Assembly (NCBI GenBank): GCA_902384585.1
Contig: CABMCJ010000004.1
Coordinates: 1 to 64,000 of the forward strand
Length of the DNA stretch: 64,000 nucleotides
Reading direction: 5' to 3'
Origin: Candidatus Anstonella stagnisolia
Lineage (GTDB): Archaea; Micrarchaeota; Micrarchaeia; Anstonellales; Anstonellaceae
In this document: positions 1 to 64,000 of the stretch, piece after piece
Layout: every line of letters begins with the position of its first letter
How positions within the stretch are numbered: the first letter of the stretch is position 1
Notes under the pieces: model-generated
The model's input: the letters and a program-made list of their open reading frames with translations, nothing else
The model's database searches: none
What the model was told of the DNA's origin: nothing
Position numbers and translations under genes: made by a program

Positions 1-2
1 TA

Positions 3-3000
3 GACGGAATTGACTCGCCGCTCTCAATTGGCATATATGCATCCAAGACTGCCCCCACAATACAAAACTGTGTTCTTTCAGACTGGGAGAACGCAATAAA
101 GTTCAATGCTGCAACAAACGGCACAATTTCCTCCACGACCTCCTCAAGCAATCTCGTGTACAGCATCTACCTCACAGGCACGAGCGGCGCAAACATCTCC
201 TCAGTGACATTGGCTTCGGACTCGGTTGCGGGCATCTACCTTGACTCCTCATCAAACAGCAATAGCATAACAAGCCCAACCATAAGTACATTAGGGAGCG
301 GCATATACGTGAACAGCGGCAGCGGCAACACAATAGACTGCCTTGGTGCAAACCTTATAGGCAGCAACGCAAGCAGCACATACGGCATCTACTCCACCCA
401 AACAAACACAACAGTCCAGAACTGCAACATCTCCAACTTCCAGCACGGGATATATTTCACAGGCGCAAACGGCACAATACTAAACAACAACGCAAGCACA
501 ACTTATACTGGCGGCGTTGGCATATTTGTAGGTGGCTCAAGGCACACTGTCAAAAGCAACACGGCATACTCCTACTCTGACGCGGCAATCCGCGTTGACA
601 CAAGCAACTACAATGTCCTTGCAAACAACAACGGCACTTCGGATACCACGAACAATGCATACGGGCTTTACATAGTATCCGGCGCGTCCCACAACGTCGT
701 TGCAAACAGCACGTTCACTTCAAACGGGGGCTCAAACTCCCGCGCGGTGTTCATAAACACTGCCTCAAGCACAAATAACTCCCTGATAAACGTGACTGCA
801 CGCGGCACAAGCGGGCAAGGGATAATGGCTAGTGCAAACGGCAACTACATACTGAACTCAACAGGAATTTCCGTGAGTGAAGCAGGCATCTGGCTTTCCG
901 GAAGTTCCAACAACACGATAACGAACTCTGCCGGGGCATCCAACTCCAATGTCGGCATCGAACTGACCTCGGGCAGCAACAACAACATAATAACAAACTC
1001 CAATGGTTCGTCCAATGCCTCTGCAAACAGCTACGGCTACTACCTCTCGGCAAGCTCAAACAACCAGATAATCAACCCTGCTGCCTCTTCCAACTTCACC
1101 CATGCAATCTACCTGCTCTCAAATGCAAACAACAACACATTCAACCTAACAAGGGGCATCCTCACAAACAAATCCGCAGTATACATCAACTCCGGCGCGA
1201 ACAACACAATAGACTGCCTTGGCGCGAACCTAATCGGCTCAAACGCCACAACCACATACGGCGTATACTCCTCCCAATCCAACACAACTGTCCGGAACTG
1301 CAATATAAGCAACTTTGGATACGGGATATCCTTTGTAGCAGGGGCGGACAACGGCACAATACAGAACACGAACGCGAGCAGCACAAACAGCAGGAGCATA
1401 TACATAATCTCAAATGGCAACTCAATAACCAATTCAATCGCCAACTCCACCAATGATATCGGGCTCTATCTTGCTGGCGCTTCAAACAACACAGTAACAA
1501 ATTCAATCGGCGCCTCTGTTTCAAGCATCGGAATCTATGTGCAAGCTGCAGCGAAAAACAACGTGCTCATAAACTGCACTGGGATTTCCAGCTCCCAGGC
1601 AGCAATCGCAATATACGACAACGCAAACAACACGCAGCTAATCAACTCAACAGGCACAACCGCATCAGCAAAGGGAATCTACGTATACCTTAGTTCAAAT
1701 GTCAGCATTTCCAACTCCGCTGGGCGCAGCACTGCGAATGGCTACGGCATTGACCTATACACAGTAACCAGCAGCCAGGTAACAAACTCCAACGCGGCAT
1801 CAAATTCAAGTTATGGCATGCTTCTCACCACAAGCTCAACAAACAACCAGATAATAAATTCAACCGCCTTCTCCAACGCCTCCCATGCAATCTACATCAC
1901 TTCAGCTTCCAGCAACAACGCCCTTAACCTCACAAATGGCATAACCACAAACCTCTCTGCAGTATACATAGATGGCGGCGCGAGCAACTCAATAGACTGC
2001 CAGGGGGCGAACTTAATCGGCTCAAACGCCACAACCACATACGGCGTATACTCCACCCAGTCCAACACTACCATCAAAAACTGCAACATCTCCAACTTTG
2101 CAACAGGCATATACTTCAATGGCGCAGCAAATGGCACAATTGACAATGTGAATGCAAGCACAACTTACGACTATGACGTGTCATCGCAAGGCAATGGCAT
2201 CTACCTCTACAACAATGCAACGTTCAATAGCATAACGAATAGCAATGCAAATTCATTAAGAGGGGTAGGAATAAGGCTTTCGACAGATGCAGACTACAAC
2301 ACAATAGCAAACAACACAGTAACCTCCACTTACAGCTATGGCATCCTCCTTGTAACCAACTCAAACCAAAACAACATCACAAACTCAAGAGGGACAACAA
2401 CATCCGGAATAGGCGGGATTGCCATAGGCATCAATTCCAACTACAACACACTCACAAATTCGACCGGCGTATCATCCTCAGGCTATGGCATCTATGTAAC
2501 TACAAGTGCCAACAACTCCTTCTACAACTCCACCTTCTCCTCAACTTCCTCCCTAGGAATAAACCTCTCTTCCTCTCCCAACAACTACTTTGAGAACGTT
2601 TCCAACTCCATATTATCTGGAGCAGGCGGCTCCTTCAAATTCTACTCGGACTCAGCACAGAACACCTCCTCCAAGCTCAACATTGGCTGGTGGCCGCTCC
2701 TCACCTCAAATGGCGCAACCGCAACGGTGCAGGCGAATACCGCCTTCTACAACGGAAGCTCTGGCGGGCGGAATGCGGATGGAAGCTCCAACACCAACCT
2801 CCACTACTGGTACAACAACCAGCCACTGCTTGGAATAGTGCTCAATGCCCCGCCCAACGAAATATTCACTTCAAACAGGGTCCCTGCATTCAACTTCACT
2901 GCAACAAGCGGAGTGAATTCCACATTCACCTGCACTCTCGCGCTCAACAACACCCCCTATGGCACAAATGCAACAACAACGACTGCAGTTGCAACCCTCA

Positions 3001-6000
3001 TAACTGCGAACGCATCCCTCGCAGATGGCAAATACTTCTGGTACGTGAACTGCACAGACCCATATGGCACAATGCAGAGTGAAATAAGGAACATCACAAT
3101 AGACGCAACCCCGCCTGCAATCGCATTTGTTTCGCCAACGGATGCAAATGCATCTTACGTGAACCGCTCATTCTCCTACGTGAATGTGAGCGTGTCCGAC
3201 ACGAACAACGTTTCCGCATTCATAGACTGGAACAGGAGCCTTGTTGGCTGGTACAGGTTCAACGGCGCAAACGATTTCAATGACTACTCAACATACAGCA
3301 ATATTGGCATAAATAGCGGCTCAGCATACAACGATTCGGGCGCGTTCGGCAGCTCAAGGACTTTTGACGGCGCGAGCAACTACGTAACAGTTCCATATGC
3401 TGCTTCGCTTGCTCCAACGGGCGCAATAACTGTATCTGCATGGTTCAGCACAAAAGACAAGACCGTGGCGCAAAAAATAGTTTCAAAAACAGAGGGAGGC
3501 GCCTATGCACTAGGGCTCAACCTGGGCGTTCCATATTGCAATGCAAATTCAATCTGCCTGCTTATCAACGTGGGCGGCACGTACTACAATGCCTCCTATG
3601 CCACTTCCAACATCAACAACAACCAATGGTACCACATGGTGGGCACCTACGATGGTGAAACCGCACGCCTTTATGTAAACGGTGCGGAAGTTGCAAGCAA
3701 CACAAACCCATCCGGCGCAATATCTTATGCGTCAAGCAACCCGCTTTGCATAGGCTCAGAGCCGGACGGCACGGTATGTTCAACCGGCCAATACTTCAAC
3801 GGCTCAATAGACGATGTTGCAATATTCAGCAGGAACCTTTCAACGCAGGAAATACTCGCGCTCTACAATGCGAACGCAAACAGCCTGTATAACAACTTCA
3901 CGGGTCTTGCAGGCACATACAACTACATCGCATACTCGCAGGACGCGGCAGGGAACACGAACTCAACAGAGAATCGGACGCTCATTGTGGACACTGTTGC
4001 TCCTTCAATATCCTTTGTGCCCCCGACGCCCAACGACAATTCAAGCGTTTCCTCGCTTGACGGCACAGTATACGTGAACGTCTCAAGCTCGGACAACTAT
4101 GCAAACCACTCTGTTGTGACAGACTGGAACCGCACGCTCATAGGCTGGTACCGCTTCAATGATGCAAACGATTTCACGGATTATTCCTCATACGGCGCGA
4201 ACGGCATCAACGCGGGCTCAGCATACAACGCAAGCGGGATGTTCGGAGGCGCGCGGCAGTTTGACGGGGCAGGCAGCCTGGTAAACGTAACAGGCGCGCC
4301 GAACCCGACTGATGCGCTCACCATCGAAGCATGGGTGTACCCGAAAAAGAGCGAAATAAAGGAAATTTTCCTGCGGGGCACCGGCTCAACTGCAAACTAC
4401 GAGTTCCACCAGAGCGGCTTGAACCTAGTGGTTTACCTGAATGACCGCGCAACCAGCGCAACCAGCGCAAGCGCAATGGCACTCAATGCATGGAACCACA
4501 TCGTGTTCACTTATGACAAGAGCCTGCCCTCCGCAAACATTAAAATGTACATAAACGGGGTGCAGGATGCAACAACCAAAAATTATACTGCTTCCCTGGC
4601 AACCACCACCTATCCGTTTGCAATAGGGGCGTACCCTGACCTTCGGTATCCGTTCAACGGCACAATAGACGACGTGCAGGTTTACAAACGCGCCCTCTCA
4701 GCGCAGGAAATAAGCGCCTCTTACAATGCAGCCACCTTCAAATACTACAACAACTTCACGGGATTAACAGCAGGCGATTACACTGTAAAATCCTATGCGC
4801 AGGACTTCGCAGGAAACGTGAATTCAACCGAAACGCGCACATTCAGCGTGAAACTCCAGTGCGGCACGCTCGGGGCTGCGAATACGGTTTACACCCTCAC
4901 AAGCAATGTCTCAATCGCAGGCGCAACATGCTTTACTGTAACCGCGAAAAACGTTACCCTTGATTGCAACGGCTACTCAATAAGCGGCGACAACACCTCG
5001 TCAACTTCGGGCGTCTATTCCACTTACGCAAACACAACCGTGAAGAATTGCAGGATAAGCGACTTCAACTTCGCGGTGCAATATGCAACAGGCGCAGATT
5101 TCAGCCGCATAGACAACACAATCGGCTCCTCGACAGGAAGCGCGTTCTACATGAACACCCCTGGCAACCTTGTAATTTCAAACTCAACCGCAAGCGCCCT
5201 CACAACCGCAACTGCCGCAGGAGTCAATTTCGCAGGAGGGAGCAATTCAGTCGCAATAAACACCACCGGCATCGGGGTTGCGGCAGGCACTTACGGGATG
5301 AAAATAATAACAGCCGGTTCCAACAACTCCTTCATAAACTGCAACGCGACCTCAACCTCAAGTTACGGCATGCTTATCCAGCGCCCGGGCAACTTCGTTA
5401 TAAACACAACCGCATATTCCGGCGGCTCGCTTGCAATCTACCTTACAACCGCAACTGCGAACAACAACGTGCTCAACCTCACAAGGGGCATCTCAACCAC
5501 GAATTCCGGAGTTTACATAGACGGCGGCGCAAACAACTCCATGGACTGCCAGGGTGCGAACATCATAGGCAACAGCGCCTTAAGCTCGTACGGGGTTTAT
5601 TCCGATGAACTCAACACAACAATAAAGAATTGCAACATCTCAAACTTCCAGCATGGCATATATTTCCTCGGTGCGGCAAGCGGCGCAATACTGAATACAA
5701 ATGCAAGCACAACGCAGACCGGTGCAAGCTATGGCATCTATCTTTACAGCAACGCAAACAGCAACCAGATAATAAACTCGTCCGGCACATCAAGCGCATA
5801 TTCCGGCATCATGATTTACACCAGCTCAAGCAACATTGTAAACGGTTCCAGGGGAACAAGCCTTGGATCGGTTGGAGCAGGCATCCATCTTTACAGCCTT
5901 GCAAACGGCAACCAGATAATAAACTCGTCCGGTGCATCCGCTTCCTCCTCCAAGGGCATACTTGTTGATACGAGCTCAAGCAACCAAATAATAAACTCAA

Positions 6001-9000
6001 CCGCAACCTCCTCAACGGGTGACGCGATTTACCTTACCGGAAGCTCCAGCAACAACATAACAAACGTAACCGCAACAACCGCATCCGGAACAACCGGCTG
6101 CGCAATACACTTAGTCTCTTCAAGCAACGGCAATCGCATAACAAGCGCAAGCGCAACAAACACAGTGGGCGCAGGGAACGTTGCAGGAGGAATATATGTA
6201 GAATCAAGCTCAAGCAACATAATAAACGCCACATCTGCATCGGGCGGTGCGGGCAACGGCATATACCTCCTATCCTCAAGCTCTAACAACCAGGTGCTTA
6301 ACTCAAACGCAACAGGCGCAGGAGTCGGGCTCTATGTTTCAACGGGCTCAAACAACAATAACATTACAAACAGCAGGGGCACAACCGGCGGCGGGGGCTA
6401 TGCAGCTTACATATATGACAGCAACAACACGCGCTTTGAAAACAACACAATGGTTGCAACAAGCACAGGATACGGAATGCGGCTGTGGACTGCCTGGTTC
6501 AATACGCTTGTCGGGAACAATATAACTTCGAATTCCAACTATGCGCTCTGGCTGTCCGCAAGTTCCAACAACGTGAGCAACAGCAGCATGGCTTCAACAA
6601 GCAACTACGCAATCCACATACAGGGCTCAAACAACAACATAATAAACGCAACCGCAACTTCCGGCACCTTCACTTCAATCTACCTCACCTCGGGCTCAAA
6701 CAACACAATAACGAACTCAACAGTCAGCGGCACAAGCGGCATAACCGCAACCAACCTGAGCAGCCTCAACCTGTTCTACTACAACAACGTAAGCGCAACA
6801 ACCTATGTGAACAACTCAAACGAGACAAACCAGTTCAACACGTCCGTTGCAGGGGTTGCGCAGGGCAACTACTATACTAATATACTAATTGTGAACATCT
6901 ACGACTCTGACGGGGACGGATACGGCGACATGGGTTCCGCATACCCGTACAACGCATCCTCCAGCGGCTCAAGCTGGCTTGGGCTTGGCGCAGACTACGG
7001 CCCAATTGCAGCGCGCTCAACCGCGCTTAGCGCATGCGCAAACCTTTCAATAGCGGGCGCGACATATACGTTGCGTGCAAACATCACAGGTGCGGCAGGG
7101 ACGTGCTTCAACATCACGGCTGCGAACATCACGCTTAACGGGCAGGGCAACTCTATATCAGGAATAAACAACTCGAACACATACGGAGTGCATTCAAACC
7201 AGTTCAACTCCACCATAAGCAGCATCAGGATATCCAGCTTCCCCAACGCAGTCCGCCTTAACGGGGCAACATATGCAACAATAGCGGACAGCATCCTCAG
7301 CACATTCTACGGCGGCGTTATACGCGTCACGGGCGCAAGCAACAACACAATCGCAAGGAACAACACAATCTCGCTGTTCAGCACAGTTGCGGATGCGGGT
7401 GGCATATACAATGATGGCGGGGCTAACATGAACGTTGACTGCCAGGGTGCCTCCATCACAGGAATCAACGGTTCGTCAACATACGGCATCTATTCCAACC
7501 AGTTCAACACAACAATCACAAACTGCCGCATCTCATCCTTCCAGCACGGCGTATACTTCACGGGCGCAACAAACGGCTCAATTTCAAACACGAACGCCAC
7601 CTCCTTCATTGCATCAGGCTCCGGCATAGCCCTCACCAATGCAAATGACAACATCGTAACAAACACAATTACCAATTCAACCTTATATCCGGGCACATGG
7701 CTCTCAGGCACCTCAACAAGGAACACAATAAGGGACTCCCTTGCGCAGTCCCTTGCAAACCAGCCTGGCTTGGAGATTGACAGCAACAGCAACACAGTGC
7801 TGAACGCCACAGGGAAAGCGGGGGGCGCATCATACGGCGGCATCGGAATTTATGGCGGCTCTTCCAACAGCATAACAAACAGCACGGGCATAAACACGGT
7901 TGCCGGCGGCATTGGCATAAGCATAACTGCCGGAACAGCAAACAGCAACACAATAATCGGTTCGTATGGGAACGCAACCGATGGCTCAGGCATATACATC
8001 TCAAGCGGCTCGCACAATTTTGTTGACTGCCAAGGGAAAACCCTCATTGGCACGAACGCAACAAACACCTATGGCGTCTATACCAACCAAATAAACACGA
8101 CCGTAAAGAACTGCATAATATCAAACTTCTCAATAGGCGTGTTCTTCAGCGGCGCGACATTCGGGACAATAAACAATGTGACTGCAAGCACCTCAAGGGC
8201 AAGGGCAAGCGACAGCAACGGAGACGGCATATTCCTTACCAACAGTGCAAATGACAACATAATAATAAACAGCAGCGCAACCGCCACTGGCGGCACGAGC
8301 ATCGGCATCCTGCTTGACGGGAACAACCTGCGCAACCAGATAATAAACACAACCGGCTATGGTGCAAGCGGAAACGGCATCATACTGTATTCAAACTCAG
8401 CGCCAGGGAACCAATTCAACAACATAACGAACTCAACAGGCATTTCAGGCAGCGTCAGCGCAATCTCGCTGTCATGGTATTCAACAAACAACCGGGTAAG
8501 CGGCTCAAACGGCACGTCCACTTCAAGCAATGGCATCTCCCTAGTCATAGCTGCAAACAACTCAGTCTCAAACTCGAGCTTCGCATCAACTTCAGGATAC
8601 GGAATGACCCTCTCCTCAAGCTTCGGCAACAACATCACAGGCAGCAACATAACTTCAGCAAGCAACATTGGCATAGTGCTCACTGCTTCAAACTCTTCGC
8701 GCTTCACAAACAACACGATTTCGGCATCCACAGCCGCGATAAACATAAGCTCCGCAAGCAGCCTCAACCTTTTCTATTACAACAACATAACTGCAAGCGT
8801 TTGGGTGAACAGCACAAATGCAAGCAACTATTTCAACACGTCCGTGGGCGGGCATGCGCAGGGCAACATCTACAATGGAATATGGGCATACGACCTGCGC
8901 GATGCTGATGCAGACAATTGGGCGGATTTGGGCACCCAGTATCCGCTAAGTTCATCCACCGTGCCAGCAAGGTGGATTGGGCTTGGTGCGGACTACGGCC

Positions 9001-12000
9001 CCTGGACAAACCGCACAAACACTGCGCCAGTAGTAGTATCCGCGTATGCCGGTGTGGAAACAAACGGCACAAACGAGGTTGCGCTGGCGGCATACTGGAG
9101 GCTTGATGAAGCGCAGTCGGACCCGATTGCAGTTGATTCCGCATCAGGCGCATGGCCGGGCACCCCAACGAACGTGAACTTCACTGCGCAGGGCAGGATT
9201 GGCAGGGCGGCATCCTTCAATTCAACAGGCGCGCATATTTCCATAGGCACGTTCAACGTTTCCAGCACGCAATTCGCGGCAGTGAGCGGCTGGTTCAAGG
9301 CAAACTCGGTAGCACTTCCCTCGCAGGTGATATTTGACAACAGGCAGTTCTACGTCGCACTGCAGCAGAGCAAAATCAACTACCGCGCATACGGCGGCGG
9401 CACGTGGGGCTCCAAAAATTCGTCTGCAACAATAAAGGCGGATACATGGTACCACTTCGTGGTATCGTACGACGGCTATTACAACAGCCACGAGCTTGCC
9501 CTGTACCTAAATGGCGCGCTTGACTCGGACATGCAATTCCCCGACACAATAAGCAGGGCGGATGGCGCAACCGGCCAGATAGGCACGGACTACCTGCTCA
9601 CAAGCCCGTTCGGTGGCATGATAGACGACGTGCGCGCGTTCAACCGCAGCTTCTCCGCAGACGATGCGCTGCGCGTGTACAACAACACCGCATACCGCCT
9701 CTACACGCTTGCGGCAGCGCCCAATGCTACAGATGCGGATGGCGATGCCCTCACTTTCAACTACACGTGGTACAAGAACGGCCTTGTTTTCGGCAGCACA
9801 AACTCCTCAAGCTTCAATGTTTCGCCCTCGTCCATTTCAATAGGCGACAATTGGGGCGCATGCATAATCGCGTATGATGGCTCCTCGTACTCTTCACCTG
9901 CCTGCTCCCCCAACCTCACAATCGTGAGCAGCGCGCCGGCAATAGCATTCCAGAATACATACGTGAACTGCACTATAGGGCACTGCTTCAACGTGACTGC
10001 GGGCGCAACTTCGCAGCTTGCCCTGCAAGGGCTGCAGCTTAACAACACGGCAAATGGCGCGTGCACAAACGCATACAACACATCAAGGGGCACAACCTTC
10101 AATGCGACATACAACTGCAGCGGGCCCATAAACGGAGTTGCAAACATCTCAATAGGGTTTAACGGCTTTGACGGATGGGCATGGAGCACGTATTCAACAA
10201 ACGCATTCCCCAACCAGCCGCCTACGCAGGGAACCCCAATCCTGAACTCAACTGACGCGTCCAACAGCACAGTCGGGAACCTTACTGCATACAACGTGAG
10301 CTTTGCGGACGTTGACAACGATTCCCTCTATGCAATTTACGACATGCGCCGCAACGGCGTGAGCCTTGCAATGGCAAACCTGCCCTTTGACCGCAACGTT
10401 TCAAGCACAACCGCAGGCGCGGTTCCGGACTATTCCACGTACGCAAGCAACGGCACGCTCGGAGGAGGCACAGCCGCAAAGGCGCCGGTATGGAACGCAA
10501 GCGGCAAAGTGGGCGGCGCATACACGTTTGACGGGGTGAATGACGACATAAGCGCGGGCGCGAATGCGAACGTGCTTGACAAATTCACGCTTGCAGCATG
10601 GGTATACCAGGTAAGCACGAGCGGGCCAAAGTACCAGACAATAATAAACCACGGCGGGCAGAATGCAAACGGCGAATACTGGCTCTACCTTACGGATGGA
10701 AAGATTTCCATCGAAGTGGGCAACGGTACCGGCAGGAAGTTCAACGAGGCGCTCACGAGCGCGCCTCTTGGGCTCAACACCTGGCATTATGTTATTGTCA
10801 CATTCGACCAGGGCACTGTCACCACATACATAAACGGAACGCAGTCCGGGTCCGCGTCCCTTGGAATCGCAAGCTCGCTGGGCGGCTCGCAAACCCTTTA
10901 CATCGGCGCGTATCAGGGCAGCTCAAACGTGTTCAACGGCTCAATAGACGGGGTGCTTGTGTTCAACCGCACGCTTTCAGCGGCGCAAGTCGCAGCGCTT
11001 TACGACTCCCAATACAGCAAGCTTGCCTCCCAGGAGCTTGCGCCTGGCGAGAACTGGAGCGTTTCAGTTGCCGCAACAGACCAATATGCCGAAGTTGCCA
11101 ACCTCTCAAACAACGTTACCATAACTTCCTCGCTCTCGGCGTGCGGCGTGCTTAACGTGCCAAACACTGCATTCAACCTCACGGGCAGCGTCTCAATAAA
11201 CGGCTCCACGTGCTTCAACGTGACTGCGCAGAACATAACCCTGGACTGCACAGGATACTCGGTGAGCGGCGACAATACGACTTCAACGTATGGCATCTAC
11301 TCCAACCAGTTCAACACAGCAATAAAGAACTGCAACATCTCCAACTTCGCAACCGGCATATACTTCAGCGGTGCAACAAACGGCACAATACAAAATACGA
11401 ACGCAAGCTCCACCAACGCTGCAGGCGGCCTAAGCGGAAAAGGCCTGCGCTTTGATTCTGGCGCGAACAACAGCCAGATAATAAACGTGACTGCAACCGC
11501 AGACTGGGGCATTATAATCGCCGCGGGCTCAAACAACAACGCCTTCAGCGGCACAATTGCGTCTTCAAGCACCGCATCAGGGCGCGGCATAAGCATACAG
11601 GGGCAAAACACTTCAATAGACTGCCAGGGAAAAAGCATGGCTGGCGCCAACGCAACCGGAAGCTACGGGATATACTCGGACAGCTTCAACACCACAATAA
11701 AGAACTGCCAAATATCCAGCTTCCAGCACGGCATATACCTCCAGGGCTCAAACAGCAGCACAATACAAAATACGAATGCAAGCACAACTGCCTTGGCGGG
11801 CTATGGCATATACCTCTCCTCAAGCAACAATAGTGCAATAACAAACTCAATGGGCAATTCCACGCTGGACAGCGGCATATGCCTGCTTTCAAGCCCAGGC
11901 ATATCCCTAACTTATTCGATTGGCTCTTCAAACCAACTCCACGGCATCCTCATCACCGGGACCTCGGTGTCAGACAGCCTGTCAAATTCAACCGGCATCT

Positions 12001-15000
12001 CATCGCAGGGGCATGGCATCTACATCAATTCGAGTTCAACGGGCAATACGCTGGCAGACACCGCAGGGGCATCAGACGCAGGGGACGGGATAGCAATCAT
12101 GAGCAACAGCAACATAGGGGCAAACATAACCGGCACGTCCAATTCCCTTATGGGCATTCTCATAAACGCAGGGGATTACAACTCAATATCCAATTCCAAC
12201 GGGACATCGGTTTCATCCAACGGGATTTACCTAAACAACAGTGCGAACAGCAACAACCTTACAAACTCAATAGGCGGCTCAACATCAGGATACGGCATAA
12301 TACTAAACAGCACGTCCCTCAACAGCATACAGGGCTCAAGGGGCATCTCCGCCTCATCAGCCGGAATCTTCATCGACAGCACAACGAGCAGCACAATAAA
12401 CAGCTCAAACGGCACTTCAACCTCAAGCGTGGGCATTTACATATACCCCGGCTCAACAGGCGTCATCGTAAACAACTCAATCGGCACTTCCAATGCAAGC
12501 ATCGCGATTTACCTGTATGCCGGCGCCAACCGGCTTGAGAATTCCGCAGGCATATCGGTTGACGGGGCGGGAGTGCAAATCAGGGGCGACTCCAACACAT
12601 TGAACAGCGTAACCGCGTCATCAGCAAGCGACTATGGCATTTATCTCTACAGCGGGTCGGACTACAACAACCTGACAGGGGTGGTTGTATATTCAAATGC
12701 AACTTACGGCTTAGCCTTCGCAACAACAAAGCTCAACCGCATAGCCAACACAACCGCATCGTCCAACGTAAGTTACGGCCTTTACCTCACTGCCTCAAAC
12801 AACATGACGTTCATAAACGTAACCTGCATTTCCAACGTGACTTTTGGGGCTTACTTAACAACCAGCAATAACAACACGTTCTCAAACGGCTCGTTCTACT
12901 CAAGGAGCGGAAGCGGCTTGTACCTGGCAACCAACTCAAGCGCCAACATCTTTGAAAACAACACCATAAACGCATCGGCAAACGGCATCTACCTTATCGC
13001 CTCGTCCCATGAGAACCTGTTCGACCACAACTACGTCTACCGCGCCTCGACTTACGTGAACAACTCAAACGAAACGAATTCCTTCAACATAAGCGTTGCA
13101 GGGGTTGCGCAGGGCAACTATTATGACAACATCGCAGGCGTGAACATATTTGACGGCGACAACGACGGATACGGGGACTATGGTTCCGCATACCCGTACA
13201 ATGCTTCCACAAACGGCACTGACTGGAAGGGCATCGGGGCGGACTGGGGCCCGATAGGCGCGCGCTCAACTTCCCTTAGCGCATGCGCAGAGCTCAACAT
13301 CGCAGGCGCAACGTACAACGTGACTGCGGACATAACCGGCGCAACCGGCACGTGCTTCAACATAACCGCGCAAAACGTGACGCTTAACGGGCAGGGGCAT
13401 TCGGTAAAGGGCGTGAACGGCACGGGCGGGGTGCAGTACGGCGTGTATTCCAACCAGCCCAATTCCGTGCTGCTCAACCTCAACCTTTCCAACTTCGCGC
13501 ATGCAATCTACCTTGACCGCGCAAGCAGCGCAACCATACAGGGCAACAACGCAAGCTCCACCTATGCAACAGGCTACGGGATTTACCTGTCGCTGAGCAA
13601 CTCGTCCCTGATTTCCTCGAACATAATAAACGCAACCTCAACCGCGCTGCGCATGGAATCCCTTTCAAACAGCAACAATGCAACCGGCAACACAATTGTT
13701 TCAGGCTCGGGCAGCGCAGCCGCACTGCTTGGGACGACTTCCTCAAACAGGATTATCGGGAACACGATTGCAGCGCGCTCCAGCGGCTACGGGATTTGGG
13801 TGAACTCAAGCAACTCAAACACAATTGCAAACAACAGCGCAACATCCGTAACCGGCTACGGCATTGCGGTTGTTTCCTCATCAAGCACGCTGCTTCAGGG
13901 CAACAATGCAACTTCAGGCTCGTCAGGAATATACCTCTCGTCCGCAAGTTCGAGCACCCTCACCGGCAACAACTGCACTTCAACCTCCACTTCAAGCGCC
14001 GACGCGGGCATTTACCTTTTGGGCGGCTCATCCAACACTGTTGAAAACAACACTGCATACGGGCCCAGCGGGGCGTCGGGCGTGTATGCCAGCGGCGGCA
14101 GCCTCAACCGCTTTGCAGGCAACAATGCAACTGCGGCAGGCCTCACGGCCAGCTACGGCATCTATATTGCCGGAGGCAGCACCAACACAATATTGCGCAA
14201 CAACGCAACCGGCAGCGGCACTGCAAGCTATGGGATGTACCTCACGACAAGTACGGGCAACACGATTGCAAACAACACCGCGAATGGCGGTTCCTCTTCA
14301 ATAGTGCTTGACATTTCATCCACCTCCAACACCCTTACCAACAACACGGCAACTTCAACCGGCACAGGATATGGCATAGGGCTGCTCACAGGCTCCAATT
14401 CCAATACCCTCACGAACAACCGCGGCATTTCAACCGGTGCAGGCGCATCCAACGCAGGCATAGCCGTTTTGTCAAGCGCCAACAACGGGTTCACAAACAA
14501 CACCGCAAACTCAAGCTACGGCCCCGCAATCCGCGTTGAAAGCGGCGCGAATGGCAACACATTCACTAACAACAGCGCGTACGCAATGTCAAACTACTCA
14601 ATGTTCATATACTCAAGCACCGGGACCAACGCAGTCCGCAACTTCCTGTTCTCAAACAATTCAGGCGGCCTGTACCTTGGCGGAAGCTCAAGTGGCGGCA
14701 CGTTCACAAACAACACCATAAACGCCTCAACAAACGGCATCATGGCGGATGGCTCTGGCTCGGGCTCCAATTTCTTCTACTACAACTACATCTACCGCGC
14801 AACAACCTACGTGGACAACAGCGCGAACTCCAACCAGTTCAACACGAGCGTGGGCGGGGCTGCGCAGGGCAACTACTATGAGAACATAGCGAGCGTTGCA
14901 ATATACGACTCGGACGGCAACGGGTACGGCGATTCAGGCGCGGATTACCCATACGGCACAACAACCACGGGCAGCAAATGGAAGAACAGCGGCGCGGACT

Positions 15001-18000
15001 ACGGGCCAATCAACGCAACCAATACGACGCTCTCGGCATGCGCCGACCTGAATGCAACCGGGGCAACCTACACTTTGGCTGCGGACATAACCGGAATAAC
15101 AACGGACTGCTTCCGCATAAACGCCGCAAACGTAACCCTTGAGGGCAGCGGGCACCTCATAGCGGGCACGAACGGTTCCGTGCTCCCTCAGTACGGGGTA
15201 TACTCGACGCAGTTCAATTCCACGGTAAAAAACATCAAGGTGCAAAATTTCACGACTGACATATATTTCAACGGGGCTGCAAACGGCACAATAAGGAACA
15301 CCACTACGTTCCTTACAAGCAGCGATGACTTTGCGCATGGCATAATGCTTGTGGGCACCGAGAACACAACAATAGCAAACAACAATGCAACCTGCACGGT
15401 GAACGCAGGAATATTCCTTGCCGTTGGCAGCAGGTACAATTACCTTGCAAACAACAGCGGCACATCGGTTTCCTCAACCGGCATACAAATCCAGGGCTCA
15501 AGCAACAACACGCTCTCGAACTGCACTGGCACGTCCACAAGCGGCAACGGCATAGTGCTGTACTACGGCGCAAGCGGCACAGCGATAAGCAACAGCAAGG
15601 GCATTTCCTCATCGGGCTTTGGCATAGACATAAACGGCAGCTCAAACGTCATCATGACAAACAGCAACGGGACCTCGGACACGCAACACGGCATACACGT
15701 GGTCCCGTACCTTGCAGCCTCCCAGAGGTCAGACAACATCGCAATAATAAACAGCACCGGCACCTCCACAAACGTAAACGGCCTTAGCGGCATATACGTA
15801 TCCGGCCTGGGCCAGCTATCAGTCACGGGCATCAGCATAATAAACAGCACCGGCACTTCCCAATCCCAGAATGACGCCAACGGAATAAACCTGGGCGGCG
15901 CTGCGGACAGCAGCATCATTTCAAGCAGGGGCACCAACCTGGTGGAAGGCAACGGCATATTCCTGATAGACAGCACGCGCATAAACATCACGAACAGCTT
16001 TGGCAATTCAACCACGCACAGGGGCATAGACCTGTGGAACGCCACGTTCAGCACGCTGCAGGGCAACAACGGGACTTCGGGCAACGGCACCGGCATACTG
16101 GTTTACTCATGGTCCGGCAACAACACCCTTGCAAACAACCGCGGGACCTCAACTTCGTATTACGGAATCCACATCATGGATTATGGCAACAACCTGCTCG
16201 CGAACAATACCGCCACCTCCGGCTCCGGCATTGCACTTTACATTGACGGTTCCGAGAACAACACGCTCATAAACAACACAGCAATTTCGGATACCGGCTA
16301 CGGGGCAATGCTCTACCTGTCAAATGGCAACAGCCTTGCTTCAAGCAGCATTCGTTCAAACGGCCTCATATCGCTGCTGCTTGACCATTCAAACTCCAAC
16401 GCTGTCGCAAACAACAGCGCCTCTGTCACTTACGGGGCGGCATACCAGATATTCCCAGGGGCTGCAATAGAGCTGAACTACTCGCACAACAATAACTTCA
16501 CCAACAACAACGCAACATCGGATTCCGACTCCGCGGTCATGATAAGCTATTCCGAGAACAACACAATCGCGGACAGCTATGCTGCCACAAGCGGGACATA
16601 TGACTATGCATTCCTGGCTTCCTATTCAAACCGCACAAGCATCCTGAGGAACACAATCGTTGCAATAAACCCTGCATGGATAGGGCTTTCAGTCCAATCC
16701 TCCGACTTTGCCTCAATAATGAACAACACGGTAATCTCGGCAGTCCATTCCGACATAATCGTCTCAGGGTTCAGCCTCAACACAACGCTGAGCGGCAACA
16801 CAAACAGCTCCATAAACCTCTACCAGGACATTGGCGCAACCGTATCCAACAACACCTGCACCGCGCTGGACTGCGGGCTCATACTTGCGGAAACGTCCCA
16901 GAGCACTGTTGCGGACAACTACATAAGCAGGGCAATACCCGGCAACGAAACCTGCGAGCTGGGCTATGACTTCTGCGTAGCATGCGGAAGCGACGCAGTC
17001 TGCATCACATCCGTGAATGCGGGCGCAAACAACAACGTATTCACAAACAACACAATATACGGCCAGCCGGGCAACGGGCTTTACGTTTACCAGTCGGACA
17101 ACAACCAATTCACGAACAACAATTTCAGCTCGCTTATCTTCTATGGCGTTGAGCTCCTTGGCTCCAACAACACCATAATCGGCGGCAGCGCATATTCGCA
17201 AAACCTCACCCCGCTATACGTAGGGGCGGACATCCCAACTTCCCCAGGCGCCAACAACACGTTCCGCAACATGAGCATAACAACTGCGAATTCGTCAACC
17301 TATGCAGTCGTATTTGAGCCGGCAACTTCCTACAACCTCTTCTACTGGAACAACATTTCTGCAACAAAATGGGTGAACAACTCAAACAGCACGAACCAGT
17401 TCAACACGAGCGTGGGCGGCTATCCGCAGGGCAACTTCTACCCCAATGCTTCCTCCTACAACATCGTGGACACCAACCTTGACGGGTTTGCGGACTCCGG
17501 TGCCCAGAACCCGTTTGGCAACGCAACCATAGGCTCGGGCCTGTGGATGGGCAATGGCGCGGACTACGGGCCATATGCCCCTGACAACATCGGATGCCAG
17601 AACCTCTCAGATGCAGGCAGGGTTTACAACCTGAACGTTGACGCAGTGTCCACAAGCGGCACGTGCTTCACTGCAACCGCCGCAAACATCACACTTGACT
17701 GCCAGGGCCACTCAATAACGGGCGTGAACCTCTCAAGCACGTACGGCTTCACGACCAACCAAATCAACACGACCGTGAAGAATTGCATAATATCCAACTT
17801 CTCGCACGCAATTTACTGGAACACTGCGGACAACGGGTCAATACTTAACAACATTGCAAACACCTCGCGCGCAAGCAGCTACGGCATATACATATACAGC
17901 GGCGCAAACTTCAACCTGATTGCAAACAACACTGCGGATTCGCGCCTGAGCTATGGCATTTACGTGTCCTCTTCGCACAACAACACGCTGGTTAACAACA

Positions 18001-19871
18001 CCGCATATACGCCGGCAGGCGGCGCTGCGCCAATAGGGCTGTCCTCCTCGAATTCAAACCGCGTGGCCAACAACAATGCAACCACGAACACCTCGTCTGC
18101 CACATACGGGGCAATCTACCTCACGTCTGCGAGCTACAACACCATTGCAAACAACACTGCGACTTCCAACAGTGGCGGCATAGTGGTTAGCAGCTCAACT
18201 TACAACAACCTGACAAACAACACCGCAATAAGCGTTGGCAATACTGCCATAGCTAGCGGGTTCTACATCTCTTCCTCATCAACCGGCAATGCCCTGACAA
18301 ATAACTTTGGCACAACGCTCCCAAGCAGCACCTCAAAAGCCGGCATCTACATAACAGGCTCCAACAACATGGTGCTTGCAAACAACACGGGCATATCAAA
18401 CCGCAGCTACGGGATTTACCTCTCCTCAACCGGCACCACCATAACAGGCGGAAATGCAAGCTCGAACGCAACTTACGGCCTTTACCTGGCTTCAGCAAGC
18501 AGCAATGACATCATAAATGTGAACGCAACTTCGCGCGACAGCAACCCGGTATACCTGACTTCCTCAAGCAACAATGAGTTCTACAACATGACCGTTGACG
18601 CAACCACTGCAAGCCAGGCAGGCATATACCTGACCGGCTCCTCAAACAACTACTTCCGCAACGTTACAAATTCCTACTCATACAACAGCACGTCCGCGAA
18701 GTTCTATTCCTCTTCGGCGCAAAACGCAAGCTCCAACATGGACCTGGGCTGGTGGCCGCACTTTGATTCAACCGGCGCCGATGCGACCACGCAGGCAAAC
18801 ACGGCATGGTTCAACGGCACCGGAGGGGGCAGGGACAACAACTGGAACACAGCCGCGCTCAACACGTACTGGTACCGCGGAAACGACAGGCAGCTCAACA
18901 TATATTTTGTGAGCCCGACTCCTGCTGACAAGGCAGCCACCACCAACACGACGCTCCCGGCAAACATCACGATAAACGAAAGCGGGCTGGACACGTTCAC
19001 GTGGAACTGGAATTCAACCAACTTCACGTTCTACGACGGCACGCTCGTGTACATGGCGAACTTTGACAATGTGGCTGCGTTTGGCGAGGGGTCGGTATCT
19101 TCCGTGGCGGCTGATGTTTCCCAGGGTGCGAACACGGGCACGTGCAAGAACATGGGGACGTCCTGCAACTGGACAAGCGGGCAATACGGCTCCGCAATCC
19201 ACTTTGACGGCTCGGACGACTTTGTAAACGTCACGTACAGCGCATCCTTTGAGCCGTCAACCGCCGTGACGTTTGGAGGATGGCTGAAGGTAACCGGCGA
19301 CGGCACCGATTCAGACGGGGATTACGTGCTCTCAAAAGGAAGGGAAAGCTCAACCTTGTCCTACGGGCTCAAATACGTGCCTGCAACCGACAAGTATAGC
19401 TGCATGGTATCCCTGAACACCAACGGGGCCTACACGGTGAATTCCACATCAACGTTCCCGCCGCCTTCCTCAAGCTTCACGCACGTCATGTGCGTTTATG
19501 ACACAAGCGCATTGAGCCTGAAAATATACGTGAACGGCGTGAACGAAGCCACAACTTCAACTGGAACCGGAGGCAGCATAAACTACTCAATAATGGGCGA
19601 CCGCGACCTTCACATCGGCAACGGGCAGACCACCACTCCGATGCGCCAGTTCCAGGGAGACATAGACGAACCCCGCATATACAGCAGGGCGCTTAGCGCA
19701 ACCGAAGTGGCGCAGCAGTACTACTCGGACCTTTACAAGCCCTCGCAAACGCAATGGCAGTTCTACACGGTGCAGCCAATGGCAAAGACATCCTATTATT
19801 ATTCAGGATATGCAAAGGAATTCACAGGCATTGCGAATTCAACTGGCGAAAGGCAGATAACCAGGAACTAA
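3..19871 (+). CDS. Giant secreted/surface right-handed parallel beta-helix (NosD/PbH1-like) protein with about 5 LamG/concanavalin-like domains and DxDxDGYGD Ca-binding-like linkers; 5'-truncated by the window
   Basis: Listed ORF starts at 156, but the same frame is open to the window edge and encodes the same repeat (..APTIQNCVLSDWENAIKFNAATNGTISS..). Hundreds of N/S/T-rich rungs (GIYL..SNNNTITNS). LamG-like blocks (DWNRSLVGWYRFNG...FDGA...GSIDDVAIFSRNLS) near 3223-3879, 4117-4731, 9085-9687, 10390-11011 and 19045-19730. Confidence 0.93.
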   Translation, partial: DGIDSPLSIGIYASKTAPTIQNCVLSDWENAIKFNAATNGTISSTTSSSNLVYSIYLTGTSGANISSVTLASDSVAGIYLDSSSNSNSITSPTISTLGSGIYVNSGSGNTIDCLGANLIGSNASSTYGIYSTQTNTTVQNCNISNFQHGIYFTGANGTILNNNASTTYTGGVGIFVGGSRHTVKSNTAYSYSDAAIRVDTSNYNVLANNNGTSDTTNNAYGLYIVSGASHNVVANSTFTSNGGSNSRAVFINTASSTNNSLINVTARGTSGQGIMASANGNYILNSTGISVSEAGIWLSGSSNNTITNSAGASNSNVGIELTSGSNNNIITNSNGSSNASANSYGYYLSASSNNQIINPAASSNFTHAIYLLSNANNNTFNLTRGILTNKSAVYINSGANNTIDCLGANLIGSNATTTYGVYSSQSNTTVRNCNISNFGYGISFVAGADNGTIQNTNASSTNSRSIYIISNGNSITNSIANSTNDIGLYLAGASNNTVTNSIGASVSSIGIYVQAAAKNNVLINCTGISSSQAAIAIYDNANNTQLINSTGTTASAKGIYVYLSSNVSISNSAGRSTANGYGIDLYTVTSSQVTNSNAASNSSYGMLLTTSSTNNQIINSTAFSNASHAIYITSASSNNALNLTNGITTNLSAVYIDGGASNSIDCQGANLIGSNATTTYGVYSTQSNTTIKNCNISNFATGIYFNGAANGTIDNVNASTTYDYDVSSQGNGIYLYNNATFNSITNSNANSLRGVGIRLSTDADYNTIANNTVTSTYSYGILLVTNSNQNNITNSRGTTTSGIGGIAIGINSNYNTLTNSTGVSSSGYGIYVTTSANNSFYNSTFSSTSSLGINLSSSPNNYFENVSNSILSGAGGSFKFYSDSAQNTSSKLNIGWWPLLTSNGATATVQANTAFYNGSSGGRNADGSSNTNLHYWYNNQPLLGIVLNAPPNEIFTSNRVPAFNFTATSGVNSTFTCTLALNNTPYGTNATTTTAVATLITANASLADGKYFWYVNCTDPYGTMQSEIRNITIDATPPAIAFVSPTDANASYVNRSFSYVNVSVSDTNNVSAFIDWNRSLVGWYRFNGANDFNDYSTYSNIGINSGSAYNDSGAFGSSRTFDGASNYVTVPYAASLAPTGAITVSAWFSTKDKTVAQKIVSKTEGGAYALGLNLGVPYCNANSICLLINVGGTYYNASYATSNINNNQWYHMVGTYDGETARLYVNGAEVASNTNPSGAISYASSNPLCIGSEPDGTVCSTGQYFNGSIDDVAIFSRNLSTQEILALYNANANSLYNNFTGLAGTYNYIAYSQDAAGNTNSTENRTLIVDTVAPSISFVPPTPNDNSSVSSLDGTVYVNVSSSDNYANHSVVTDWNRTLIGWYRFNDANDFTDYSSYGANGINAGSAYNASGMFGGARQFDGAGSLVNVTGAPNPTDALTIEAWVYPKKSEIKEIFLRGTGSTANYEFHQSGLNLVVYLNDRATSATSASAMALNAWNHIVFTYDKSLPSANIKMYINGVQDATTKNYTASLATTTYPFAIGAYPDLRYPFNGTIDDVQVYKRALSAQEISASYNAATFKYYNNFTGLTAGDYTVKSYAQDFAGNVNSTETRTFSVKLQCGTLGAANTVYTLTSNVSIAGATCFTVTAKNVTLDCNGYSISGDNTSSTSGVYSTYANTTVKNCRISDFNFAVQYATGADFSRIDNTIGSSTGSAFYMNTPGNLVISNSTASALTTATAAGVNFAGGSNSVAINTTGIGVAAGTYGMKIITAGSNNSFINCNATSTSSYGMLIQRPGNFVINTTAYSGGSLAIYLTTATANNNVLNLTRGISTTNSGVYIDGGANNSMDCQGANIIGNSALSSYGVYSDELNTTIKNCNISNFQHGIYFLGAASGAILNTNASTTQTGASYGIYLYSNANSNQIINSSGTSSAYSGIMIYTSSSNIVNGSRGTSLGSVGAGIHLYSLANGNQIINSSGASASSSKGILVDTSSSNQIINSTATSSTGDAIYLTGSSSNNITNVTATTASGTTGCAIHLVSSSNGNRITSASATNTVGAGNVAGGIYVESSSSNIINATSASGGAGNGIYLLSSSSNNQVLNSNATGAGVGLYVSTGSNNNNITNSRGTTGGGGYAAYIYDSNNTRFENNTMVATSTGYGMRLWTAWFNTLVGNNITSNSNYALWLSASSNNVSNSSMASTSNYAIHIQGSNNNIINATATSGTFTSIYLTSGSNNTITNSTVSGTSGITATNLSSLNLFYYNNVSATTYVNNSNETNQFNTSVAGVAQGNYYTNILIVNIYDSDGDGYGDMGSAYPYNASSSGSSWLGLGADYGPIAARSTALSACANLSIAGATYTLRANITGAAGTCFNITAANITLNGQGNSISGINNSNTYGVHSNQFNSTISSIRISSFPNAVRLNGATYATIADSILSTFYGGVIRVTGASNNTIARNNTISLFSTVADAGGIYNDGGANMNVDCQGASITGINGSSTYGIYSNQFNTTITNCRISSFQHGVYFTGATNGSISNTNATSFIASGSGIALTNANDNIVTNTITNSTLYPGTWLSGTSTRNTIRDSLAQSLANQPGLEIDSNSNTVLNATGKAGGASYGGIGIYGGSSNSITNSTGINTVAGGIGISITAGTANSNTIIGSYGNATDGSGIYISSGSHNFVDCQGKTLIGTNATNTYGVYTNQINTTVKNCIISNFSIGVFFSGATFGTINNVTASTSRARASDSNGDGIFLTNSANDNIIINSSATATGGTSIGILLDGNNLRNQIINTTGYGASGNGIILYSNSAPGNQFNNITNSTGISGSVSAISLSWYSTNNRVSGSNGTSTSSNGISLVIAANNSVSNSSFASTSGYGMTLSSSFGNNITGSNITSASNIGIVLTASNSSRFTNNTISASTAAINISSASSLNLFYYNNITASVWVNSTNASNYFNTSVGGHAQGNIYNGIWAYDLRDADADNWADLGTQYPLSSSTVPARWIGLGADYGPWTNRTNTAPVVVSAYAGVETNGTNEVALAAYWRLDEAQSDPIAVDSASGAWPGTPTNVNFTAQGRIGRAASFNSTGAHISIGTFNVSSTQFAAVSGWFKANSVALPSQVIFDNRQFYVALQQSKINYRAYGGGTWGSKNSSATIKADTWYHFVVSYDGYYNSHELALYLNGALDSDMQFPDTISRADGATGQIGTDYLLTSPFGGMIDDVRAFNRSFSADDALRVYNNTAYRLYTLAAAPNATDADGDALTFNYTWYKNGLVFGSTNSSSFNVSPSSISIGDNWGACIIAYDGSSYSSPACSPNLTIVSSAPAIAFQNTYVNCTIGHCFNVTAGATSQLALQGLQLNNTANGACTNAYNTSRGTTFNATYNCSGPINGVANISIGFNGFDGWAWSTYSTNAFPNQPPTQGTPILNSTDASNSTVGNLTAYNVSFADVDNDSLYAIYDMRRNGVSLAMANLPFDRNVSSTTAGAVPDYSTYASNGTLGGGTAAKAPVWNASGKVGGAYTFDGVNDDISAGANANVLDKFTLAAWVYQVSTSGPKYQTIINHGGQNANGEYWLYLTDGKISIEVGNGTGRKFNEALTSAPLGLNTWHYVIVTFDQGTVTTYINGTQSGSASLGIASSLGGSQTLYIGAYQGSSNVFNGSIDGVLVFNRTLSAAQVAALYDSQYSKLASQELAPGENWSVSVAATDQYAEVANLSNNVTITSSLSACGVLNVPNTAFNLTGSVSINGSTCFNVTAQNITLDCTGYSVSGDNTTSTYGIYSNQFNTAIKNCNISNFATGIYFSGATNGTIQNTNASSTNAAGGLSGKGLRFDSGANNSQIINVTATADWGIIIAAGSNNNAFSGTIASSSTASGRGISIQGQNTSIDCQGKSMAGANATGSYGIYSDSFNTTIKNCQISSFQHGIYLQGSNSSTIQNTNASTTALAGYGIYLSSSNNSAITNSMGNSTLDSGICLLSSPGISLTYSIGSSNQLHGILITGTSVSDSLSNSTGISSQGHGIYINSSSTGNTLADTAGASDAGDGIAIMSNSNIGANITGTSNSLMGILINAGDYNSISNSNGTSVSSNGIYLNNSANSNNLTNSIGGSTSGYGIILNSTSLNSIQGSRGISASSAGIFIDSTTSSTINSSNGTSTSSVGIYIYPGSTGVIVNNSIGTSNASIAIYLYAGANRLENSAGISVDGAGVQIRGDSNTLNSVTASSASDYGIYLYSGSDYNNLTGVVVYSNATYGLAFATTKLNRIANTTASSNVSYGLYLTASNNMTFINVTCISNVTFGAYLTTSNNNTFSNGSFYSRSGSGLYLATNSSANIFENNTINASANGIYLIASSHENLFDHNYVYRASTYVNNSNETNSFNISVAGVAQGNYYDNIAGVNIFDGDNDGYGDYGSAYPYNASTNGTDWKGIGADWGPIGARSTSLSACAELNIAGATYNVTADITGATGTCFNITAQNVTLNGQGHSVKGVNGTGGVQYGVYSNQPNSVLLNLNLSNFAHAIYLDRASSATIQGNNASSTYATGYGIYLSLSNSSLISSNIINATSTALRMESLSNSNNATGNTIVSGSGSAAALLGTTSSNRIIGNTIAARSSGYGIWVNSSNSNTIANNSATSVTGYGIAVVSSSSTLLQGNNATSGSSGIYLSSASSSTLTGNNCTSTSTSSADAGIYLLGGSSNTVENNTAYGPSGASGVYASGGSLNRFAGNNATAAGLTASYGIYIAGGSTNTILRNNATGSGTASYGMYLTTSTGNTIANNTANGGSSSIVLDISSTSNTLTNNTATSTGTGYGIGLLTGSNSNTLTNNRGISTGAGASNAGIAVLSSANNGFTNNTANSSYGPAIRVESGANGNTFTNNSAYAMSNYSMFIYSSTGTNAVRNFLFSNNSGGLYLGGSSSGGTFTNNTINASTNGIMADGSGSGSNFFYYNYIYRATTYVDNSANSNQFNTSVGGAAQGNYYENIASVAIYDSDGNGYGDSGADYPYGTTTTGSKWKNSGADYGPINATNTTLSACADLNATGATYTLAADITGITTDCFRINAANVTLEGSGHLIAGTNGSVLPQYGVYSTQFNSTVKNIKVQNFTTDIYFNGAANGTIRNTTTFLTSSDDFAHGIMLVGTENTTIANNNATCTVNAGIFLAVGSRYNYLANNSGTSVSSTGIQIQGSSNNTLSNCTGTSTSGNGIVLYYGASGTAISNSKGISSSGFGIDINGSSNVIMTNSNGTSDTQHGIHVVPYLAASQRSDNIAIINSTGTSTNVNGLSGIYVSGLGQLSVTGISIINSTGTSQSQNDANGINLGGAADSSIISSRGTNLVEGNGIFLIDSTRINITNSFGNSTTHRGIDLWNATFSTLQGNNGTSGNGTGILVYSWSGNNTLANNRGTSTSYYGIHIMDYGNNLLANNTATSGSGIALYIDGSENNTLINNTAISDTGYGAMLYLSNGNSLASSSIRSNGLISLLLDHSNSNAVANNSASVTYGAAYQIFPGAAIELNYSHNNNFTNNNATSDSDSAVMISYSENNTIADSYAATSGTYDYAFLASYSNRTSILRNTIVAINPAWIGLSVQSSDFASIMNNTVISAVHSDIIVSGFSLNTTLSGNTNSSINLYQDIGATVSNNTCTALDCGLILAETSQSTVADNYISRAIPGNETCELGYDFCVACGSDAVCITSVNAGANNNVFTNNTIYGQPGNGLYVYQSDNNQFTNNNFSSLIFYGVELLGSNNTIIGGSAYSQNLTPLYVGADIPTSPGANNTFRNMSITTANSSTYAVVFEPATSYNLFYWNNISATKWVNNSNSTNQFNTSVGGYPQGNFYPNASSYNIVDTNLDGFADSGAQNPFGNATIGSGLWMGNGADYGPYAPDNIGCQNLSDAGRVYNLNVDAVSTSGTCFTATAANITLDCQGHSITGVNLSSTYGFTTNQINTTVKNCIISNFSHAIYWNTADNGSILNNIANTSRASSYGIYIYSGANFNLIANNTADSRLSYGIYVSSSHNNTLVNNTAYTPAGGAAPIGLSSSNSNRVANNNATTNTSSATYGAIYLTSASYNTIANNTATSNSGGIVVSSSTYNNLTNNTAISVGNTAIASGFYISSSSTGNALTNNFGTTLPSSTSKAGIYITGSNNMVLANNTGISNRSYGIYLSSTGTTITGGNASSNATYGLYLASASSNDIINVNATSRDSNPVYLTSSSNNEFYNMTVDATTASQAGIYLTGSSNNYFRNVTNSYSYNSTSAKFYSSSAQNASSNMDLGWWPHFDSTGADATTQANTAWFNGTGGGRDNNWNTAALNTYWYRGNDRQLNIYFVSPTPADKAATTNTTLPANITINESGLDTFTWNWNSTNFTFYDGTLVYMANFDNVAAFGEGSVSSVAADVSQGANTGTCKNMGTSCNWTSGQYGSAIHFDGSDDFVNVTYSASFEPSTAVTFGGWLKVTGDGTDSDGDYVLSKGRESSTLSYGLKYVPATDKYSCMVSLNTNGAYTVNSTSTFPPPSSSFTHVMCVYDTSALSLKIYVNGVNEATTSTGTGGSINYSIMGDRDLHIGNGQTTTPMRQFQGDIDEPRIYSRALSATEVAQQYYSDLYKPSQTQWQFYTVQPMAKTSYYYSGYAKEFTGIANSTGERQITRN

Positions 19872-19882
19872 GGGGCTCCCAT

Positions 19883-20290
19883 ATGATTCCAATCAAATTT
19901 TCCAGGGGCCAGGCGGTTTCAGAGTACGTTATGCTCATTTCGGGGGCAATGATAATCGTGCTCGTGATGCTCGTGATACAGTCCAACATGAGCCAGGATG
20001 CCAACCAGCTGGAGCTGCAGGCGGACGCCGCGCGCGTTGCCTCAAAGATTTCCCTTGCGATTTCGCACGCATACGCGGCAGGGGACGGCACGCAGCTTTT
20101 CATATACAATTTCGGCAACCCGAAGTTCAACATAACAATCCAGGGGCGGACAATAAAAGTTGATTACAACAGCAGCTACTGGTCCACAAATGCGGTTACG
20201 AACCGGACGCTGCCTTCAAACCCCTCGATAAACAAATGGCTGAACATCACAAACAAGGGCGGATGGATTTATGTCATTGACGCGCAATAA
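19883..20290 (+). CDS. Archaeal type IV pilin-like protein (class III-like signal peptide)
   Basis: MIPIKFSRGQAVSEYVMLISGAMIIVLVMLVI: G|QxxxE followed by a hydrophobic helix. Start moved from 19754 to the internal ATG after the giant gene's stop. Confidence 0.85.
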   Translation: MIPIKFSRGQAVSEYVMLISGAMIIVLVMLVIQSNMSQDANQLELQADAARVASKISLAISHAYAAGDGTQLFIYNFGNPKFNITIQGRTIKVDYNSSYWSTNAVTNRTLPSNPSINKWLNITNKGGWIYVIDAQ

Positions 20291-20813
20291 ACGCATTGGC
20301 AAAAGCAGGGGGCAGGTGCTCTCGGTAGACTTCATGCTCTCCCTTGGGGTGTTCCTCGCAGCATTTTACATACTTTTCACGCTCTGGGGCGTGGTGCAAA
20401 GCGTGCTGCTTTTGGACATGAGCGAGCTTGAGATGTCAAAGGTTGCCGTGAGCATATCCCAGTCGCTTGTCGCAACCGCAGGCCAGGACACGAATTGGCA
20501 TGTGCTTTCAAGGGAAAACGCCTCGGCATTCGGGCTTGCGTGGAGCAGCAATGTGCTGCAGCTGGAAAAGGTCCAGGAGTTCATGTCGCTTAATGCAACT
20601 AACTACAATTCAATAAAGGAAAAGCTCGGGGCAGGAAGATACGAGCTTTATGTTTTCATAGACGAGCTGGACGGCACGCGGCTGTACGAGTTCGGATTGG
20701 CGCCTCCGGACAATTCGCGCAGCCATCCCACTCAGTCCTCGCAGCGGTTTGCAATACTTGACGGGCGCATAGTAATAGTGCAGGTGGAAGTATGGACATA
20801 CCTATACACGTAG
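20271..20813 (+). CDS. Pseudopilin-like/pilus-associated membrane-anchored protein
   Basis: N-terminal KSRGQVLSVDFMLSLGVFLAAFYILF; overlaps the previous gene; same operon. Confidence 0.7.
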   Translation: MSLTRNKRIGKSRGQVLSVDFMLSLGVFLAAFYILFTLWGVVQSVLLLDMSELEMSKVAVSISQSLVATAGQDTNWHVLSRENASAFGLAWSSNVLQLEKVQEFMSLNATNYNSIKEKLGAGRYELYVFIDELDGTRLYEFGLAPPDNSRSHPTQSSQRFAILDGRIVIVQVEVWTYLYT

Positions 20814-21268
20814 GGAAGGGAAAGCATTCCAAAAAAGGGTTCGCGTTCACGATAGACGTCTTGCTGGCGCTTTTCATAACTTTCTTTGCATTCATAATAT
20901 CGTTTAATTTCCTCACAAGCTTCACCCCGGCAAGCCTGCAGTTTGTGCATTTGCGCACGCTCTCCCTTGACGCGCTCTCAGTGATGGAAAAGCAGAGCTA
21001 TCTTTCGGATGCCGCACAGGGCCCGGACGTGCCAGTCCCGTCCACCTCTCTTCGCGATTTCCTCTTGCAAACGCCCCCGCAGGTATGCATGCAGGTACAG
21101 CTTTTGAACTCCACCCTGAACGAGGTATATTCAGTCGAAAAGAGCGGCTGCACCCTGGGGGGCGAGGATTTCCAGGTCGCATGGCGCTCCTTCATAGTGC
21201 GCCACAACGCGACCTCCTATGATTTTTACCTTGCAAGGCTCACAAGCTGGTATTCCCAGCCAACGTAG
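20792..21268 (+). CDS. Pseudopilin-like protein
   Basis: HSKKGFAFTIDVLLALFITFFAFIISF N-terminus; overlaps the upstream gene. Confidence 0.7.
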   Translation: MDIPIHVGKGKHSKKGFAFTIDVLLALFITFFAFIISFNFLTSFTPASLQFVHLRTLSLDALSVMEKQSYLSDAAQGPDVPVPSTSLRDFLLQTPPQVCMQVQLLNSTLNEVYSVEKSGCTLGGEDFQVAWRSFIVRHNATSYDFYLARLTSWYSQPT

Positions 21269-21275
21269 TGATAAA

Positions 21276-22151
21276 ATGGAAAACAAAAAAGCATACGCAT
21301 TCACGCTCTCCGTAATACTCATGTCGGTAGTCATAGTCTCGCTGGCATCGTTTGCATCCCAAACGCTGCGCCAGTCGCGCACGGATTATATTTCCCTTGA
21401 AAGCGCAGAATCGCTGGGGTATGTGGTGGATGATGTCACTGATGATATTGCCACCATAATCGGCACAAAACTCTTTGCAACCCGCAACGAGACGCACCTC
21501 ATCATGCACATAAATGACACCTCGCCCTTCCCAAAAAGCCCCTATCCCCCAATATACCTGGGTTCTTACCAGGCATACCTGCAGTCACAATACTATTCCA
21601 AAACAAACGCCATAATAAACATAAACAGCAGCGACTTTGAGCAAAACGGCATAGTATATTCATTCTCAAACCCGAACGGAAGCTATTCGCACGTGCAGGC
21701 GGCAGACGGCTACGATACCGCAAACTTCACGCTATCCGATGATCGGGGGCTGAACCTGAGCAGCGCAATCCTGTCGGTGTATTTCTGCAACCAGACCCGC
21801 TCAGGCTTCACGCAGATGCCAAGCGACCTTGGGGGCAGCATACGCGTCTCAATAATATACACCGACCTTACTGGCACCGTGCGCCAGAATGCAACAATCG
21901 CACGCGGCACGCAGCGGACTTTCTCCGTGGACTACACCGATATAAACCAGTCTTTCACCTATCTAATTGACACCACGGGCAGCAACTCAGTGGCAATCCT
22001 GCTTTATGCGCCCGAAAACATCGGGTGCAACTGGAATGCAGACTACGCGCTCCAATACGCCGCAAGCAATGCAAACGGCCAGTTTTCCGCAACCTACAGC
22101 GGCATAGCTGCGAACTTCTCCGAAAAGAACGGCAACTACACGAAAAGATAG
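21276..22151 (+). CDS. Pseudopilin-like/pilus-associated protein with a beta-rich ectodomain
   Basis: MENKKAYAFTLSVILMSVVIVSLASFASQTLRQ N-terminus; collinear with the preceding pilin-like genes. Confidence 0.7.
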   Translation: MENKKAYAFTLSVILMSVVIVSLASFASQTLRQSRTDYISLESAESLGYVVDDVTDDIATIIGTKLFATRNETHLIMHINDTSPFPKSPYPPIYLGSYQAYLQSQYYSKTNAIININSSDFEQNGIVYSFSNPNGSYSHVQAADGYDTANFTLSDDRGLNLSSAILSVYFCNQTRSGFTQMPSDLGGSIRVSIIYTDLTGTVRQNATIARGTQRTFSVDYTDINQSFTYLIDTTGSNSVAILLYAPENIGCNWNADYALQYAASNANGQFSATYSGIAANFSEKNGNYTKR

Positions 22152-22267
22152 GAAAGAAAAGAAACAGGAAAAAAGGCGCAACCGCACTGAAAAGCAGGGA
22201 AGAAAAGAAAGAAACAGGAAAAAAGGCGGCAATTACAAGAAAAAAATAGAAAAAACAGGAAAGCAGC
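22131..22267 (+). repeat. About three imperfect ~45-50 bp tandem units starting in the 3' end of the preceding CDS
   Basis: Units begin near 22131, 22175 and 22225: ggcaactacacgaaaagataggaaagaaaagaaacagg / ggcgcaaccgcactgaaaagcagggaagaaaagaaagaaacagg / ggcggcaattacaagaaaaaaatagaaaaaacagg. gaaacaggaaaaaaggcg is identical at 22161-22178 and 22211-22228. Confidence 0.8.
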
Positions 22268-23113
22268 TCAGCCGCTTCCCACCCTTATTTTTTTGCCCTC
22301 GCTCACTCCTGGGTTTTCAGGCTGGCTGGCATTGCCGCTCCCCCCAATCGTGCTTGCCACTGTTATTGCGTCCCCGTTTATCACCACGTTTGCCTCCGGG
22401 GCTATTGCAAGGCCTGCGCCCACGTCGCCTTTCTCATTCATGCCGACCTCGGTGTCAACGGCAACGCTTCCGCCGCTCACTGCAACGTTGTTGTTGCTGT
22501 CCACCTGGACGCTGGAATCCGCCTGTTGCGTTACGTGCACTACGGGCGCAAGTATGTACCTGCCGTTGCCCGTCCTGTGGAGTGAGCGGTCGGCTGCAAA
22601 ATCAAATTTGCATGCAGAAACCGCATTCCCCCTCACCGTGAAATTCCCCCTTATCCTCATCTCGCCCGAAGGCAGCTTTGCCTCGTGCTCGCCTTCCCCG
22701 TCAGTAACCCATACCTGCGAAATATGGACCTTTACTTCATCATAGTCGCCGCCTTCAACATTCGCATCCGCAAGCAAGGACTGCGAGCCGCTTGCCTTCA
22801 GCTCCAATAGGTCATAACTTCTCGCTGCGGAAAGCACGCTAACCCAGCCTTTCGAGGTGCTGTGCATTTGCACGCTGTCCACCGTAACATTGATTTTTGA
22901 TATTTCCCCCATCTTTACTGCGGTGTCCGCCATTGAGAACACAATCCTGCCCTGGCTTGGCTGCGCATTATTCGCAGCCTGCTGCAGCGGTTGCGCACCA
23001 GAATTCACGCCTGCAGGCTGCCCCTGCGTTCCAGATACGCTGCTTTGTACGCATCCTGCAACAAAAAGCGCCAGCACTGCCGCAAGAATAAGAATGCCGC
23101 TAAACACTTTCAT
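22268..23113 (-). CDS. DUF4382-like putative lipoprotein
   Basis: MKVFSGILILAAVLALFVAGC lipobox-like signal, then GRIVFSMADTAVKMGEISKINVTVDSVQMHS..W and the YDLLELKASG pattern typical of DUF4382. Confidence 0.75.
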   Translation of the reverse strand: MKVFSGILILAAVLALFVAGCVQSSVSGTQGQPAGVNSGAQPLQQAANNAQPSQGRIVFSMADTAVKMGEISKINVTVDSVQMHSTSKGWVSVLSAARSYDLLELKASGSQSLLADANVEGGDYDEVKVHISQVWVTDGEGEHEAKLPSGEMRIRGNFTVRGNAVSACKFDFAADRSLHRTGNGRYILAPVVHVTQQADSSVQVDSNNNVAVSGGSVAVDTEVGMNEKGDVGAGLAIAPEANVVINGDAITVASTIGGSGNASQPENPGVSEGKKIRVGSG

Positions 23114-23241
23114 CCCACCACCCATTCTAACGTTGCAGGCAAGCATTAAAAACTTTGTGCAGCCGCCAATGCAGCCACCGCAAGCGCTTATAGAGGTAAG
23201 CCATTCCATATAATTTTAAACTGTTCCTGAGATTTTCACAC

Positions 23242-24978
23242 ATGCTTGAGACAAAGATAGACAAGCTCGTGGCGCTTGTGCGAAAGTACAAGTCAGTCAC
23301 AATGGAGAGGCTCTCGCAGGAAACCGGCATACCGCCGCAATCCGTGGAGATACTTGCAACGCACCTTGAAAAGGGCGGCGTGCTTGCAATAAATTACCCC
23401 GTTAACGTGCTGCAGAAGGCATACCTCACATTCAAGGCGCTTCCAAAGGAACCCTCCAGCGAAGACATAAAAAAGGAGGAAAAAGGCAGGATGCTCGCCT
23501 CCTACTCGTTTTACGCGGACGGCGTGCCCGCAACCGTTGAAATAACCGACAACCTGAAGGAAAAGCGCTATGACATGCAGCTTGTGGAGCTTTCCCTTCC
23601 CACGCGCATTTTCCTTGACCAGATAAAGGATGATTTGCTTAGGCTCGTGCCTGCGGAGCAAAGCGACGTTTCAGACGTTGAAAAGCTTGCAAAGATAAAG
23701 GACGATTTCACAAAAAGCATAAGCAGCTACCTTGACAAATACAAGCTTGGGGCGGAAACAACCTCTCTTCTCACCGGATACATGCTGCACTCCATGTTCG
23801 GCCTTGGCGAGCTTGACGTCCTGAACCAGGACAATGAGCTTGAGGAAATCGCCATAATAAACAGCACCCAGCCGGTTGGCGTGTACCACCGCAAGCACGG
23901 CTGGCTGAAAACAAACATTTACATGCCCGGAGAGGATGCGGTTTTCAACTATGCGTCCCAGATTGCGCGCAGGGTGGGCAGGCAGATTTCAGTGCTCGCC
24001 CCAATCCTTGACGCCCGCCTTGAGACCGGTGACCGTGTGAATGCAACGCTCGCCCCAATCTCCTCGCACGGCAACACCATGACAATAAGGCGCTTTGCGC
24101 GCAACCCCTGGACAATCGTGAGCTTTATAGCCGAGCCAGCGCACACGATGTCCGCGGAAATGGCTGCAATGCTCTGGCAGGCACTCCACTATGAAATGAA
24201 CGTCATTATTGCGGGAGGCACGGGTTCGGGAAAGACAAGCGCGCTCAACACCCTTGCGGCTTTCATACCGCCCAACCAGCGCATTGTTACAATAGAGGAC
24301 ACCCGCGAGCTTATGCTCCCCACGTTCCAGTGGAACTGGGTGCCGCTTCTCACGCGCAACGCAAACGCGGAAGGGCTGGGCGAAGTGACAATGCTTGATT
24401 TGATGGTAACTTCCTTGCGTATGAGGCCGGACAGGATACTGCTGGGAGAAATGAGGACGCAGCGCGAGGCAGAGGTGCTATTCGAGGCAATGCACACGGG
24501 GCACTCTGTGTACTCCACCATCCACGCCGATACCGCAATACAAATGATAAGAAGGCTTACTTCCCCGCCCATGAACATGCCTCCAACCGACATAGAATCA
24601 GTTCACCTTGCGGTTGTGCAATACCGCGACAGGAGGAAGAACCTGAGGCGCACGCTTGAGATATGCGAAATAATCCCAGGCGCGCAGGATGAGGCGCTGG
24701 GCGTGAACGTTATTTACAGGTGGCGCCCGCGCGGGGACACGTTTGACAAAGTGGGCGAGCCCACAAAGTTCCTAAAGGAGCTTAACCTGCACACGGGAAT
24801 GACAAAGGACGAGATTCTCACTGACCAGAAAAACCGCGCGCTCATACTGAAATGGATGGTGAAGAACAAGCTCGACGACATAAACAGCGTGGGCAAGATA
24901 ATGTCAATGTACTACAGCCAGCCGCAGGAAATTCTTGAGGTGGCAAAAAGCAACCTTGCAGCCTCAAAGGTGGTCTAG
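23242..24978 (+). CDS. Type II/IV secretion-pilus ATPase (TadA/FlaI-like) with an N-terminal winged-helix-like region
   Basis: Walker A GGTGSGKTSALN, LLGEMRTQREAEVLFEAMHTGHSVYSTIHAD; N-terminal VTMERLSQETGIPPQSVEILATHLEKGGVL looks wHTH-like. Confidence 0.92.
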   Translation: MLETKIDKLVALVRKYKSVTMERLSQETGIPPQSVEILATHLEKGGVLAINYPVNVLQKAYLTFKALPKEPSSEDIKKEEKGRMLASYSFYADGVPATVEITDNLKEKRYDMQLVELSLPTRIFLDQIKDDLLRLVPAEQSDVSDVEKLAKIKDDFTKSISSYLDKYKLGAETTSLLTGYMLHSMFGLGELDVLNQDNELEEIAIINSTQPVGVYHRKHGWLKTNIYMPGEDAVFNYASQIARRVGRQISVLAPILDARLETGDRVNATLAPISSHGNTMTIRRFARNPWTIVSFIAEPAHTMSAEMAAMLWQALHYEMNVIIAGGTGSGKTSALNTLAAFIPPNQRIVTIEDTRELMLPTFQWNWVPLLTRNANAEGLGEVTMLDLMVTSLRMRPDRILLGEMRTQREAEVLFEAMHTGHSVYSTIHADTAIQMIRRLTSPPMNMPPTDIESVHLAVVQYRDRRKNLRRTLEICEIIPGAQDEALGVNVIYRWRPRGDTFDKVGEPTKFLKELNLHTGMTKDEILTDQKNRALILKWMVKNKLDDINSVGKIMSMYYSQPQEILEVAKSNLAASKVV

Positions 24979-25850
24979 TGGCTATCCCCCTCATGCTGGT
25001 TTCCCCAAACAGCGGCTTCCTCCACAATTTCAAGGGGCTTGGAAAGCGCCTGCTTGGCTTCTACCCCGGCCTGCACTACGACCTGCGCAACGCAAGCATC
25101 GAGGTGGAGGATGAAATTTATGCAAACGCCTCCTTTTTCTCCGCGCTCATATGGGCGGTTGTTTTTTCCGCATTCGTGCGCTTTGCAACCTATATCCGCG
25201 ACATGGAGCCGCGCATACAGCTGCTCCTGCCATTCCTTTCATTTTTCATGATGTTTGTTTTCTTTTTCTTTTTCCACCTCGCATACCCGAAAATAGTCGC
25301 GCGCAACGTTTCGGACAAGATAGACCGCGACCTCACGTATGCTGCGCGCGACATGCTCGTGCAGGTAAGCTCAGGCATCCCGCTCTACAACGTGTTCAAG
25401 AACATCGCGGATTCGGACTACGGGCACGTGAGCGCGCAGTTCCGCATTGTGCGCGACGACATACGCGGCGGCATGCCGGTCCTGAAGGCGCTGGAAAACC
25501 TTTCCTTGCGCACGCAGTCCAAGTTCCTGAAAAAAACCTGCTGGCAGCTCATCACATCATTGCGCTCGGGCGCAAACCTCACCACAACGCTGCACGGCAT
25601 AGTCGCGCTTCTTGTGGACTACCAGTTCACGCTCATAAAAAGCTACAATGCGGAGCTGAATTTCGTGGTGCTCATCTACCTGCTCGTGTCCGCAGTGCTC
25701 CCCACAATCGGCGTCACGGTGCTCGTGATATTCTCCCTGTTCGGCATACTTGGCATCACGCCCGAGCTTTTCGCCTCAATCGTGATTGTCGCATTTGTGC
25801 TGCAAATGATACTCATAGGGTACGTAAAGGCAAAGCGCCCCAACATGTAA
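24978..25850 (+). CDS. FlaJ/TadC-like pilus assembly membrane protein (T2SSF)
   Basis: GTG start overlapping the tadA-like stop (tagtg); DMLVQVSSGIPLYNVFKNIADSDYG...LRSGANLTTTLHGIVALL and C-terminal TM helices. Confidence 0.82.
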   Translation: MAIPLMLVSPNSGFLHNFKGLGKRLLGFYPGLHYDLRNASIEVEDEIYANASFFSALIWAVVFSAFVRFATYIRDMEPRIQLLLPFLSFFMMFVFFFFFHLAYPKIVARNVSDKIDRDLTYAARDMLVQVSSGIPLYNVFKNIADSDYGHVSAQFRIVRDDIRGGMPVLKALENLSLRTQSKFLKKTCWQLITSLRSGANLTTTLHGIVALLVDYQFTLIKSYNAELNFVVLIYLLVSAVLPTIGVTVLVIFSLFGILGITPELFASIVIVAFVLQMILIGYVKAKRPNM

Positions 25851-25877
25851 TGCCCAGCATGCAAAAACCGTGATGAC

Positions 25878-26924
25878 ATGACAGCCCAAAAAATAATCGT
25901 GCACCGCAAGTTCGCATTCACGCTTGCAAAGCCGCACATAGACCGCATTTCAAAGCTGCTTGCCTACGCAGGCATAGATACGCCAAGCGAGATATGGATA
26001 GGCTCAAGGCTGCTCATCTCAATGCTTTTTGCCGGCATTGGCTTCCTCCTTCCCTTCTCAGTGCTGCGCTTTGCAGGCATTTTCGGGACTCTTGAGGAGT
26101 CCCTCACCACAACGTCCGTAATATACATGGTAACCCTTTCCCTTGGCCTTGCAATAGCGTTTTTCTATGCAGCCGCGTTCATAATGTACCTGCACCTCTA
26201 TTACATAATACATGACCGCGCAAAGAGGGTGGAGGACGTGCTGCCTGACTTCCTGCTCATGGTTGCAGCCAACCTTCGCGCAGGCATGACCCCCTTTGCC
26301 GCATTCCAGGCATCCGCGCGCCCGGAATTCGGCCCCCTTGAAAAGGAAATACGCATTATCTCCGCCCGCGCAATGGGGAGCGAGTCTTTCGTGGATGCGC
26401 TTGCAGTGCTCTCAACCCGCATAGACAGCCCAACCCTCCAGCGCACAATTTCCTTTTTTGAGAACGGCTTAAGGAGCGGCGGCAAGCTCGCGCAACTGCT
26501 TGAAACAAGCGCAAGCGAAATCCGCGAAATAGAGGAACTGCGCCGCGAAATCGTGCTCACCACAAAAACTTATTCCATCTTCCTTGTGTTCATCCTTGTG
26601 ATGGGCTTGCCTTTGCTCCTGTCAATTTCCACAGAGTTCCTTGGCACTTTCTCCAAAATACAGGCAAACCTGTCTGGCGCGGACCTGTCAAACGTTGCGA
26701 ATTTCATGGTCCCCAAGCTCAGCATAGACGTGGGCTTCATCACCCAGATGTCCTGGGTGATAATAGTGGGCACGTCGCTTCTCATTTCCGTCCTCATTGG
26801 CGTGATAAGCGAGGGGAAAATACTCTATGGGCTGAAGTACTTCATCCCCCTTGCATTTGCATCTGGCGCAATGTTCCTGATATTCAAGACGCTCATAGGC
26901 GGCTTTATCGGGCAGCTGGTATGA
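25878..26924 (+). CDS. Second FlaJ/TadC-like pilus assembly membrane protein
   Basis: DVLPDFLLMVAANLRAGMTPFAAFQASARPEFGPL...GGKLAQLLETSASEIREI; multiple TM segments. Confidence 0.85.
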   Translation: MTAQKIIVHRKFAFTLAKPHIDRISKLLAYAGIDTPSEIWIGSRLLISMLFAGIGFLLPFSVLRFAGIFGTLEESLTTTSVIYMVTLSLGLAIAFFYAAAFIMYLHLYYIIHDRAKRVEDVLPDFLLMVAANLRAGMTPFAAFQASARPEFGPLEKEIRIISARAMGSESFVDALAVLSTRIDSPTLQRTISFFENGLRSGGKLAQLLETSASEIREIEELRREIVLTTKTYSIFLVFILVMGLPLLLSISTEFLGTFSKIQANLSGADLSNVANFMVPKLSIDVGFITQMSWVIIVGTSLLISVLIGVISEGKILYGLKYFIPLAFASGAMFLIFKTLIGGFIGQLV

Positions 26925-26968
26925 GCGGGATAGCTAGCATTTATTAATTTTCCAAGAGATTGCTTTGC

Positions 26969-28873
26969 ATGGACATCTCACTCACATTGCCGGATGGCAA
27001 AAAGCTCCCTGTTGAGAAGGGCATAAGCGCATACGAGGCTATTTCCAAAATTTCAAATTCCCTTGCGCGCGAGTGCGCGGGAGCCCTCCTTGATGGCGTG
27101 CCCGTGGACCTTTCAACAAAAATCACGAAAGATTCCAAATTTTCCGGCTTGAAATTCTCCTCAAAGGAAGGGCTTGAAATATTCCGCCACTCAAGCGCGC
27201 ACGTGCTCTGCCAGGCAGTGCTCCGCCTTTTCCCAAATGCGCTTCCCACAATAGGTCCCGTAGTGGAAGAGGGCTTTTACTATGATTTTGCAAACTGCGC
27301 GCCCTTTACGCCCGAAGACCTCAAGAAAATAGAGGCGGAAGCGCACAAGATAGTCGCAGAAAACCTTCCCTTTGAAAGAAAAGAGCTTCCAAAAAAAGAT
27401 GCCCTTGCGCTTTATAAGAAAAACAAGTTCAAGCAGGAGCTCATAGATGAACTTCCTGGAACAGCCGCTACAATATACTACAACGGCGCATTCTTTGACC
27501 TCTGCCGCGGCCCGCACATCCCATCCACCGGCATGATAAAAGGATTTTCGCTTTCAAAAGTTTCAAGTTCCTACTGGCGCGCGGATTCCTCCAAGGAATC
27601 CCTGCAGCGCATATACGGAATCTCTTTCCCCTCCAAAAAAGAGCTTGATGCCTACCTGCACATGCTCGCAGAGGCGGAAAAGCGGGATCATCGCAAGCTT
27701 GGCACGCAGCTTGGGCTTTTTATGTTCCACGAATGGTCGCCCGGAAGCGCATTTTTCCTTCCGAATGGCACCATAATATACAATGAGCTTCTCGCATACC
27801 TTCGCGCGGAATACATAAAGCGCGGCTATCAGGAGGTAGTTACTCCCCAGCTTTTCAACAAGGCGCTCTGGGAGCAGTCCGGGCACTGGTCGCACTATCA
27901 GGAGAACATGTTCCTGCTTGAAGTGGACAAGGAGGAATTTTCCTTCAAGCCCATGAACTGCCCTTCGCACCTTCTCATATACAAAAATTCTTCCCACAGC
28001 TACCGCGAGCTGCCGATTCGCATTGCTGATTTCTGCCCGCTTCACCGCAACGAACTGAAAGGGGTGCTTGGCGGGATGACGCGCGTGCGAAAGTTCGAGC
28101 AGGATGATGCGCACATTTTCTGCACGCACGAGCAGATAGAAGGCGAGGTCGCCGCGCTGCTTGACTTCACAAAATTCGTGCTGCGCGACACTTTCCACTT
28201 TGAATTCACTGCAAAGCTCTCAACCCGCCCGGAGAAATTCCTCGGCGAAAAGGCAGTGTGGGACAAGGCGGAAGCCTCCCTTGAGGATTCGCTCAAGAAA
28301 AACAAGATGCAATACACGATAAATGCCGGGGATGGCGCATTTTATGGCCCCAAAATAGACTTCTGCGTAAAAGACGCGATAGGAAGGGAATGGCAGCTCT
28401 CCACAATACAGCTTGACTTCAACCTTCCCGCGCGCTTTGACGCCACTTACGAAGGCGCGGATGGCAAGCAACACACCTGCGTAATGATACACCGCGCCAT
28501 AATCGGCTCGCTTGAAAGGTTTATCGGTGTGCTCACAGAGCACTATGGGGGTGCATTCCCGCTCTGGCTATCACCTGTCCAAATCACGGTAATCCCTGTT
28601 GCAGATGCATACAACGAGTTTGCACAAGAACTTGCGGAAAAATTGCGCAACGAGGCAGGCGTGCGCATTTCCACCAACTTAAAGCCGGACACGCTTGGCT
28701 CGAAAATACGGGATGCGCAAATGCAAAAAATCCCCTACATGCTCGTGGTCGGGCAAAAGGAGAAAGACAGCGGGAATCTTGCAGTGCGCAAGCGCGACGG
28801 CTCAATACTTGAGAACGTGCCCGTAGGGAAATTCATTGCGCAGCTAAAGGAAGAAATAGAAAAGCGTGCATGA
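26969..28873 (+). CDS. thrS: Threonyl-tRNA synthetase with bacterial-type TGS/editing domains
   Basis: TGS domain (LTLPDGKKLPVEKG), HSSAHVL and CRGPHIPSTG editing motifs, class II core. The ATG lies about 25 nt from a TATA-like ATTTATTAAT. Confidence 0.96.
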   Translation: MDISLTLPDGKKLPVEKGISAYEAISKISNSLARECAGALLDGVPVDLSTKITKDSKFSGLKFSSKEGLEIFRHSSAHVLCQAVLRLFPNALPTIGPVVEEGFYYDFANCAPFTPEDLKKIEAEAHKIVAENLPFERKELPKKDALALYKKNKFKQELIDELPGTAATIYYNGAFFDLCRGPHIPSTGMIKGFSLSKVSSSYWRADSSKESLQRIYGISFPSKKELDAYLHMLAEAEKRDHRKLGTQLGLFMFHEWSPGSAFFLPNGTIIYNELLAYLRAEYIKRGYQEVVTPQLFNKALWEQSGHWSHYQENMFLLEVDKEEFSFKPMNCPSHLLIYKNSSHSYRELPIRIADFCPLHRNELKGVLGGMTRVRKFEQDDAHIFCTHEQIEGEVAALLDFTKFVLRDTFHFEFTAKLSTRPEKFLGEKAVWDKAEASLEDSLKKNKMQYTINAGDGAFYGPKIDFCVKDAIGREWQLSTIQLDFNLPARFDATYEGADGKQHTCVMIHRAIIGSLERFIGVLTEHYGGAFPLWLSPVQITVIPVADAYNEFAQELAEKLRNEAGVRISTNLKPDTLGSKIRDAQMQKIPYMLVVGQKEKDSGNLAVRKRDGSILENVPVGKFIAQLKEEIEKRA

Positions 28874-28883
28874 GCCTTTCGGC

Positions 28884-30017
28884 TTAATGCGTTACTGCGA
28901 CTTGGGGAACTTTCTCATACGCCTGCCCCTTCCTGCCGAAGTCTTGCTTCATCCCAATTCTTACGCCACTTACAAACTCTCTAAAGTCTCTTTTCATCCT
29001 AAGTTTCATTTCAAGCATGGCAGCCGGCTCAAGCACTTCGGATATGCAGCCTGCAGCGCGTACGTACCCAAGAATGCGCAGCTTTCTTGCAGCCTCATAT
29101 GCAGCAGTATAATCCGCGCTTGCAATTTTTCTCGCTATCTTCACGACCCCTAGCACGGCCGCATTCCCTTCATGCATATTCCAAACTTTCGGCGCCCATG
29201 TTTTTTCGCAATGCTCTTCCTCCCTGTCTTCTGCCATCTGCCCTTCCTCCTTTCTTGGAGAAATCACCTTAATGTGCTTCAAAAGCAAATCCATGCCCTC
29301 CAGCCCTCCGCGTTCACCAAGCATGTGGAATATCTCTTCAACTGTAAGGGTTCCATGCAAATCAGCTATTTTTGCACTCAGCTGTTTTATTGCGTCCTTT
29401 TTGCCATTCGAAACCCTCTCTACAATCCGTTCCATTGCAGGCTCCCTTATTTCAGCCTTATAATGCAAGCATTTGCAAAGCATACGGTTTTGCGCCCTTT
29501 TCAATTTTATTTCCATTGCTTCCCTTACAGTACTGCCCCTGCCTGATGCAATCTCATGTTCTGCAACACCCAGGGGCATTTCGCCGCTTACAATTCCTGC
29601 TTTAATCCATATCCTTATTCCAATCTCTCTTGCTGCAGGCATCTTTATTTCAGCACCATGTTTCAGGCATTCTAAAAGTTCAGCATCATTTGCCTTTCTG
29701 CACCTTGTTTCCATTGCCTCTCTTATCATGTTGCCCCTGCTGGATGTAATCAATTGTTCCACAATGTCCAAGGGCATCTCGCCATTTGCAATGCTTTGGG
29801 CAATTAAAACTTTCGCAGCCTGCGCCATTGGGTGGCCAATTCTCAAAGTTTCCACCAGATTCGCGCCACACCCTTCCTTAATTGCATCCTTTATTATCTG
29901 ATTTATTGCAGTATCAGCGTGCCCATTGCCATTTTTGCTTGGCTCGACATCTGCAACTGCTGCAACTGGCAAGACGATAATGTGTTCAGCAACTGGTTCT
30001 GCTGTCGCTTCTCTCAC
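28884..30017 (-). CDS. Uncharacterised alpha-helical repeat protein
   Basis: 377-aa ORF with at least 3 repeats of about 60 aa (GEMPLxxxExxIxSxRGxxxREAMExxxxxA). Confidence 0.75.
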   Translation of the reverse strand: MREATAEPVAEHIIVLPVAAVADVEPSKNGNGHADTAINQIIKDAIKEGCGANLVETLRIGHPMAQAAKVLIAQSIANGEMPLDIVEQLITSSRGNMIREAMETRCRKANDAELLECLKHGAEIKMPAAREIGIRIWIKAGIVSGEMPLGVAEHEIASGRGSTVREAMEIKLKRAQNRMLCKCLHYKAEIREPAMERIVERVSNGKKDAIKQLSAKIADLHGTLTVEEIFHMLGERGGLEGMDLLLKHIKVISPRKEEGQMAEDREEEHCEKTWAPKVWNMHEGNAAVLGVVKIARKIASADYTAAYEAARKLRILGYVRAAGCISEVLEPAAMLEMKLRMKRDFREFVSGVRIGMKQDFGRKGQAYEKVPQVAVTH

Positions 30018-30021
30018 ATAT

Positions 30022-30681
30022 TCACCCTATTATGCCCGCCATTTCAGAAAGTAGTTTTTTCGGGTCAGCAGATTTCACGTATGCCGAAGCAAGCAGCACC
30101 CCAGCAGCACCAAGCTCAATGGCTTTTTTAACGTCACTCGCATTTGAAATTCCAGCCCCGCAAAGAACCGGTATTTTTGCGACTTTTTGCACAGCCGCAA
30201 CGCTGTTTGTTACAACCTCGGGCTTTGCCTTTGAAACAGAAATCCCGCTTCCAATGAGCTCAGGCGGCTCAACCGCAATAAAATCAGGGGAAAAAGCCGC
30301 GACTTGTGCGCTCTCCGCATCATCCTTGCTGCACACAAGGGATTGCAAGCCCGCTCCCCTAAGCGCATCAATGGTTTTCTTTATGCTTTCGTGCGGCACC
30401 CTTTTTTCGGAGTGATTAATGAGGCTTCCAAGCACGTTTGCATCCTTGAGCGCCTTAGGCGTAATAGAACCAGTAAAAGCACCTGCATCAGTTGCATCGC
30501 AGTACTGTGCAAACACCTCGCACACTTTTGCGCACGCGCGCAAGTCAACCGCCTGCGGAGCAACAATTATCCTAACCCCGCTTGTAAGGGAAACCTCGCT
30601 TGCGATTTCGCAAAGCCTTATTGCAGCCTCCCCGGTGGATTCGCGGTATGCCTTCAAATTAAGCACGATTATAGGCTTCAT
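30022..30681 (-). CDS. tpiA: Triosephosphate isomerase, archaeal type
   Basis: MKPIIVLNLKAY...INHSEKR...FIAVEPPELIGSGISVSKAKPEVV...CGAGISNASD.KKAIELGAAGVLLASA. Confidence 0.95.
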   Translation of the reverse strand: MKPIIVLNLKAYRESTGEAAIRLCEIASEVSLTSGVRIIVAPQAVDLRACAKVCEVFAQYCDATDAGAFTGSITPKALKDANVLGSLINHSEKRVPHESIKKTIDALRGAGLQSLVCSKDDAESAQVAAFSPDFIAVEPPELIGSGISVSKAKPEVVTNSVAAVQKVAKIPVLCGAGISNASDVKKAIELGAAGVLLASAYVKSADPKKLLSEMAGIIG

Positions 30682-30733
30682 CACATAATATATGGATACT
30701 AATATTATTAAATGCTGACTGGCAAACTTATAC

Positions 30734-30850
30734 GCCGAGGTGGCGGAATCCGGCTAACGCGCCAGACTCGAAATCCCACCCGCTACGGCGGGCAACTAAG
30801 ATATCTGGTTCCACTTCCGTGGAGTAGGAGTTCAAATCTCCTCCTCGGCG
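30734..30850 (+). tRNA. tRNA-Ser(CGA) with a 30-nt intron at 37/38 (intron 30773-30802)
   Basis: Acceptor GCCGAGG/CCTCGGC, D-stem GCG/CGC, anticodon stem CCAGA/TCTGG, loop CTCGAA[intron]A, long variable arm TCCAC-TTCC-GTGGA, T-arm AGGAG-TTCAAAT-CTCCT. Confidence 0.92.
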
Positions 30851-30877
30851 CTTTTTTCTAAATAAAAGGCTCTTTCC

Positions 30878-31426
30878 TTATTTTTCCCTCATTTTCATGG
30901 AAAGCGCATGGTAAAGTGGCTCCACAAGCATTATTTTGTTTGTTTTTCCGACTTTCTCAAGCGCAACAATCCCCTTGTGCTCAAGCCGAAAGAGCGCGCG
31001 GTGCGCGCGCAGGCGCGTCATTCCCTCAAGGCGCCCAAGCTCGGACTGGTAGCAGTTTCCCCTGCTCTTCACAAGGTACTCTACAATTTTCCTGTCCTCA
31101 TTTGAAAGAAACCCAAGCAGCATGTCCGCAGTAATCCCTGATTCCGCTTCCTTTACCTCTATTTTTTCATAAAGGAGGTACACGATGAACGCGCCCACTA
31201 TTACCCCAAGTAGCGAAACAAGGAGCATGAACTCAAGGTGGTATTGCGCAACTATTTCAAGGGGGCCTATGGAATAACCCTGTGGCAATGCATACGTGAA
31301 AAGCAGAAGAAGGGTGAGGAATATGAACGCTGCAACCGCAAGCACGACGAGCGCAAGCCTGCGGTTCAGGGACATTCCCTTGAGCTTCCCAAGCGGATTT
31401 TCCTTGTTTCCAATTTTTGAAACCAT
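30878..31426 (-). CDS. Membrane-anchored winged-helix regulator (two TM helices, C-terminal wHTH)
   Basis: Two TM segments, then LGFLSNEDRKIVEYLVKSRGNCYQSELGRLEGMTRLRAHRALFRLEHKGIVALEKVGKTNKI. Confidence 0.78.
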   Translation of the reverse strand: MVSKIGNKENPLGKLKGMSLNRRLALVVLAVAAFIFLTLLLLFTYALPQGYSIGPLEIVAQYHLEFMLLVSLLGVIVGAFIVYLLYEKIEVKEAESGITADMLLGFLSNEDRKIVEYLVKSRGNCYQSELGRLEGMTRLRAHRALFRLEHKGIVALEKVGKTNKIMLVEPLYHALSMKMREK

Positions 31427-31450
31427 TGTTTCACCAACCTATTAGTATTG

Positions 31451-31475
31451 TTTCATCCAAATGAAATTATAAAAA
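31451..31475 (+). promoter_or_regulatory. Inverted repeat TTTCAT-CCAA-ATGAAA abutting the TATA-like TTATAAAA of the copper operon
   Basis: tttcatccaaatgaaattataaaa read directly; two ATTGTTTCA direct repeats at 31425 and 31447 (22-bp spacing). Confidence 0.5.
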
Positions 31476-31513
31476 TGTTTGCACCGCAGGAATTACGGTG
31501 CGAGGGTGTTAAA

Positions 31514-32173
31514 ATGGACATGGCAAAAACAGGAATGATTGTTGCAGTCGTTGTTGCACTGCTTTCCATAGCATTCATGGTGTCCCAGGCAGGCGGCTTT
31601 GGGAACGGAGCGGGCTTGGCAGGCAACATTCTTGGTTCAGCAGGATGCAATATCGCGGCAGGTGCAGCAAATGCTGGTGCGTCGGGTTCAGGTGCAGCTG
31701 GTGCGGGCAATGCACTTGCGGGCACAGGTAACAATGGCGCTGCGGGCGCAGGCACAGCGGGTGCAGGTTCTGGCAGCGGTTCAGGTGCGGCATTAGCGGG
31801 CGGAAGCTGCGGAGCAGGCGGCGGATGCGGATGCGGCGGCGGTGCTGCTGCGGCTGCAAGAAACCAGCCCTCAGGCCCGGCACAGCCGGCACAACTTAAC
31901 AATGGGGTGCAGGATGTGTATATAAAGGCGCTTCCAACAGGCTCATACGACAAGCCATCAGTGCAGGTAAAGGCAGGCGTTCCAGTGCGCTTCCATTTCA
32001 GCGCGGACAGGAATGCAGGCTGCGGCAAGCTCTTGCTCATAAATGAGTTTGGCGTGCGCCTCACATCTTACAGCGGCGAGGAATCAGTTGCGGAATTCAC
32101 CCCAACCTCTCCAGGCACATACCAATACCACTGCGGAATGTACATGTTTGTAGGGAAGCTCGTAGTAGTTTAG
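31514..32173 (+). CDS. Membrane-anchored cupredoxin-like protein with Gly/Ala-rich linker and Cys cluster
   Basis: N-terminal TM; G/A/S linker ending GGSCGAGGGCGCGGG; C-terminal VQVKAGVPVRFHFSADRNAGCGKLL...FTPTSPGTYQYHCGMYMFVGKLVV. Confidence 0.82.
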   Translation: MDMAKTGMIVAVVVALLSIAFMVSQAGGFGNGAGLAGNILGSAGCNIAAGAANAGASGSGAAGAGNALAGTGNNGAAGAGTAGAGSGSGSGAALAGGSCGAGGGCGCGGGAAAAARNQPSGPAQPAQLNNGVQDVYIKALPTGSYDKPSVQVKAGVPVRFHFSADRNAGCGKLLLINEFGVRLTSYSGEESVAEFTPTSPGTYQYHCGMYMFVGKLVVV

Positions 32174-32185
32174 AGGGGGGATAAA

Positions 32186-32383
32186 ATGGAAACAACACTT
32201 AAAACAAAAGGAATGCACTGCAAGAGCTGCGAAATGCTTGTTGCAGATTCCATAAGCGAAATCGCAGGCGCAAAGGTCCTTTCTGCGAATCACGCGAGCG
32301 GCGAAGTAAAAGTCCAGTACGAAAATGCGCAGGTGCTTGAGAAAATAAAGCAGGCAATACGCAAGGAAGGCTACAAGATTTAA
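32186..32383 (+). CDS. HMA-domain copper chaperone (CopZ-like)
   Basis: 65 aa, GMHCKSC motif. Confidence 0.88.
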   Translation: METTLKTKGMHCKSCEMLVADSISEIAGAKVLSANHASGEVKVQYENAQVLEKIKQAIRKEGYKI

Positions 32384-32395
32384 TTGGGTGGTTGC

Positions 32396-33343
32396 ATGGC
32401 AAATGAGCACATTCTAAAAGTTCACGGGATGCATTGCGAATCCTGCGAACGGATAATTTCCCGCACGGTTGAGAAGCACGAGGGTGCAAAGGCGCTCTCT
32501 TTCGACCTCAAGGCAAACACAGTGAAAATACAGTGCGATGACGCCCAGCTTGCAAAAATAAAGGAGGAGCTTCTTTCAAAAGGCTACCAATTGCTTCTCC
32601 CAGGCGAAGAGGCAAAAGAGGGGTATGAGGCAGGCTCGTTTTCCCGCATTTTCTCTTTCCTCTCAAATTTCATAAGCGGCTCAAACGGGTTTGCGCACGA
32701 GAATGCAATGCTTTTCTATGCTGCGCTCACGCTCGTAGCAATCCTCATGCTTCAGGCTTTCCTTTACATATTCGCATTCAGGAACATCCCGAACTTCCTT
32801 AACATTTACGGAACATTGCTCTTCCTTGCTTCAATTTCAATTGTTGCAGTAATGTTCAGCTTTTTCCACGCGCGCGCATTCAAGGAGCGCACAAGCTGCA
32901 TGACCGGCATGATGACTGGCATGTCTATCGGCATGATGGGCGGTTTCCTCATAGGTGCATTTGCAGGTGCAACAAGCGGAATGTTTGTGGGCAGCCTTGT
33001 GGGGATGGCATTCGGCATGCTCCTCGGATTTGAGGCAGGAAGATGCTGTGGCGTGATGGGCGGGATGGAAGGATTGATGGGCGGCCTTATGGCAGGCACA
33101 ATGGGCGCAATGCTCTCAGTAATGATGCTCTCAGACCACCTTATGCTCTTTCTTTTCATCCTCACAGGCATTGCAATCGCAATACTTGCAGGATTGAGCT
33201 ACATGGCGTACAAGGAGTTTGGGAATTTGCAGAAAATGCCGGTATCCGCGCTCCAATTTGCGGTCTATTGCATTGCAATCGACCTTCTGGTGACAGCTAT
33301 ATTTGTGTTTGCTCCCAAATCCGGATTGGTGTGGGGTGGATAA
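32396..33343 (+). CDS. HMA domain fused to a Met/Gly-rich multi-pass membrane domain
   Basis: VHGMHCESCERIISRTVEKHEGAKAL, then TM segments with MTGMMTGMSIGMMGGFLIGAFAG..GMFVGSLVGMAFGMLLGFEAGRCCGVMGGMEGLMGGLMAGTMGAML. Confidence 0.82.
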   Translation: MANEHILKVHGMHCESCERIISRTVEKHEGAKALSFDLKANTVKIQCDDAQLAKIKEELLSKGYQLLLPGEEAKEGYEAGSFSRIFSFLSNFISGSNGFAHENAMLFYAALTLVAILMLQAFLYIFAFRNIPNFLNIYGTLLFLASISIVAVMFSFFHARAFKERTSCMTGMMTGMSIGMMGGFLIGAFAGATSGMFVGSLVGMAFGMLLGFEAGRCCGVMGGMEGLMGGLMAGTMGAMLSVMMLSDHLMLFLFILTGIAIAILAGLSYMAYKEFGNLQKMPVSALQFAVYCIAIDLLVTAIFVFAPKSGLVWGG

Positions 33344-35506
33344 ATGAAAAAAATCGAACTCTCAATAAACGGCATGCACTGCGCATCCTGCGCAGTTCTC
33401 CTCACGCGTGCGCTCTCCAAAAGCACGGGCGTGAAAAATGCAAACGTGAACTACGCAGCAGGAAAAGCACTTGTTGAGTTTGACGAGCGTGCAACAAACG
33501 AGCAAAATTTCATTGAAGTGGTAAAATCAAAAGGATATTCCGCAAGCATAGGAGTTGACCGCGAGCGCGAAAAAGAAATGCGCGAAAACGAGATAAAAGA
33601 GCTTAAAAAACTCCTCATAATAGGCTCAATCCTCTCAATCCCTGCGCTCATAATGGGAATGTTTATGATGGATTTCCCGTACCGGATGCTTGCGCTCTTC
33701 ATTCTTGCAACCCCTGTGCAGTTTTACGTTGGAAGGAACTTTTACCTTGGGGCATGGAGTGCGCTCCAGAACAAGAGCGCAAACATGGATACCCTTATCG
33801 CAGTCGGCACGTCTGCCGCATATTTCTTTAGCGTAGCAGCGCTTCTTGGCTTTGCCCAGGAACAATACTTTGAAACAGCTGCAACGCTCATCACGCTCGT
33901 AGTACTCGGAAAATACCTTGAGGCAGTTGCAAAAGGAAGGACTTCGGAGGCAATAAGAAAACTTATGGACCTCTCCCCCAAATATGCAACAATAGTGAGA
34001 AAGGGAAAAGAGGAGAAAGTTCCTGTTTCCGATGTGAAAGCCGGTGACATAATACTTGTAAAACCCGGCGAGAGCATTCCGGTGGACGGAATAGTTCTTA
34101 GCGGCGATTCCTCAGTGGATGAGAGCATGATAAGTGGTGAAAGCATTCCAGTAGAGAAAAAGAAAGGCTCGCACGTGGTAGGCGGCTCGCTGAACAAGCA
34201 CGGCTCCTTCACTTTCAAGGCAACAAAAGTCGGGGCGGACACAGTGCTTGCGAAAATAGTAAAGCTTGTGGAAGAGGCGCAGGGCAGCCGCGCAAGCATA
34301 CAGCGCTTTGCGGACGAGATAAGTGCTGTTTTTGTCCCAATAGTAATTGGAGTGGCGATAGTGTCCTTTGCAACATGGTTCTTCCTGCTGCACCAATCCC
34401 TTTCTTTTGCCCTTATAATCGCGGTTTCAGTGCTCGTAATCGCATGCCCGTGCGCTCTTGGGCTTGCAACCCCTACCGCAATAATGGTGGGCACTGGAAT
34501 AGGTGCGCAAAAAGGCATTCTCATAAAAAATGCCGAGAGCCTTGAACTCATGCACAAAATAAAGGCAATAATATTTGACAAGACTGGCACAATTACGCAG
34601 GGAAAGCCAAAAGTAACTGACTTTATTTCACTTCTTGGTGAAAAGCGCGAGAAACTCCTCCTCTCGCTCGCATATACAATTGAGAAAAGTTCAGAGCACC
34701 CCCTTGCGGACGCAATAGTGGATTATGCAAAGGAGAAAAAGGCGCAGGCAATGAAGGCAACCGGCTTTAAGGCAATTCCTGGGCATGGTGTGGGTGCCAA
34801 GATTGGTTCCTCGCACGTTTATGTCGGAAAACCCGACAGCAAACTAAAAGACAAAAATGCGCTCTCGCTTGTTTCCAAATTGCAGCATGAGGGCAAAACA
34901 GTAGTTGTGCTGTGCATAAACAACAAGGCAAGCGCAATAATTGCAATCGCGGACACCATGCGCCCCACTAGCATTGCCGCAATAAGCGAACTGAAAAAGC
35001 TCGGCATCACCCCCTGGATGATAACTGGCGATAATGAGCGCACGGCAAATGCAATCGCAAAACTCGCAGGCATAGAAAACGTATTTTCCGAAGTGCTTCC
35101 TCAGGACAAGGCAAAATACGTGAAACAATTGCAGGAAAAGGGCATAAAGGTAGCAATGGTGGGCGACGGTATAAACGACGCGCCCGCGCTTGCGCAGGCG
35201 GACATTGGAATAGCAATGGGTTCAGGCACCGACGTTGCAATGGAAACAGGCTCCGTAGTGCTTATGAAAAGCGACCCAATGGACGTTCCCCGCTCAATAC
35301 GCCTTGGCAGGGCAACCATAAACAAGATAAGGCAGAACATGTTCTGGGCGCTTGTGTACAATGTAGTGGGCATCCCAATAGCTGCAGGGGTATTCTACTA
35401 CTCAAGCGGATTGCTTCTCTCGCCCATACTTGCGGGAGGCGCAATGGCGCTCTCAAGCGTGTCCGTGGTAACAAACGCGCTCACACTTCGCTGGGCAAAA
35501 CTGTAA
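33344..35506 (+). CDS. copA: Copper-translocating P-type ATPase
   Basis: N-terminal [60 protein letters not shown]. Confidence 0.97.
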
Positions 35507-35515
35507 AACAAGAGC

Positions 35516-35677
35516 TCAAGCCATATTCTCTGCAAGCTCTTTTTTCAGCTTTGCAAGCTCCTCGTGCAGCTGCGCGTGTTTCTTGAGAGGGTCCCTTCTC
35601 ACAATTGGCTCAAGCTCATCTATGCGCGCCTTTATGTTTGCCCTTTTCCTTGTAAGGTCCTTTTTGCTCATTCCCAT
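35516..35677 (-). CDS. Small (53-aa) charged coiled-coil protein
   Basis: MGMSKKDLTRKRANIKARIDELEPIVRRDPLKKHAQLHEELAKLKKELAENMA; absent from the ORF track because of length; 4 nt from the rhodanese stop. Confidence 0.6.
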   Translation of the reverse strand: MGMSKKDLTRKRANIKARIDELEPIVRRDPLKKHAQLHEELAKLKKELAENMA

Positions 35678-35681
35678 TTTC

Positions 35682-35978
35682 TCATCTCCTGCTTTTCTCT
35701 CTTATAAGCGCACTCATTCCGCCAGTTACATTGCAAGCATCAAGTCCCGCAGAGGAGAGAAATCCACACGCAGCTGCGCTCCTTCCTCCGCTATGGCATA
35801 TTATTGCAAGGGGCTTTTTAGGCAATTCCCCCATCCGTGCTTCCAATTCATCAAGGGGAATGTGCACCGCTTCCTCTTCGTGCCCCTCTTCCCATTCATC
35901 TTGCGTTCTCACGTCAACTAGCAAAAATTCGTGCTTTCTCTTGAGATATTCCGCTGCCGAAACCGCTTTTATTGCCAT
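35682..35978 (-). CDS. Rhodanese-like sulfurtransferase
   Basis: LLVDVRTQDEWEEGHEEEAVHIPLDEL...ICHSGGRSAAACGFLSSAG. Confidence 0.93.
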   Translation of the reverse strand: MAIKAVSAAEYLKRKHEFLLVDVRTQDEWEEGHEEEAVHIPLDELEARMGELPKKPLAIICHSGGRSAAACGFLSSAGLDACNVTGGMSALIREKSRR

Positions 35979-36037
35979 TATGCATACTTCCTGCCTTATA
36001 TTTTTAAAATGGAGCAACCAAATTAACAGACTTTAAT

Positions 36038-36109
36038 GCCCCTGTAGCTCAGAGGTAGAGCGCCTGTCTCGTAAACAGGAGGTCGTGGGTCCAATTCCCA
36101 TCGGGGGCT
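36038..36109 (+). tRNA. tRNA-Thr(CGT)
   Basis: Acceptor GCCCCTG/CGGGGGC, anticodon arm CCTGT-CTCGTAA-ACAGG, T-arm CGTGG-GTCCAATT-CCCAT; no encoded CCA. Confidence 0.93.
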
Positions 36110-36132
36110 TAATCCCATCAGGGCTTTTCTTC

Positions 36133-37671
36133 TTACCTTTTGCTGGCAACCAGCATCCTATTCATGCTGTCTAATGTTGCAACAGGGACGCGCTTTCGGA
36201 ATGCCTCTTGCCATCTAATATTGGGCTTCTCAGTTTTTATATCAGGATAAAGCACCTTGTCTGATACCAGCTCCGCACCGTCCCTTAACACATTTGGCAT
36301 TATCCTGATTACTTCCTTGCCTCTCCGCAGGTCATTTGTCACAACTTCCCTAAACATGTTCATTATCTCAATTCCATTTGGCACCAGTATGCTTCTTATG
36401 CAAAGCGCATATTCAGGATCAGTAAGCGCAGCCTTGAACTCCGCATTAATGATCCCCCAAATGGGGCTCCGCCCTGTATTTAACTCATACCCCCAAAGCA
36501 GCGTATCTCTCCCAAATATATCAACGTTTATCTTTGTTGCAGGTTCAGGCGCGCCTCTTTGCGATGCATCGCTTGCCCTGGCAAATACCGTTCCAACCGG
36601 AAGCCCGCCAACTGCATTTCCAAAGCATCCCGCCCCATCCGCCCTTATGACGTCTTCAAATGTGACATTTTCAACCTTGAATGGGATTCTCCTCTTCTCT
36701 GCAATTTTTTGCAGCATTCTTACCGTAGTCCCGTTCAGCCTTCCTGTTTCAAGCGGCGGGCAAATTATGCGCCCGTTTTTTATTATCACGAATGTGTCGC
36801 TGGTGCCCTCTTTTACGTATTCCTCCTTATTTATCACACCATGGCGCTCAACATAACTATCATTGATTAAAATAGTCTCCGCTACATTTGGCATGTTGCT
36901 TGTCATTGCCCTAAATCTTCCCCAGTGCATGTATCCCGCAGAAGCCTTTGCCCTGCTTTCAGGGCTTGGAGACGCCGTTTCCCCAGTAAAACATGCAAAC
37001 ACGTTTACTCCAGATTCCCCCATTTTTCTCTCATCAAAATACAAGCCCATCGGTATGAGCTGGTTTGTTGTCTGCACATAATGGTCTTTTCCAATTCCCA
37101 CTGTCGTATCAAGTATTGCATAAGTGCCCAGCCTGCTATAAACTATGGACGCGGGGTTTCCATTTGGCAAAACCGGCCAAACTTCGGCATAGCCTGCCAC
37201 AAGCGGCATCAATGCCATGACGTATACCATTTGCGCGGGCGAATGGTCATAATGCACCCCAAGCGCAATTGCCCCATCTTCCTGTCTTTTCGCATTGTCT
37301 GCCGGATGCGGTATGCAAAGTCCTGGTACTATCTTCAATCCGTCAAATACTGTCTTTCCCCCATATTTCGCTGTTTCAGAAGCTATGCCTATCTTCGCAT
37401 GTTTGTTTAGGGAAAGGGTGAACGTAAAAGGAACCATCGCAGTCTCAGGATACATTCCGAATCTTTCCTCGCCAACATTGACTGCGCATATAATATTGGC
37501 CATGTTTCTTGCTTCTGCCAAATCATTTTTAGTAGTCTTTGCATCAGGGTCATTTATTTTCATCTGTAAATTCAATTCGTGGGCAACCCTACCTTCACTT
37601 GTTCTAAACAGCATGCCATCGCGCACGCCTTCAATAAGAGGAATCCTATCTGACAATGCCATTGCACCCAC
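36133..37671 (-). CDS. Extended fold-type IV (branched-chain/D-amino acid) aminotransferase-like protein
   Basis: ESRAKASAGYMHWGRFRAM and EGTSDTFVIIKNGRIICPPLETGRLNGTTVRMLQKIAEKRRIPFKVENVTFEDVIRADGAGCFGNAVGGLPV match the class-IV pattern; long N- and C-terminal extensions. Confidence 0.65.
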   Translation of the reverse strand: MGAMALSDRIPLIEGVRDGMLFRTSEGRVAHELNLQMKINDPDAKTTKNDLAEARNMANIICAVNVGEERFGMYPETAMVPFTFTLSLNKHAKIGIASETAKYGGKTVFDGLKIVPGLCIPHPADNAKRQEDGAIALGVHYDHSPAQMVYVMALMPLVAGYAEVWPVLPNGNPASIVYSRLGTYAILDTTVGIGKDHYVQTTNQLIPMGLYFDERKMGESGVNVFACFTGETASPSPESRAKASAGYMHWGRFRAMTSNMPNVAETILINDSYVERHGVINKEEYVKEGTSDTFVIIKNGRIICPPLETGRLNGTTVRMLQKIAEKRRIPFKVENVTFEDVIRADGAGCFGNAVGGLPVGTVFARASDASQRGAPEPATKINVDIFGRDTLLWGYELNTGRSPIWGIINAEFKAALTDPEYALCIRSILVPNGIEIMNMFREVVTNDLRRGKEVIRIMPNVLRDGAELVSDKVLYPDIKTEKPNIRWQEAFRKRVPVATLDSMNRMLVASKR

Positions 37672-37801
37672 CCGCGCCTAATTGGGTGGCAAATATTTTA
37701 ATACTAGGTAAAAACATCAGGCGATTGACGTGCTTTTATGTTATTTTCAACAACGTGGCAATAGAATTAAATAGATGTATTATTCTAATTATTGTGATAT
37801 T

Positions 37802-38236
37802 ATGTTTAGTCCACAGGCTGAAAATTTCTCAGCGCCAGCGCTCACTGTCTTTTTGGCAGCGAAAGCATTAACCACGGCAAAGGCAAGGCAGCAGGCATTC
37901 TCATTCCGCATAAACCTCTTCAAGGAGCAGATTAGTGCGGCAAAGCTCGCAACAACGCGCCTTCTTGACAAGAAAGAGCCAAAGGCGATAAAAGAAGAGG
38001 AAAGCCTTGCATCCACTATATACTATGCAGGAAAAGCGCCTCTCGCGTTTGCAGTCCTGAGAAATGCGCACCTTCTAAGCGGCTATGCAGAATATCTTCT
38101 TGTTCAAACTCTCCTTGAAAACAACCGTTCAAAAGCAGCGCAATTTTTGCTTAAAAGCGGCATCCTTTCAGACCGGGCAAGCATAATTGCAGTAAAAGCC
38201 AGCATTATGCAAGAAAATTCTATTTCTTCTCCTTGA
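37802..38236 (+). CDS. Hypothetical alpha-helical protein
   Basis: Internal ATG of ORF 37775; A/L/K-rich predicted helices; no family recognised. Confidence 0.6.
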   Translation: MFSPQAENFSAPALTVFLAAKALTTAKARQQAFSFRINLFKEQISAAKLATTRLLDKKEPKAIKEEESLASTIYYAGKAPLAFAVLRNAHLLSGYAEYLLVQTLLENNRSKAAQFLLKSGILSDRASIIAVKASIMQENSISSP

Positions 38237-38873
38237 AAAGTTCGCGCACAGCCTTGTAAGCATCCACAATGTCTTCTTCGTGCAGTATAATGCCCAGCTC
38301 CGTGTAAGTGGATACAACTTCCACGACATTTATGCCTCTCCATGCAAGCTCCTTCAAAATAAGCGCAATAAGCCCGGGCGTGTCCGCCATCTTCTCGTCA
38401 AAGGAAATAGAGAGCTGCGAAAGCCCGTCCACTTCCTCGCGTATTTTCTCCCCGCGCAAAATTGCCTTTACCTCTTTGAATTTCGAGGAGCTGAATATCA
38501 TTGTAAGCTCGTTGTTCCCATGCACAAAGTTCGCGCTCTCGCCGCGTTCCGCTTCCATCACGTCCTGCACTTTTCCCACGAGCTCCTTTACGCGCATGCT
38601 CCTTGCAATCGTAATGTCCGCCATCCCTGAGCGCGTGCTTATGTTCTTTATGTTGTACTTCTGGCCTTTTGTTGCAGCGTGCGCGCCGCTTTCCATCCTT
38701 GTGAGCGCCATCACAATGGACGCAAGCGAGCATTCGCTTCCCATCTCGTGCTCAATTTCATCTTTGAGGAAGCGCGCGAGCCTAACATAGCTCACAACGC
38801 CTATTTTGAGCGCATATTCAAGGGAGGGTTTTTCCTTCACGAGCCTCTCCGTAGTGCTTGCGACCGATGCCAT
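38220..38873 (-). CDS. ACT-domain putative regulator
   Basis: C-terminal DTPGLIALILKELAWRGINVVEVVSTYTELGIILHEEDIVDAYKAVRELF. Start at 38873 preferred because a TATA-containing palindrome lies about 25 nt upstream. Confidence 0.72.
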   Translation of the reverse strand: MASVASTTERLVKEKPSLEYALKIGVVSYVRLARFLKDEIEHEMGSECSLASIVMALTRMESGAHAATKGQKYNIKNISTRSGMADITIARSMRVKELVGKVQDVMEAERGESANFVHGNNELTMIFSSSKFKEVKAILRGEKIREEVDGLSQLSISFDEKMADTPGLIALILKELAWRGINVVEVVSTYTELGIILHEEDIVDAYKAVRELFKEKK

Positions 38874-38888
38874 GGGCATATTAACGCG

Positions 38889-38906
38889 ATGTTTGTATAT
38901 AAACAT
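38889..38906 (-). promoter_or_regulatory. Palindrome ATGTTT-GTATAT-AAACAT overlapping the TATA of the ACT-protein gene
   Basis: atgtttgtatataaacat; centre is about 25 nt from ATG 38873. Confidence 0.5.
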
Positions 38907-38933
38907 ATCTCCTTTATCCGTGTTTTTTATCAC

Positions 38934-38946
38934 ACACTAGTTATAT
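38934..38946 (+). promoter_or_regulatory. TATA promoter with ACACTAGT motif upstream of lysS and its leader ORF
   Basis: acactagttatat; TATA centre about 23 nt upstream of ATG 38967. Confidence 0.5.
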
Positions 38947-38966
38947 ATTGCGATACAAGCGCAACA

Positions 38967-39047
38967 ATGCCTGCTGATAAAACAGGCGATAGCATGAACA
39001 AAAAATTCCCGCTCAAATCCTCCCTAGAAGAATTTTTCCAGGAGTAA
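38967..39047 (+). CDS. Possible 26-aa leader ORF
   Basis: MPADKTGDSMNKKFPLKSSLEEFFQE, starting at the TATA-predicted initiation site and ending 14 nt before the lysS ATG. Confidence 0.4.
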   Translation: MPADKTGDSMNKKFPLKSSLEEFFQE

Positions 39048-39061
39048 CCCAGAGGCAGCAT

Positions 39062-40144
39062 ATGCACCCGGTATTAATACTAGATTCCACGCTGCGCGAG
39101 GGCGAGCAGGCGCCCAACGTGCGCTTTTCGCACGAGCAGGCAGTAAAAATCGCATCCGAGCTTGACTCTTTTGGCGTGGATTTCATAGAGGTTTCCCCAA
39201 TCGTGAGCGAGCGCTCAATGCAGATTACAAAAAGCATAATTGAAATGGGGCTAAAGTCAAATCCCATACTCCATGGGCGCGCAACAAAGGGCGACATAGA
39301 CAAGCTCCTCTCCTTTTCCCCAAACTGGGTTGCGCTTTACCTTTCCACTTCTGACGTGCATTTGGAGCATAAATTGCACATGTCACGCGAAATCGCAAAG
39401 CAGCGCGCAGTTGAAACAATTGAATATGCAAAATCGCACGGCTTGAAATTGCGCTTCACGTGCGAGGATGCATCAAGAACAGATGCAGCATACCTCGCAG
39501 AAATGGTGAAAGTTGCGACAGATGCAGGAGCGGACCGCATAAGCATCACTGACACAGTGGGCGCCCTCACGCCTTCACTTATGTTTTCCCTTGTGCAAGG
39601 CGTGCACACTGCAGTCCCGAAAGCAAACCTGGATGTGCACTGCCACAATGATTTGGGCCTTGCGCTTGCAAACTCGCTCGCAGGAGTGGAGGCGGGCGCA
39701 ACCTGCATACACACATGCATAAACGGTGCTGGCGAACGCGCGGGAATCCCAAAACTCGCAGAAGTTGCGCTTGCGCTCCAAGTGCTTTACGAGCAAAGAG
39801 GCGAGCTGAAAATAGAAAAGTTGCCTGAACTTTCCAAAATGTTCTCAAGCTTTACAGGCTTGCACAGCGATGTGTTTTCCCCGGTCGTCGGCGAGAACGT
39901 GTTTAGGCACAAGGGTGGCACGCACTTGGGCGCAGTCCTGCGCTCCGAAGGAAAGGCATACGAGGCATTTTCACCCGAATCAGTCGGAAGAAAGCGCCGC
40001 CTTGTGATAGGCGAATACTCAGGGAAAAACGTGCTTCGCTATCTATCAGGAGAATTGCATTTGGGTCTCACTGAAGAGCAGATAGAGCGCACGATTTCAC
40101 GCTTAAAAGAAAAGGAAGGCGACATCTTTGAATTTGAACTATGA
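39062..40144 (+). CDS. lysS: Homocitrate synthase (LeuA/NifV family)
   Basis: LDSTLREGEQAPNVRF, HGRATKGDIDKLL, DVHCHNDLGLALANSLAGVEAGA; in the LysW cluster. Confidence 0.85.
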   Translation: MHPVLILDSTLREGEQAPNVRFSHEQAVKIASELDSFGVDFIEVSPIVSERSMQITKSIIEMGLKSNPILHGRATKGDIDKLLSFSPNWVALYLSTSDVHLEHKLHMSREIAKQRAVETIEYAKSHGLKLRFTCEDASRTDAAYLAEMVKVATDAGADRISITDTVGALTPSLMFSLVQGVHTAVPKANLDVHCHNDLGLALANSLAGVEAGATCIHTCINGAGERAGIPKLAEVALALQVLYEQRGELKIEKLPELSKMFSSFTGLHSDVFSPVVGENVFRHKGGTHLGAVLRSEGKAYEAFSPESVGRKRRLVIGEYSGKNVLRYLSGELHLGLTEEQIERTISRLKEKEGDIFEFEL

Positions 40145-40203
40145 GCGCAATCGCGCGCAGGGAAAAAATGAGACATGTCTGAATTTGAGTTGTAGGTGAT
40201 AAT

Positions 40204-40464
40204 ATGGAAAATGCAATAAGTGTATTCATAGGCGCAACGTCCGACGAAAAAGTAAAGACAATAGACACTGTGCGCGAGCTTCTCAAAGTCCCGGGTGTGC
40301 AAAAGGTATGGGAGCTCACAGGTTCCCTGGATATTCTTGTGCTCGCCAGTTCCCCCTCAGTTGCGCAACTGAATTCCGTAGTGGAAGCGGTGCGCGCATG
40401 CAAGGGCGTAAGGAGCGAAACGACTTACCTTGTGCTTGACTCGCACGAAACCAAAAGCAAGTGA
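40204..40464 (+). CDS. Stand-alone Lrp/AsnC ligand-binding (RAM) domain protein
   Basis: 86 aa, VRELLKVPGVQKVWELTGSLDILVLASSPSVAQLNSVVEAVRACKGVRSETTYLVL; no HTH. Confidence 0.82.
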   Translation: MENAISVFIGATSDEKVKTIDTVRELLKVPGVQKVWELTGSLDILVLASSPSVAQLNSVVEAVRACKGVRSETTYLVLDSHETKSK

Positions 40465-40516
40465 AAAAGGTGCAAAATCCCAGGAGCAACCCTTGATTCA
40501 AAAAATAGGTGCAAAT

Positions 40517-41767
40517 ATGTCCGGTGAAACTCTCGTTCAAAAAATATTTTCCCAAAAAGCAGGCAGAAAGCTTGCAATTGGCGAGCTTGCAGTAGTTCCA
40601 GTAGACTACGTGCTTGCTCATGACACGACGTGCGCATGGGCAATAGACCCGTTCCACCATATTGCAAAGAAAGTTTTTGACCCCAAGAAGATTTTCCTTT
40701 TCTTTGACCATGCATTCCCTGCCCCAAATGTGCAGGCATCCTTGCTGCACACAAAAATATGCGGCTTTGCGCAGGAGCAGGGCATAAACATCTACACCGA
40801 TGGCGTGTGCCACCAGGTGATGGCAGAGCGCTTCACTTATCCAAATACATTCCTGCTTGGTGCAGACAGCCACACCCCAACCGGAGGCGGGATGGGCGCC
40901 ATTTGCATAGGCTTTGGCTCAACAGATGCCGCAGTTGCAATGGCAACAGGAAAAGCATGGGTGCGCGTTCCGGAAACAATACGCATAAACCTTGAGGGCA
41001 AGCTTCCCGCAGGCGTATACCCCAAAGATGTAATTCTCACAATCGCAAAGAAGCTTTCTTCAGAAGGTGCAAATTACAAGGTTGTCGAGTTTGCAGGCAG
41101 CGCAATAAAGGATTTTGACGTTCCCTCGCGCCTCACGCTTTGCAACATGTGTGCGGAAATAGGCGCAAAAACCGGTATTGTGCCTGCAGACTCGCAAACA
41201 GAAGCCTATCTTCGCTCCCAGAATCGTTACAAGCCCTTCAAAACAATTTCCTCAGATGCGGATGCGCACTTCGCAGAAACACACACGTTTGATATTTCAA
41301 AAATCGTTCCAACATTAGCCTGCCCGCCGGATATCGACCGGGACGTTCCCGTAACCGAAATAGAGGGCACGCCCATTACTCAGGTATTCCTTGGCTCATG
41401 CACGAATTGCAGGATAGAGGACCTTGAGGTTGCATACCGCATAATGAAGGGAAAGAAAATTTCACCCGGCTTGAAATTCATAGTAACCCCTGCAAGCAGG
41501 CAGGTGTACGAGCTTGCGCTTGAGAGAGGCTATCTAATGGAATTTTCAAAAATAGGCGCAATAATCGCCCCGCCTGGATGCGGCGCATGCCTGGGACGGC
41601 ATATGGGCGTGCTTGACGACAACGACGTGTGCGTGAGCACAAGCAACAGGAATTTCACTGGCAGGATGGGCTCGCCAAAAGCGAAAATATACCTTGCATC
41701 CCCCGCAACTGCGGCAGCAAGCGCGCTCGAAGGAAAAATTGCAGACCCAAGGAAATACCTAAAGTGA
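40517..41767 (+). CDS. Homoaconitase/3-isopropylmalate dehydratase large subunit
   Basis: GADSHTPTGGGMGAICIGFGSTDAA, FLGSCTNCRIEDLEVA, PPGCGACLGRHMGVL. Confidence 0.93.
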   Translation: MSGETLVQKIFSQKAGRKLAIGELAVVPVDYVLAHDTTCAWAIDPFHHIAKKVFDPKKIFLFFDHAFPAPNVQASLLHTKICGFAQEQGINIYTDGVCHQVMAERFTYPNTFLLGADSHTPTGGGMGAICIGFGSTDAAVAMATGKAWVRVPETIRINLEGKLPAGVYPKDVILTIAKKLSSEGANYKVVEFAGSAIKDFDVPSRLTLCNMCAEIGAKTGIVPADSQTEAYLRSQNRYKPFKTISSDADAHFAETHTFDISKIVPTLACPPDIDRDVPVTEIEGTPITQVFLGSCTNCRIEDLEVAYRIMKGKKISPGLKFIVTPASRQVYELALERGYLMEFSKIGAIIAPPGCGACLGRHMGVLDDNDVCVSTSNRNFTGRMGSPKAKIYLASPATAAASALEGKIADPRKYLK

Positions 41768-41776
41768 GTTGAGTTT

Positions 41777-42271
41777 ATGGGAAAAGTTTGGAAATTCGCA
41801 GACGCAATAAATACAGACCTCATCACGCCGGGCAGGTACAACATGACAATTGACCGCACAGAGCTAGGGAAAATTGCTTTCATAGAGCACCGCCCCGAAT
41901 ATGCAAAGCAAGTGAAGAAAGGGGATTTCATAGTTGCAGGGCGGAATTTTGGCTGCGGCTCCTCAAGGGAAACCGCAGTGTACGCTCTTCTTGCAAACGG
42001 GATTAGTGCAGTGGTTGCAAAATCCTATGCGCGCATATTCTACCGCAACGCAATAAACAACGGCTTGCTTTTGCTCATTGCTCCCGCAGATTTCATTGAC
42101 AAAACAGAAGACTCAGATACTATTGAGCTTACAAAAACAGAAATCCGCAACACAACAAAAAATATTTCAGCGCAGGTCTCAGTTCCGCCGCTCATGAAAA
42201 AAATCCGCGATGCAGGTGGCATACTCGAATTCCTGCAAACGCACAAAATAGAAGAGCTGGAGAAACCGTAG
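41777..42271 (+). CDS. Homoaconitase/3-isopropylmalate dehydratase small subunit
   Basis: GRNFGCGSSRETAVYALLANGISAVVAKSYARIFYRNAINNG. Confidence 0.93.
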   Translation: MGKVWKFADAINTDLITPGRYNMTIDRTELGKIAFIEHRPEYAKQVKKGDFIVAGRNFGCGSSRETAVYALLANGISAVVAKSYARIFYRNAINNGLLLLIAPADFIDKTEDSDTIELTKTEIRNTTKNISAQVSVPPLMKKIRDAGGILEFLQTHKIEELEKP

Positions 42272-42273
42272 TT

Positions 42274-43281
42274 ATGAAAAAAATAATGTACATTAACGGC
42301 GACGGAATAGGGCCAGAGCTTATGGCACATGCAAAGGAAATAGTGGATACGCTCGTTGATGTCCAATGGGTTGAAGGCGAGGCAGGCTATGAAACTTTCC
42401 AAAAATACGGCACATCTTTGCCAGAAGAAACAATCTCGCGCGCAAAAGAATGCGATGCAATCCTCTTTTGCGCAGTTACAACCCCGCCCAATATCCCAAA
42501 CTACAAGAGCGCAATCGTAACCTTGAGAAAAGAGCTTGATTTATACGCGAATTTGCGCCCGTTTGTCTCGCTTCCAAATGTGCCTTCCAATTACCCTCCG
42601 CTTCGCTTCACAATTGTGCGCGAGAATACCGAGGGCATGTATTCCGGTATAGAGGAAGCAGATGCAAACCGCGCGACTGCAACCCGCGTAATTACGAGAA
42701 AGGGAAGCGAGCGCATCGTGCGCTTTGCATTTGAATATGCAAAAAAAGCGGGTTTTGAAAAAGTTACATTGGTGCATAAAGCGAATGTTCTTCGCAAAAC
42801 AGACGGTCTATTCTTAGAAATCGGGCGTGCAGTTGCGGGAGAATACTCCTCAAAGATTGCAGTGGAAGACGCCCTTGTTGATTCAGTTGCAATGCGCCTT
42901 GTAAAATCTCCGCAGGACTTCCAGGTGATAGTTACTACAAACCTTTTCGGCGACATCCTTTCAGATGAGGCTTCCGCGCTCATAGGCGGACTGGGCGTTG
43001 CCCCTTCCGCAAACATCGGAGAAAAATATTCCCTTTTTGAGCCCGTGCACGGCTCTGCCCCAAAATATGCAGGCAAGAACGTTGCAAACCCCACCGGAAT
43101 GCTGCGCGCAACTTCCATGATGCTTGCGCATATAGGATTTGAGGCGGAAGCGACCCATCTTGAAAATGCGATTGTGCAATCTTACAAAAACAACGTGAAA
43201 ACAAAAGACGTTGGAGGCTCTGCAAGCACCTCCGAGATGGCAGAGGAAATAAAGAAGAATCTGAAAAATACAATTTGCTAA
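42274..43281 (+). CDS. Homoisocitrate/3-isopropylmalate dehydrogenase family
   Basis: INGDGIGPELM, LRKELDLYANLRP, VRENTEGMYSGIE, NLFGDILSDEASALIGGLGVAPSANIG. Confidence 0.9.
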   Translation: MKKIMYINGDGIGPELMAHAKEIVDTLVDVQWVEGEAGYETFQKYGTSLPEETISRAKECDAILFCAVTTPPNIPNYKSAIVTLRKELDLYANLRPFVSLPNVPSNYPPLRFTIVRENTEGMYSGIEEADANRATATRVITRKGSERIVRFAFEYAKKAGFEKVTLVHKANVLRKTDGLFLEIGRAVAGEYSSKIAVEDALVDSVAMRLVKSPQDFQVIVTTNLFGDILSDEASALIGGLGVAPSANIGEKYSLFEPVHGSAPKYAGKNVANPTGMLRATSMMLAHIGFEAEATHLENAIVQSYKNNVKTKDVGGSASTSEMAEEIKKNLKNTIC

Positions 43282-43898
43282 TTTTTTTCCCGTACCATTG
43301 ACGCAAGCAGTTTCCTCAAATACTGCCTTATGTGCTCCTCTTTCACTTCGCTTTTCACATGTATGCCACTTGCTTCAAGAAATTCTATCCTCTCCTTTTT
43401 GCGCTTTTCCCCGTGCCATTCTGCAAGTATTTCAAGCCTCTGCGCTTCCTGCAATTGCCTTTCCTTTGGGTATTCATCAGTCATTGCAATGCATTCGTAC
43501 TTTTTCCCTTCGAGCTTGTTCACGTAATTCCCAAGGTTAAGCGTAAGGAAAGTGAACGCAGTAAACCACGCAGCCCTCTTGTTCCCGTTGTTGAACGGAT
43601 GCTCGGACAATACTTTGAAAAAAAGCTCTTCGGATACAAAAATCGCGTTTTCCAGCGGGGTTTTCCTATAGGTCTTGTCGCGCAGCCTGCTTTCCAGCAT
43701 GGAAAGAACGCCGTCATACCTCAGGCTGTAGTCTATCCCGATGTCCGTAAGGGTTTTCGAATAGTCCATCATGCGCTTGTGCAAAAGCACAACACTCTTT
43801 TGCGTTGGAAGAAGAATGCCGTCCTTGCCAATTGCGATGCTTCTTGCAAGCTCAATTGCAAGCTCCTTTGCCTCATCTGTTACCGCTTCCTTTTCCAT
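43278..43898 (-). CDS. Fic/Doc-family protein (putative AMPylase/toxin)
   Basis: EHPFNNGNKRAAWFTAFTFL matches HPFx[DN]GNKR. Confidence 0.9.
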   Translation of the reverse strand: MEKEAVTDEAKELAIELARSIAIGKDGILLPTQKSVVLLHKRMMDYSKTLTDIGIDYSLRYDGVLSMLESRLRDKTYRKTPLENAIFVSEELFFKVLSEHPFNNGNKRAAWFTAFTFLTLNLGNYVNKLEGKKYECIAMTDEYPKERQLQEAQRLEILAEWHGEKRKKERIEFLEASGIHVKSEVKEEHIRQYLRKLLASMVREKN

Positions 43899-43906
43899 AA
43901 AACCCC

Positions 43907-44122
43907 TTAGCGGTTTGCCAGGTACTTTATCATTTCCTTATTGTTCTTTATGAGCTTCTCAGTAATCTTCTCGATGTCCTTCTCCACACTTGTGCTCTTC
44001 CTTTTCTTTTTTTCCATCCAAACCACTATGCAATAATCTCGCACCCGCCTCTTTATAATTCTCCCTTCCTCTCGATGCTTCCCTGCTTCCTTAACATTCT
44101 TACCAATTTTTGTTACATTCAT
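43907..44122 (-). CDS. Small basic protein upstream of fic; candidate antitoxin/regulator
   Basis: MNVTKIGKNVKEAGKHREEGRIIKRRVRDYCIVVWMEKKKRKSTSVEKDIEKITEKLIKNNKEMIKYLANR; stop 8 nt before the fic start. Confidence 0.55.
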   Translation of the reverse strand: MNVTKIGKNVKEAGKHREEGRIIKRRVRDYCIVVWMEKKKRKSTSVEKDIEKITEKLIKNNKEMIKYLANR

Positions 44123-44186
44123 AACACTAGTATTATTTAATGTTTTTGCCCCATTTACCTCACAAAAGCATAGAGAGGTTGATACA

Positions 44187-44351
44187 ATGGCAGAATGCCC
44201 AGAGTGCGCAGGCACAATAGCGATAAAAGAAGGCACAGAGGTAGGCGAGATACTTTCCTGCCCTGACTGCGGAAGCAAGCTTGAAGTGCGCTCGCTCAAT
44301 CCAGTGCAGCTTGAGAAGGCACCCGAAGTGCAGGAGGACTGGGGCGAATAA
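44187..44351 (+). CDS. lysW: LysW amino-group carrier protein
   Basis: 54 aa (missed by ORF track): MAECPECAGTIAIKEGTEVGEILSCPDCGSKLEVRSLNPVQLEKAPEVQEDWGE; two CPxC pairs and terminal EDWGE. Confidence 0.97.
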   Translation: MAECPECAGTIAIKEGTEVGEILSCPDCGSKLEVRSLNPVQLEKAPEVQEDWGE

Positions 44352-44353
44352 AC

Positions 44354-45205
44354 ATGAGATTCGGCTTAATCTACACAATTATCACCCCTGAAAACAAGCT
44401 TCTCATTGAAGAGGGAAAAAAGCAGGGAGTGGAGTTCGAGCGAATCAGCGACAGCGAAGCGCTTTTGCCAATCACACATGTGCAAAAGGACGCACCCGAA
44501 GTAATATTGCAGCGCTCAAGCTCTTTCACCCGCACGCTTTACTCCACGCACTACTTTGAGCAGTGCGGCTCCCGCGTAATAAATTCGCTTCGCGCGCAGC
44601 AAATATGCGGCGACAAGGCATATTCTTCCACAATGCTCGCAAAGGCAGGAGTCCCAACCCCGCGCACATACGTTGCCTTCACTGCTGAAAGCGCACTCAA
44701 GGCTGTCGAGAAACTTGGTTATCCGTGCGTGATAAAGCCCACAGTGGGCTCCTGGGCGCGCATGGTAAACCGCCTGAACGACCGCGATTCCGCAGAGGCT
44801 GTGATAGAGTCCCGCGAAGTAATGGGCTCTGCCTGGCAGCAAATTTACTATTTGCAGGAGCACATTGAGAAGCCTGGGCGGGATATCCGCGCATTCGTAA
44901 TAGGGGACGAAGTCGTGTGCGCAATCTACCGCATTTCAACCGAGAAATCCGGCTGGCTCACAAATACTGGAAGGGGCGGCAAGGCAGAGAATTGCCCCAT
45001 TACTCCTGAGCTTCGTGAAATAATCCTCAAGGCTGCAAAAATTACGGACGAGGGAATTTACGGCGTGGATGTGATGGAATCCAAGAATGGCTTTGTTGTG
45101 CACGAAATAAACCACACAACAGAATTCCGGAACTCCAGCGCACCAACGGGCGTGAACATTCCAGCAAAAATGATAACCTGGCTGAAGAAACAATCCAAAC
45201 GGTGA
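44354..45205 (+). CDS. lysX: LysW-alpha-aminoadipate (or -glutamate) ligase, RimK-like ATP-grasp
   Basis: VIKPTVGSWARMVNRLNDRDSAEAVIESREVMGS, SGWLTNTGRGGKAENCPI, EINHTTEFRNS; directly follows lysW. Confidence 0.93.
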   Translation: MRFGLIYTIITPENKLLIEEGKKQGVEFERISDSEALLPITHVQKDAPEVILQRSSSFTRTLYSTHYFEQCGSRVINSLRAQQICGDKAYSSTMLAKAGVPTPRTYVAFTAESALKAVEKLGYPCVIKPTVGSWARMVNRLNDRDSAEAVIESREVMGSAWQQIYYLQEHIEKPGRDIRAFVIGDEVVCAIYRISTEKSGWLTNTGRGGKAENCPITPELREIILKAAKITDEGIYGVDVMESKNGFVVHEINHTTEFRNSSAPTGVNIPAKMITWLKKQSKR

Positions 45206-45209
45206 AAAC

Positions 45210-46274
45210 ATGACTCAAAAAATCCGTGCATCCATAATCGGCGCTTCCGGCTACACCGGAGGGGACATCATGAGAATCCTTCTCATGCACCCCAACGTGG
45301 AGCTCAAGAGCCTTACTTCGGAAAGGTTTGCAGGAATCCCGGTTACAAAACTGAATCCAAATTTGCGCAGCTTTACGCAACTCGCCTTCACTTCGGTAAA
45401 GGAAATAAGGCCCGAAGAGAACGACGTGATTTTCCTGTGCGTTCCGCATGAAAAGGCGCAAGAGTATGTTGCAAACTACTGGAAAAACTATCCGCACCTG
45501 AAAATAATTGACCTCTCTGCAGACTTCCGCATACATGACCAGAAGACTTACGAACATTACTACTGCCCGCACAAGCACCCAGAGCTTCTCAAAGAGGCAG
45601 TGTACGGATTGCCCGAAGTGCACCGCGAGCAAATAAAGAAAGCAAGGCTCGTTGCATGTCCCGGCTGTTTGCCTACGAGCACTATCCTGCCTCTTTACCC
45701 AGTTGTAAAAGCAGGGCTCATAGACCTCTCCCACCTCGTAGTGGATAGCAAAATAGGCTCTGCAGCAGCAGGAGCGAGTTTTGACATCTCAACTCATCAT
45801 CCGGAAAGGCAAGGAGTTGTGCGCGCATACAAGCCAAGCGGGCACCGCCACATTGCGGAAATGGAGCAGGAGCTAACCGAGGCGGCAGGCGTGCCTGTAA
45901 AAGTTTCCTTCTCCCCTCACGGCGTTGAAATGGTGCGCGGAATTTTCACAACTGTGCATGCATTCCTTAACAAGCCCGTAAAGGACGTTGACATGTGGAA
46001 GCTCTACCGCGCAGCATACGGAACTTCCCCATTCATCCGAATCGTAAAGGACAAGGAAACACTTTACCGCTATCCAGAACCCAAAATGGTTGCAGGCACG
46101 AACTTTGCGGACATAGGCTGGGAAATAGACGAGCACGCAAATCGCATAATACTAATGAGCTCAATAGACAACCTCATCAAGGGCAGCGGGGGTCAGGCAA
46201 CGCAGTGCATGAACCTCATGTTCGGGCTGGATGAGAAGACGGGGATGTGGCAGCCCGGCTTGCACCCATACTAG
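45210..46274 (+). CDS. lysY: LysW-aminoadipyl phosphate reductase (ArgC family)
   Basis: IIGASGYTGGDIMRILLMHPNVE, ACPGCLPTSTILPLYPVV, GSGGQATQCMNLMFGLDEKTG. Confidence 0.94.
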   Translation: MTQKIRASIIGASGYTGGDIMRILLMHPNVELKSLTSERFAGIPVTKLNPNLRSFTQLAFTSVKEIRPEENDVIFLCVPHEKAQEYVANYWKNYPHLKIIDLSADFRIHDQKTYEHYYCPHKHPELLKEAVYGLPEVHREQIKKARLVACPGCLPTSTILPLYPVVKAGLIDLSHLVVDSKIGSAAAGASFDISTHHPERQGVVRAYKPSGHRHIAEMEQELTEAAGVPVKVSFSPHGVEMVRGIFTTVHAFLNKPVKDVDMWKLYRAAYGTSPFIRIVKDKETLYRYPEPKMVAGTNFADIGWEIDEHANRIILMSSIDNLIKGSGGQATQCMNLMFGLDEKTGMWQPGLHPY

Positions 46275-46316
46275 CGAAAAGCCGGGCATGCATCCTTACT
46301 AGAATCTGGTGTTGTT

Positions 46317-47141
46317 ATGCAAGAAAAACCAATCCTCATAATCAAAGTAGGCGGCAGCATTGCAAGCACGCCGGACTTAATCGCGCAAGACCTCGCATCC
46401 TTGCACTCCCGATACTCAATAGTAGTTGTGCACGGATGCAGCGCGCAAATGAACGAGTTGTACGATAAGTTTGGGATTAAGCCTGCTTTCATCACTTCAC
46501 CAACAGGCTTCAAGTCTCGCTACACAAACGCGGACACAATACGCGTGTACAACCTTGCAATCCACAACGCAAGCACGAGCATCATACTCGCGCTACAAAA
46601 AGTCGGCGTGAATGCAGTAGGGCTTTCGGGCTTTGACGGCAAAGCAGTAGTCGGAAAGCAAAAAATAGTCACTTCTGTTGATGAAACCGGCAAGCAAAAG
46701 CTCATCCGCGACGATTTCACCGGCAAAATAGAGAAAATAAATGGAGAGTTGCTGAAAACACTGCTCAATGCGGGCTACACACCCGTAGTCGGCGCGCTTG
46801 CAATGGGCGAGCCTGCGCAGCCGCTCAACATAGATGGGGACCGCTTGGCAGCAGCAGTTGGCGCGGAATTGCACGCGAACATCATGATCTCACTCACGGA
46901 TGTTGACGGATATTACAGGAATTTCCCCAACGACCTTGTAGCAACGCTAAATCGCGAGGAGCTCAAAACCGCAATAGAAAATGCGGGCGGCGGAAAGGCA
47001 AGCGGGGGCATGAAGAAAAAGCTCTTTGCATGCGCAGAAGCCCTTGATGGCGGCGTGCATGAGGTAATAATTGGAAACGGGACAGTTCCAAGCCCCATAA
47101 GCAGGTTGCTTGAAGGAAAAGGGACGCACTGCAAGAAATAG
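46317..47141 (+). CDS. lysZ: LysW-aminoadipate kinase (ArgB family)
   Basis: IIKVGGSIAS, NIDGDRLAAAVGAELHA, GGGKASGGMKKKLFACAEALDGGVHEVIIGNG. Confidence 0.93.
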   Translation: MQEKPILIIKVGGSIASTPDLIAQDLASLHSRYSIVVVHGCSAQMNELYDKFGIKPAFITSPTGFKSRYTNADTIRVYNLAIHNASTSIILALQKVGVNAVGLSGFDGKAVVGKQKIVTSVDETGKQKLIRDDFTGKIEKINGELLKTLLNAGYTPVVGALAMGEPAQPLNIDGDRLAAAVGAELHANIMISLTDVDGYYRNFPNDLVATLNREELKTAIENAGGGKASGGMKKKLFACAEALDGGVHEVIIGNGTVPSPISRLLEGKGTHCKK

Positions 47142-47215
47142 GTAAAAGCTTTTTTCAGGCAGTGGGCATCTGCTCATTCTTAATCTTTTTATATTTTTGG
47201 CAACTAAATACCAGC

Positions 47216-48328
47216 ATGCATATCCGCAATCCTAACCCAGGCCAACTCAAGGTTCTTGCAGTGGTGGGCACAAGGCCGAACATAATAAAGCACATGGTGG
47301 TCCAGCGGGCATTTGCCTCCAGGCACCCGGAGGTCGAGCTGAAACTTGTGCATACCGGCCAGCACTCAGAGCCAAACATGTCAGGCATTTTTTTCCAAGA
47401 GTTCAAGCTTCCGCCTCCTGATTACCAATTTTTAGTTTCAAATCCCTCCCCAATACGCCACATAGGGGAAATAATGTGGCAGATGGAAAGGGTGCTTGCG
47501 ATTGAAAAGCCGGATACAACTATAGTCTATGGCGACGTGAATTCCACTCCGGCTGCAGCATGGGCGTCTGCAAGGAAAGGCATTCCAATAACATACATTG
47601 AAGGGGGCATCCGAAATCCCGACGGCCTCCAGAACCATGAGGAAATAAACCGCAGGTTGACAAGCTCCATTTCCCATCTTGTTTTTCCCCCAACAGAAGA
47701 AACGCGCCTGAATCTCTTGAAGGAGAATTTCCCGCCGGAGCGCGTCTTCTTATACGGAGACACGGTATGCGATGCCCTGCATTATGCGCTGGGGGAATTG
47801 CAAATAACCGCAACAGAAGGAGATTATGTCTTTGCGGCTTTTCATCGCCACGAGGATATGGGCGCACCAGGGCAGTTGAGAGGCATTCTCGAAGCCCTTA
47901 TAGAATCCGGCAAGAGAATAAAGTTCCTCATGCATCCAAGCACTGAAAAAAAGCTTAAGGGAGAGGGGCTTTATCAAATGCTTGAGGAAAACTGCAATTT
48001 TGAGCTCATACCGCCGCAAGGATTCTTTGATTTTGTCCGCATTCTGGCTGGCGCAGGCAAGGTCCTTACTGACGGGGGAGGGACAAGGCGCCAGGCATAC
48101 ATGCTGGGGAAGCCAACTATAATATTGGACGGCTCAATCTACTTGCCGGAAATAGTCAAAACCGGCTGGGGCATTGTAACGGGCACGGCAAAGGAGAAAA
48201 TCCTGGCTGCAATTAAAACATTCGACCCGCGCAAAAAGCCAAGGCCCGCACTCTTCGGTGATGGGCATGCAGCAGAAAAAATTGTTGATAAGATAGTGGA
48301 AATCTATAACCTGCGCCGGAATCCATAA
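47216..48328 (+). CDS. UDP-N-acetylglucosamine 2-epimerase (WecB-like)
   Basis: VVGTRPNIIKHMVV, HTGQHSEPNMSGIFF, VYGDVNSTPAAAWASARKGIPITYIEGGIR. Confidence 0.93.
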   Translation: MHIRNPNPGQLKVLAVVGTRPNIIKHMVVQRAFASRHPEVELKLVHTGQHSEPNMSGIFFQEFKLPPPDYQFLVSNPSPIRHIGEIMWQMERVLAIEKPDTTIVYGDVNSTPAAAWASARKGIPITYIEGGIRNPDGLQNHEEINRRLTSSISHLVFPPTEETRLNLLKENFPPERVFLYGDTVCDALHYALGELQITATEGDYVFAAFHRHEDMGAPGQLRGILEALIESGKRIKFLMHPSTEKKLKGEGLYQMLEENCNFELIPPQGFFDFVRILAGAGKVLTDGGGTRRQAYMLGKPTIILDGSIYLPEIVKTGWGIVTGTAKEKILAAIKTFDPRKKPRPALFGDGHAAEKIVDKIVEIYNLRRNP

Positions 48329-48427
48329 ATTTATCTGCCTGGCAGTTCTACAAATTAACATTCTTCCTTCTTTTTGTTAATCCCTTAACATCATTATTAT
48401 TTATAGTTTTCTTCCCAACTTCTCTCT

Positions 48428-49606
48428 ATGGCAACATCAGAAGAAATAATTGCAAGGGAAAAGAAAGCAGAACTTTCCTGCTACGGCAAGCGCCCATTTG
48501 TAGCCGAAAGAGGGGAAGGCACATACCTCTACGATAAGGAAGGAAAGCGCTACATTGACTGCGTGATGGGGCACGGCGTAGGGAACTTGGGTCACTGCCA
48601 CCCAAAAGTAGTGAAGGCGATACAGGAGCAGGCGCAGAAATTGATTTCCTGCCCAGAAGTTTTCCCACTTGAAATACGCGCGCAGTTTGAGGAGCTTTTG
48701 CTCTCAATAGCTCCGGGCGAAAAAATGCAAAAAGGAAAAGTATTTTTGTGCAACTCCGGCACGGAGGCAGTGGAAGCTGCAATAAAGCTCTCGCGCTCTT
48801 TCACAAAAAAGAAAGGTTTCATAGTTGCAATGAATGCATTCCACGGAAGGAGCACTGGCGCTGTTTCGCTCACGTTCAATCCAAAATACCGCGAGCCTTT
48901 TGAACCACTTATCGGTCCGATAAAACGGGTTAGGTACGGGGATGCGGCACTGATAGAGGCTGCTATTGATGATAGCATAGCCGCAGTAGTTCTGGAACCT
49001 GTGCAGGGAGAGGGCGGAGTGCGGCCTGCACCAGATGGATACCTTCAAGCAGTAAGAGAGGTATGCGACAAGCGCGGCATCCTCCTAATAATTGATGAAA
49101 TACAAACGGGTTTTGGCAGAACGGGAAAAATGTTTGCGTGCGAGCACTGGAACGTGCAGCCGGACATACTTTGCGTTGCAAAAAGCATTGCAGGCGGGCT
49201 TCCGTGCGGCGCAATGCTTGCGCGGGAAGGCTTGGATTTTGCCCCAATGCAGCACGGAAGCACGTTCGGGGGCAACCCAATGGTGTGCGCAGCAGGCATA
49301 GCCGCAATAAGCGCAATAAAAGAGGAAAAAATGTGCGAAAACGCAACCGAAGTAGGAAACTACCTCCTCTCACGCATGAAGGAATTTGAAACCTCAAAGA
49401 AACTCGTGCGCGAAGTGCGCGGAAAAGGCTTGATGCTCGCAATTGAGCTTAAGCAGCCAGGCAAAGAATATCTTGTGAAACTAATTGGCAATGGAGTGCT
49501 TGCACTTCCTGCAGGGGACATGGTGCTAAGGTTCCTTCCGCCTCTCACCCTTACAAGAGATCAGGCAGATGAGATAATAACTGCTCTTGACAAAACACTC
49601 GAATGA
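48428..49606 (+). CDS. lysJ: LysW-aminoadipate semialdehyde/acetylornithine aminotransferase
   Basis: FLCNSGTEAVEAAIKLSR, VLEPVQGEGGVRPAPDGYLQAVREVCDKRGILLIIDEIQTGFGRTGKMFACEHW. Confidence 0.93.
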   Translation: MATSEEIIAREKKAELSCYGKRPFVAERGEGTYLYDKEGKRYIDCVMGHGVGNLGHCHPKVVKAIQEQAQKLISCPEVFPLEIRAQFEELLLSIAPGEKMQKGKVFLCNSGTEAVEAAIKLSRSFTKKKGFIVAMNAFHGRSTGAVSLTFNPKYREPFEPLIGPIKRVRYGDAALIEAAIDDSIAAVVLEPVQGEGGVRPAPDGYLQAVREVCDKRGILLIIDEIQTGFGRTGKMFACEHWNVQPDILCVAKSIAGGLPCGAMLAREGLDFAPMQHGSTFGGNPMVCAAGIAAISAIKEEKMCENATEVGNYLLSRMKEFETSKKLVREVRGKGLMLAIELKQPGKEYLVKLIGNGVLALPAGDMVLRFLPPLTLTRDQADEIITALDKTLE

Positions 49607-49674
49607 GCGCCCGCAAAAACGCGGGCAGATGAGATAATAAATGCACCGGATGAAACTCTTGAATAGTTGATAGC

Positions 49675-50733
49675 ATGCCAAATTCCACCCCCGCAAGAAG
49701 GTTTCTCTCGCAGCTAGTGAGAACAAAAAGTTTTTCCGGCTCTGAGCAAGAGGCAGCAAAATTATGCGCTCAAAGGATGCGCGAGCTGGGCTATTTGCAC
49801 GTCAAGATAGATGAAGTCGGGAACGTGCTTGGCGCAAACTACGATTACACAAAAGACCCTCATGCAGACCTTCTGCTCTTCTCGCACCTCGACACAGTGG
49901 ACGGCTTTTGGGAAGTAAAAGAAGATTCACAGGGAATATCTGGCAGGGGCGCAGTGGACGCAAAGGGCTGCCTAGCTTCCTACATAGAAGCAGGGGCGCA
50001 CACACCAAAACACCTAAAAGTAGTAGTAGCGGGGGTTACAAAAGAAGAAGCGCTCATTTCCGAGGGCACAGAGCACCTCCTAACTTATCTTAAGCCCAAG
50101 CTCGCGGTAAACGGCGAGCCCTCAAACTGCGATGGCATTACAATCGCATACAAGGGCAGGCTGCTTGTGGAATGCCGCACAGAGGGAGAGGCAGCGCACG
50201 CAGGCATGAACGCGGAAAACCCCATTGAGCGCACAATAGAATACTATGAGAAATTGCGCAAGCACTTTCCCCGCCACCATGCATTTGAGTCTGTCATCTT
50301 CAATGTTACGCACATTGACTATGGGCACCGCGACGCGCTCAACGTAATTCCCGGGCAGCTTGACTTTTTCATAGACGTGCGCATACCTCCAAGCAGGGAC
50401 ATTGCCGAGATAACTAGACTGTTCAAGTCCTCTGCCCCAAAGGGCATCACTGTAAAAGTTACAAAGAGCTTTGCAGGCTCTGAAATGCAAATCTCGCACC
50501 CTCTTGTGCGTTCAATGGTACAGGCAGTGCGCTCCCAAGGAAGCACGCCGCGCTATTTGAAAAAATCCGGCGGCGCGGACATGAACATTTCAATGAACAT
50601 GGGCATTCCCACAATCGCATACGGGCCAGGGGACAGCAAGCTTGACCACACTGACAAGGAATTCCTCCACTGGAAGGACTATGAAAAAGCAATAGAAGTT
50701 CTAAAGAATTTGCTGCAAAACCTGAAAAACTAG
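49675..50733 (+). CDS. lysK: LysW-lysine/ornithine hydrolase (M20 family)
   Basis: LLLFSHLDTVDGFWEVKEDSQGISGRGAVDAKGCLASYIEA; KSGGADMNI; last in the cluster. Confidence 0.92.
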   Translation: MPNSTPARRFLSQLVRTKSFSGSEQEAAKLCAQRMRELGYLHVKIDEVGNVLGANYDYTKDPHADLLLFSHLDTVDGFWEVKEDSQGISGRGAVDAKGCLASYIEAGAHTPKHLKVVVAGVTKEEALISEGTEHLLTYLKPKLAVNGEPSNCDGITIAYKGRLLVECRTEGEAAHAGMNAENPIERTIEYYEKLRKHFPRHHAFESVIFNVTHIDYGHRDALNVIPGQLDFFIDVRIPPSRDIAEITRLFKSSAPKGITVKVTKSFAGSEMQISHPLVRSMVQAVRSQGSTPRYLKKSGGADMNISMNMGIPTIAYGPGDSKLDHTDKEFLHWKDYEKAIEVLKNLLQNLKN

Positions 50734-50791
50734 GGCTATAATCTACTTGTCAAAAACAGCCCAACAAACCCGCTTTGCGCGCAAAAGTAAC

Positions 50792-52516
50792 CTATTTGTC
50801 AAATAGCCTTTCCGCAATCGCTCCGTACGCAGGGCGCGAAATGAAAGCGCCCAGCAATGAGCCCAATATCGAAGAGGTCGCAAACCCTATTATCTCGACG
50901 AGCCCGGAAAAGAGCAGCAGCGGCACCATCGCGATTATTGCAACAGTCACGTTTGTGAATATGATGGAGAACGCCTTTTCAAGCTTCTTGTGCGCGCCGT
51001 CCGTTGTATTTTTCTTCAGAAGCTCGTCCGTAACCACGATTTGAGCATCTACCGACACTCCTATAGCTGCAATAATGCCTGCCATTCCTGCCAAGTCTAT
51101 TGTGAATGAGCCAAGTATTGCAACGAGCACAATTATTTCAGCAAGGCTGATCATCATTACAGGCAGCACGAGCTTTAGCGTGTGGTACCTCAGCGCAAGC
51201 ATGAATGAAATTGCAATGAGCGCAATCGCAGCGCCTATCGCGCTTACGCGCAGGAATTCCGCACCAAGTGGCGCAGGCACGCTTGTTGCGGACCCAAGTG
51301 AAATCCTTACGGGAAGCGCGCCTCCCTTCAATATCGACTCGACTTCGCGCGCATTCTTGTCAGCATCAAGCAGCCGCGCATTCCCTGTCCCAACTGCGGC
51401 GCCAGTAATTGAATATGACGGGCTGGACACTCCCCTTGTAACGTCAGGCGAAAGCCGCGGTGCGCTAAGCAGCCCAACCCCTCTCCACATGTTAAGCGTG
51501 TTTTGCGAAGACCCGAAAGAGCTTATGGAATACACTGGTTGCATGTCCTCGCTTGGCTTTTCAACAAGCAGGAAGCCCTTTTCTTTCAGTGCGCTGCGAA
51601 GCGCAATGCCGGTTGCGTTTGAAATAACCGCCTTTGTCTTGTTTGCAACAATAGTAAGGTTCCCAAAGTCCAGATTCTTTGCATCCAGCTCTTCCTCAAC
51701 GTATATCTCCACGTTGTCGCCCTCAAGCCTGAGGGATTTTGATGCAATCGCAAGGGCATCCTTCTGCGACATCTTCAACCCGGTAATGTTAAGGTTCTGC
51801 ATGAGCTCGCTTCTCTTGAGCACCACTATTGCGTTGCTTGGGCGGTCAAGGAACATGTAAAGCGGGTAATTCGCCTTCCCTTTCACGGTTTTTGAGAACT
51901 GCTCGTTTGCAGTAGTCGTAATCGTAAACGATACCCCCCAGTCTGCGCCCCCTATCGCAGTCGCAGGCAGCCTTCCAATTGTCCCGGAAAGTATGTCGTC
52001 ACCGCTCACCGCAACCTTGCCGTCCACTATGCCCTGGTACACGCCCTGCGAGGAAAGTATCCTCTCAATGTCGCTCACAAGCTGCGGATTGCTCTGGGGG
52101 ACTTCAACGTAAATTTCGCTGTCACCCACGGGGCGCACTTTCACTTCGCTAAGGCCGAATGCCGCGGAGCGGGTTTTTATTATCTGCACCATCTCGTCCA
52201 TTGTTGCCTGGTCAACAGGCTTCTCAAGCAAAATGGGTATCCTTACTCCACCTGAAAAATCAATGCCGAACTTGAGCCCGTTCGTGTAAGCGGAAAAGAG
52301 CGAAAGGAACACAATGCAAAGAAGCCCGGCAATTTTCACATTGTCGTTCTTCCAGAAAATCGTTGCAAGCCCGACCACCACTATGCCGCCCATGAATGCG
52401 GGCACCACCATGCTCTTTTGCAGCAGCATCCAGCTTGCGCAAAGGAGCGTGAATGCAAGCAGCGCAACTACCCTCCTGTCCTTTACGCCGCTTATGAGTT
52501 CGTTTTTAGTAATCAT
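50792..52516 (-). CDS. secD: Preprotein translocase subunit SecD
   Basis: GLKFGIDFSGGVRIPILLEKP...AAIGVSVDAQIVVTDELLKK. Confidence 0.93.
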   Translation of the reverse strand: MITKNELISGVKDRRVVALLAFTLLCASWMLLQKSMVVPAFMGGIVVVGLATIFWKNDNVKIAGLLCIVFLSLFSAYTNGLKFGIDFSGGVRIPILLEKPVDQATMDEMVQIIKTRSAAFGLSEVKVRPVGDSEIYVEVPQSNPQLVSDIERILSSQGVYQGIVDGKVAVSGDDILSGTIGRLPATAIGGADWGVSFTITTTANEQFSKTVKGKANYPLYMFLDRPSNAIVVLKRSELMQNLNITGLKMSQKDALAIASKSLRLEGDNVEIYVEEELDAKNLDFGNLTIVANKTKAVISNATGIALRSALKEKGFLLVEKPSEDMQPVYSISSFGSSQNTLNMWRGVGLLSAPRLSPDVTRGVSSPSYSITGAAVGTGNARLLDADKNAREVESILKGGALPVRISLGSATSVPAPLGAEFLRVSAIGAAIALIAISFMLALRYHTLKLVLPVMMISLAEIIVLVAILGSFTIDLAGMAGIIAAIGVSVDAQIVVTDELLKKNTTDGAHKKLEKAFSIIFTNVTVAIIAMVPLLLFSGLVEIIGFATSSILGSLLGAFISRPAYGAIAERLFDK

Positions 52517-52525
52517 TCCAATCCC

Positions 52526-53713
52526 TTAGTGCGAAAATATGCCCGTGAAAATGGGCTTCTCCTCTCCGGAGTGCCCCTCCTTTTCACGCTTTTCCGCATA
52601 GTTTAGTATAATGACTGCGTTTATGCCCCATGTGGCAAACACGTCGCCTACAAGCCCGCATATGGCAACGGTTGAAATCTCGTAATACGTCCCGATGTGC
52701 GTTATGTAGGAAAGCACAAAGAGCGAGCCAAACGCGACCATTGCCGCAAGGCTCATTGTCATCCCTGTTTTCATTGCATCGTATGCCCGCTCGGACGCGT
52801 GCCCCTCTTTCCTTTTTATCACGCGCATTGTGAGCAATATGTCCGTGTCAAGGGAGAATCCCACAAGCATAAGGAGCGCCGCAAAGGACGCGAGCGTGAA
52901 GGGTATGCCGAAAAGCCCCATTGCCCCAAGCGCAATCAATATGTCTGCCGCAGCGCCCGCAAGCACCGCGATGCTTGGCACGAGCGTCCTGTATATTATG
53001 AATACCGCTATTATCACAAGGAAAGTTGATACGAATACGACCCCCACCGCCTTCTCAATGAATTTCGAGGAAAGCGATGCGCTTATTTCCTCGATTGAAA
53101 TGGCATCGTATTTCATTGCGGTCCCAATCGCACTCAGGATGGCTGCCTTTTGCCCATCGTTTGCCTTTGCAAGCGCAGATGAAACTTCCCTCCTGAGCAC
53201 GTTTATGTTTTTCAAATCAGATGCTTTTTGCCCGGTCGCTGCAATTGCAAACGCCTCGTCAGCAGTTTTCTCAAGCTGCGCGCGCTCCTGCAAATAATTT
53301 TCCGCGCCGCTCAGGTTTCCCTGGTATAATGCCTCAAGCTTGGATACCTCGTCAACGTTTGCAAAAAAATCGCCCTTGAGCTGGTCTATCTTAAGCTGCT
53401 GGGGGCTCCTTGCAATTTCTATCTCCACCATGCTCTTGTATGCGGCAGTCGGGCTCTTGTACACCTTAAGGGAGGACACCTCTATGCCCGCATTCCGAAG
53501 CGCCGAATTCGCGGCAGCCTCGTCTATGTTCTCCTGGCTTGATGCAATCGTGATAAGCGTGCCGCCCTTGAACTCAACCCCGAGTCGTATTTGCGGTATG
53601 AAAAAGAGCGCAACCAGTATGATAATTATCGGGGCTATCGCAAGCATCCGATAGTTCCCCGTGTATGGGTTTGGAATAGAGACCATAAAACGCACCGTCA
53701 GTTCATCTCCCAT
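52526..53713 (-). CDS. secF: Preprotein translocase subunit SecF
   Basis: IRLGVEFKGGTLITI...LMLVGFSLDTDILLTMRVIKR; start placed at ATG 53713 (ORF track gives GTG 53725). Confidence 0.9.
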   Translation of the reverse strand: MGDELTVRFMVSIPNPYTGNYRMLAIAPIIIILVALFFIPQIRLGVEFKGGTLITIASSQENIDEAAANSALRNAGIEVSSLKVYKSPTAAYKSMVEIEIARSPQQLKIDQLKGDFFANVDEVSKLEALYQGNLSGAENYLQERAQLEKTADEAFAIAATGQKASDLKNINVLRREVSSALAKANDGQKAAILSAIGTAMKYDAISIEEISASLSSKFIEKAVGVVFVSTFLVIIAVFIIYRTLVPSIAVLAGAAADILIALGAMGLFGIPFTLASFAALLMLVGFSLDTDILLTMRVIKRKEGHASERAYDAMKTGMTMSLAAMVAFGSLFVLSYITHIGTYYEISTVAICGLVGDVFATWGINAVIILNYAEKREKEGHSGEEKPIFTGIFSH

Positions 53714-53732
53714 CAATGGTTTCACGCCATAT

Positions 53733-53742
53733 ATTTATAAAT
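53733..53742. promoter_or_regulatory. Perfectly palindromic TATA box shared by divergent secF and glycogen synthase
   Basis: ATTTATAAAT, centre 53737.5: 24.5 nt from ATG 53713 (-) and 25.5 nt from ATG 53763 (+). Confidence 0.65.
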
Positions 53743-53762
53743 CGCATCTCTGTTTCTTATGC

Positions 53763-55592
53763 ATGGCGGATTTCCTCTTTGAAGTTTCCTCGGAAGCAGG
53801 CAGGCAAATAGGCGGCATTTACACCGTGCTTCAAAGCAAGGCGCCCTTCATGCTCAAGGAGTACAAGAAGAACTACTGCATGGTCGGCTTTCTGGACGAG
53901 AAGTGCAAAAACGACGTAGTGGAGGAAAAGCCCCCAAAAGAGGTGCAGGCTGCTTTTGACGCCCTTTCCCCCCTTGGCATAAAATTCAGGTACGGCAGGT
54001 GGGCATACGGCTCAAACGTGCCCATAATTCTTGTGGACGCAAAGGAGATGGGCGAGCGCACCGTGGAATACAATGACGGGGGGAAAAAGCTTGACAAGCG
54101 GGCAAATTATTTCAAGTTCCTCCTGTGGAAAAACTTCACAATAGATTCCCTTATGGAATCCTCCTGGGATTTCACCGAGAACGTTGTTTGGGGCTTTGGG
54201 GTGGGGATGCTGCTTGAGGAACTGCTCAAGGCGCAAAAATACAAGGGCAAGAAAACCGTGTGCCATTTCCACGAATGGATTTGCGGCAGCGCGCTCCTCT
54301 ACCTTAAGATGAACAACGTGCAGGCGGCAACCGTCTTCACAACGCACGCAACGGTCTTGGGTCGCTCGCTTTCTTCCACTGGCAGGGACGTGCTTGCAGA
54401 GGCGCAAAAGGCAAGCCACCCGATTGCAATCAGCGAGGCATACCGGCTCAAGGTGGAAGGCAAGCACCAGCTTGAAATGCAGGCTGCGCTCAATGCCGAA
54501 GTTTTCACCACCGTGAGCGAGACAGTCGCGGCAGAGGTAAAATACATCCTTGGGAGGAAGGCGGACATAATCACGCTCAACGGGCTGGATTTTTCAAAAA
54601 CAGAAGACCCGAAAACGCTGCAAAGCATTGCAAAATACGCCAGAAGCGAACTTTTGCAGTTTGCCGAAAGCTGCATCACGCCCTATTATGTGCAGAGGTA
54701 CGACAACGGGCTCATGGTGTTCATTTCGGGCAGGTACGAATTCCTCAACAAGGGATTCGACATTTTCATAAGCGCGCTTGCAGAGCTGAACAAAAGGCTT
54801 GCGGCAAAGGCAAAGAAAAACGACAAGCGGGTGTTTGCATTCATTTTCGCCCCTTCTTCGGTGCGCGGCCCCAAGATTTCCATAATAAAGAATTACCTCC
54901 TGCTTGACAAGATAAACGAATTCGTGAGCACGCTTCCGGAGGCAAAGGGCAAAAAATACCACAACATCCAGTCCCTTGCTGCAGACTTGAAGGGCAGGGC
55001 AAAAAACGACGTGCAAAACATGATGAGCGGCTTTACGAAAGACGGGCCTGCGCCGCACATAAACTGCTTTGACCTCAACTACCAAAATGACGCAATACTC
55101 AAGGGCTGCATAGAGTGCGGGCTTACGAACAAGAAAGAGGACCACGTGAAGGTGCTTTTCTACCCCACGTACCTAAAGCCAAACGACGGGCTCATGAACC
55201 TGAGCTACTATGATGCGATTGCAGGCATGGACTGCGGCGTTTTCCCCTCGCGCTACGAGCCTTTTGGCTACACTCCGGTAGAGGCAGGGCTGAAAATGAA
55301 CGTTGCAATCACGTCCGATACCACGGGCTTTGGGAGGTTCATAAAAAGCAAGGTGCCCAGCCTGAAAAAGCGCGGGCTGAAAGTAATCTCCATGGAGGGA
55401 AAGAGCGCGCAGGCTGCTTCGAAGGAACTTGCGGACGAGCTTGAGGCGCTTTATTTCGCAGACGAGAAAAAGCTCCTTGCGCTCAAGAAAGATTCCTTTG
55501 CGCTTGTGAAGCTTTGCGACTGGAAAAGCTTAAGCATATATTATTTCAATGCGCACAGGCTTGCAGTAAGGAAAAAATTCGGCGGAAAATAA
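53763..55592 (+). CDS. GT3-family (eukaryote-like) glycogen synthase
   Basis: FLFEVSSEAGRQIGGIYTVLQSKAPFM, VCHFHEWICGSALLYLKMN, GVFPSRYEPFGYTPVEAGLKMNVAITSDTTGFGRF. Confidence 0.9.
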   Translation: MADFLFEVSSEAGRQIGGIYTVLQSKAPFMLKEYKKNYCMVGFLDEKCKNDVVEEKPPKEVQAAFDALSPLGIKFRYGRWAYGSNVPIILVDAKEMGERTVEYNDGGKKLDKRANYFKFLLWKNFTIDSLMESSWDFTENVVWGFGVGMLLEELLKAQKYKGKKTVCHFHEWICGSALLYLKMNNVQAATVFTTHATVLGRSLSSTGRDVLAEAQKASHPIAISEAYRLKVEGKHQLEMQAALNAEVFTTVSETVAAEVKYILGRKADIITLNGLDFSKTEDPKTLQSIAKYARSELLQFAESCITPYYVQRYDNGLMVFISGRYEFLNKGFDIFISALAELNKRLAAKAKKNDKRVFAFIFAPSSVRGPKISIIKNYLLLDKINEFVSTLPEAKGKKYHNIQSLAADLKGRAKNDVQNMMSGFTKDGPAPHINCFDLNYQNDAILKGCIECGLTNKKEDHVKVLFYPTYLKPNDGLMNLSYYDAIAGMDCGVFPSRYEPFGYTPVEAGLKMNVAITSDTTGFGRFIKSKVPSLKKRGLKVISMEGKSAQAASKELADELEALYFADEKKLLALKKDSFALVKLCDWKSLSIYYFNAHRLAVRKKFGGK

Positions 55593-55702
55593 GCTTGCGG
55601 GAAAAGCGCGCCCAAGCGCGGGAAAGGCTTGCCGGAACAAATAATCCCAATGCGCGCATGCGCAGGAAAAATCCGGCTGAAAATAATTTCAGGTGAGAAC
55701 AA

Positions 55703-56062
55703 ATGGAACTGAGCGACCTAATGATGCAGGAAGCCCACACAAGCCGCGCAAAGGCAAAGCGCAACCTGCTGCTTGCAATCCTCATGGTGGCATTCGTGTT
55801 TTGCGTTGCGGTTGTGGCATACCACAATTTCGAGGGCTGGGACTGGATAACCGCCCTCTATTTCACCACAAGCACAATCACCACGGTAGGATACGGGGAT
55901 GTTACGCCGAAAAGCGACATTGGCAGGCTTTTCACCGTCTTTTTCATCTGGATAGGCGTGAGCATAGGCTTCTACGCTCTCTACTCAATTTCCAAATACA
56001 CAAGCTCCCGCGCAGAGGAGCGCTTTGGCGAAGTGATAGAAGGGTTCAAGCACAAAAAGTAG
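55703..56062 (+). CDS. Two-TM potassium channel-like protein
   Basis: ITALYFTTSTITTVGYGDVTPKSDIGRLFTVFFIWIGV: canonical selectivity filter. Confidence 0.93.
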   Translation: MELSDLMMQEAHTSRAKAKRNLLLAILMVAFVFCVAVVAYHNFEGWDWITALYFTTSTITTVGYGDVTPKSDIGRLFTVFFIWIGVSIGFYALYSISKYTSSRAEERFGEVIEGFKHKK

Positions 56063-56110
56063 CCCAATCCTAATGCTTTATATTATTTTTTGCTCTAACG
56101 ATGATGTGGG

Positions 56111-57214
56111 TTGAATTTGGCAAAACTCACAGCAACTGTAAAAAAGCCGGCTCTTCTTGCGCTCGCAGACGGCACTGTTTTTGAAGGAAAGGGTTTTGGG
56201 GCAAATTCCATAAGCGAAGGCGAGCTTGTTTTCAACACATCAATGTTCGGTTACCAGGAGTCCCTTACAGACCCAAGCTACGCAGGGCAAATCCTTGTTG
56301 CGACTTATCCCCTTATCGGGAATTACGGCATAAGCAAGGATGCGTGGGAAAGCAAAAAAGTGCACGTTGCAGGGTATGCGGTGCGCGAACTTTGCGAAAC
56401 CCCATCGCATTTTGAGTGCATAAAAACCCTTGACAAATATTTGCAGGAGAACAACGTGCCTGGGATTTGCAGCCTTGATACTCGCTCAATCGTAAGGAAG
56501 ATACGGAATTTCGGCGTGATGCCTTCATGTTTGCAAGTGGCAGAGCGCGCAGACGACATAGACGCAAAGAGCCTAATTGCGCGCGCAAAAGCACTTGACT
56601 ATTCCAAAATAGATTTTGTGAAAAAGGTTTCCCCAAAGAACGTGCAGGAATACGGAAGCGGCCCCAAAACAGTAGTCCTCATTGACTGCGGCGCAAAGGA
56701 AAACATTGTGCGCGAGCTTGTTGCGAGAAACCTGAAAGTTGTGCGCGTGCCCGCATTCGCATCAGAAAAAGAAATACGCTCATACTCCCCTTCAGGCATC
56801 ATGGTTTCCAACGGCCCAGGGGACCCTGCGCTGCTTGGGGAAATCGCATCCACCCTCCGCTCGCTATTCGACATCCCAATATTTGGAATCTGCCTTGGGC
56901 ATCAGATACTTGCGCATGCAATAGGGGGAAGCACATACAAGCTCAAGTTCGGGCACCGCGGTGCAAACCACCCTGTGCTTGAGGTAAAGACAGGAAAGGT
57001 TGCAATAACGTCCCAAAACCACGGCTACGCAGTTGATGAAAAAGGGATTTCTTCAGATTTCGAAATAACGCACATAAACCTCAACGACAATACTGTTGAG
57101 GGATTGGCGCACAAAAAACTCCCTATATTTTCAATACAGTACCATCCCGAGGCCTGCCCTGGCCCGCACGACAGCAAATATTTCTTTGAGAGGTTTGTAA
57201 AATGCCTGAAGTGA
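56111..57214 (+). CDS. carA: Carbamoyl-phosphate synthase small subunit
   Basis: FNTSMFGYQESLTDPSYAGQI, GICLGHQILAHAIGG, SIQYHPEACPGPHDS; non-ATG (TTG) start. Confidence 0.96.
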   Translation: MNLAKLTATVKKPALLALADGTVFEGKGFGANSISEGELVFNTSMFGYQESLTDPSYAGQILVATYPLIGNYGISKDAWESKKVHVAGYAVRELCETPSHFECIKTLDKYLQENNVPGICSLDTRSIVRKIRNFGVMPSCLQVAERADDIDAKSLIARAKALDYSKIDFVKKVSPKNVQEYGSGPKTVVLIDCGAKENIVRELVARNLKVVRVPAFASEKEIRSYSPSGIMVSNGPGDPALLGEIASTLRSLFDIPIFGICLGHQILAHAIGGSTYKLKFGHRGANHPVLEVKTGKVAITSQNHGYAVDEKGISSDFEITHINLNDNTVEGLAHKKLPIFSIQYHPEACPGPHDSKYFFERFVKCLK

Positions 57215-60200
57215 AAAAAACCACGCCAAAAATAAAAAAAGCCCTTGTGATAGGCTCAGGCCCAATCGTAATCGGGCAGTCCGCAGAGTTCGACTACTCG
57301 GGCTCGCAGGCATGCCAGTCCCTGCGCGAAGAGGGCGTGAAAGTAGTCCTTGTGAATTCCAACCCCGCAACAATACAGACGGACAACGACATTGCGGACA
57401 TAGTATACATAGAGCCGCTGCTTTCCGAATACCTTGAAAAAAAAATAGAAAAGGAAAAGCCGGATGGCATAATCGCAACTATGGGCGGGCAGACGGGTTT
57501 GAACCTGTGCATGGAGCTCCATAAGAAAGGGGTGCTGCAAAAACACAACGTCCAGGTGCTTGGGACGCCCATAAGCGCAATTGAGCTTGCTGAGGACAGA
57601 GGCCATTTTGCGCACCTCATGGAAAAGCTCGGCGAGCCCATACTCTCAAGCATTGCTGCAAAAACAAAAGAGGAAGCATACGAATTTGCAAAGAAGCATT
57701 CCTTCCCCCTAATACTTCGCCCCGCATACACCCTTGGGGGCACAGGAGGGGGAATCGCCTATAACAAGGATGATTTTGAAGATTTGCTTGAGCTTGGCTT
57801 CACGCTCTCCCCAACGCACCAAATCCTCATAGAGGAAAGCGTGCTTGGATGGGCGGAATTCGAGTACGAGCTCATGCGCGATTCGCACGACAATTGCATC
57901 TCAATATGCAACATGGAAAACGTTGACCCCATGGGAATACACACGGGGGAGAGCGTAGTGGTCGCGCCTTCCCAGACGCTTTCTGACAGGGAGCACCAAA
58001 CGCTTCGTGACGCAGCGTTTCGCATAATACGCGCAATAGGAATAGTAGGAGGCTGCAACATACAATTTGCAGTTGACCAAAAAACCGGAAAGTACGTAAT
58101 AGTTGAAGTGAACCCGCGGCTTTCGCGCTCATCCGCGCTTGCATCCAAGGCAACCGGCTACCCTATTGCGCGCGTTGCGGCAAAAATCGCGCTTGGAAAG
58201 CAGCTTTACGAAATAAAGAACGCAGTCACAAAAACAACGCCCGCCTCCTTTGAGCCTGCGCTTGACTACGTTGTTGTAAAAATACCCCGCTGGCCGTTTG
58301 ACAAGATGTCCGAGGGCAACCGCACGCTTGGGACGCAGATGAAAAGCACGGGCGAAGCAATGGCGATTGGCAGGACTTTTGAAGAGGCTTTCAACAAGGC
58401 AATGCGAAGCCGCGAAGTGCGCCCTGCAAAAATAACAGAGGAAGACCTTGTGCGCCACATAAAAGAGCCAACTGACCTGCGCTTTGATTCCATCCTCTAT
58501 GCGCTTCGAATCGGCTGGAGCGGCGAAAAAATACATTCACTTACAAACATAAACCCCTGGTTTGTGCAGAAATTGCAGAACATAATTGAAATGGAAAAGG
58601 AAATTTCTGCTACGCAGCCCGCAAATGCGCAAATCGCAAAAACTGCAACTATGCAAATCGCAACTCCGCTTCCCTCAAACGAACTTCTCCTTTCCGCAAA
58701 GCGTATGGGCTTTTCCGATTCCCAAATTGCATCCCTTTGCAAAAAAACCGAGGGCGAAATACGCACGCTTCGCAAAAAATCCTCCATACTCCCTACTTAC
58801 AAAATAGTTGATACGTGCGCAGGCGAGTTTGATGCGAAAACCCCCTACTACTATTCCACGTATGAAAAAGAAGACGAGAAGGAGCAGTTTGCAGGCAAAA
58901 AGCAAAAAGTTATTGTAATCGGTTCCGGCCCCATACGCATAGGGCAGGGAATAGAGTTTGACTATTGCTGCTGCCATGCCTCTTTTGCGCTAAGGGCTGC
59001 CGGATTTGAGAGCATCATGATAAACAATAATCCGGAAACAATAAGCACGGACTTTGACACATCGGACAGGCTTTATTTCGAGCCCCTCACATTTGAGGAC
59101 GTGCTTAACATTGTGGAGCGCGAAAAGCCCATTGGCGTGATAGTTCAGTTCGGAGGGCAGACAAGCATCAACTTGGCCGGAAAGCTCACAGCAGCAGGCG
59201 TGAAAATACTTGGAACGCAGCTTGACGGGATAGATATTGCAGAGGACAGGGAGCGCTTTAGGGAGTTGCTTCACAAGCTAAAAATCGCGCAGCCTGAAAA
59301 TGGCACTGCAACGAATTTGCAGGAGGCGCTTGCAGCCGCAAACAAAATCACCTACCCAATCGTAGTCCGCCCAAGCTACGTAATAGCCGGAAGGGGAATG
59401 CAAATAGTGTACGATGACGAGCAGCTCACAAAATACATTGCAGAGGCGGTTGAGGTGAGCGAAAGCCGCCCAGTCCTCATAGACAAATATATAGAAAAGG
59501 CAATAGAGTGCGAAATAGACGGGATTTGCGACGGAAAGCGCCTTTTCATAGGCGGCATAATGGAGCACATAGAACGCGCGGGCGTGCATTCCGGCGATGC
59601 AAGCTGCGTTACCCCTCCCGTGCGCTTGAAGAAAAGCGTGCAGCAGGAAATCGTGCGCATCTCAAACGAAATCGCGCTTGCGCTTTCCACAATTGGCGCA
59701 ATAAACATCCAGTACGTTGTGCGCGACGACATCATTTATGTGCTTGAGGCAAACCCGCGCGCTTCGCGCACAATGCCCTACCTTAGCAAGGCAATAGGAA
59801 TCCCGCTTGCAAAAAAAGCCACTCTTGCAATGCTTGGAAAATCCCTTGATGAGCTTGGGCTAAAAGAACAGAAGTTCCCTGCAAAATACGCTGTGAAAAG
59901 CGTGGTATTCCCATTCCTCAAGCTTCGCGGCGTGGATTTCATCCTCGGCCCTGAAATGAAAAGCACAGGGGAGAGCATGGGTGCGGACAAGGAGTTTTCG
60001 CTTGCATTTTACAAGGCGCTTCTTGGCGCAAACCAGAAAATCCCCCTGAAAGGGGGAGTAGTATTCTCCCTAAAGGACGGGGACAAGGAGCGCGTTGCGC
60101 CTGTTGCGGCGCTCTTTTCCAAAATGGGCTTTGAGGTGTATGCAACCCCCGGGACTGCAAAAGTGATACAAGAGGCGGGCATAAGCGTGCATCTTCTGCA

Positions 60201-60447
60201 GAAAATAGATTCGGGAACGCCCAACATCTCAACTGCGGTGAACGAAGGAAAAGTGCAGCTCATAATAAACACGCCCAAGCGCGGCAAGGTTTCCAACACG
60301 GACGGCTTTAGGATTCGCCGCCTCTCAATAGAGAAAAACATCCCGTGCATTACGAACTTTGAGGCTGCGGAGGCGCTTGCAAGCGCAATAGAGCGCGCGC
60401 AAAAGAAAAAAATATCAGTAAGCCGCATAGAGGACAATTGGAATTAA
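57202..60447 (+). CDS. carB: Carbamoyl-phosphate synthase large subunit
   Basis: Duplicated ATP-grasp halves (VIGSGPIVIGQSAEFDYSGSQA / VIGSGPIRIGQGIEFDYCCCHA); overlaps carA. Confidence 0.98.
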   Translation: MPEVKKTTPKIKKALVIGSGPIVIGQSAEFDYSGSQACQSLREEGVKVVLVNSNPATIQTDNDIADIVYIEPLLSEYLEKKIEKEKPDGIIATMGGQTGLNLCMELHKKGVLQKHNVQVLGTPISAIELAEDRGHFAHLMEKLGEPILSSIAAKTKEEAYEFAKKHSFPLILRPAYTLGGTGGGIAYNKDDFEDLLELGFTLSPTHQILIEESVLGWAEFEYELMRDSHDNCISICNMENVDPMGIHTGESVVVAPSQTLSDREHQTLRDAAFRIIRAIGIVGGCNIQFAVDQKTGKYVIVEVNPRLSRSSALASKATGYPIARVAAKIALGKQLYEIKNAVTKTTPASFEPALDYVVVKIPRWPFDKMSEGNRTLGTQMKSTGEAMAIGRTFEEAFNKAMRSREVRPAKITEEDLVRHIKEPTDLRFDSILYALRIGWSGEKIHSLTNINPWFVQKLQNIIEMEKEISATQPANAQIAKTATMQIATPLPSNELLLSAKRMGFSDSQIASLCKKTEGEIRTLRKKSSILPTYKIVDTCAGEFDAKTPYYYSTYEKEDEKEQFAGKKQKVIVIGSGPIRIGQGIEFDYCCCHASFALRAAGFESIMINNNPETISTDFDTSDRLYFEPLTFEDVLNIVEREKPIGVIVQFGGQTSINLAGKLTAAGVKILGTQLDGIDIAEDRERFRELLHKLKIAQPENGTATNLQEALAAANKITYPIVVRPSYVIAGRGMQIVYDDEQLTKYIAEAVEVSESRPVLIDKYIEKAIECEIDGICDGKRLFIGGIMEHIERAGVHSGDASCVTPPVRLKKSVQQEIVRISNEIALALSTIGAINIQYVVRDDIIYVLEANPRASRTMPYLSKAIGIPLAKKATLAMLGKSLDELGLKEQKFPAKYAVKSVVFPFLKLRGVDFILGPEMKSTGESMGADKEFSLAFYKALLGANQKIPLKGGVVFSLKDGDKERVAPVAALFSKMGFEVYATPGTAKVIQEAGISVHLLQKIDSGTPNISTAVNEGKVQLIINTPKRGKVSNTDGFRIRRLSIEKNIPCITNFEAAEALASAIERAQKKKISVSRIEDNWN

Positions 60448-60466
60448 GCAGCAATGGTGAGCTTGC

Positions 60467-61033
60467 TTGAAGATAACCGGAACTGAATTGCGCTGCATGT
60501 TTGCGGGCTTTGCATTAGCATCTTTCCTGTTTCTCGCATTTATTTTCGCATACCTCTACCTTTTTCCATCGCCCTCACTCGCATCTTCGGGCTGCTTTCT
60601 GCAAAAAGCGGTTTTTTCGCCCAATTCCGAGGATGACGTGGTTTCGTTTTTCAATTCCGCAGGCAAAACAATAGACGTTGAGATGTACGTTTTCTCAAAC
60701 CAGAACATCGCACGTTCCCTTGCGAATGCGGCAAAGAGGGGCGTGCGCGTGCGCCTTATACTTGAGGGAAGGATAGAGGGCGTGCAGGAAAATGCAAATA
60801 CCTTCGACTATCTTGTTTCCTCGGGCGCATATGCAAAATGGGCAAGTCTCTCCTACAAGCTCACGCACAGCAAGCTTGCAATAGTGGACGGAAGGAAAGT
60901 ACTTGTGGGCAGCATAAACTTCAGCAATGCTGCGGTAACGAAAAACCGCGAAGCAGCAGCCATGCTCTACTGCAATGAAAACAACGAGTATGTGCGCACA
61001 TTTGAGGAAGACTGGCAAAAAGCAGGCGGCTAA
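60467..61033 (+). CDS. Phospholipase D-like/nuclease protein with N-terminal membrane anchor
   Basis: HSKLAIVDGRKVLVGSINFSNAAVTKNREAA (HKD motif); TTG start or ATG 60497. Confidence 0.85.
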   Translation: MKITGTELRCMFAGFALASFLFLAFIFAYLYLFPSPSLASSGCFLQKAVFSPNSEDDVVSFFNSAGKTIDVEMYVFSNQNIARSLANAAKRGVRVRLILEGRIEGVQENANTFDYLVSSGAYAKWASLSYKLTHSKLAIVDGRKVLVGSINFSNAAVTKNREAAAMLYCNENNEYVRTFEEDWQKAGG

Positions 61034-61129
61034 ACCTCTGATATTTTCTGTCAAAATCAAATTATAAAAATGCGAATCATGATTGTTAATCAGTGGCAAA
61101 TCATTAAAAGGTTTTGTTAGTCAATATAA

Positions 61130-62113
61130 ATGAGTATGGACTATTCTGCACCAAAGAGTATCAGAGCACTCATTAATGTTCAAGATCGGAGACCGAATAG
61201 AATACCAAGAAATGGAACGGTCAAAGCCATCTTGGGACGTAGACTCTTTTATTCTATCCTCTCTACCTCAGTTATTCTAATGCCATTGAAAGAGGCTAGC
61301 CCTAATTTTCGTACCGAAAATCCTGAAAAGCCAAGGATTGCATTTGTCGCCATGAAAAAAAGCTATGAGGAACCACTCCCAGAAAATATCGGATTTATGT
61401 TTAGAGATGGCAATGTACCAGAAAAAATCAAGTTTATGAAAGAGCTAAACGAATATGTAAAAAATCCAGAGCTATATAAAAGAAGGTACGGAAATAGATG
61501 GTACAAATTAGAGGAGTTAGGGAGCAATTTGATATGTACTTGGGACGCTAAGTTTGGGCATAAATATTATGAGAATGGCGAGTTTGGAAGAAAAATCATG
61601 ATGGAACAGCTGAAATGGATTGATTATATTGGGGATTATCTGGCAAATCCGACAGTATTCGAACAAACTCATTCAAGAGAAACAGTTGAAGGGACAGTAG
61701 ACTTGAAATATTTCTTTGAGAATCCAGATAGTTATATCCGTACTATGAAGTTAAATAAAACATGGTCAGAAATAACGGGTATTTTCAAACCCGATGCCAA
61801 CAGTCATAAGAAGGCGATTACAAAACCTCAGCAAAAAGCGCAGTCGCAGGAAATGCCCAGCACTGAGGAAAAAAGTTTGTCTGCAAGAATAAAAGAGAAA
61901 TATGAAAAAGAAGGTATCGGGGGCATATTAGAACAAGATTTAAGTGCATTGGTCCAGATGGAACTCGGAGTATTGGTTTTAAGTGGATTTGCTGTTTTTC
62001 TGGGTGGTCCTGCAGCATCTTTCCTTTGTGCTTTGTATGGTGCACCGATTGCTTTTGGTTTGTGGTTGATAGCTCAAATTCCTCTTGCCGTAGTAGTATT
62101 ATCTTCAGTATAA
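61130..62113 (+). CDS. Orphan protein with two C-terminal TM segments, compositionally atypical
   Basis: Continuous 327-aa ORF, visibly more AT-rich than neighbours; GVLVLSGFAVFLGGPAASFLCALYGAPIAFGLWLIAQIPLAVVVL C-terminus. Confidence 0.65.
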   Translation: MSMDYSAPKSIRALINVQDRRPNRIPRNGTVKAILGRRLFYSILSTSVILMPLKEASPNFRTENPEKPRIAFVAMKKSYEEPLPENIGFMFRDGNVPEKIKFMKELNEYVKNPELYKRRYGNRWYKLEELGSNLICTWDAKFGHKYYENGEFGRKIMMEQLKWIDYIGDYLANPTVFEQTHSRETVEGTVDLKYFFENPDSYIRTMKLNKTWSEITGIFKPDANSHKKAITKPQQKAQSQEMPSTEEKSLSARIKEKYEKEGIGGILEQDLSALVQMELGVLVLSGFAVFLGGPAASFLCALYGAPIAFGLWLIAQIPLAVVVLSSV

Positions 62114-62137
62114 TCAACTTTAATCTCTGTCTTTTTA

Positions 62138-62476
62138 TTAGCCCTTATCATTATCCTCTTCTTTCTGTTTTTTCCTTAGCTTCCTTAATTTCCTCTTTTT
62201 CTTTTTCGCCTTCTTCCCTTCAATCCTCGCCTTTTCGCGCTTAACCGCCATTTCAAAGTCCGCGCGCGCCCTGCCCTCAATGTCATTTCCAAGAAGAAGC
62301 GGGGAATTTTCCTCAAGGAGCGCAAATGGCGCTTTTTTCGCCCCAAGCGCTGCCTGCGCAGGTTTCTTGTCCTCAAGAAGCACTTTCTTGTCCCCTACCA
62401 GCATGCTCGTTTTTGGGATTTCAAGGAGCTTTTTCTGCTCCTCTTCCTTGCGCTTCTTTGCAAAAAAGCTCTCCAT
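62138..62476 (-). CDS. Small Lys-rich hypothetical protein
   Basis: MESFFAKKRKEEEQKKLLEIPK...KKAKKKKRKLRKLRKKQKEEDNDKG. Confidence 0.6.
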   Translation of the reverse strand: MESFFAKKRKEEEQKKLLEIPKTSMLVGDKKVLLEDKKPAQAALGAKKAPFALLEENSPLLLGNDIEGRARADFEMAVKREKARIEGKKAKKKKRKLRKLRKKQKEEDNDKG

Positions 62477-62496
62477 GCATAAACCTCTGGCTTTTC

Positions 62497-63585
62497 CTAT
62501 ATAAGCTTTATGAAGCCCCTGCCAATTTCCGCAAGGTCGGCACCCAAAAGCGCGCTTGTCTGGCGTATGAACGTGAAAGTGATAATCAGGCATACCAATG
62601 GGTAGAATATCGCATGCAGCAGGAAGCCGGATGCAGTTGCGCCGCTTAGGTCCGGAATCCCAAACCCAAGCATGTTTGCAACCGCAGTTTTCACTTTGTC
62701 GTCAACGGCCCCTATCCCGCTTTCTTCAGCCTTAATCCTTGCCCTTTGCACATAAATGTCTGATATGTTGGTGTAGCACGCGTCCTCTTCAAGCACAGAA
62801 GGCAGCGACTGGTCAAGCTGGGTGCATATTGAATTTTTGGGCGCGGAGGCATAAATGAAAACATAGCTCATTGGGAAAACAAAATAGAAGCCTATTGCAA
62901 TTGCAATCATCAGCCCGCCCGCGCCGCGCGTGGGCGCAAATGTCCGCAGTATTATCCCTATTGGCAAAAACAGGGACATCATGACCACTTCCACAAAATC
63001 AAGGAAGCGCAGCTGGACATAATTGAATATCATGAGGTACGTGAGATTGCCCGTAACATAATGCCAAATGCCTGTGAACGCCCCGTACACGGAGCCCGAA
63101 TGGCCCTCAGGCCCCGACACATCCATGGAATACTTTTCCACAGTCTCATAAACCGAATTAATCAAAAATGAAATTTTGTAGACCGTGCGCTCGCACTTGA
63201 GGCTCTCCACAAGGTATGCGCGCGCCAGCGTGAAATGGTCAATCGGCCCTGCCGGCCCCGCGCCTCCGGAATAAACATATGCGCTCTCGGTTATTTTCTT
63301 TGAAATTTCCCAGGTTGCGCTAAGCGCGCCTATAAGCGCAAGCACAAGCAAAAACATTGCAAAAACGTTCACAATCTCGGATTTTGCCCACATCTTCAGG
63401 TTCATCATGCCAAGCGCAATTCCTACCATGTACACAATTGTCGCAATTGCAAGCATCGCAAGCATGGTGAGGATGAATATTGGGAACCAGTTTGGTATTT
63501 TCACCATTTCCTCAAACTTCGCAGTAGCGGGCTGCGCCAGCAACAGGGGCATGAGCAGCAATATTGCAAATATTGCGCGCATCAT
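62497..63585 (-). CDS. Polytopic membrane protein, possibly VirB6/TrbL-like
   Basis: Signal peptide-like start, several TM helices; FLPIGIILRTFAPTRGAGGLMIAIAIGFYFVFPMSYVF; ends FTFIRQTSALLGADLAEIGRGFIKLI. Confidence 0.6.
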   Translation of the reverse strand: MMRAIFAILLLMPLLLAQPATAKFEEMVKIPNWFPIFILTMLAMLAIATIVYMVGIALGMMNLKMWAKSEIVNVFAMFLLVLALIGALSATWEISKKITESAYVYSGGAGPAGPIDHFTLARAYLVESLKCERTVYKISFLINSVYETVEKYSMDVSGPEGHSGSVYGAFTGIWHYVTGNLTYLMIFNYVQLRFLDFVEVVMMSLFLPIGIILRTFAPTRGAGGLMIAIAIGFYFVFPMSYVFIYASAPKNSICTQLDQSLPSVLEEDACYTNISDIYVQRARIKAEESGIGAVDDKVKTAVANMLGFGIPDLSGATASGFLLHAIFYPLVCLIITFTFIRQTSALLGADLAEIGRGFIKLI

Positions 63586-64000
63586 ATCATCCTCGTAAGG
63601 TTGGTTACGTCAACCTCTTCTCCAAGCACCTTTGAAATGTCCTTTGCAATCCCTATCAAGAAAATAAAATCAATTATGGGCAGCACAACTGCAATCAGGA
63701 AATAATACACTGCAGCCCTGCTGAATATGCTTACTGCAGTGAAAAGTGACACCACGTTGCCCATGACGCTCATTATCGCAAGCACGGGCCCGCCTACGGG
63801 TATTTTAGCAAGGAAGGGATATGCCAACGAGGGCCCGAATAGAAGCGCCCCGTTTTTTAGCCCAGCCCATGCAGCATCCATGAAGCTCTTGAATTCGTTT
63901 GTGAGCGGCACGCGCACCAGCATGTCATTGAAAACTATCACAAGCGGGTAGAATATGAGCAATGCAAGCGACAGCCCGACCATTGCACCCCCGAACTCGC
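63582..64000 (-). CDS. Polytopic membrane protein, truncated by the window edge
   Basis: Frame stays open past Met at 63983 (EFGGAMVGLSLALLIFYPLVIVFND...) and overlaps the downstream gene by 4 nt. Confidence 0.6.
   Translation of the reverse strand, partial: EFGGAMVGLSLALLIFYPLVIVFNDMLVRVPLTNEFKSFMDAAWAGLKNGALLFGPSLAYPFLAKIPVGGPVLAIMSVMGNVVSLFTAVSIFSRAAVYYFLIAVVLPIIDFIFLIGIAKDISKVLGEEVDVTNLTRMI

Follow-up and report, generated by a model that had tools for sequence, protein, structure and literature searches.

Xenologous gene displacement in situ and mosaic operons are usually described for whole genes. In homology-facilitated illegitimate recombination, known from bacterial transformation experiments, one end is joined by homology and the other without it; we know of no demonstration of this process in DPANN archaea. 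In the fungal mitochondrial mORF elements, foreign C-terminus insertions occur with displacement of the native C-terminus downstream (in atp6, atp9, cox2, and nad3 of Glomus and in atp6 of Allomyces; PMC3630166). At the locus considered here, a gene is followed, just after its stop codon, by a second and diverged copy of its own last codons (hereafter, a tail echo). A search of the literature found no account of such echoes in prokaryotes, although this is weak evidence that none exist.

The locus lies in a stretch of 64,000 nt of Candidatus Anstonella stagnisolia (contig CABMCJ010000004.1, positions 1 to 64,000), called the window below; all features given with window coordinates are on the forward (+) strand. 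The source genome is designated G000, and the nearest sampled genome, of the same genus, G001.

The lysY-lysZ junction

The window contains the gene run leuD-like, icd-like, lysW, lysX, lysY, lysZ, epimerase, lysJ, and lysK. The models TIGR01206, TIGR02144, TIGR01850, and NF010659, with those of argD/LysJ and LysK, identify it as a LysW-dependent lysine biosynthesis operon (lysWXYZJK). Far upstream (156–19871), an ORF of 6571 codons matches Beta_helix, NosD, and laminin-G-like lectin domains in its first half, and would thus encode a giant repetitive surface-type protein.

The lysY gene (45210–46274), coding for a [LysW]-aminoadipate phosphate reductase of the ArgC type (TIGR01850 argC, E = 8e-119), ends with the letters CAGCCCGGCTTGCACCCATACTAG (QPGLHPY-stop). 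Its last seven codons and the stop TAG form the first tail, T1 (46251–46274). After a spacer of 4 nt (CGAA, 46275–46278) comes the echo, T2 (46279–46302, AAGCCGGGCATGCATCCTTACTAG), which reads KPGMHPY-stop, is offset from T1 by 28 nt, and is out of frame with lysY. Between CCCGGCTTGCACCCATACTAG (46254–46274) and CCGGGCATGCATCCTTACTAG (46282–46302), 17 of 21 nt are identical, and the differences between PGLHPY-stop and PGMHPY-stop comprise three synonymous changes and one L>M; with one more codon (CAG at 46251, AAG at 46279), the identity becomes 19/24. Beyond their stops, T1 and T2 show no similarity to each other. A gap of 14 nt (46303–46316), with a weak Shine–Dalgarno-like TGGTG, separates the echo stop from the ATG of lysZ at 46317. 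The tail echo pointed out at 46252–46302 in the initial annotation is thus exact in its coordinates, letters, and offsets, and its score (47 in the scan described below) places the direct echo far above chance.

In another genome (G017, L079 6805–7849), the reading of lysY is broken across several frames, and one of the breaks carries a short tandem repeat (GGGAAGCGGCGGGCAGG); this lysY is either a pseudogene or an assembly error.

Tail echoes in the genome and in relatives

Stop-anchored copies of the C-terminus of each gene were sought up to 120 nt downstream, with a null obtained by swapping the downstream regions among genes. The G000 sample comprised 417 genes and 464 kb, about a third of the genome, and covered roughly half of the largest contig. 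At a score of at least 30, eight of the 417 genes carry a tail echo (0.03–0.07 expected) and, at a score of at least 40, five do (0.00–0.03 expected per genome sample). The lysY echo is thus not unique; this part of the genome has at least eight stop-anchored tail echoes. Besides lysY, the genes are lysJ, a homocitrate-synthase-like gene, carB, a tRNA-synthetase-1b gene, a HerA-type gene (herA), a zinc alcohol dehydrogenase, and an ABC ATPase, the first three of which are, with lysY, in the window. In lysJ, the tail QADEIITALDKTLE-stop (49562–49606) is echoed as RADEIINAPDETLE-stop (49622–49666; 34/45 nt), with the lysK ATG 8 nt on. In the homocitrate-synthase-like gene (PF00682/PF22617), DIFEFEL-stop (40121–40144) is echoed as DMSEFEL-stop (40172–40195; 17/24 nt), 8 nt before the next ATG. 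In carB (CPSase domains), VSRIEDNWN-stop (60418–60447) is followed by VSLLEDNRN-stop (60457–60486; 18/30 nt), with an ATG 10 nt on. The herA gene, elsewhere in G000 (L108, 14988–15130), has three to four copies of its own EAFL tail stacked behind it.

Other types of echo are not enriched in G000. Head echoes show no excess over expectation, and out-of-frame echoes within genes are nearly absent (1 in 366 kb of coding sequence). Long-range echoes (120–4000 nt, as with an inserted element between the tails) are not above expectation either, and the strong matches look like tandem paralogues. A readthrough or frameshift product was rejected, since the frames of the echoes are mixed.

In the congener G001, one of 819 genes has a tail echo (0.2 expected), and none was found in E. 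coli K-12 (0/187), G029 (0/116), or G050 (0/133). Single cases occur in G013 (leuC) and G014 (icd). In G034 (L160, L204, and L205), 4 of 135 genes have tail duplications, mostly tandem-like with similarity running past the stop. In G018 (L071, about 6016–6105), it is the head of lysZ that is echoed: MLVLKIGGSIP lies between lysY and the real lysZ start (MLVLKIGGSM), with 24/30 nt identical; this head echo was not seen in the related G013. The initial annotation had held that absence of an echo from relatives would count against its reading. At the lysY locus itself that absence is observed, since G001 passes from lysY through TAA and a short gap to lysZ without an echo; for the class of feature it does not hold, with echoes in seven other G000 genes and in scattered genes of other Micrarchaeota.

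The echoes in G000 share several characters. In seven of the eight cases, the homology stops at the stop codon, and the identity after it is at chance level (2–7/20); at herA, it reaches 11/20. The spacers between tails are of 4–64 nt. In 7/8 cases, the last echo stop is 4–14 nt before the next ATG on the same strand (5, 8, 8, 8, 10, and 14 nt in six cases and about 4 nt after the last herA tail); the echo thus occupies a normal operon junction. Measured up to the residue at which the alignment of the next gene begins, the gap is 57 nt after lysY and 68 nt after lysJ, compared with 9 and 24 nt in G001. The resident tail (T1) and the spacer would then look like the inserted part. Within lysY, lysJ, or the homocitrate-synthase-like gene, no imported 3′ tract is visible in comparison with G001, which counts against an allele replacement.

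The divergence of the echoes was compared with that expected of a decaying copy; the detection score uses amino-acid similarity, for which the simulations were corrected, and the cases number only eight. The stop codon differs between the tails in 5/8 pairs, in two of those by two substitutions. Simulated decaying self-copies keep the same stop in 88%, and the observed stop pattern was reached in 0 of 20,000 draws, with the caveat that the stop of the resident gene itself changes from species to species. The excess of third-position changes (0.46 vs. 0.37, p = 0.05) is suggestive only. Four of the genes (lysY, lysJ, the homocitrate-synthase-like gene, and herA) have a usable orthologue in G001. 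Over these, the echoes have 93 of 126 identities to the G001 tails, whereas self-copies mutated by the same number of changes, and conditioned on detection, have 78.9 ± 3.4 and reached 93 in 0 of 4000 simulations. The three comparisons T1–T2, T1–G001, and T2–G001 are nearly equidistant (94, 99, and 93 of 126), and the identities of T2 and T1 to the G001 tail are, respectively, 20 and 19 of 24 in lysY, 30 and 32 of 45 in lysJ, 18 and 20 of 24 in the homocitrate-synthase-like gene, and 25 and 28 of 33 in herA. Since the identity to G001 equals that to the resident tail and is above the self-copy simulation, the echoes carry the information of a third allele at about the congener distance. An old unconstrained copy would be hardly recognizable, because four-fold sites are just 52.5% identical between G000 and G001. 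The behavior of the tails is that of a third allele at congener distance rather than that of a resident tail copied and then decayed. The second lysY allele implied in the initial annotation is, in this respect, the best-supported reading: the sequence of the echo has changed as that of a true gene end would, and its distance from lysY is about that of the lysY of the congener.

Origin of the echoes

The lysY echo probably represents the 3′ end of another, homologous lysY allele that was left stranded as the scar of an incomplete allele replacement. We infer the following course of events. Homologous (homeologous) recombination in the gene body would have joined the resident gene to the 3′ end of a related donor. 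At the downstream end, the joining would have been independent of homology, since most intergenic DNA cannot be aligned between these species. If that joint fell inside the old resident tail, this tail with its stop would therefore have stayed put, as would the ribosome-binding site and the start belonging to the next gene; the donor 3′ end and a few nucleotides (4–64) would stand in front of the stranded tail. Selection would remove any joint that disrupts the gene itself or the start of the following one, which would explain that the scars are mostly at gene tails. The reverse direction, with the echo arriving together with a replaced downstream segment, leaves the same footprint at lysY and is attractive there because the lysZ type differs from that of the congener.

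More tentatively, tail-swapping may be recurrent in the chromosomes of Micrarchaeota. One-sided recombination with related lineages would strand old tails before the next ribosome-binding site, sometimes repeatedly (herA), and the echoes would be a legible trace of earlier gene exchange. Should they be recombination scars, the joints of gene exchange in uncultivated archaea would be marked at base resolution. Such scars would keep a fragment of the lost allele, and a single genome would be enough to read the direction, rate, and donors of allele replacement.

A third allele at congener distance is also what a metagenome-assembly chimera would give, if the contigs of two co-occurring congeneric strains had been joined at a variable intergenic gap, with the tail from strain B placed after the intact gene of strain A. 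The genome seems to have been assembled from a metagenome, the named relatives are metagenome-assembled genomes (MAGs), and local errors and rare chimeras are documented for these (PMC7111523). Chimeric joining should, however, make both tail and head echoes, whereas the eight tail echoes of G000 have no counterpart in an excess of head echoes. Further, there are no broken genes with internal echoes, the sequence is without N, the two tails share no long exact word on which a k-mer assembler could join, and similar features are present in other assemblies (G013, G014, and G018). We consider a chimera unlikely; that strain chimeras could mimic such echoes is nonetheless a warning for the quality control of MAGs.

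Tandem or short segmental duplication of the tail of a gene, followed by neutral decay, is a quite unlikely source of the lysY echo. Some echoes in the phylum do arise in this way, as seen from the clear tandem tail duplications of G034, in which the identity after the stop is high (13–16/20) in three of four cases; in addition, the lysY echo covers 24 nt of the 28-nt period, and some similarity persists after the stop at herA. In a tandem duplication, however, the similarity should run on beyond the stop to the end of the repeat unit, and in G000 the homology mostly ends at the stop. The differences in stop codons and a similarity to the G001 tails far above that of a decaying self-copy argue against it as well.

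The downstream gene lysZ (46317–47141) is of a type unlike that of the congener. Its product is 42% identical to that of G001 (72% to that of G031 and 62% to that of G029), whereas the flanking genes are at 80–89% amino-acid identity to G001 (leuD 84, icd 86, lysW 85, lysX 86, lysY 89, lysJ 85, and lysK 80%). In the LysY tree, G000 joins G001 (100/96). In the LysZ tree, G000 joins G029 (98/95), in a group that includes G031 and G050, and G001 is found with G005/G006 (89/88); the AU test rejects a G000 + G001 clade for LysZ (p = 0.001). The tree of lysZ thus conflicts with its neighbors in an unchanged neighborhood, so that at least one of the two congeners has exchanged its lysZ, and genes at this junction are replaced between relatives. 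As to which of the two was displaced, the topology and the lower GC3 of lysZ in G001 would lean toward G001; the junction scar and the insertion of the epimerase after lysZ would lean toward G000. Codon usage was rejected as a means of dating the import: it is normal for lysZ in G000, and lysZ in G001 differs mildly from its neighbors. The UDP-GlcNAc 2-epimerase-like gene (47216–48328; Pfam PF02350), between lysZ and lysJ, has no equivalent beside lysZ in any of the lys loci of relatives examined, and its best match in the sampled relatives is at 45% (G029, on another contig). In G031, two lysW-lysX pairs occur in one locus (L064 3713–6152), with LysX 74% and 59% identical to that of the window; that locus is probably a mosaic lysine operon.

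It is very unlikely that the lysY echo was imported with a foreign lysZ, by in situ displacement with a donor segment beginning inside the donor lysY tail. The low identity of lysZ, the AU test, and the lysZ head echo at the same junction in G018 would fit such an import. On the other hand, LysZ of G000 groups with G029 roughly as the flanking genes predict, and G001, with its lower lysZ GC3, may be the displaced one; nor is the codon usage of lysZ in G000 abnormal. Other echoes need no displaced downstream gene, as with lysK following the lysJ echo.

The initial annotation also reported a 9-bp stem across the lysY stop, with a possible role in RNA processing. GCCCGGCTT (46253–46261) and AAGCCGGGC (46279–46287) are indeed perfect reverse complements, with a loop of 17 nt, but the stem is not above chance: seven perfect 9-bp inverted repeats with loops of 3–20 nt are found in the window, vs. 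6.2 ± 2.7 in Markov-1 resamples. The echo itself accounts for part of the stem, the Pro-Gly codons CCCGGC/CCGGGC being almost self-complementary. The RNA fold of 46240–46325 is weak (z = −1.48; 16 of 200 shuffled sequences equaled or exceeded its stability), no terminator-like site was found, and the lysY-lysZ junction of G001 has no such stem. An intrinsic terminator or processing hairpin should be stabler than expected and conserved, and this stem is neither; given the chance-level repeat and the weak fold, a hairpin or terminator role is not supported, and we treat the inverted repeat as incidental. A functional role in coupling lysY termination to lysZ initiation, by way of a stop codon, a short peptide, or a hairpin, is hardly credible despite the short distance of most echo stops to the next start and the exactness of the repeat over the lysY stop, since the frames relative to the gene are mixed and the congener lacks an echo at the junctions compared.

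Comparison with known systems

Replication-slippage tandem duplication of gene ends resembles the echoes in giving a local direct repeat across the stop. Slippage would, however, copy the bases past the stop and decay without keeping the stop, and most of the G000 cases are unlike that. Homology-facilitated illegitimate recombination has the one-homologous-end joining that the proposed allele replacement needs; no donor sequence ending in ...KPGMHPY-stop was found here. With xenologous gene displacement in situ, the locus shares a lysZ whose phylogeny differs from that of its neighbors at the same position, but the usual description does not include stranded tails left as scars at the junction.

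The closest described architecture is that of the fungal mORF elements, in which the gene keeps one tail and a diverged second copy of the tail lies downstream (PMC3630166). In those elements, the fused tail is foreign and the downstream tail is the displaced native one (PMC3630166). The G000 echoes likewise present two diverged tails of one gene with the downstream one detached. In the fungal case, however, a homing-endonuclease ORF between the tails drives the event, whereas in G000 the tails are separated by the 4–64 nt spacers, without an ORF, and the echoes are found in an archaeal chromosome, where many unrelated genes are affected.
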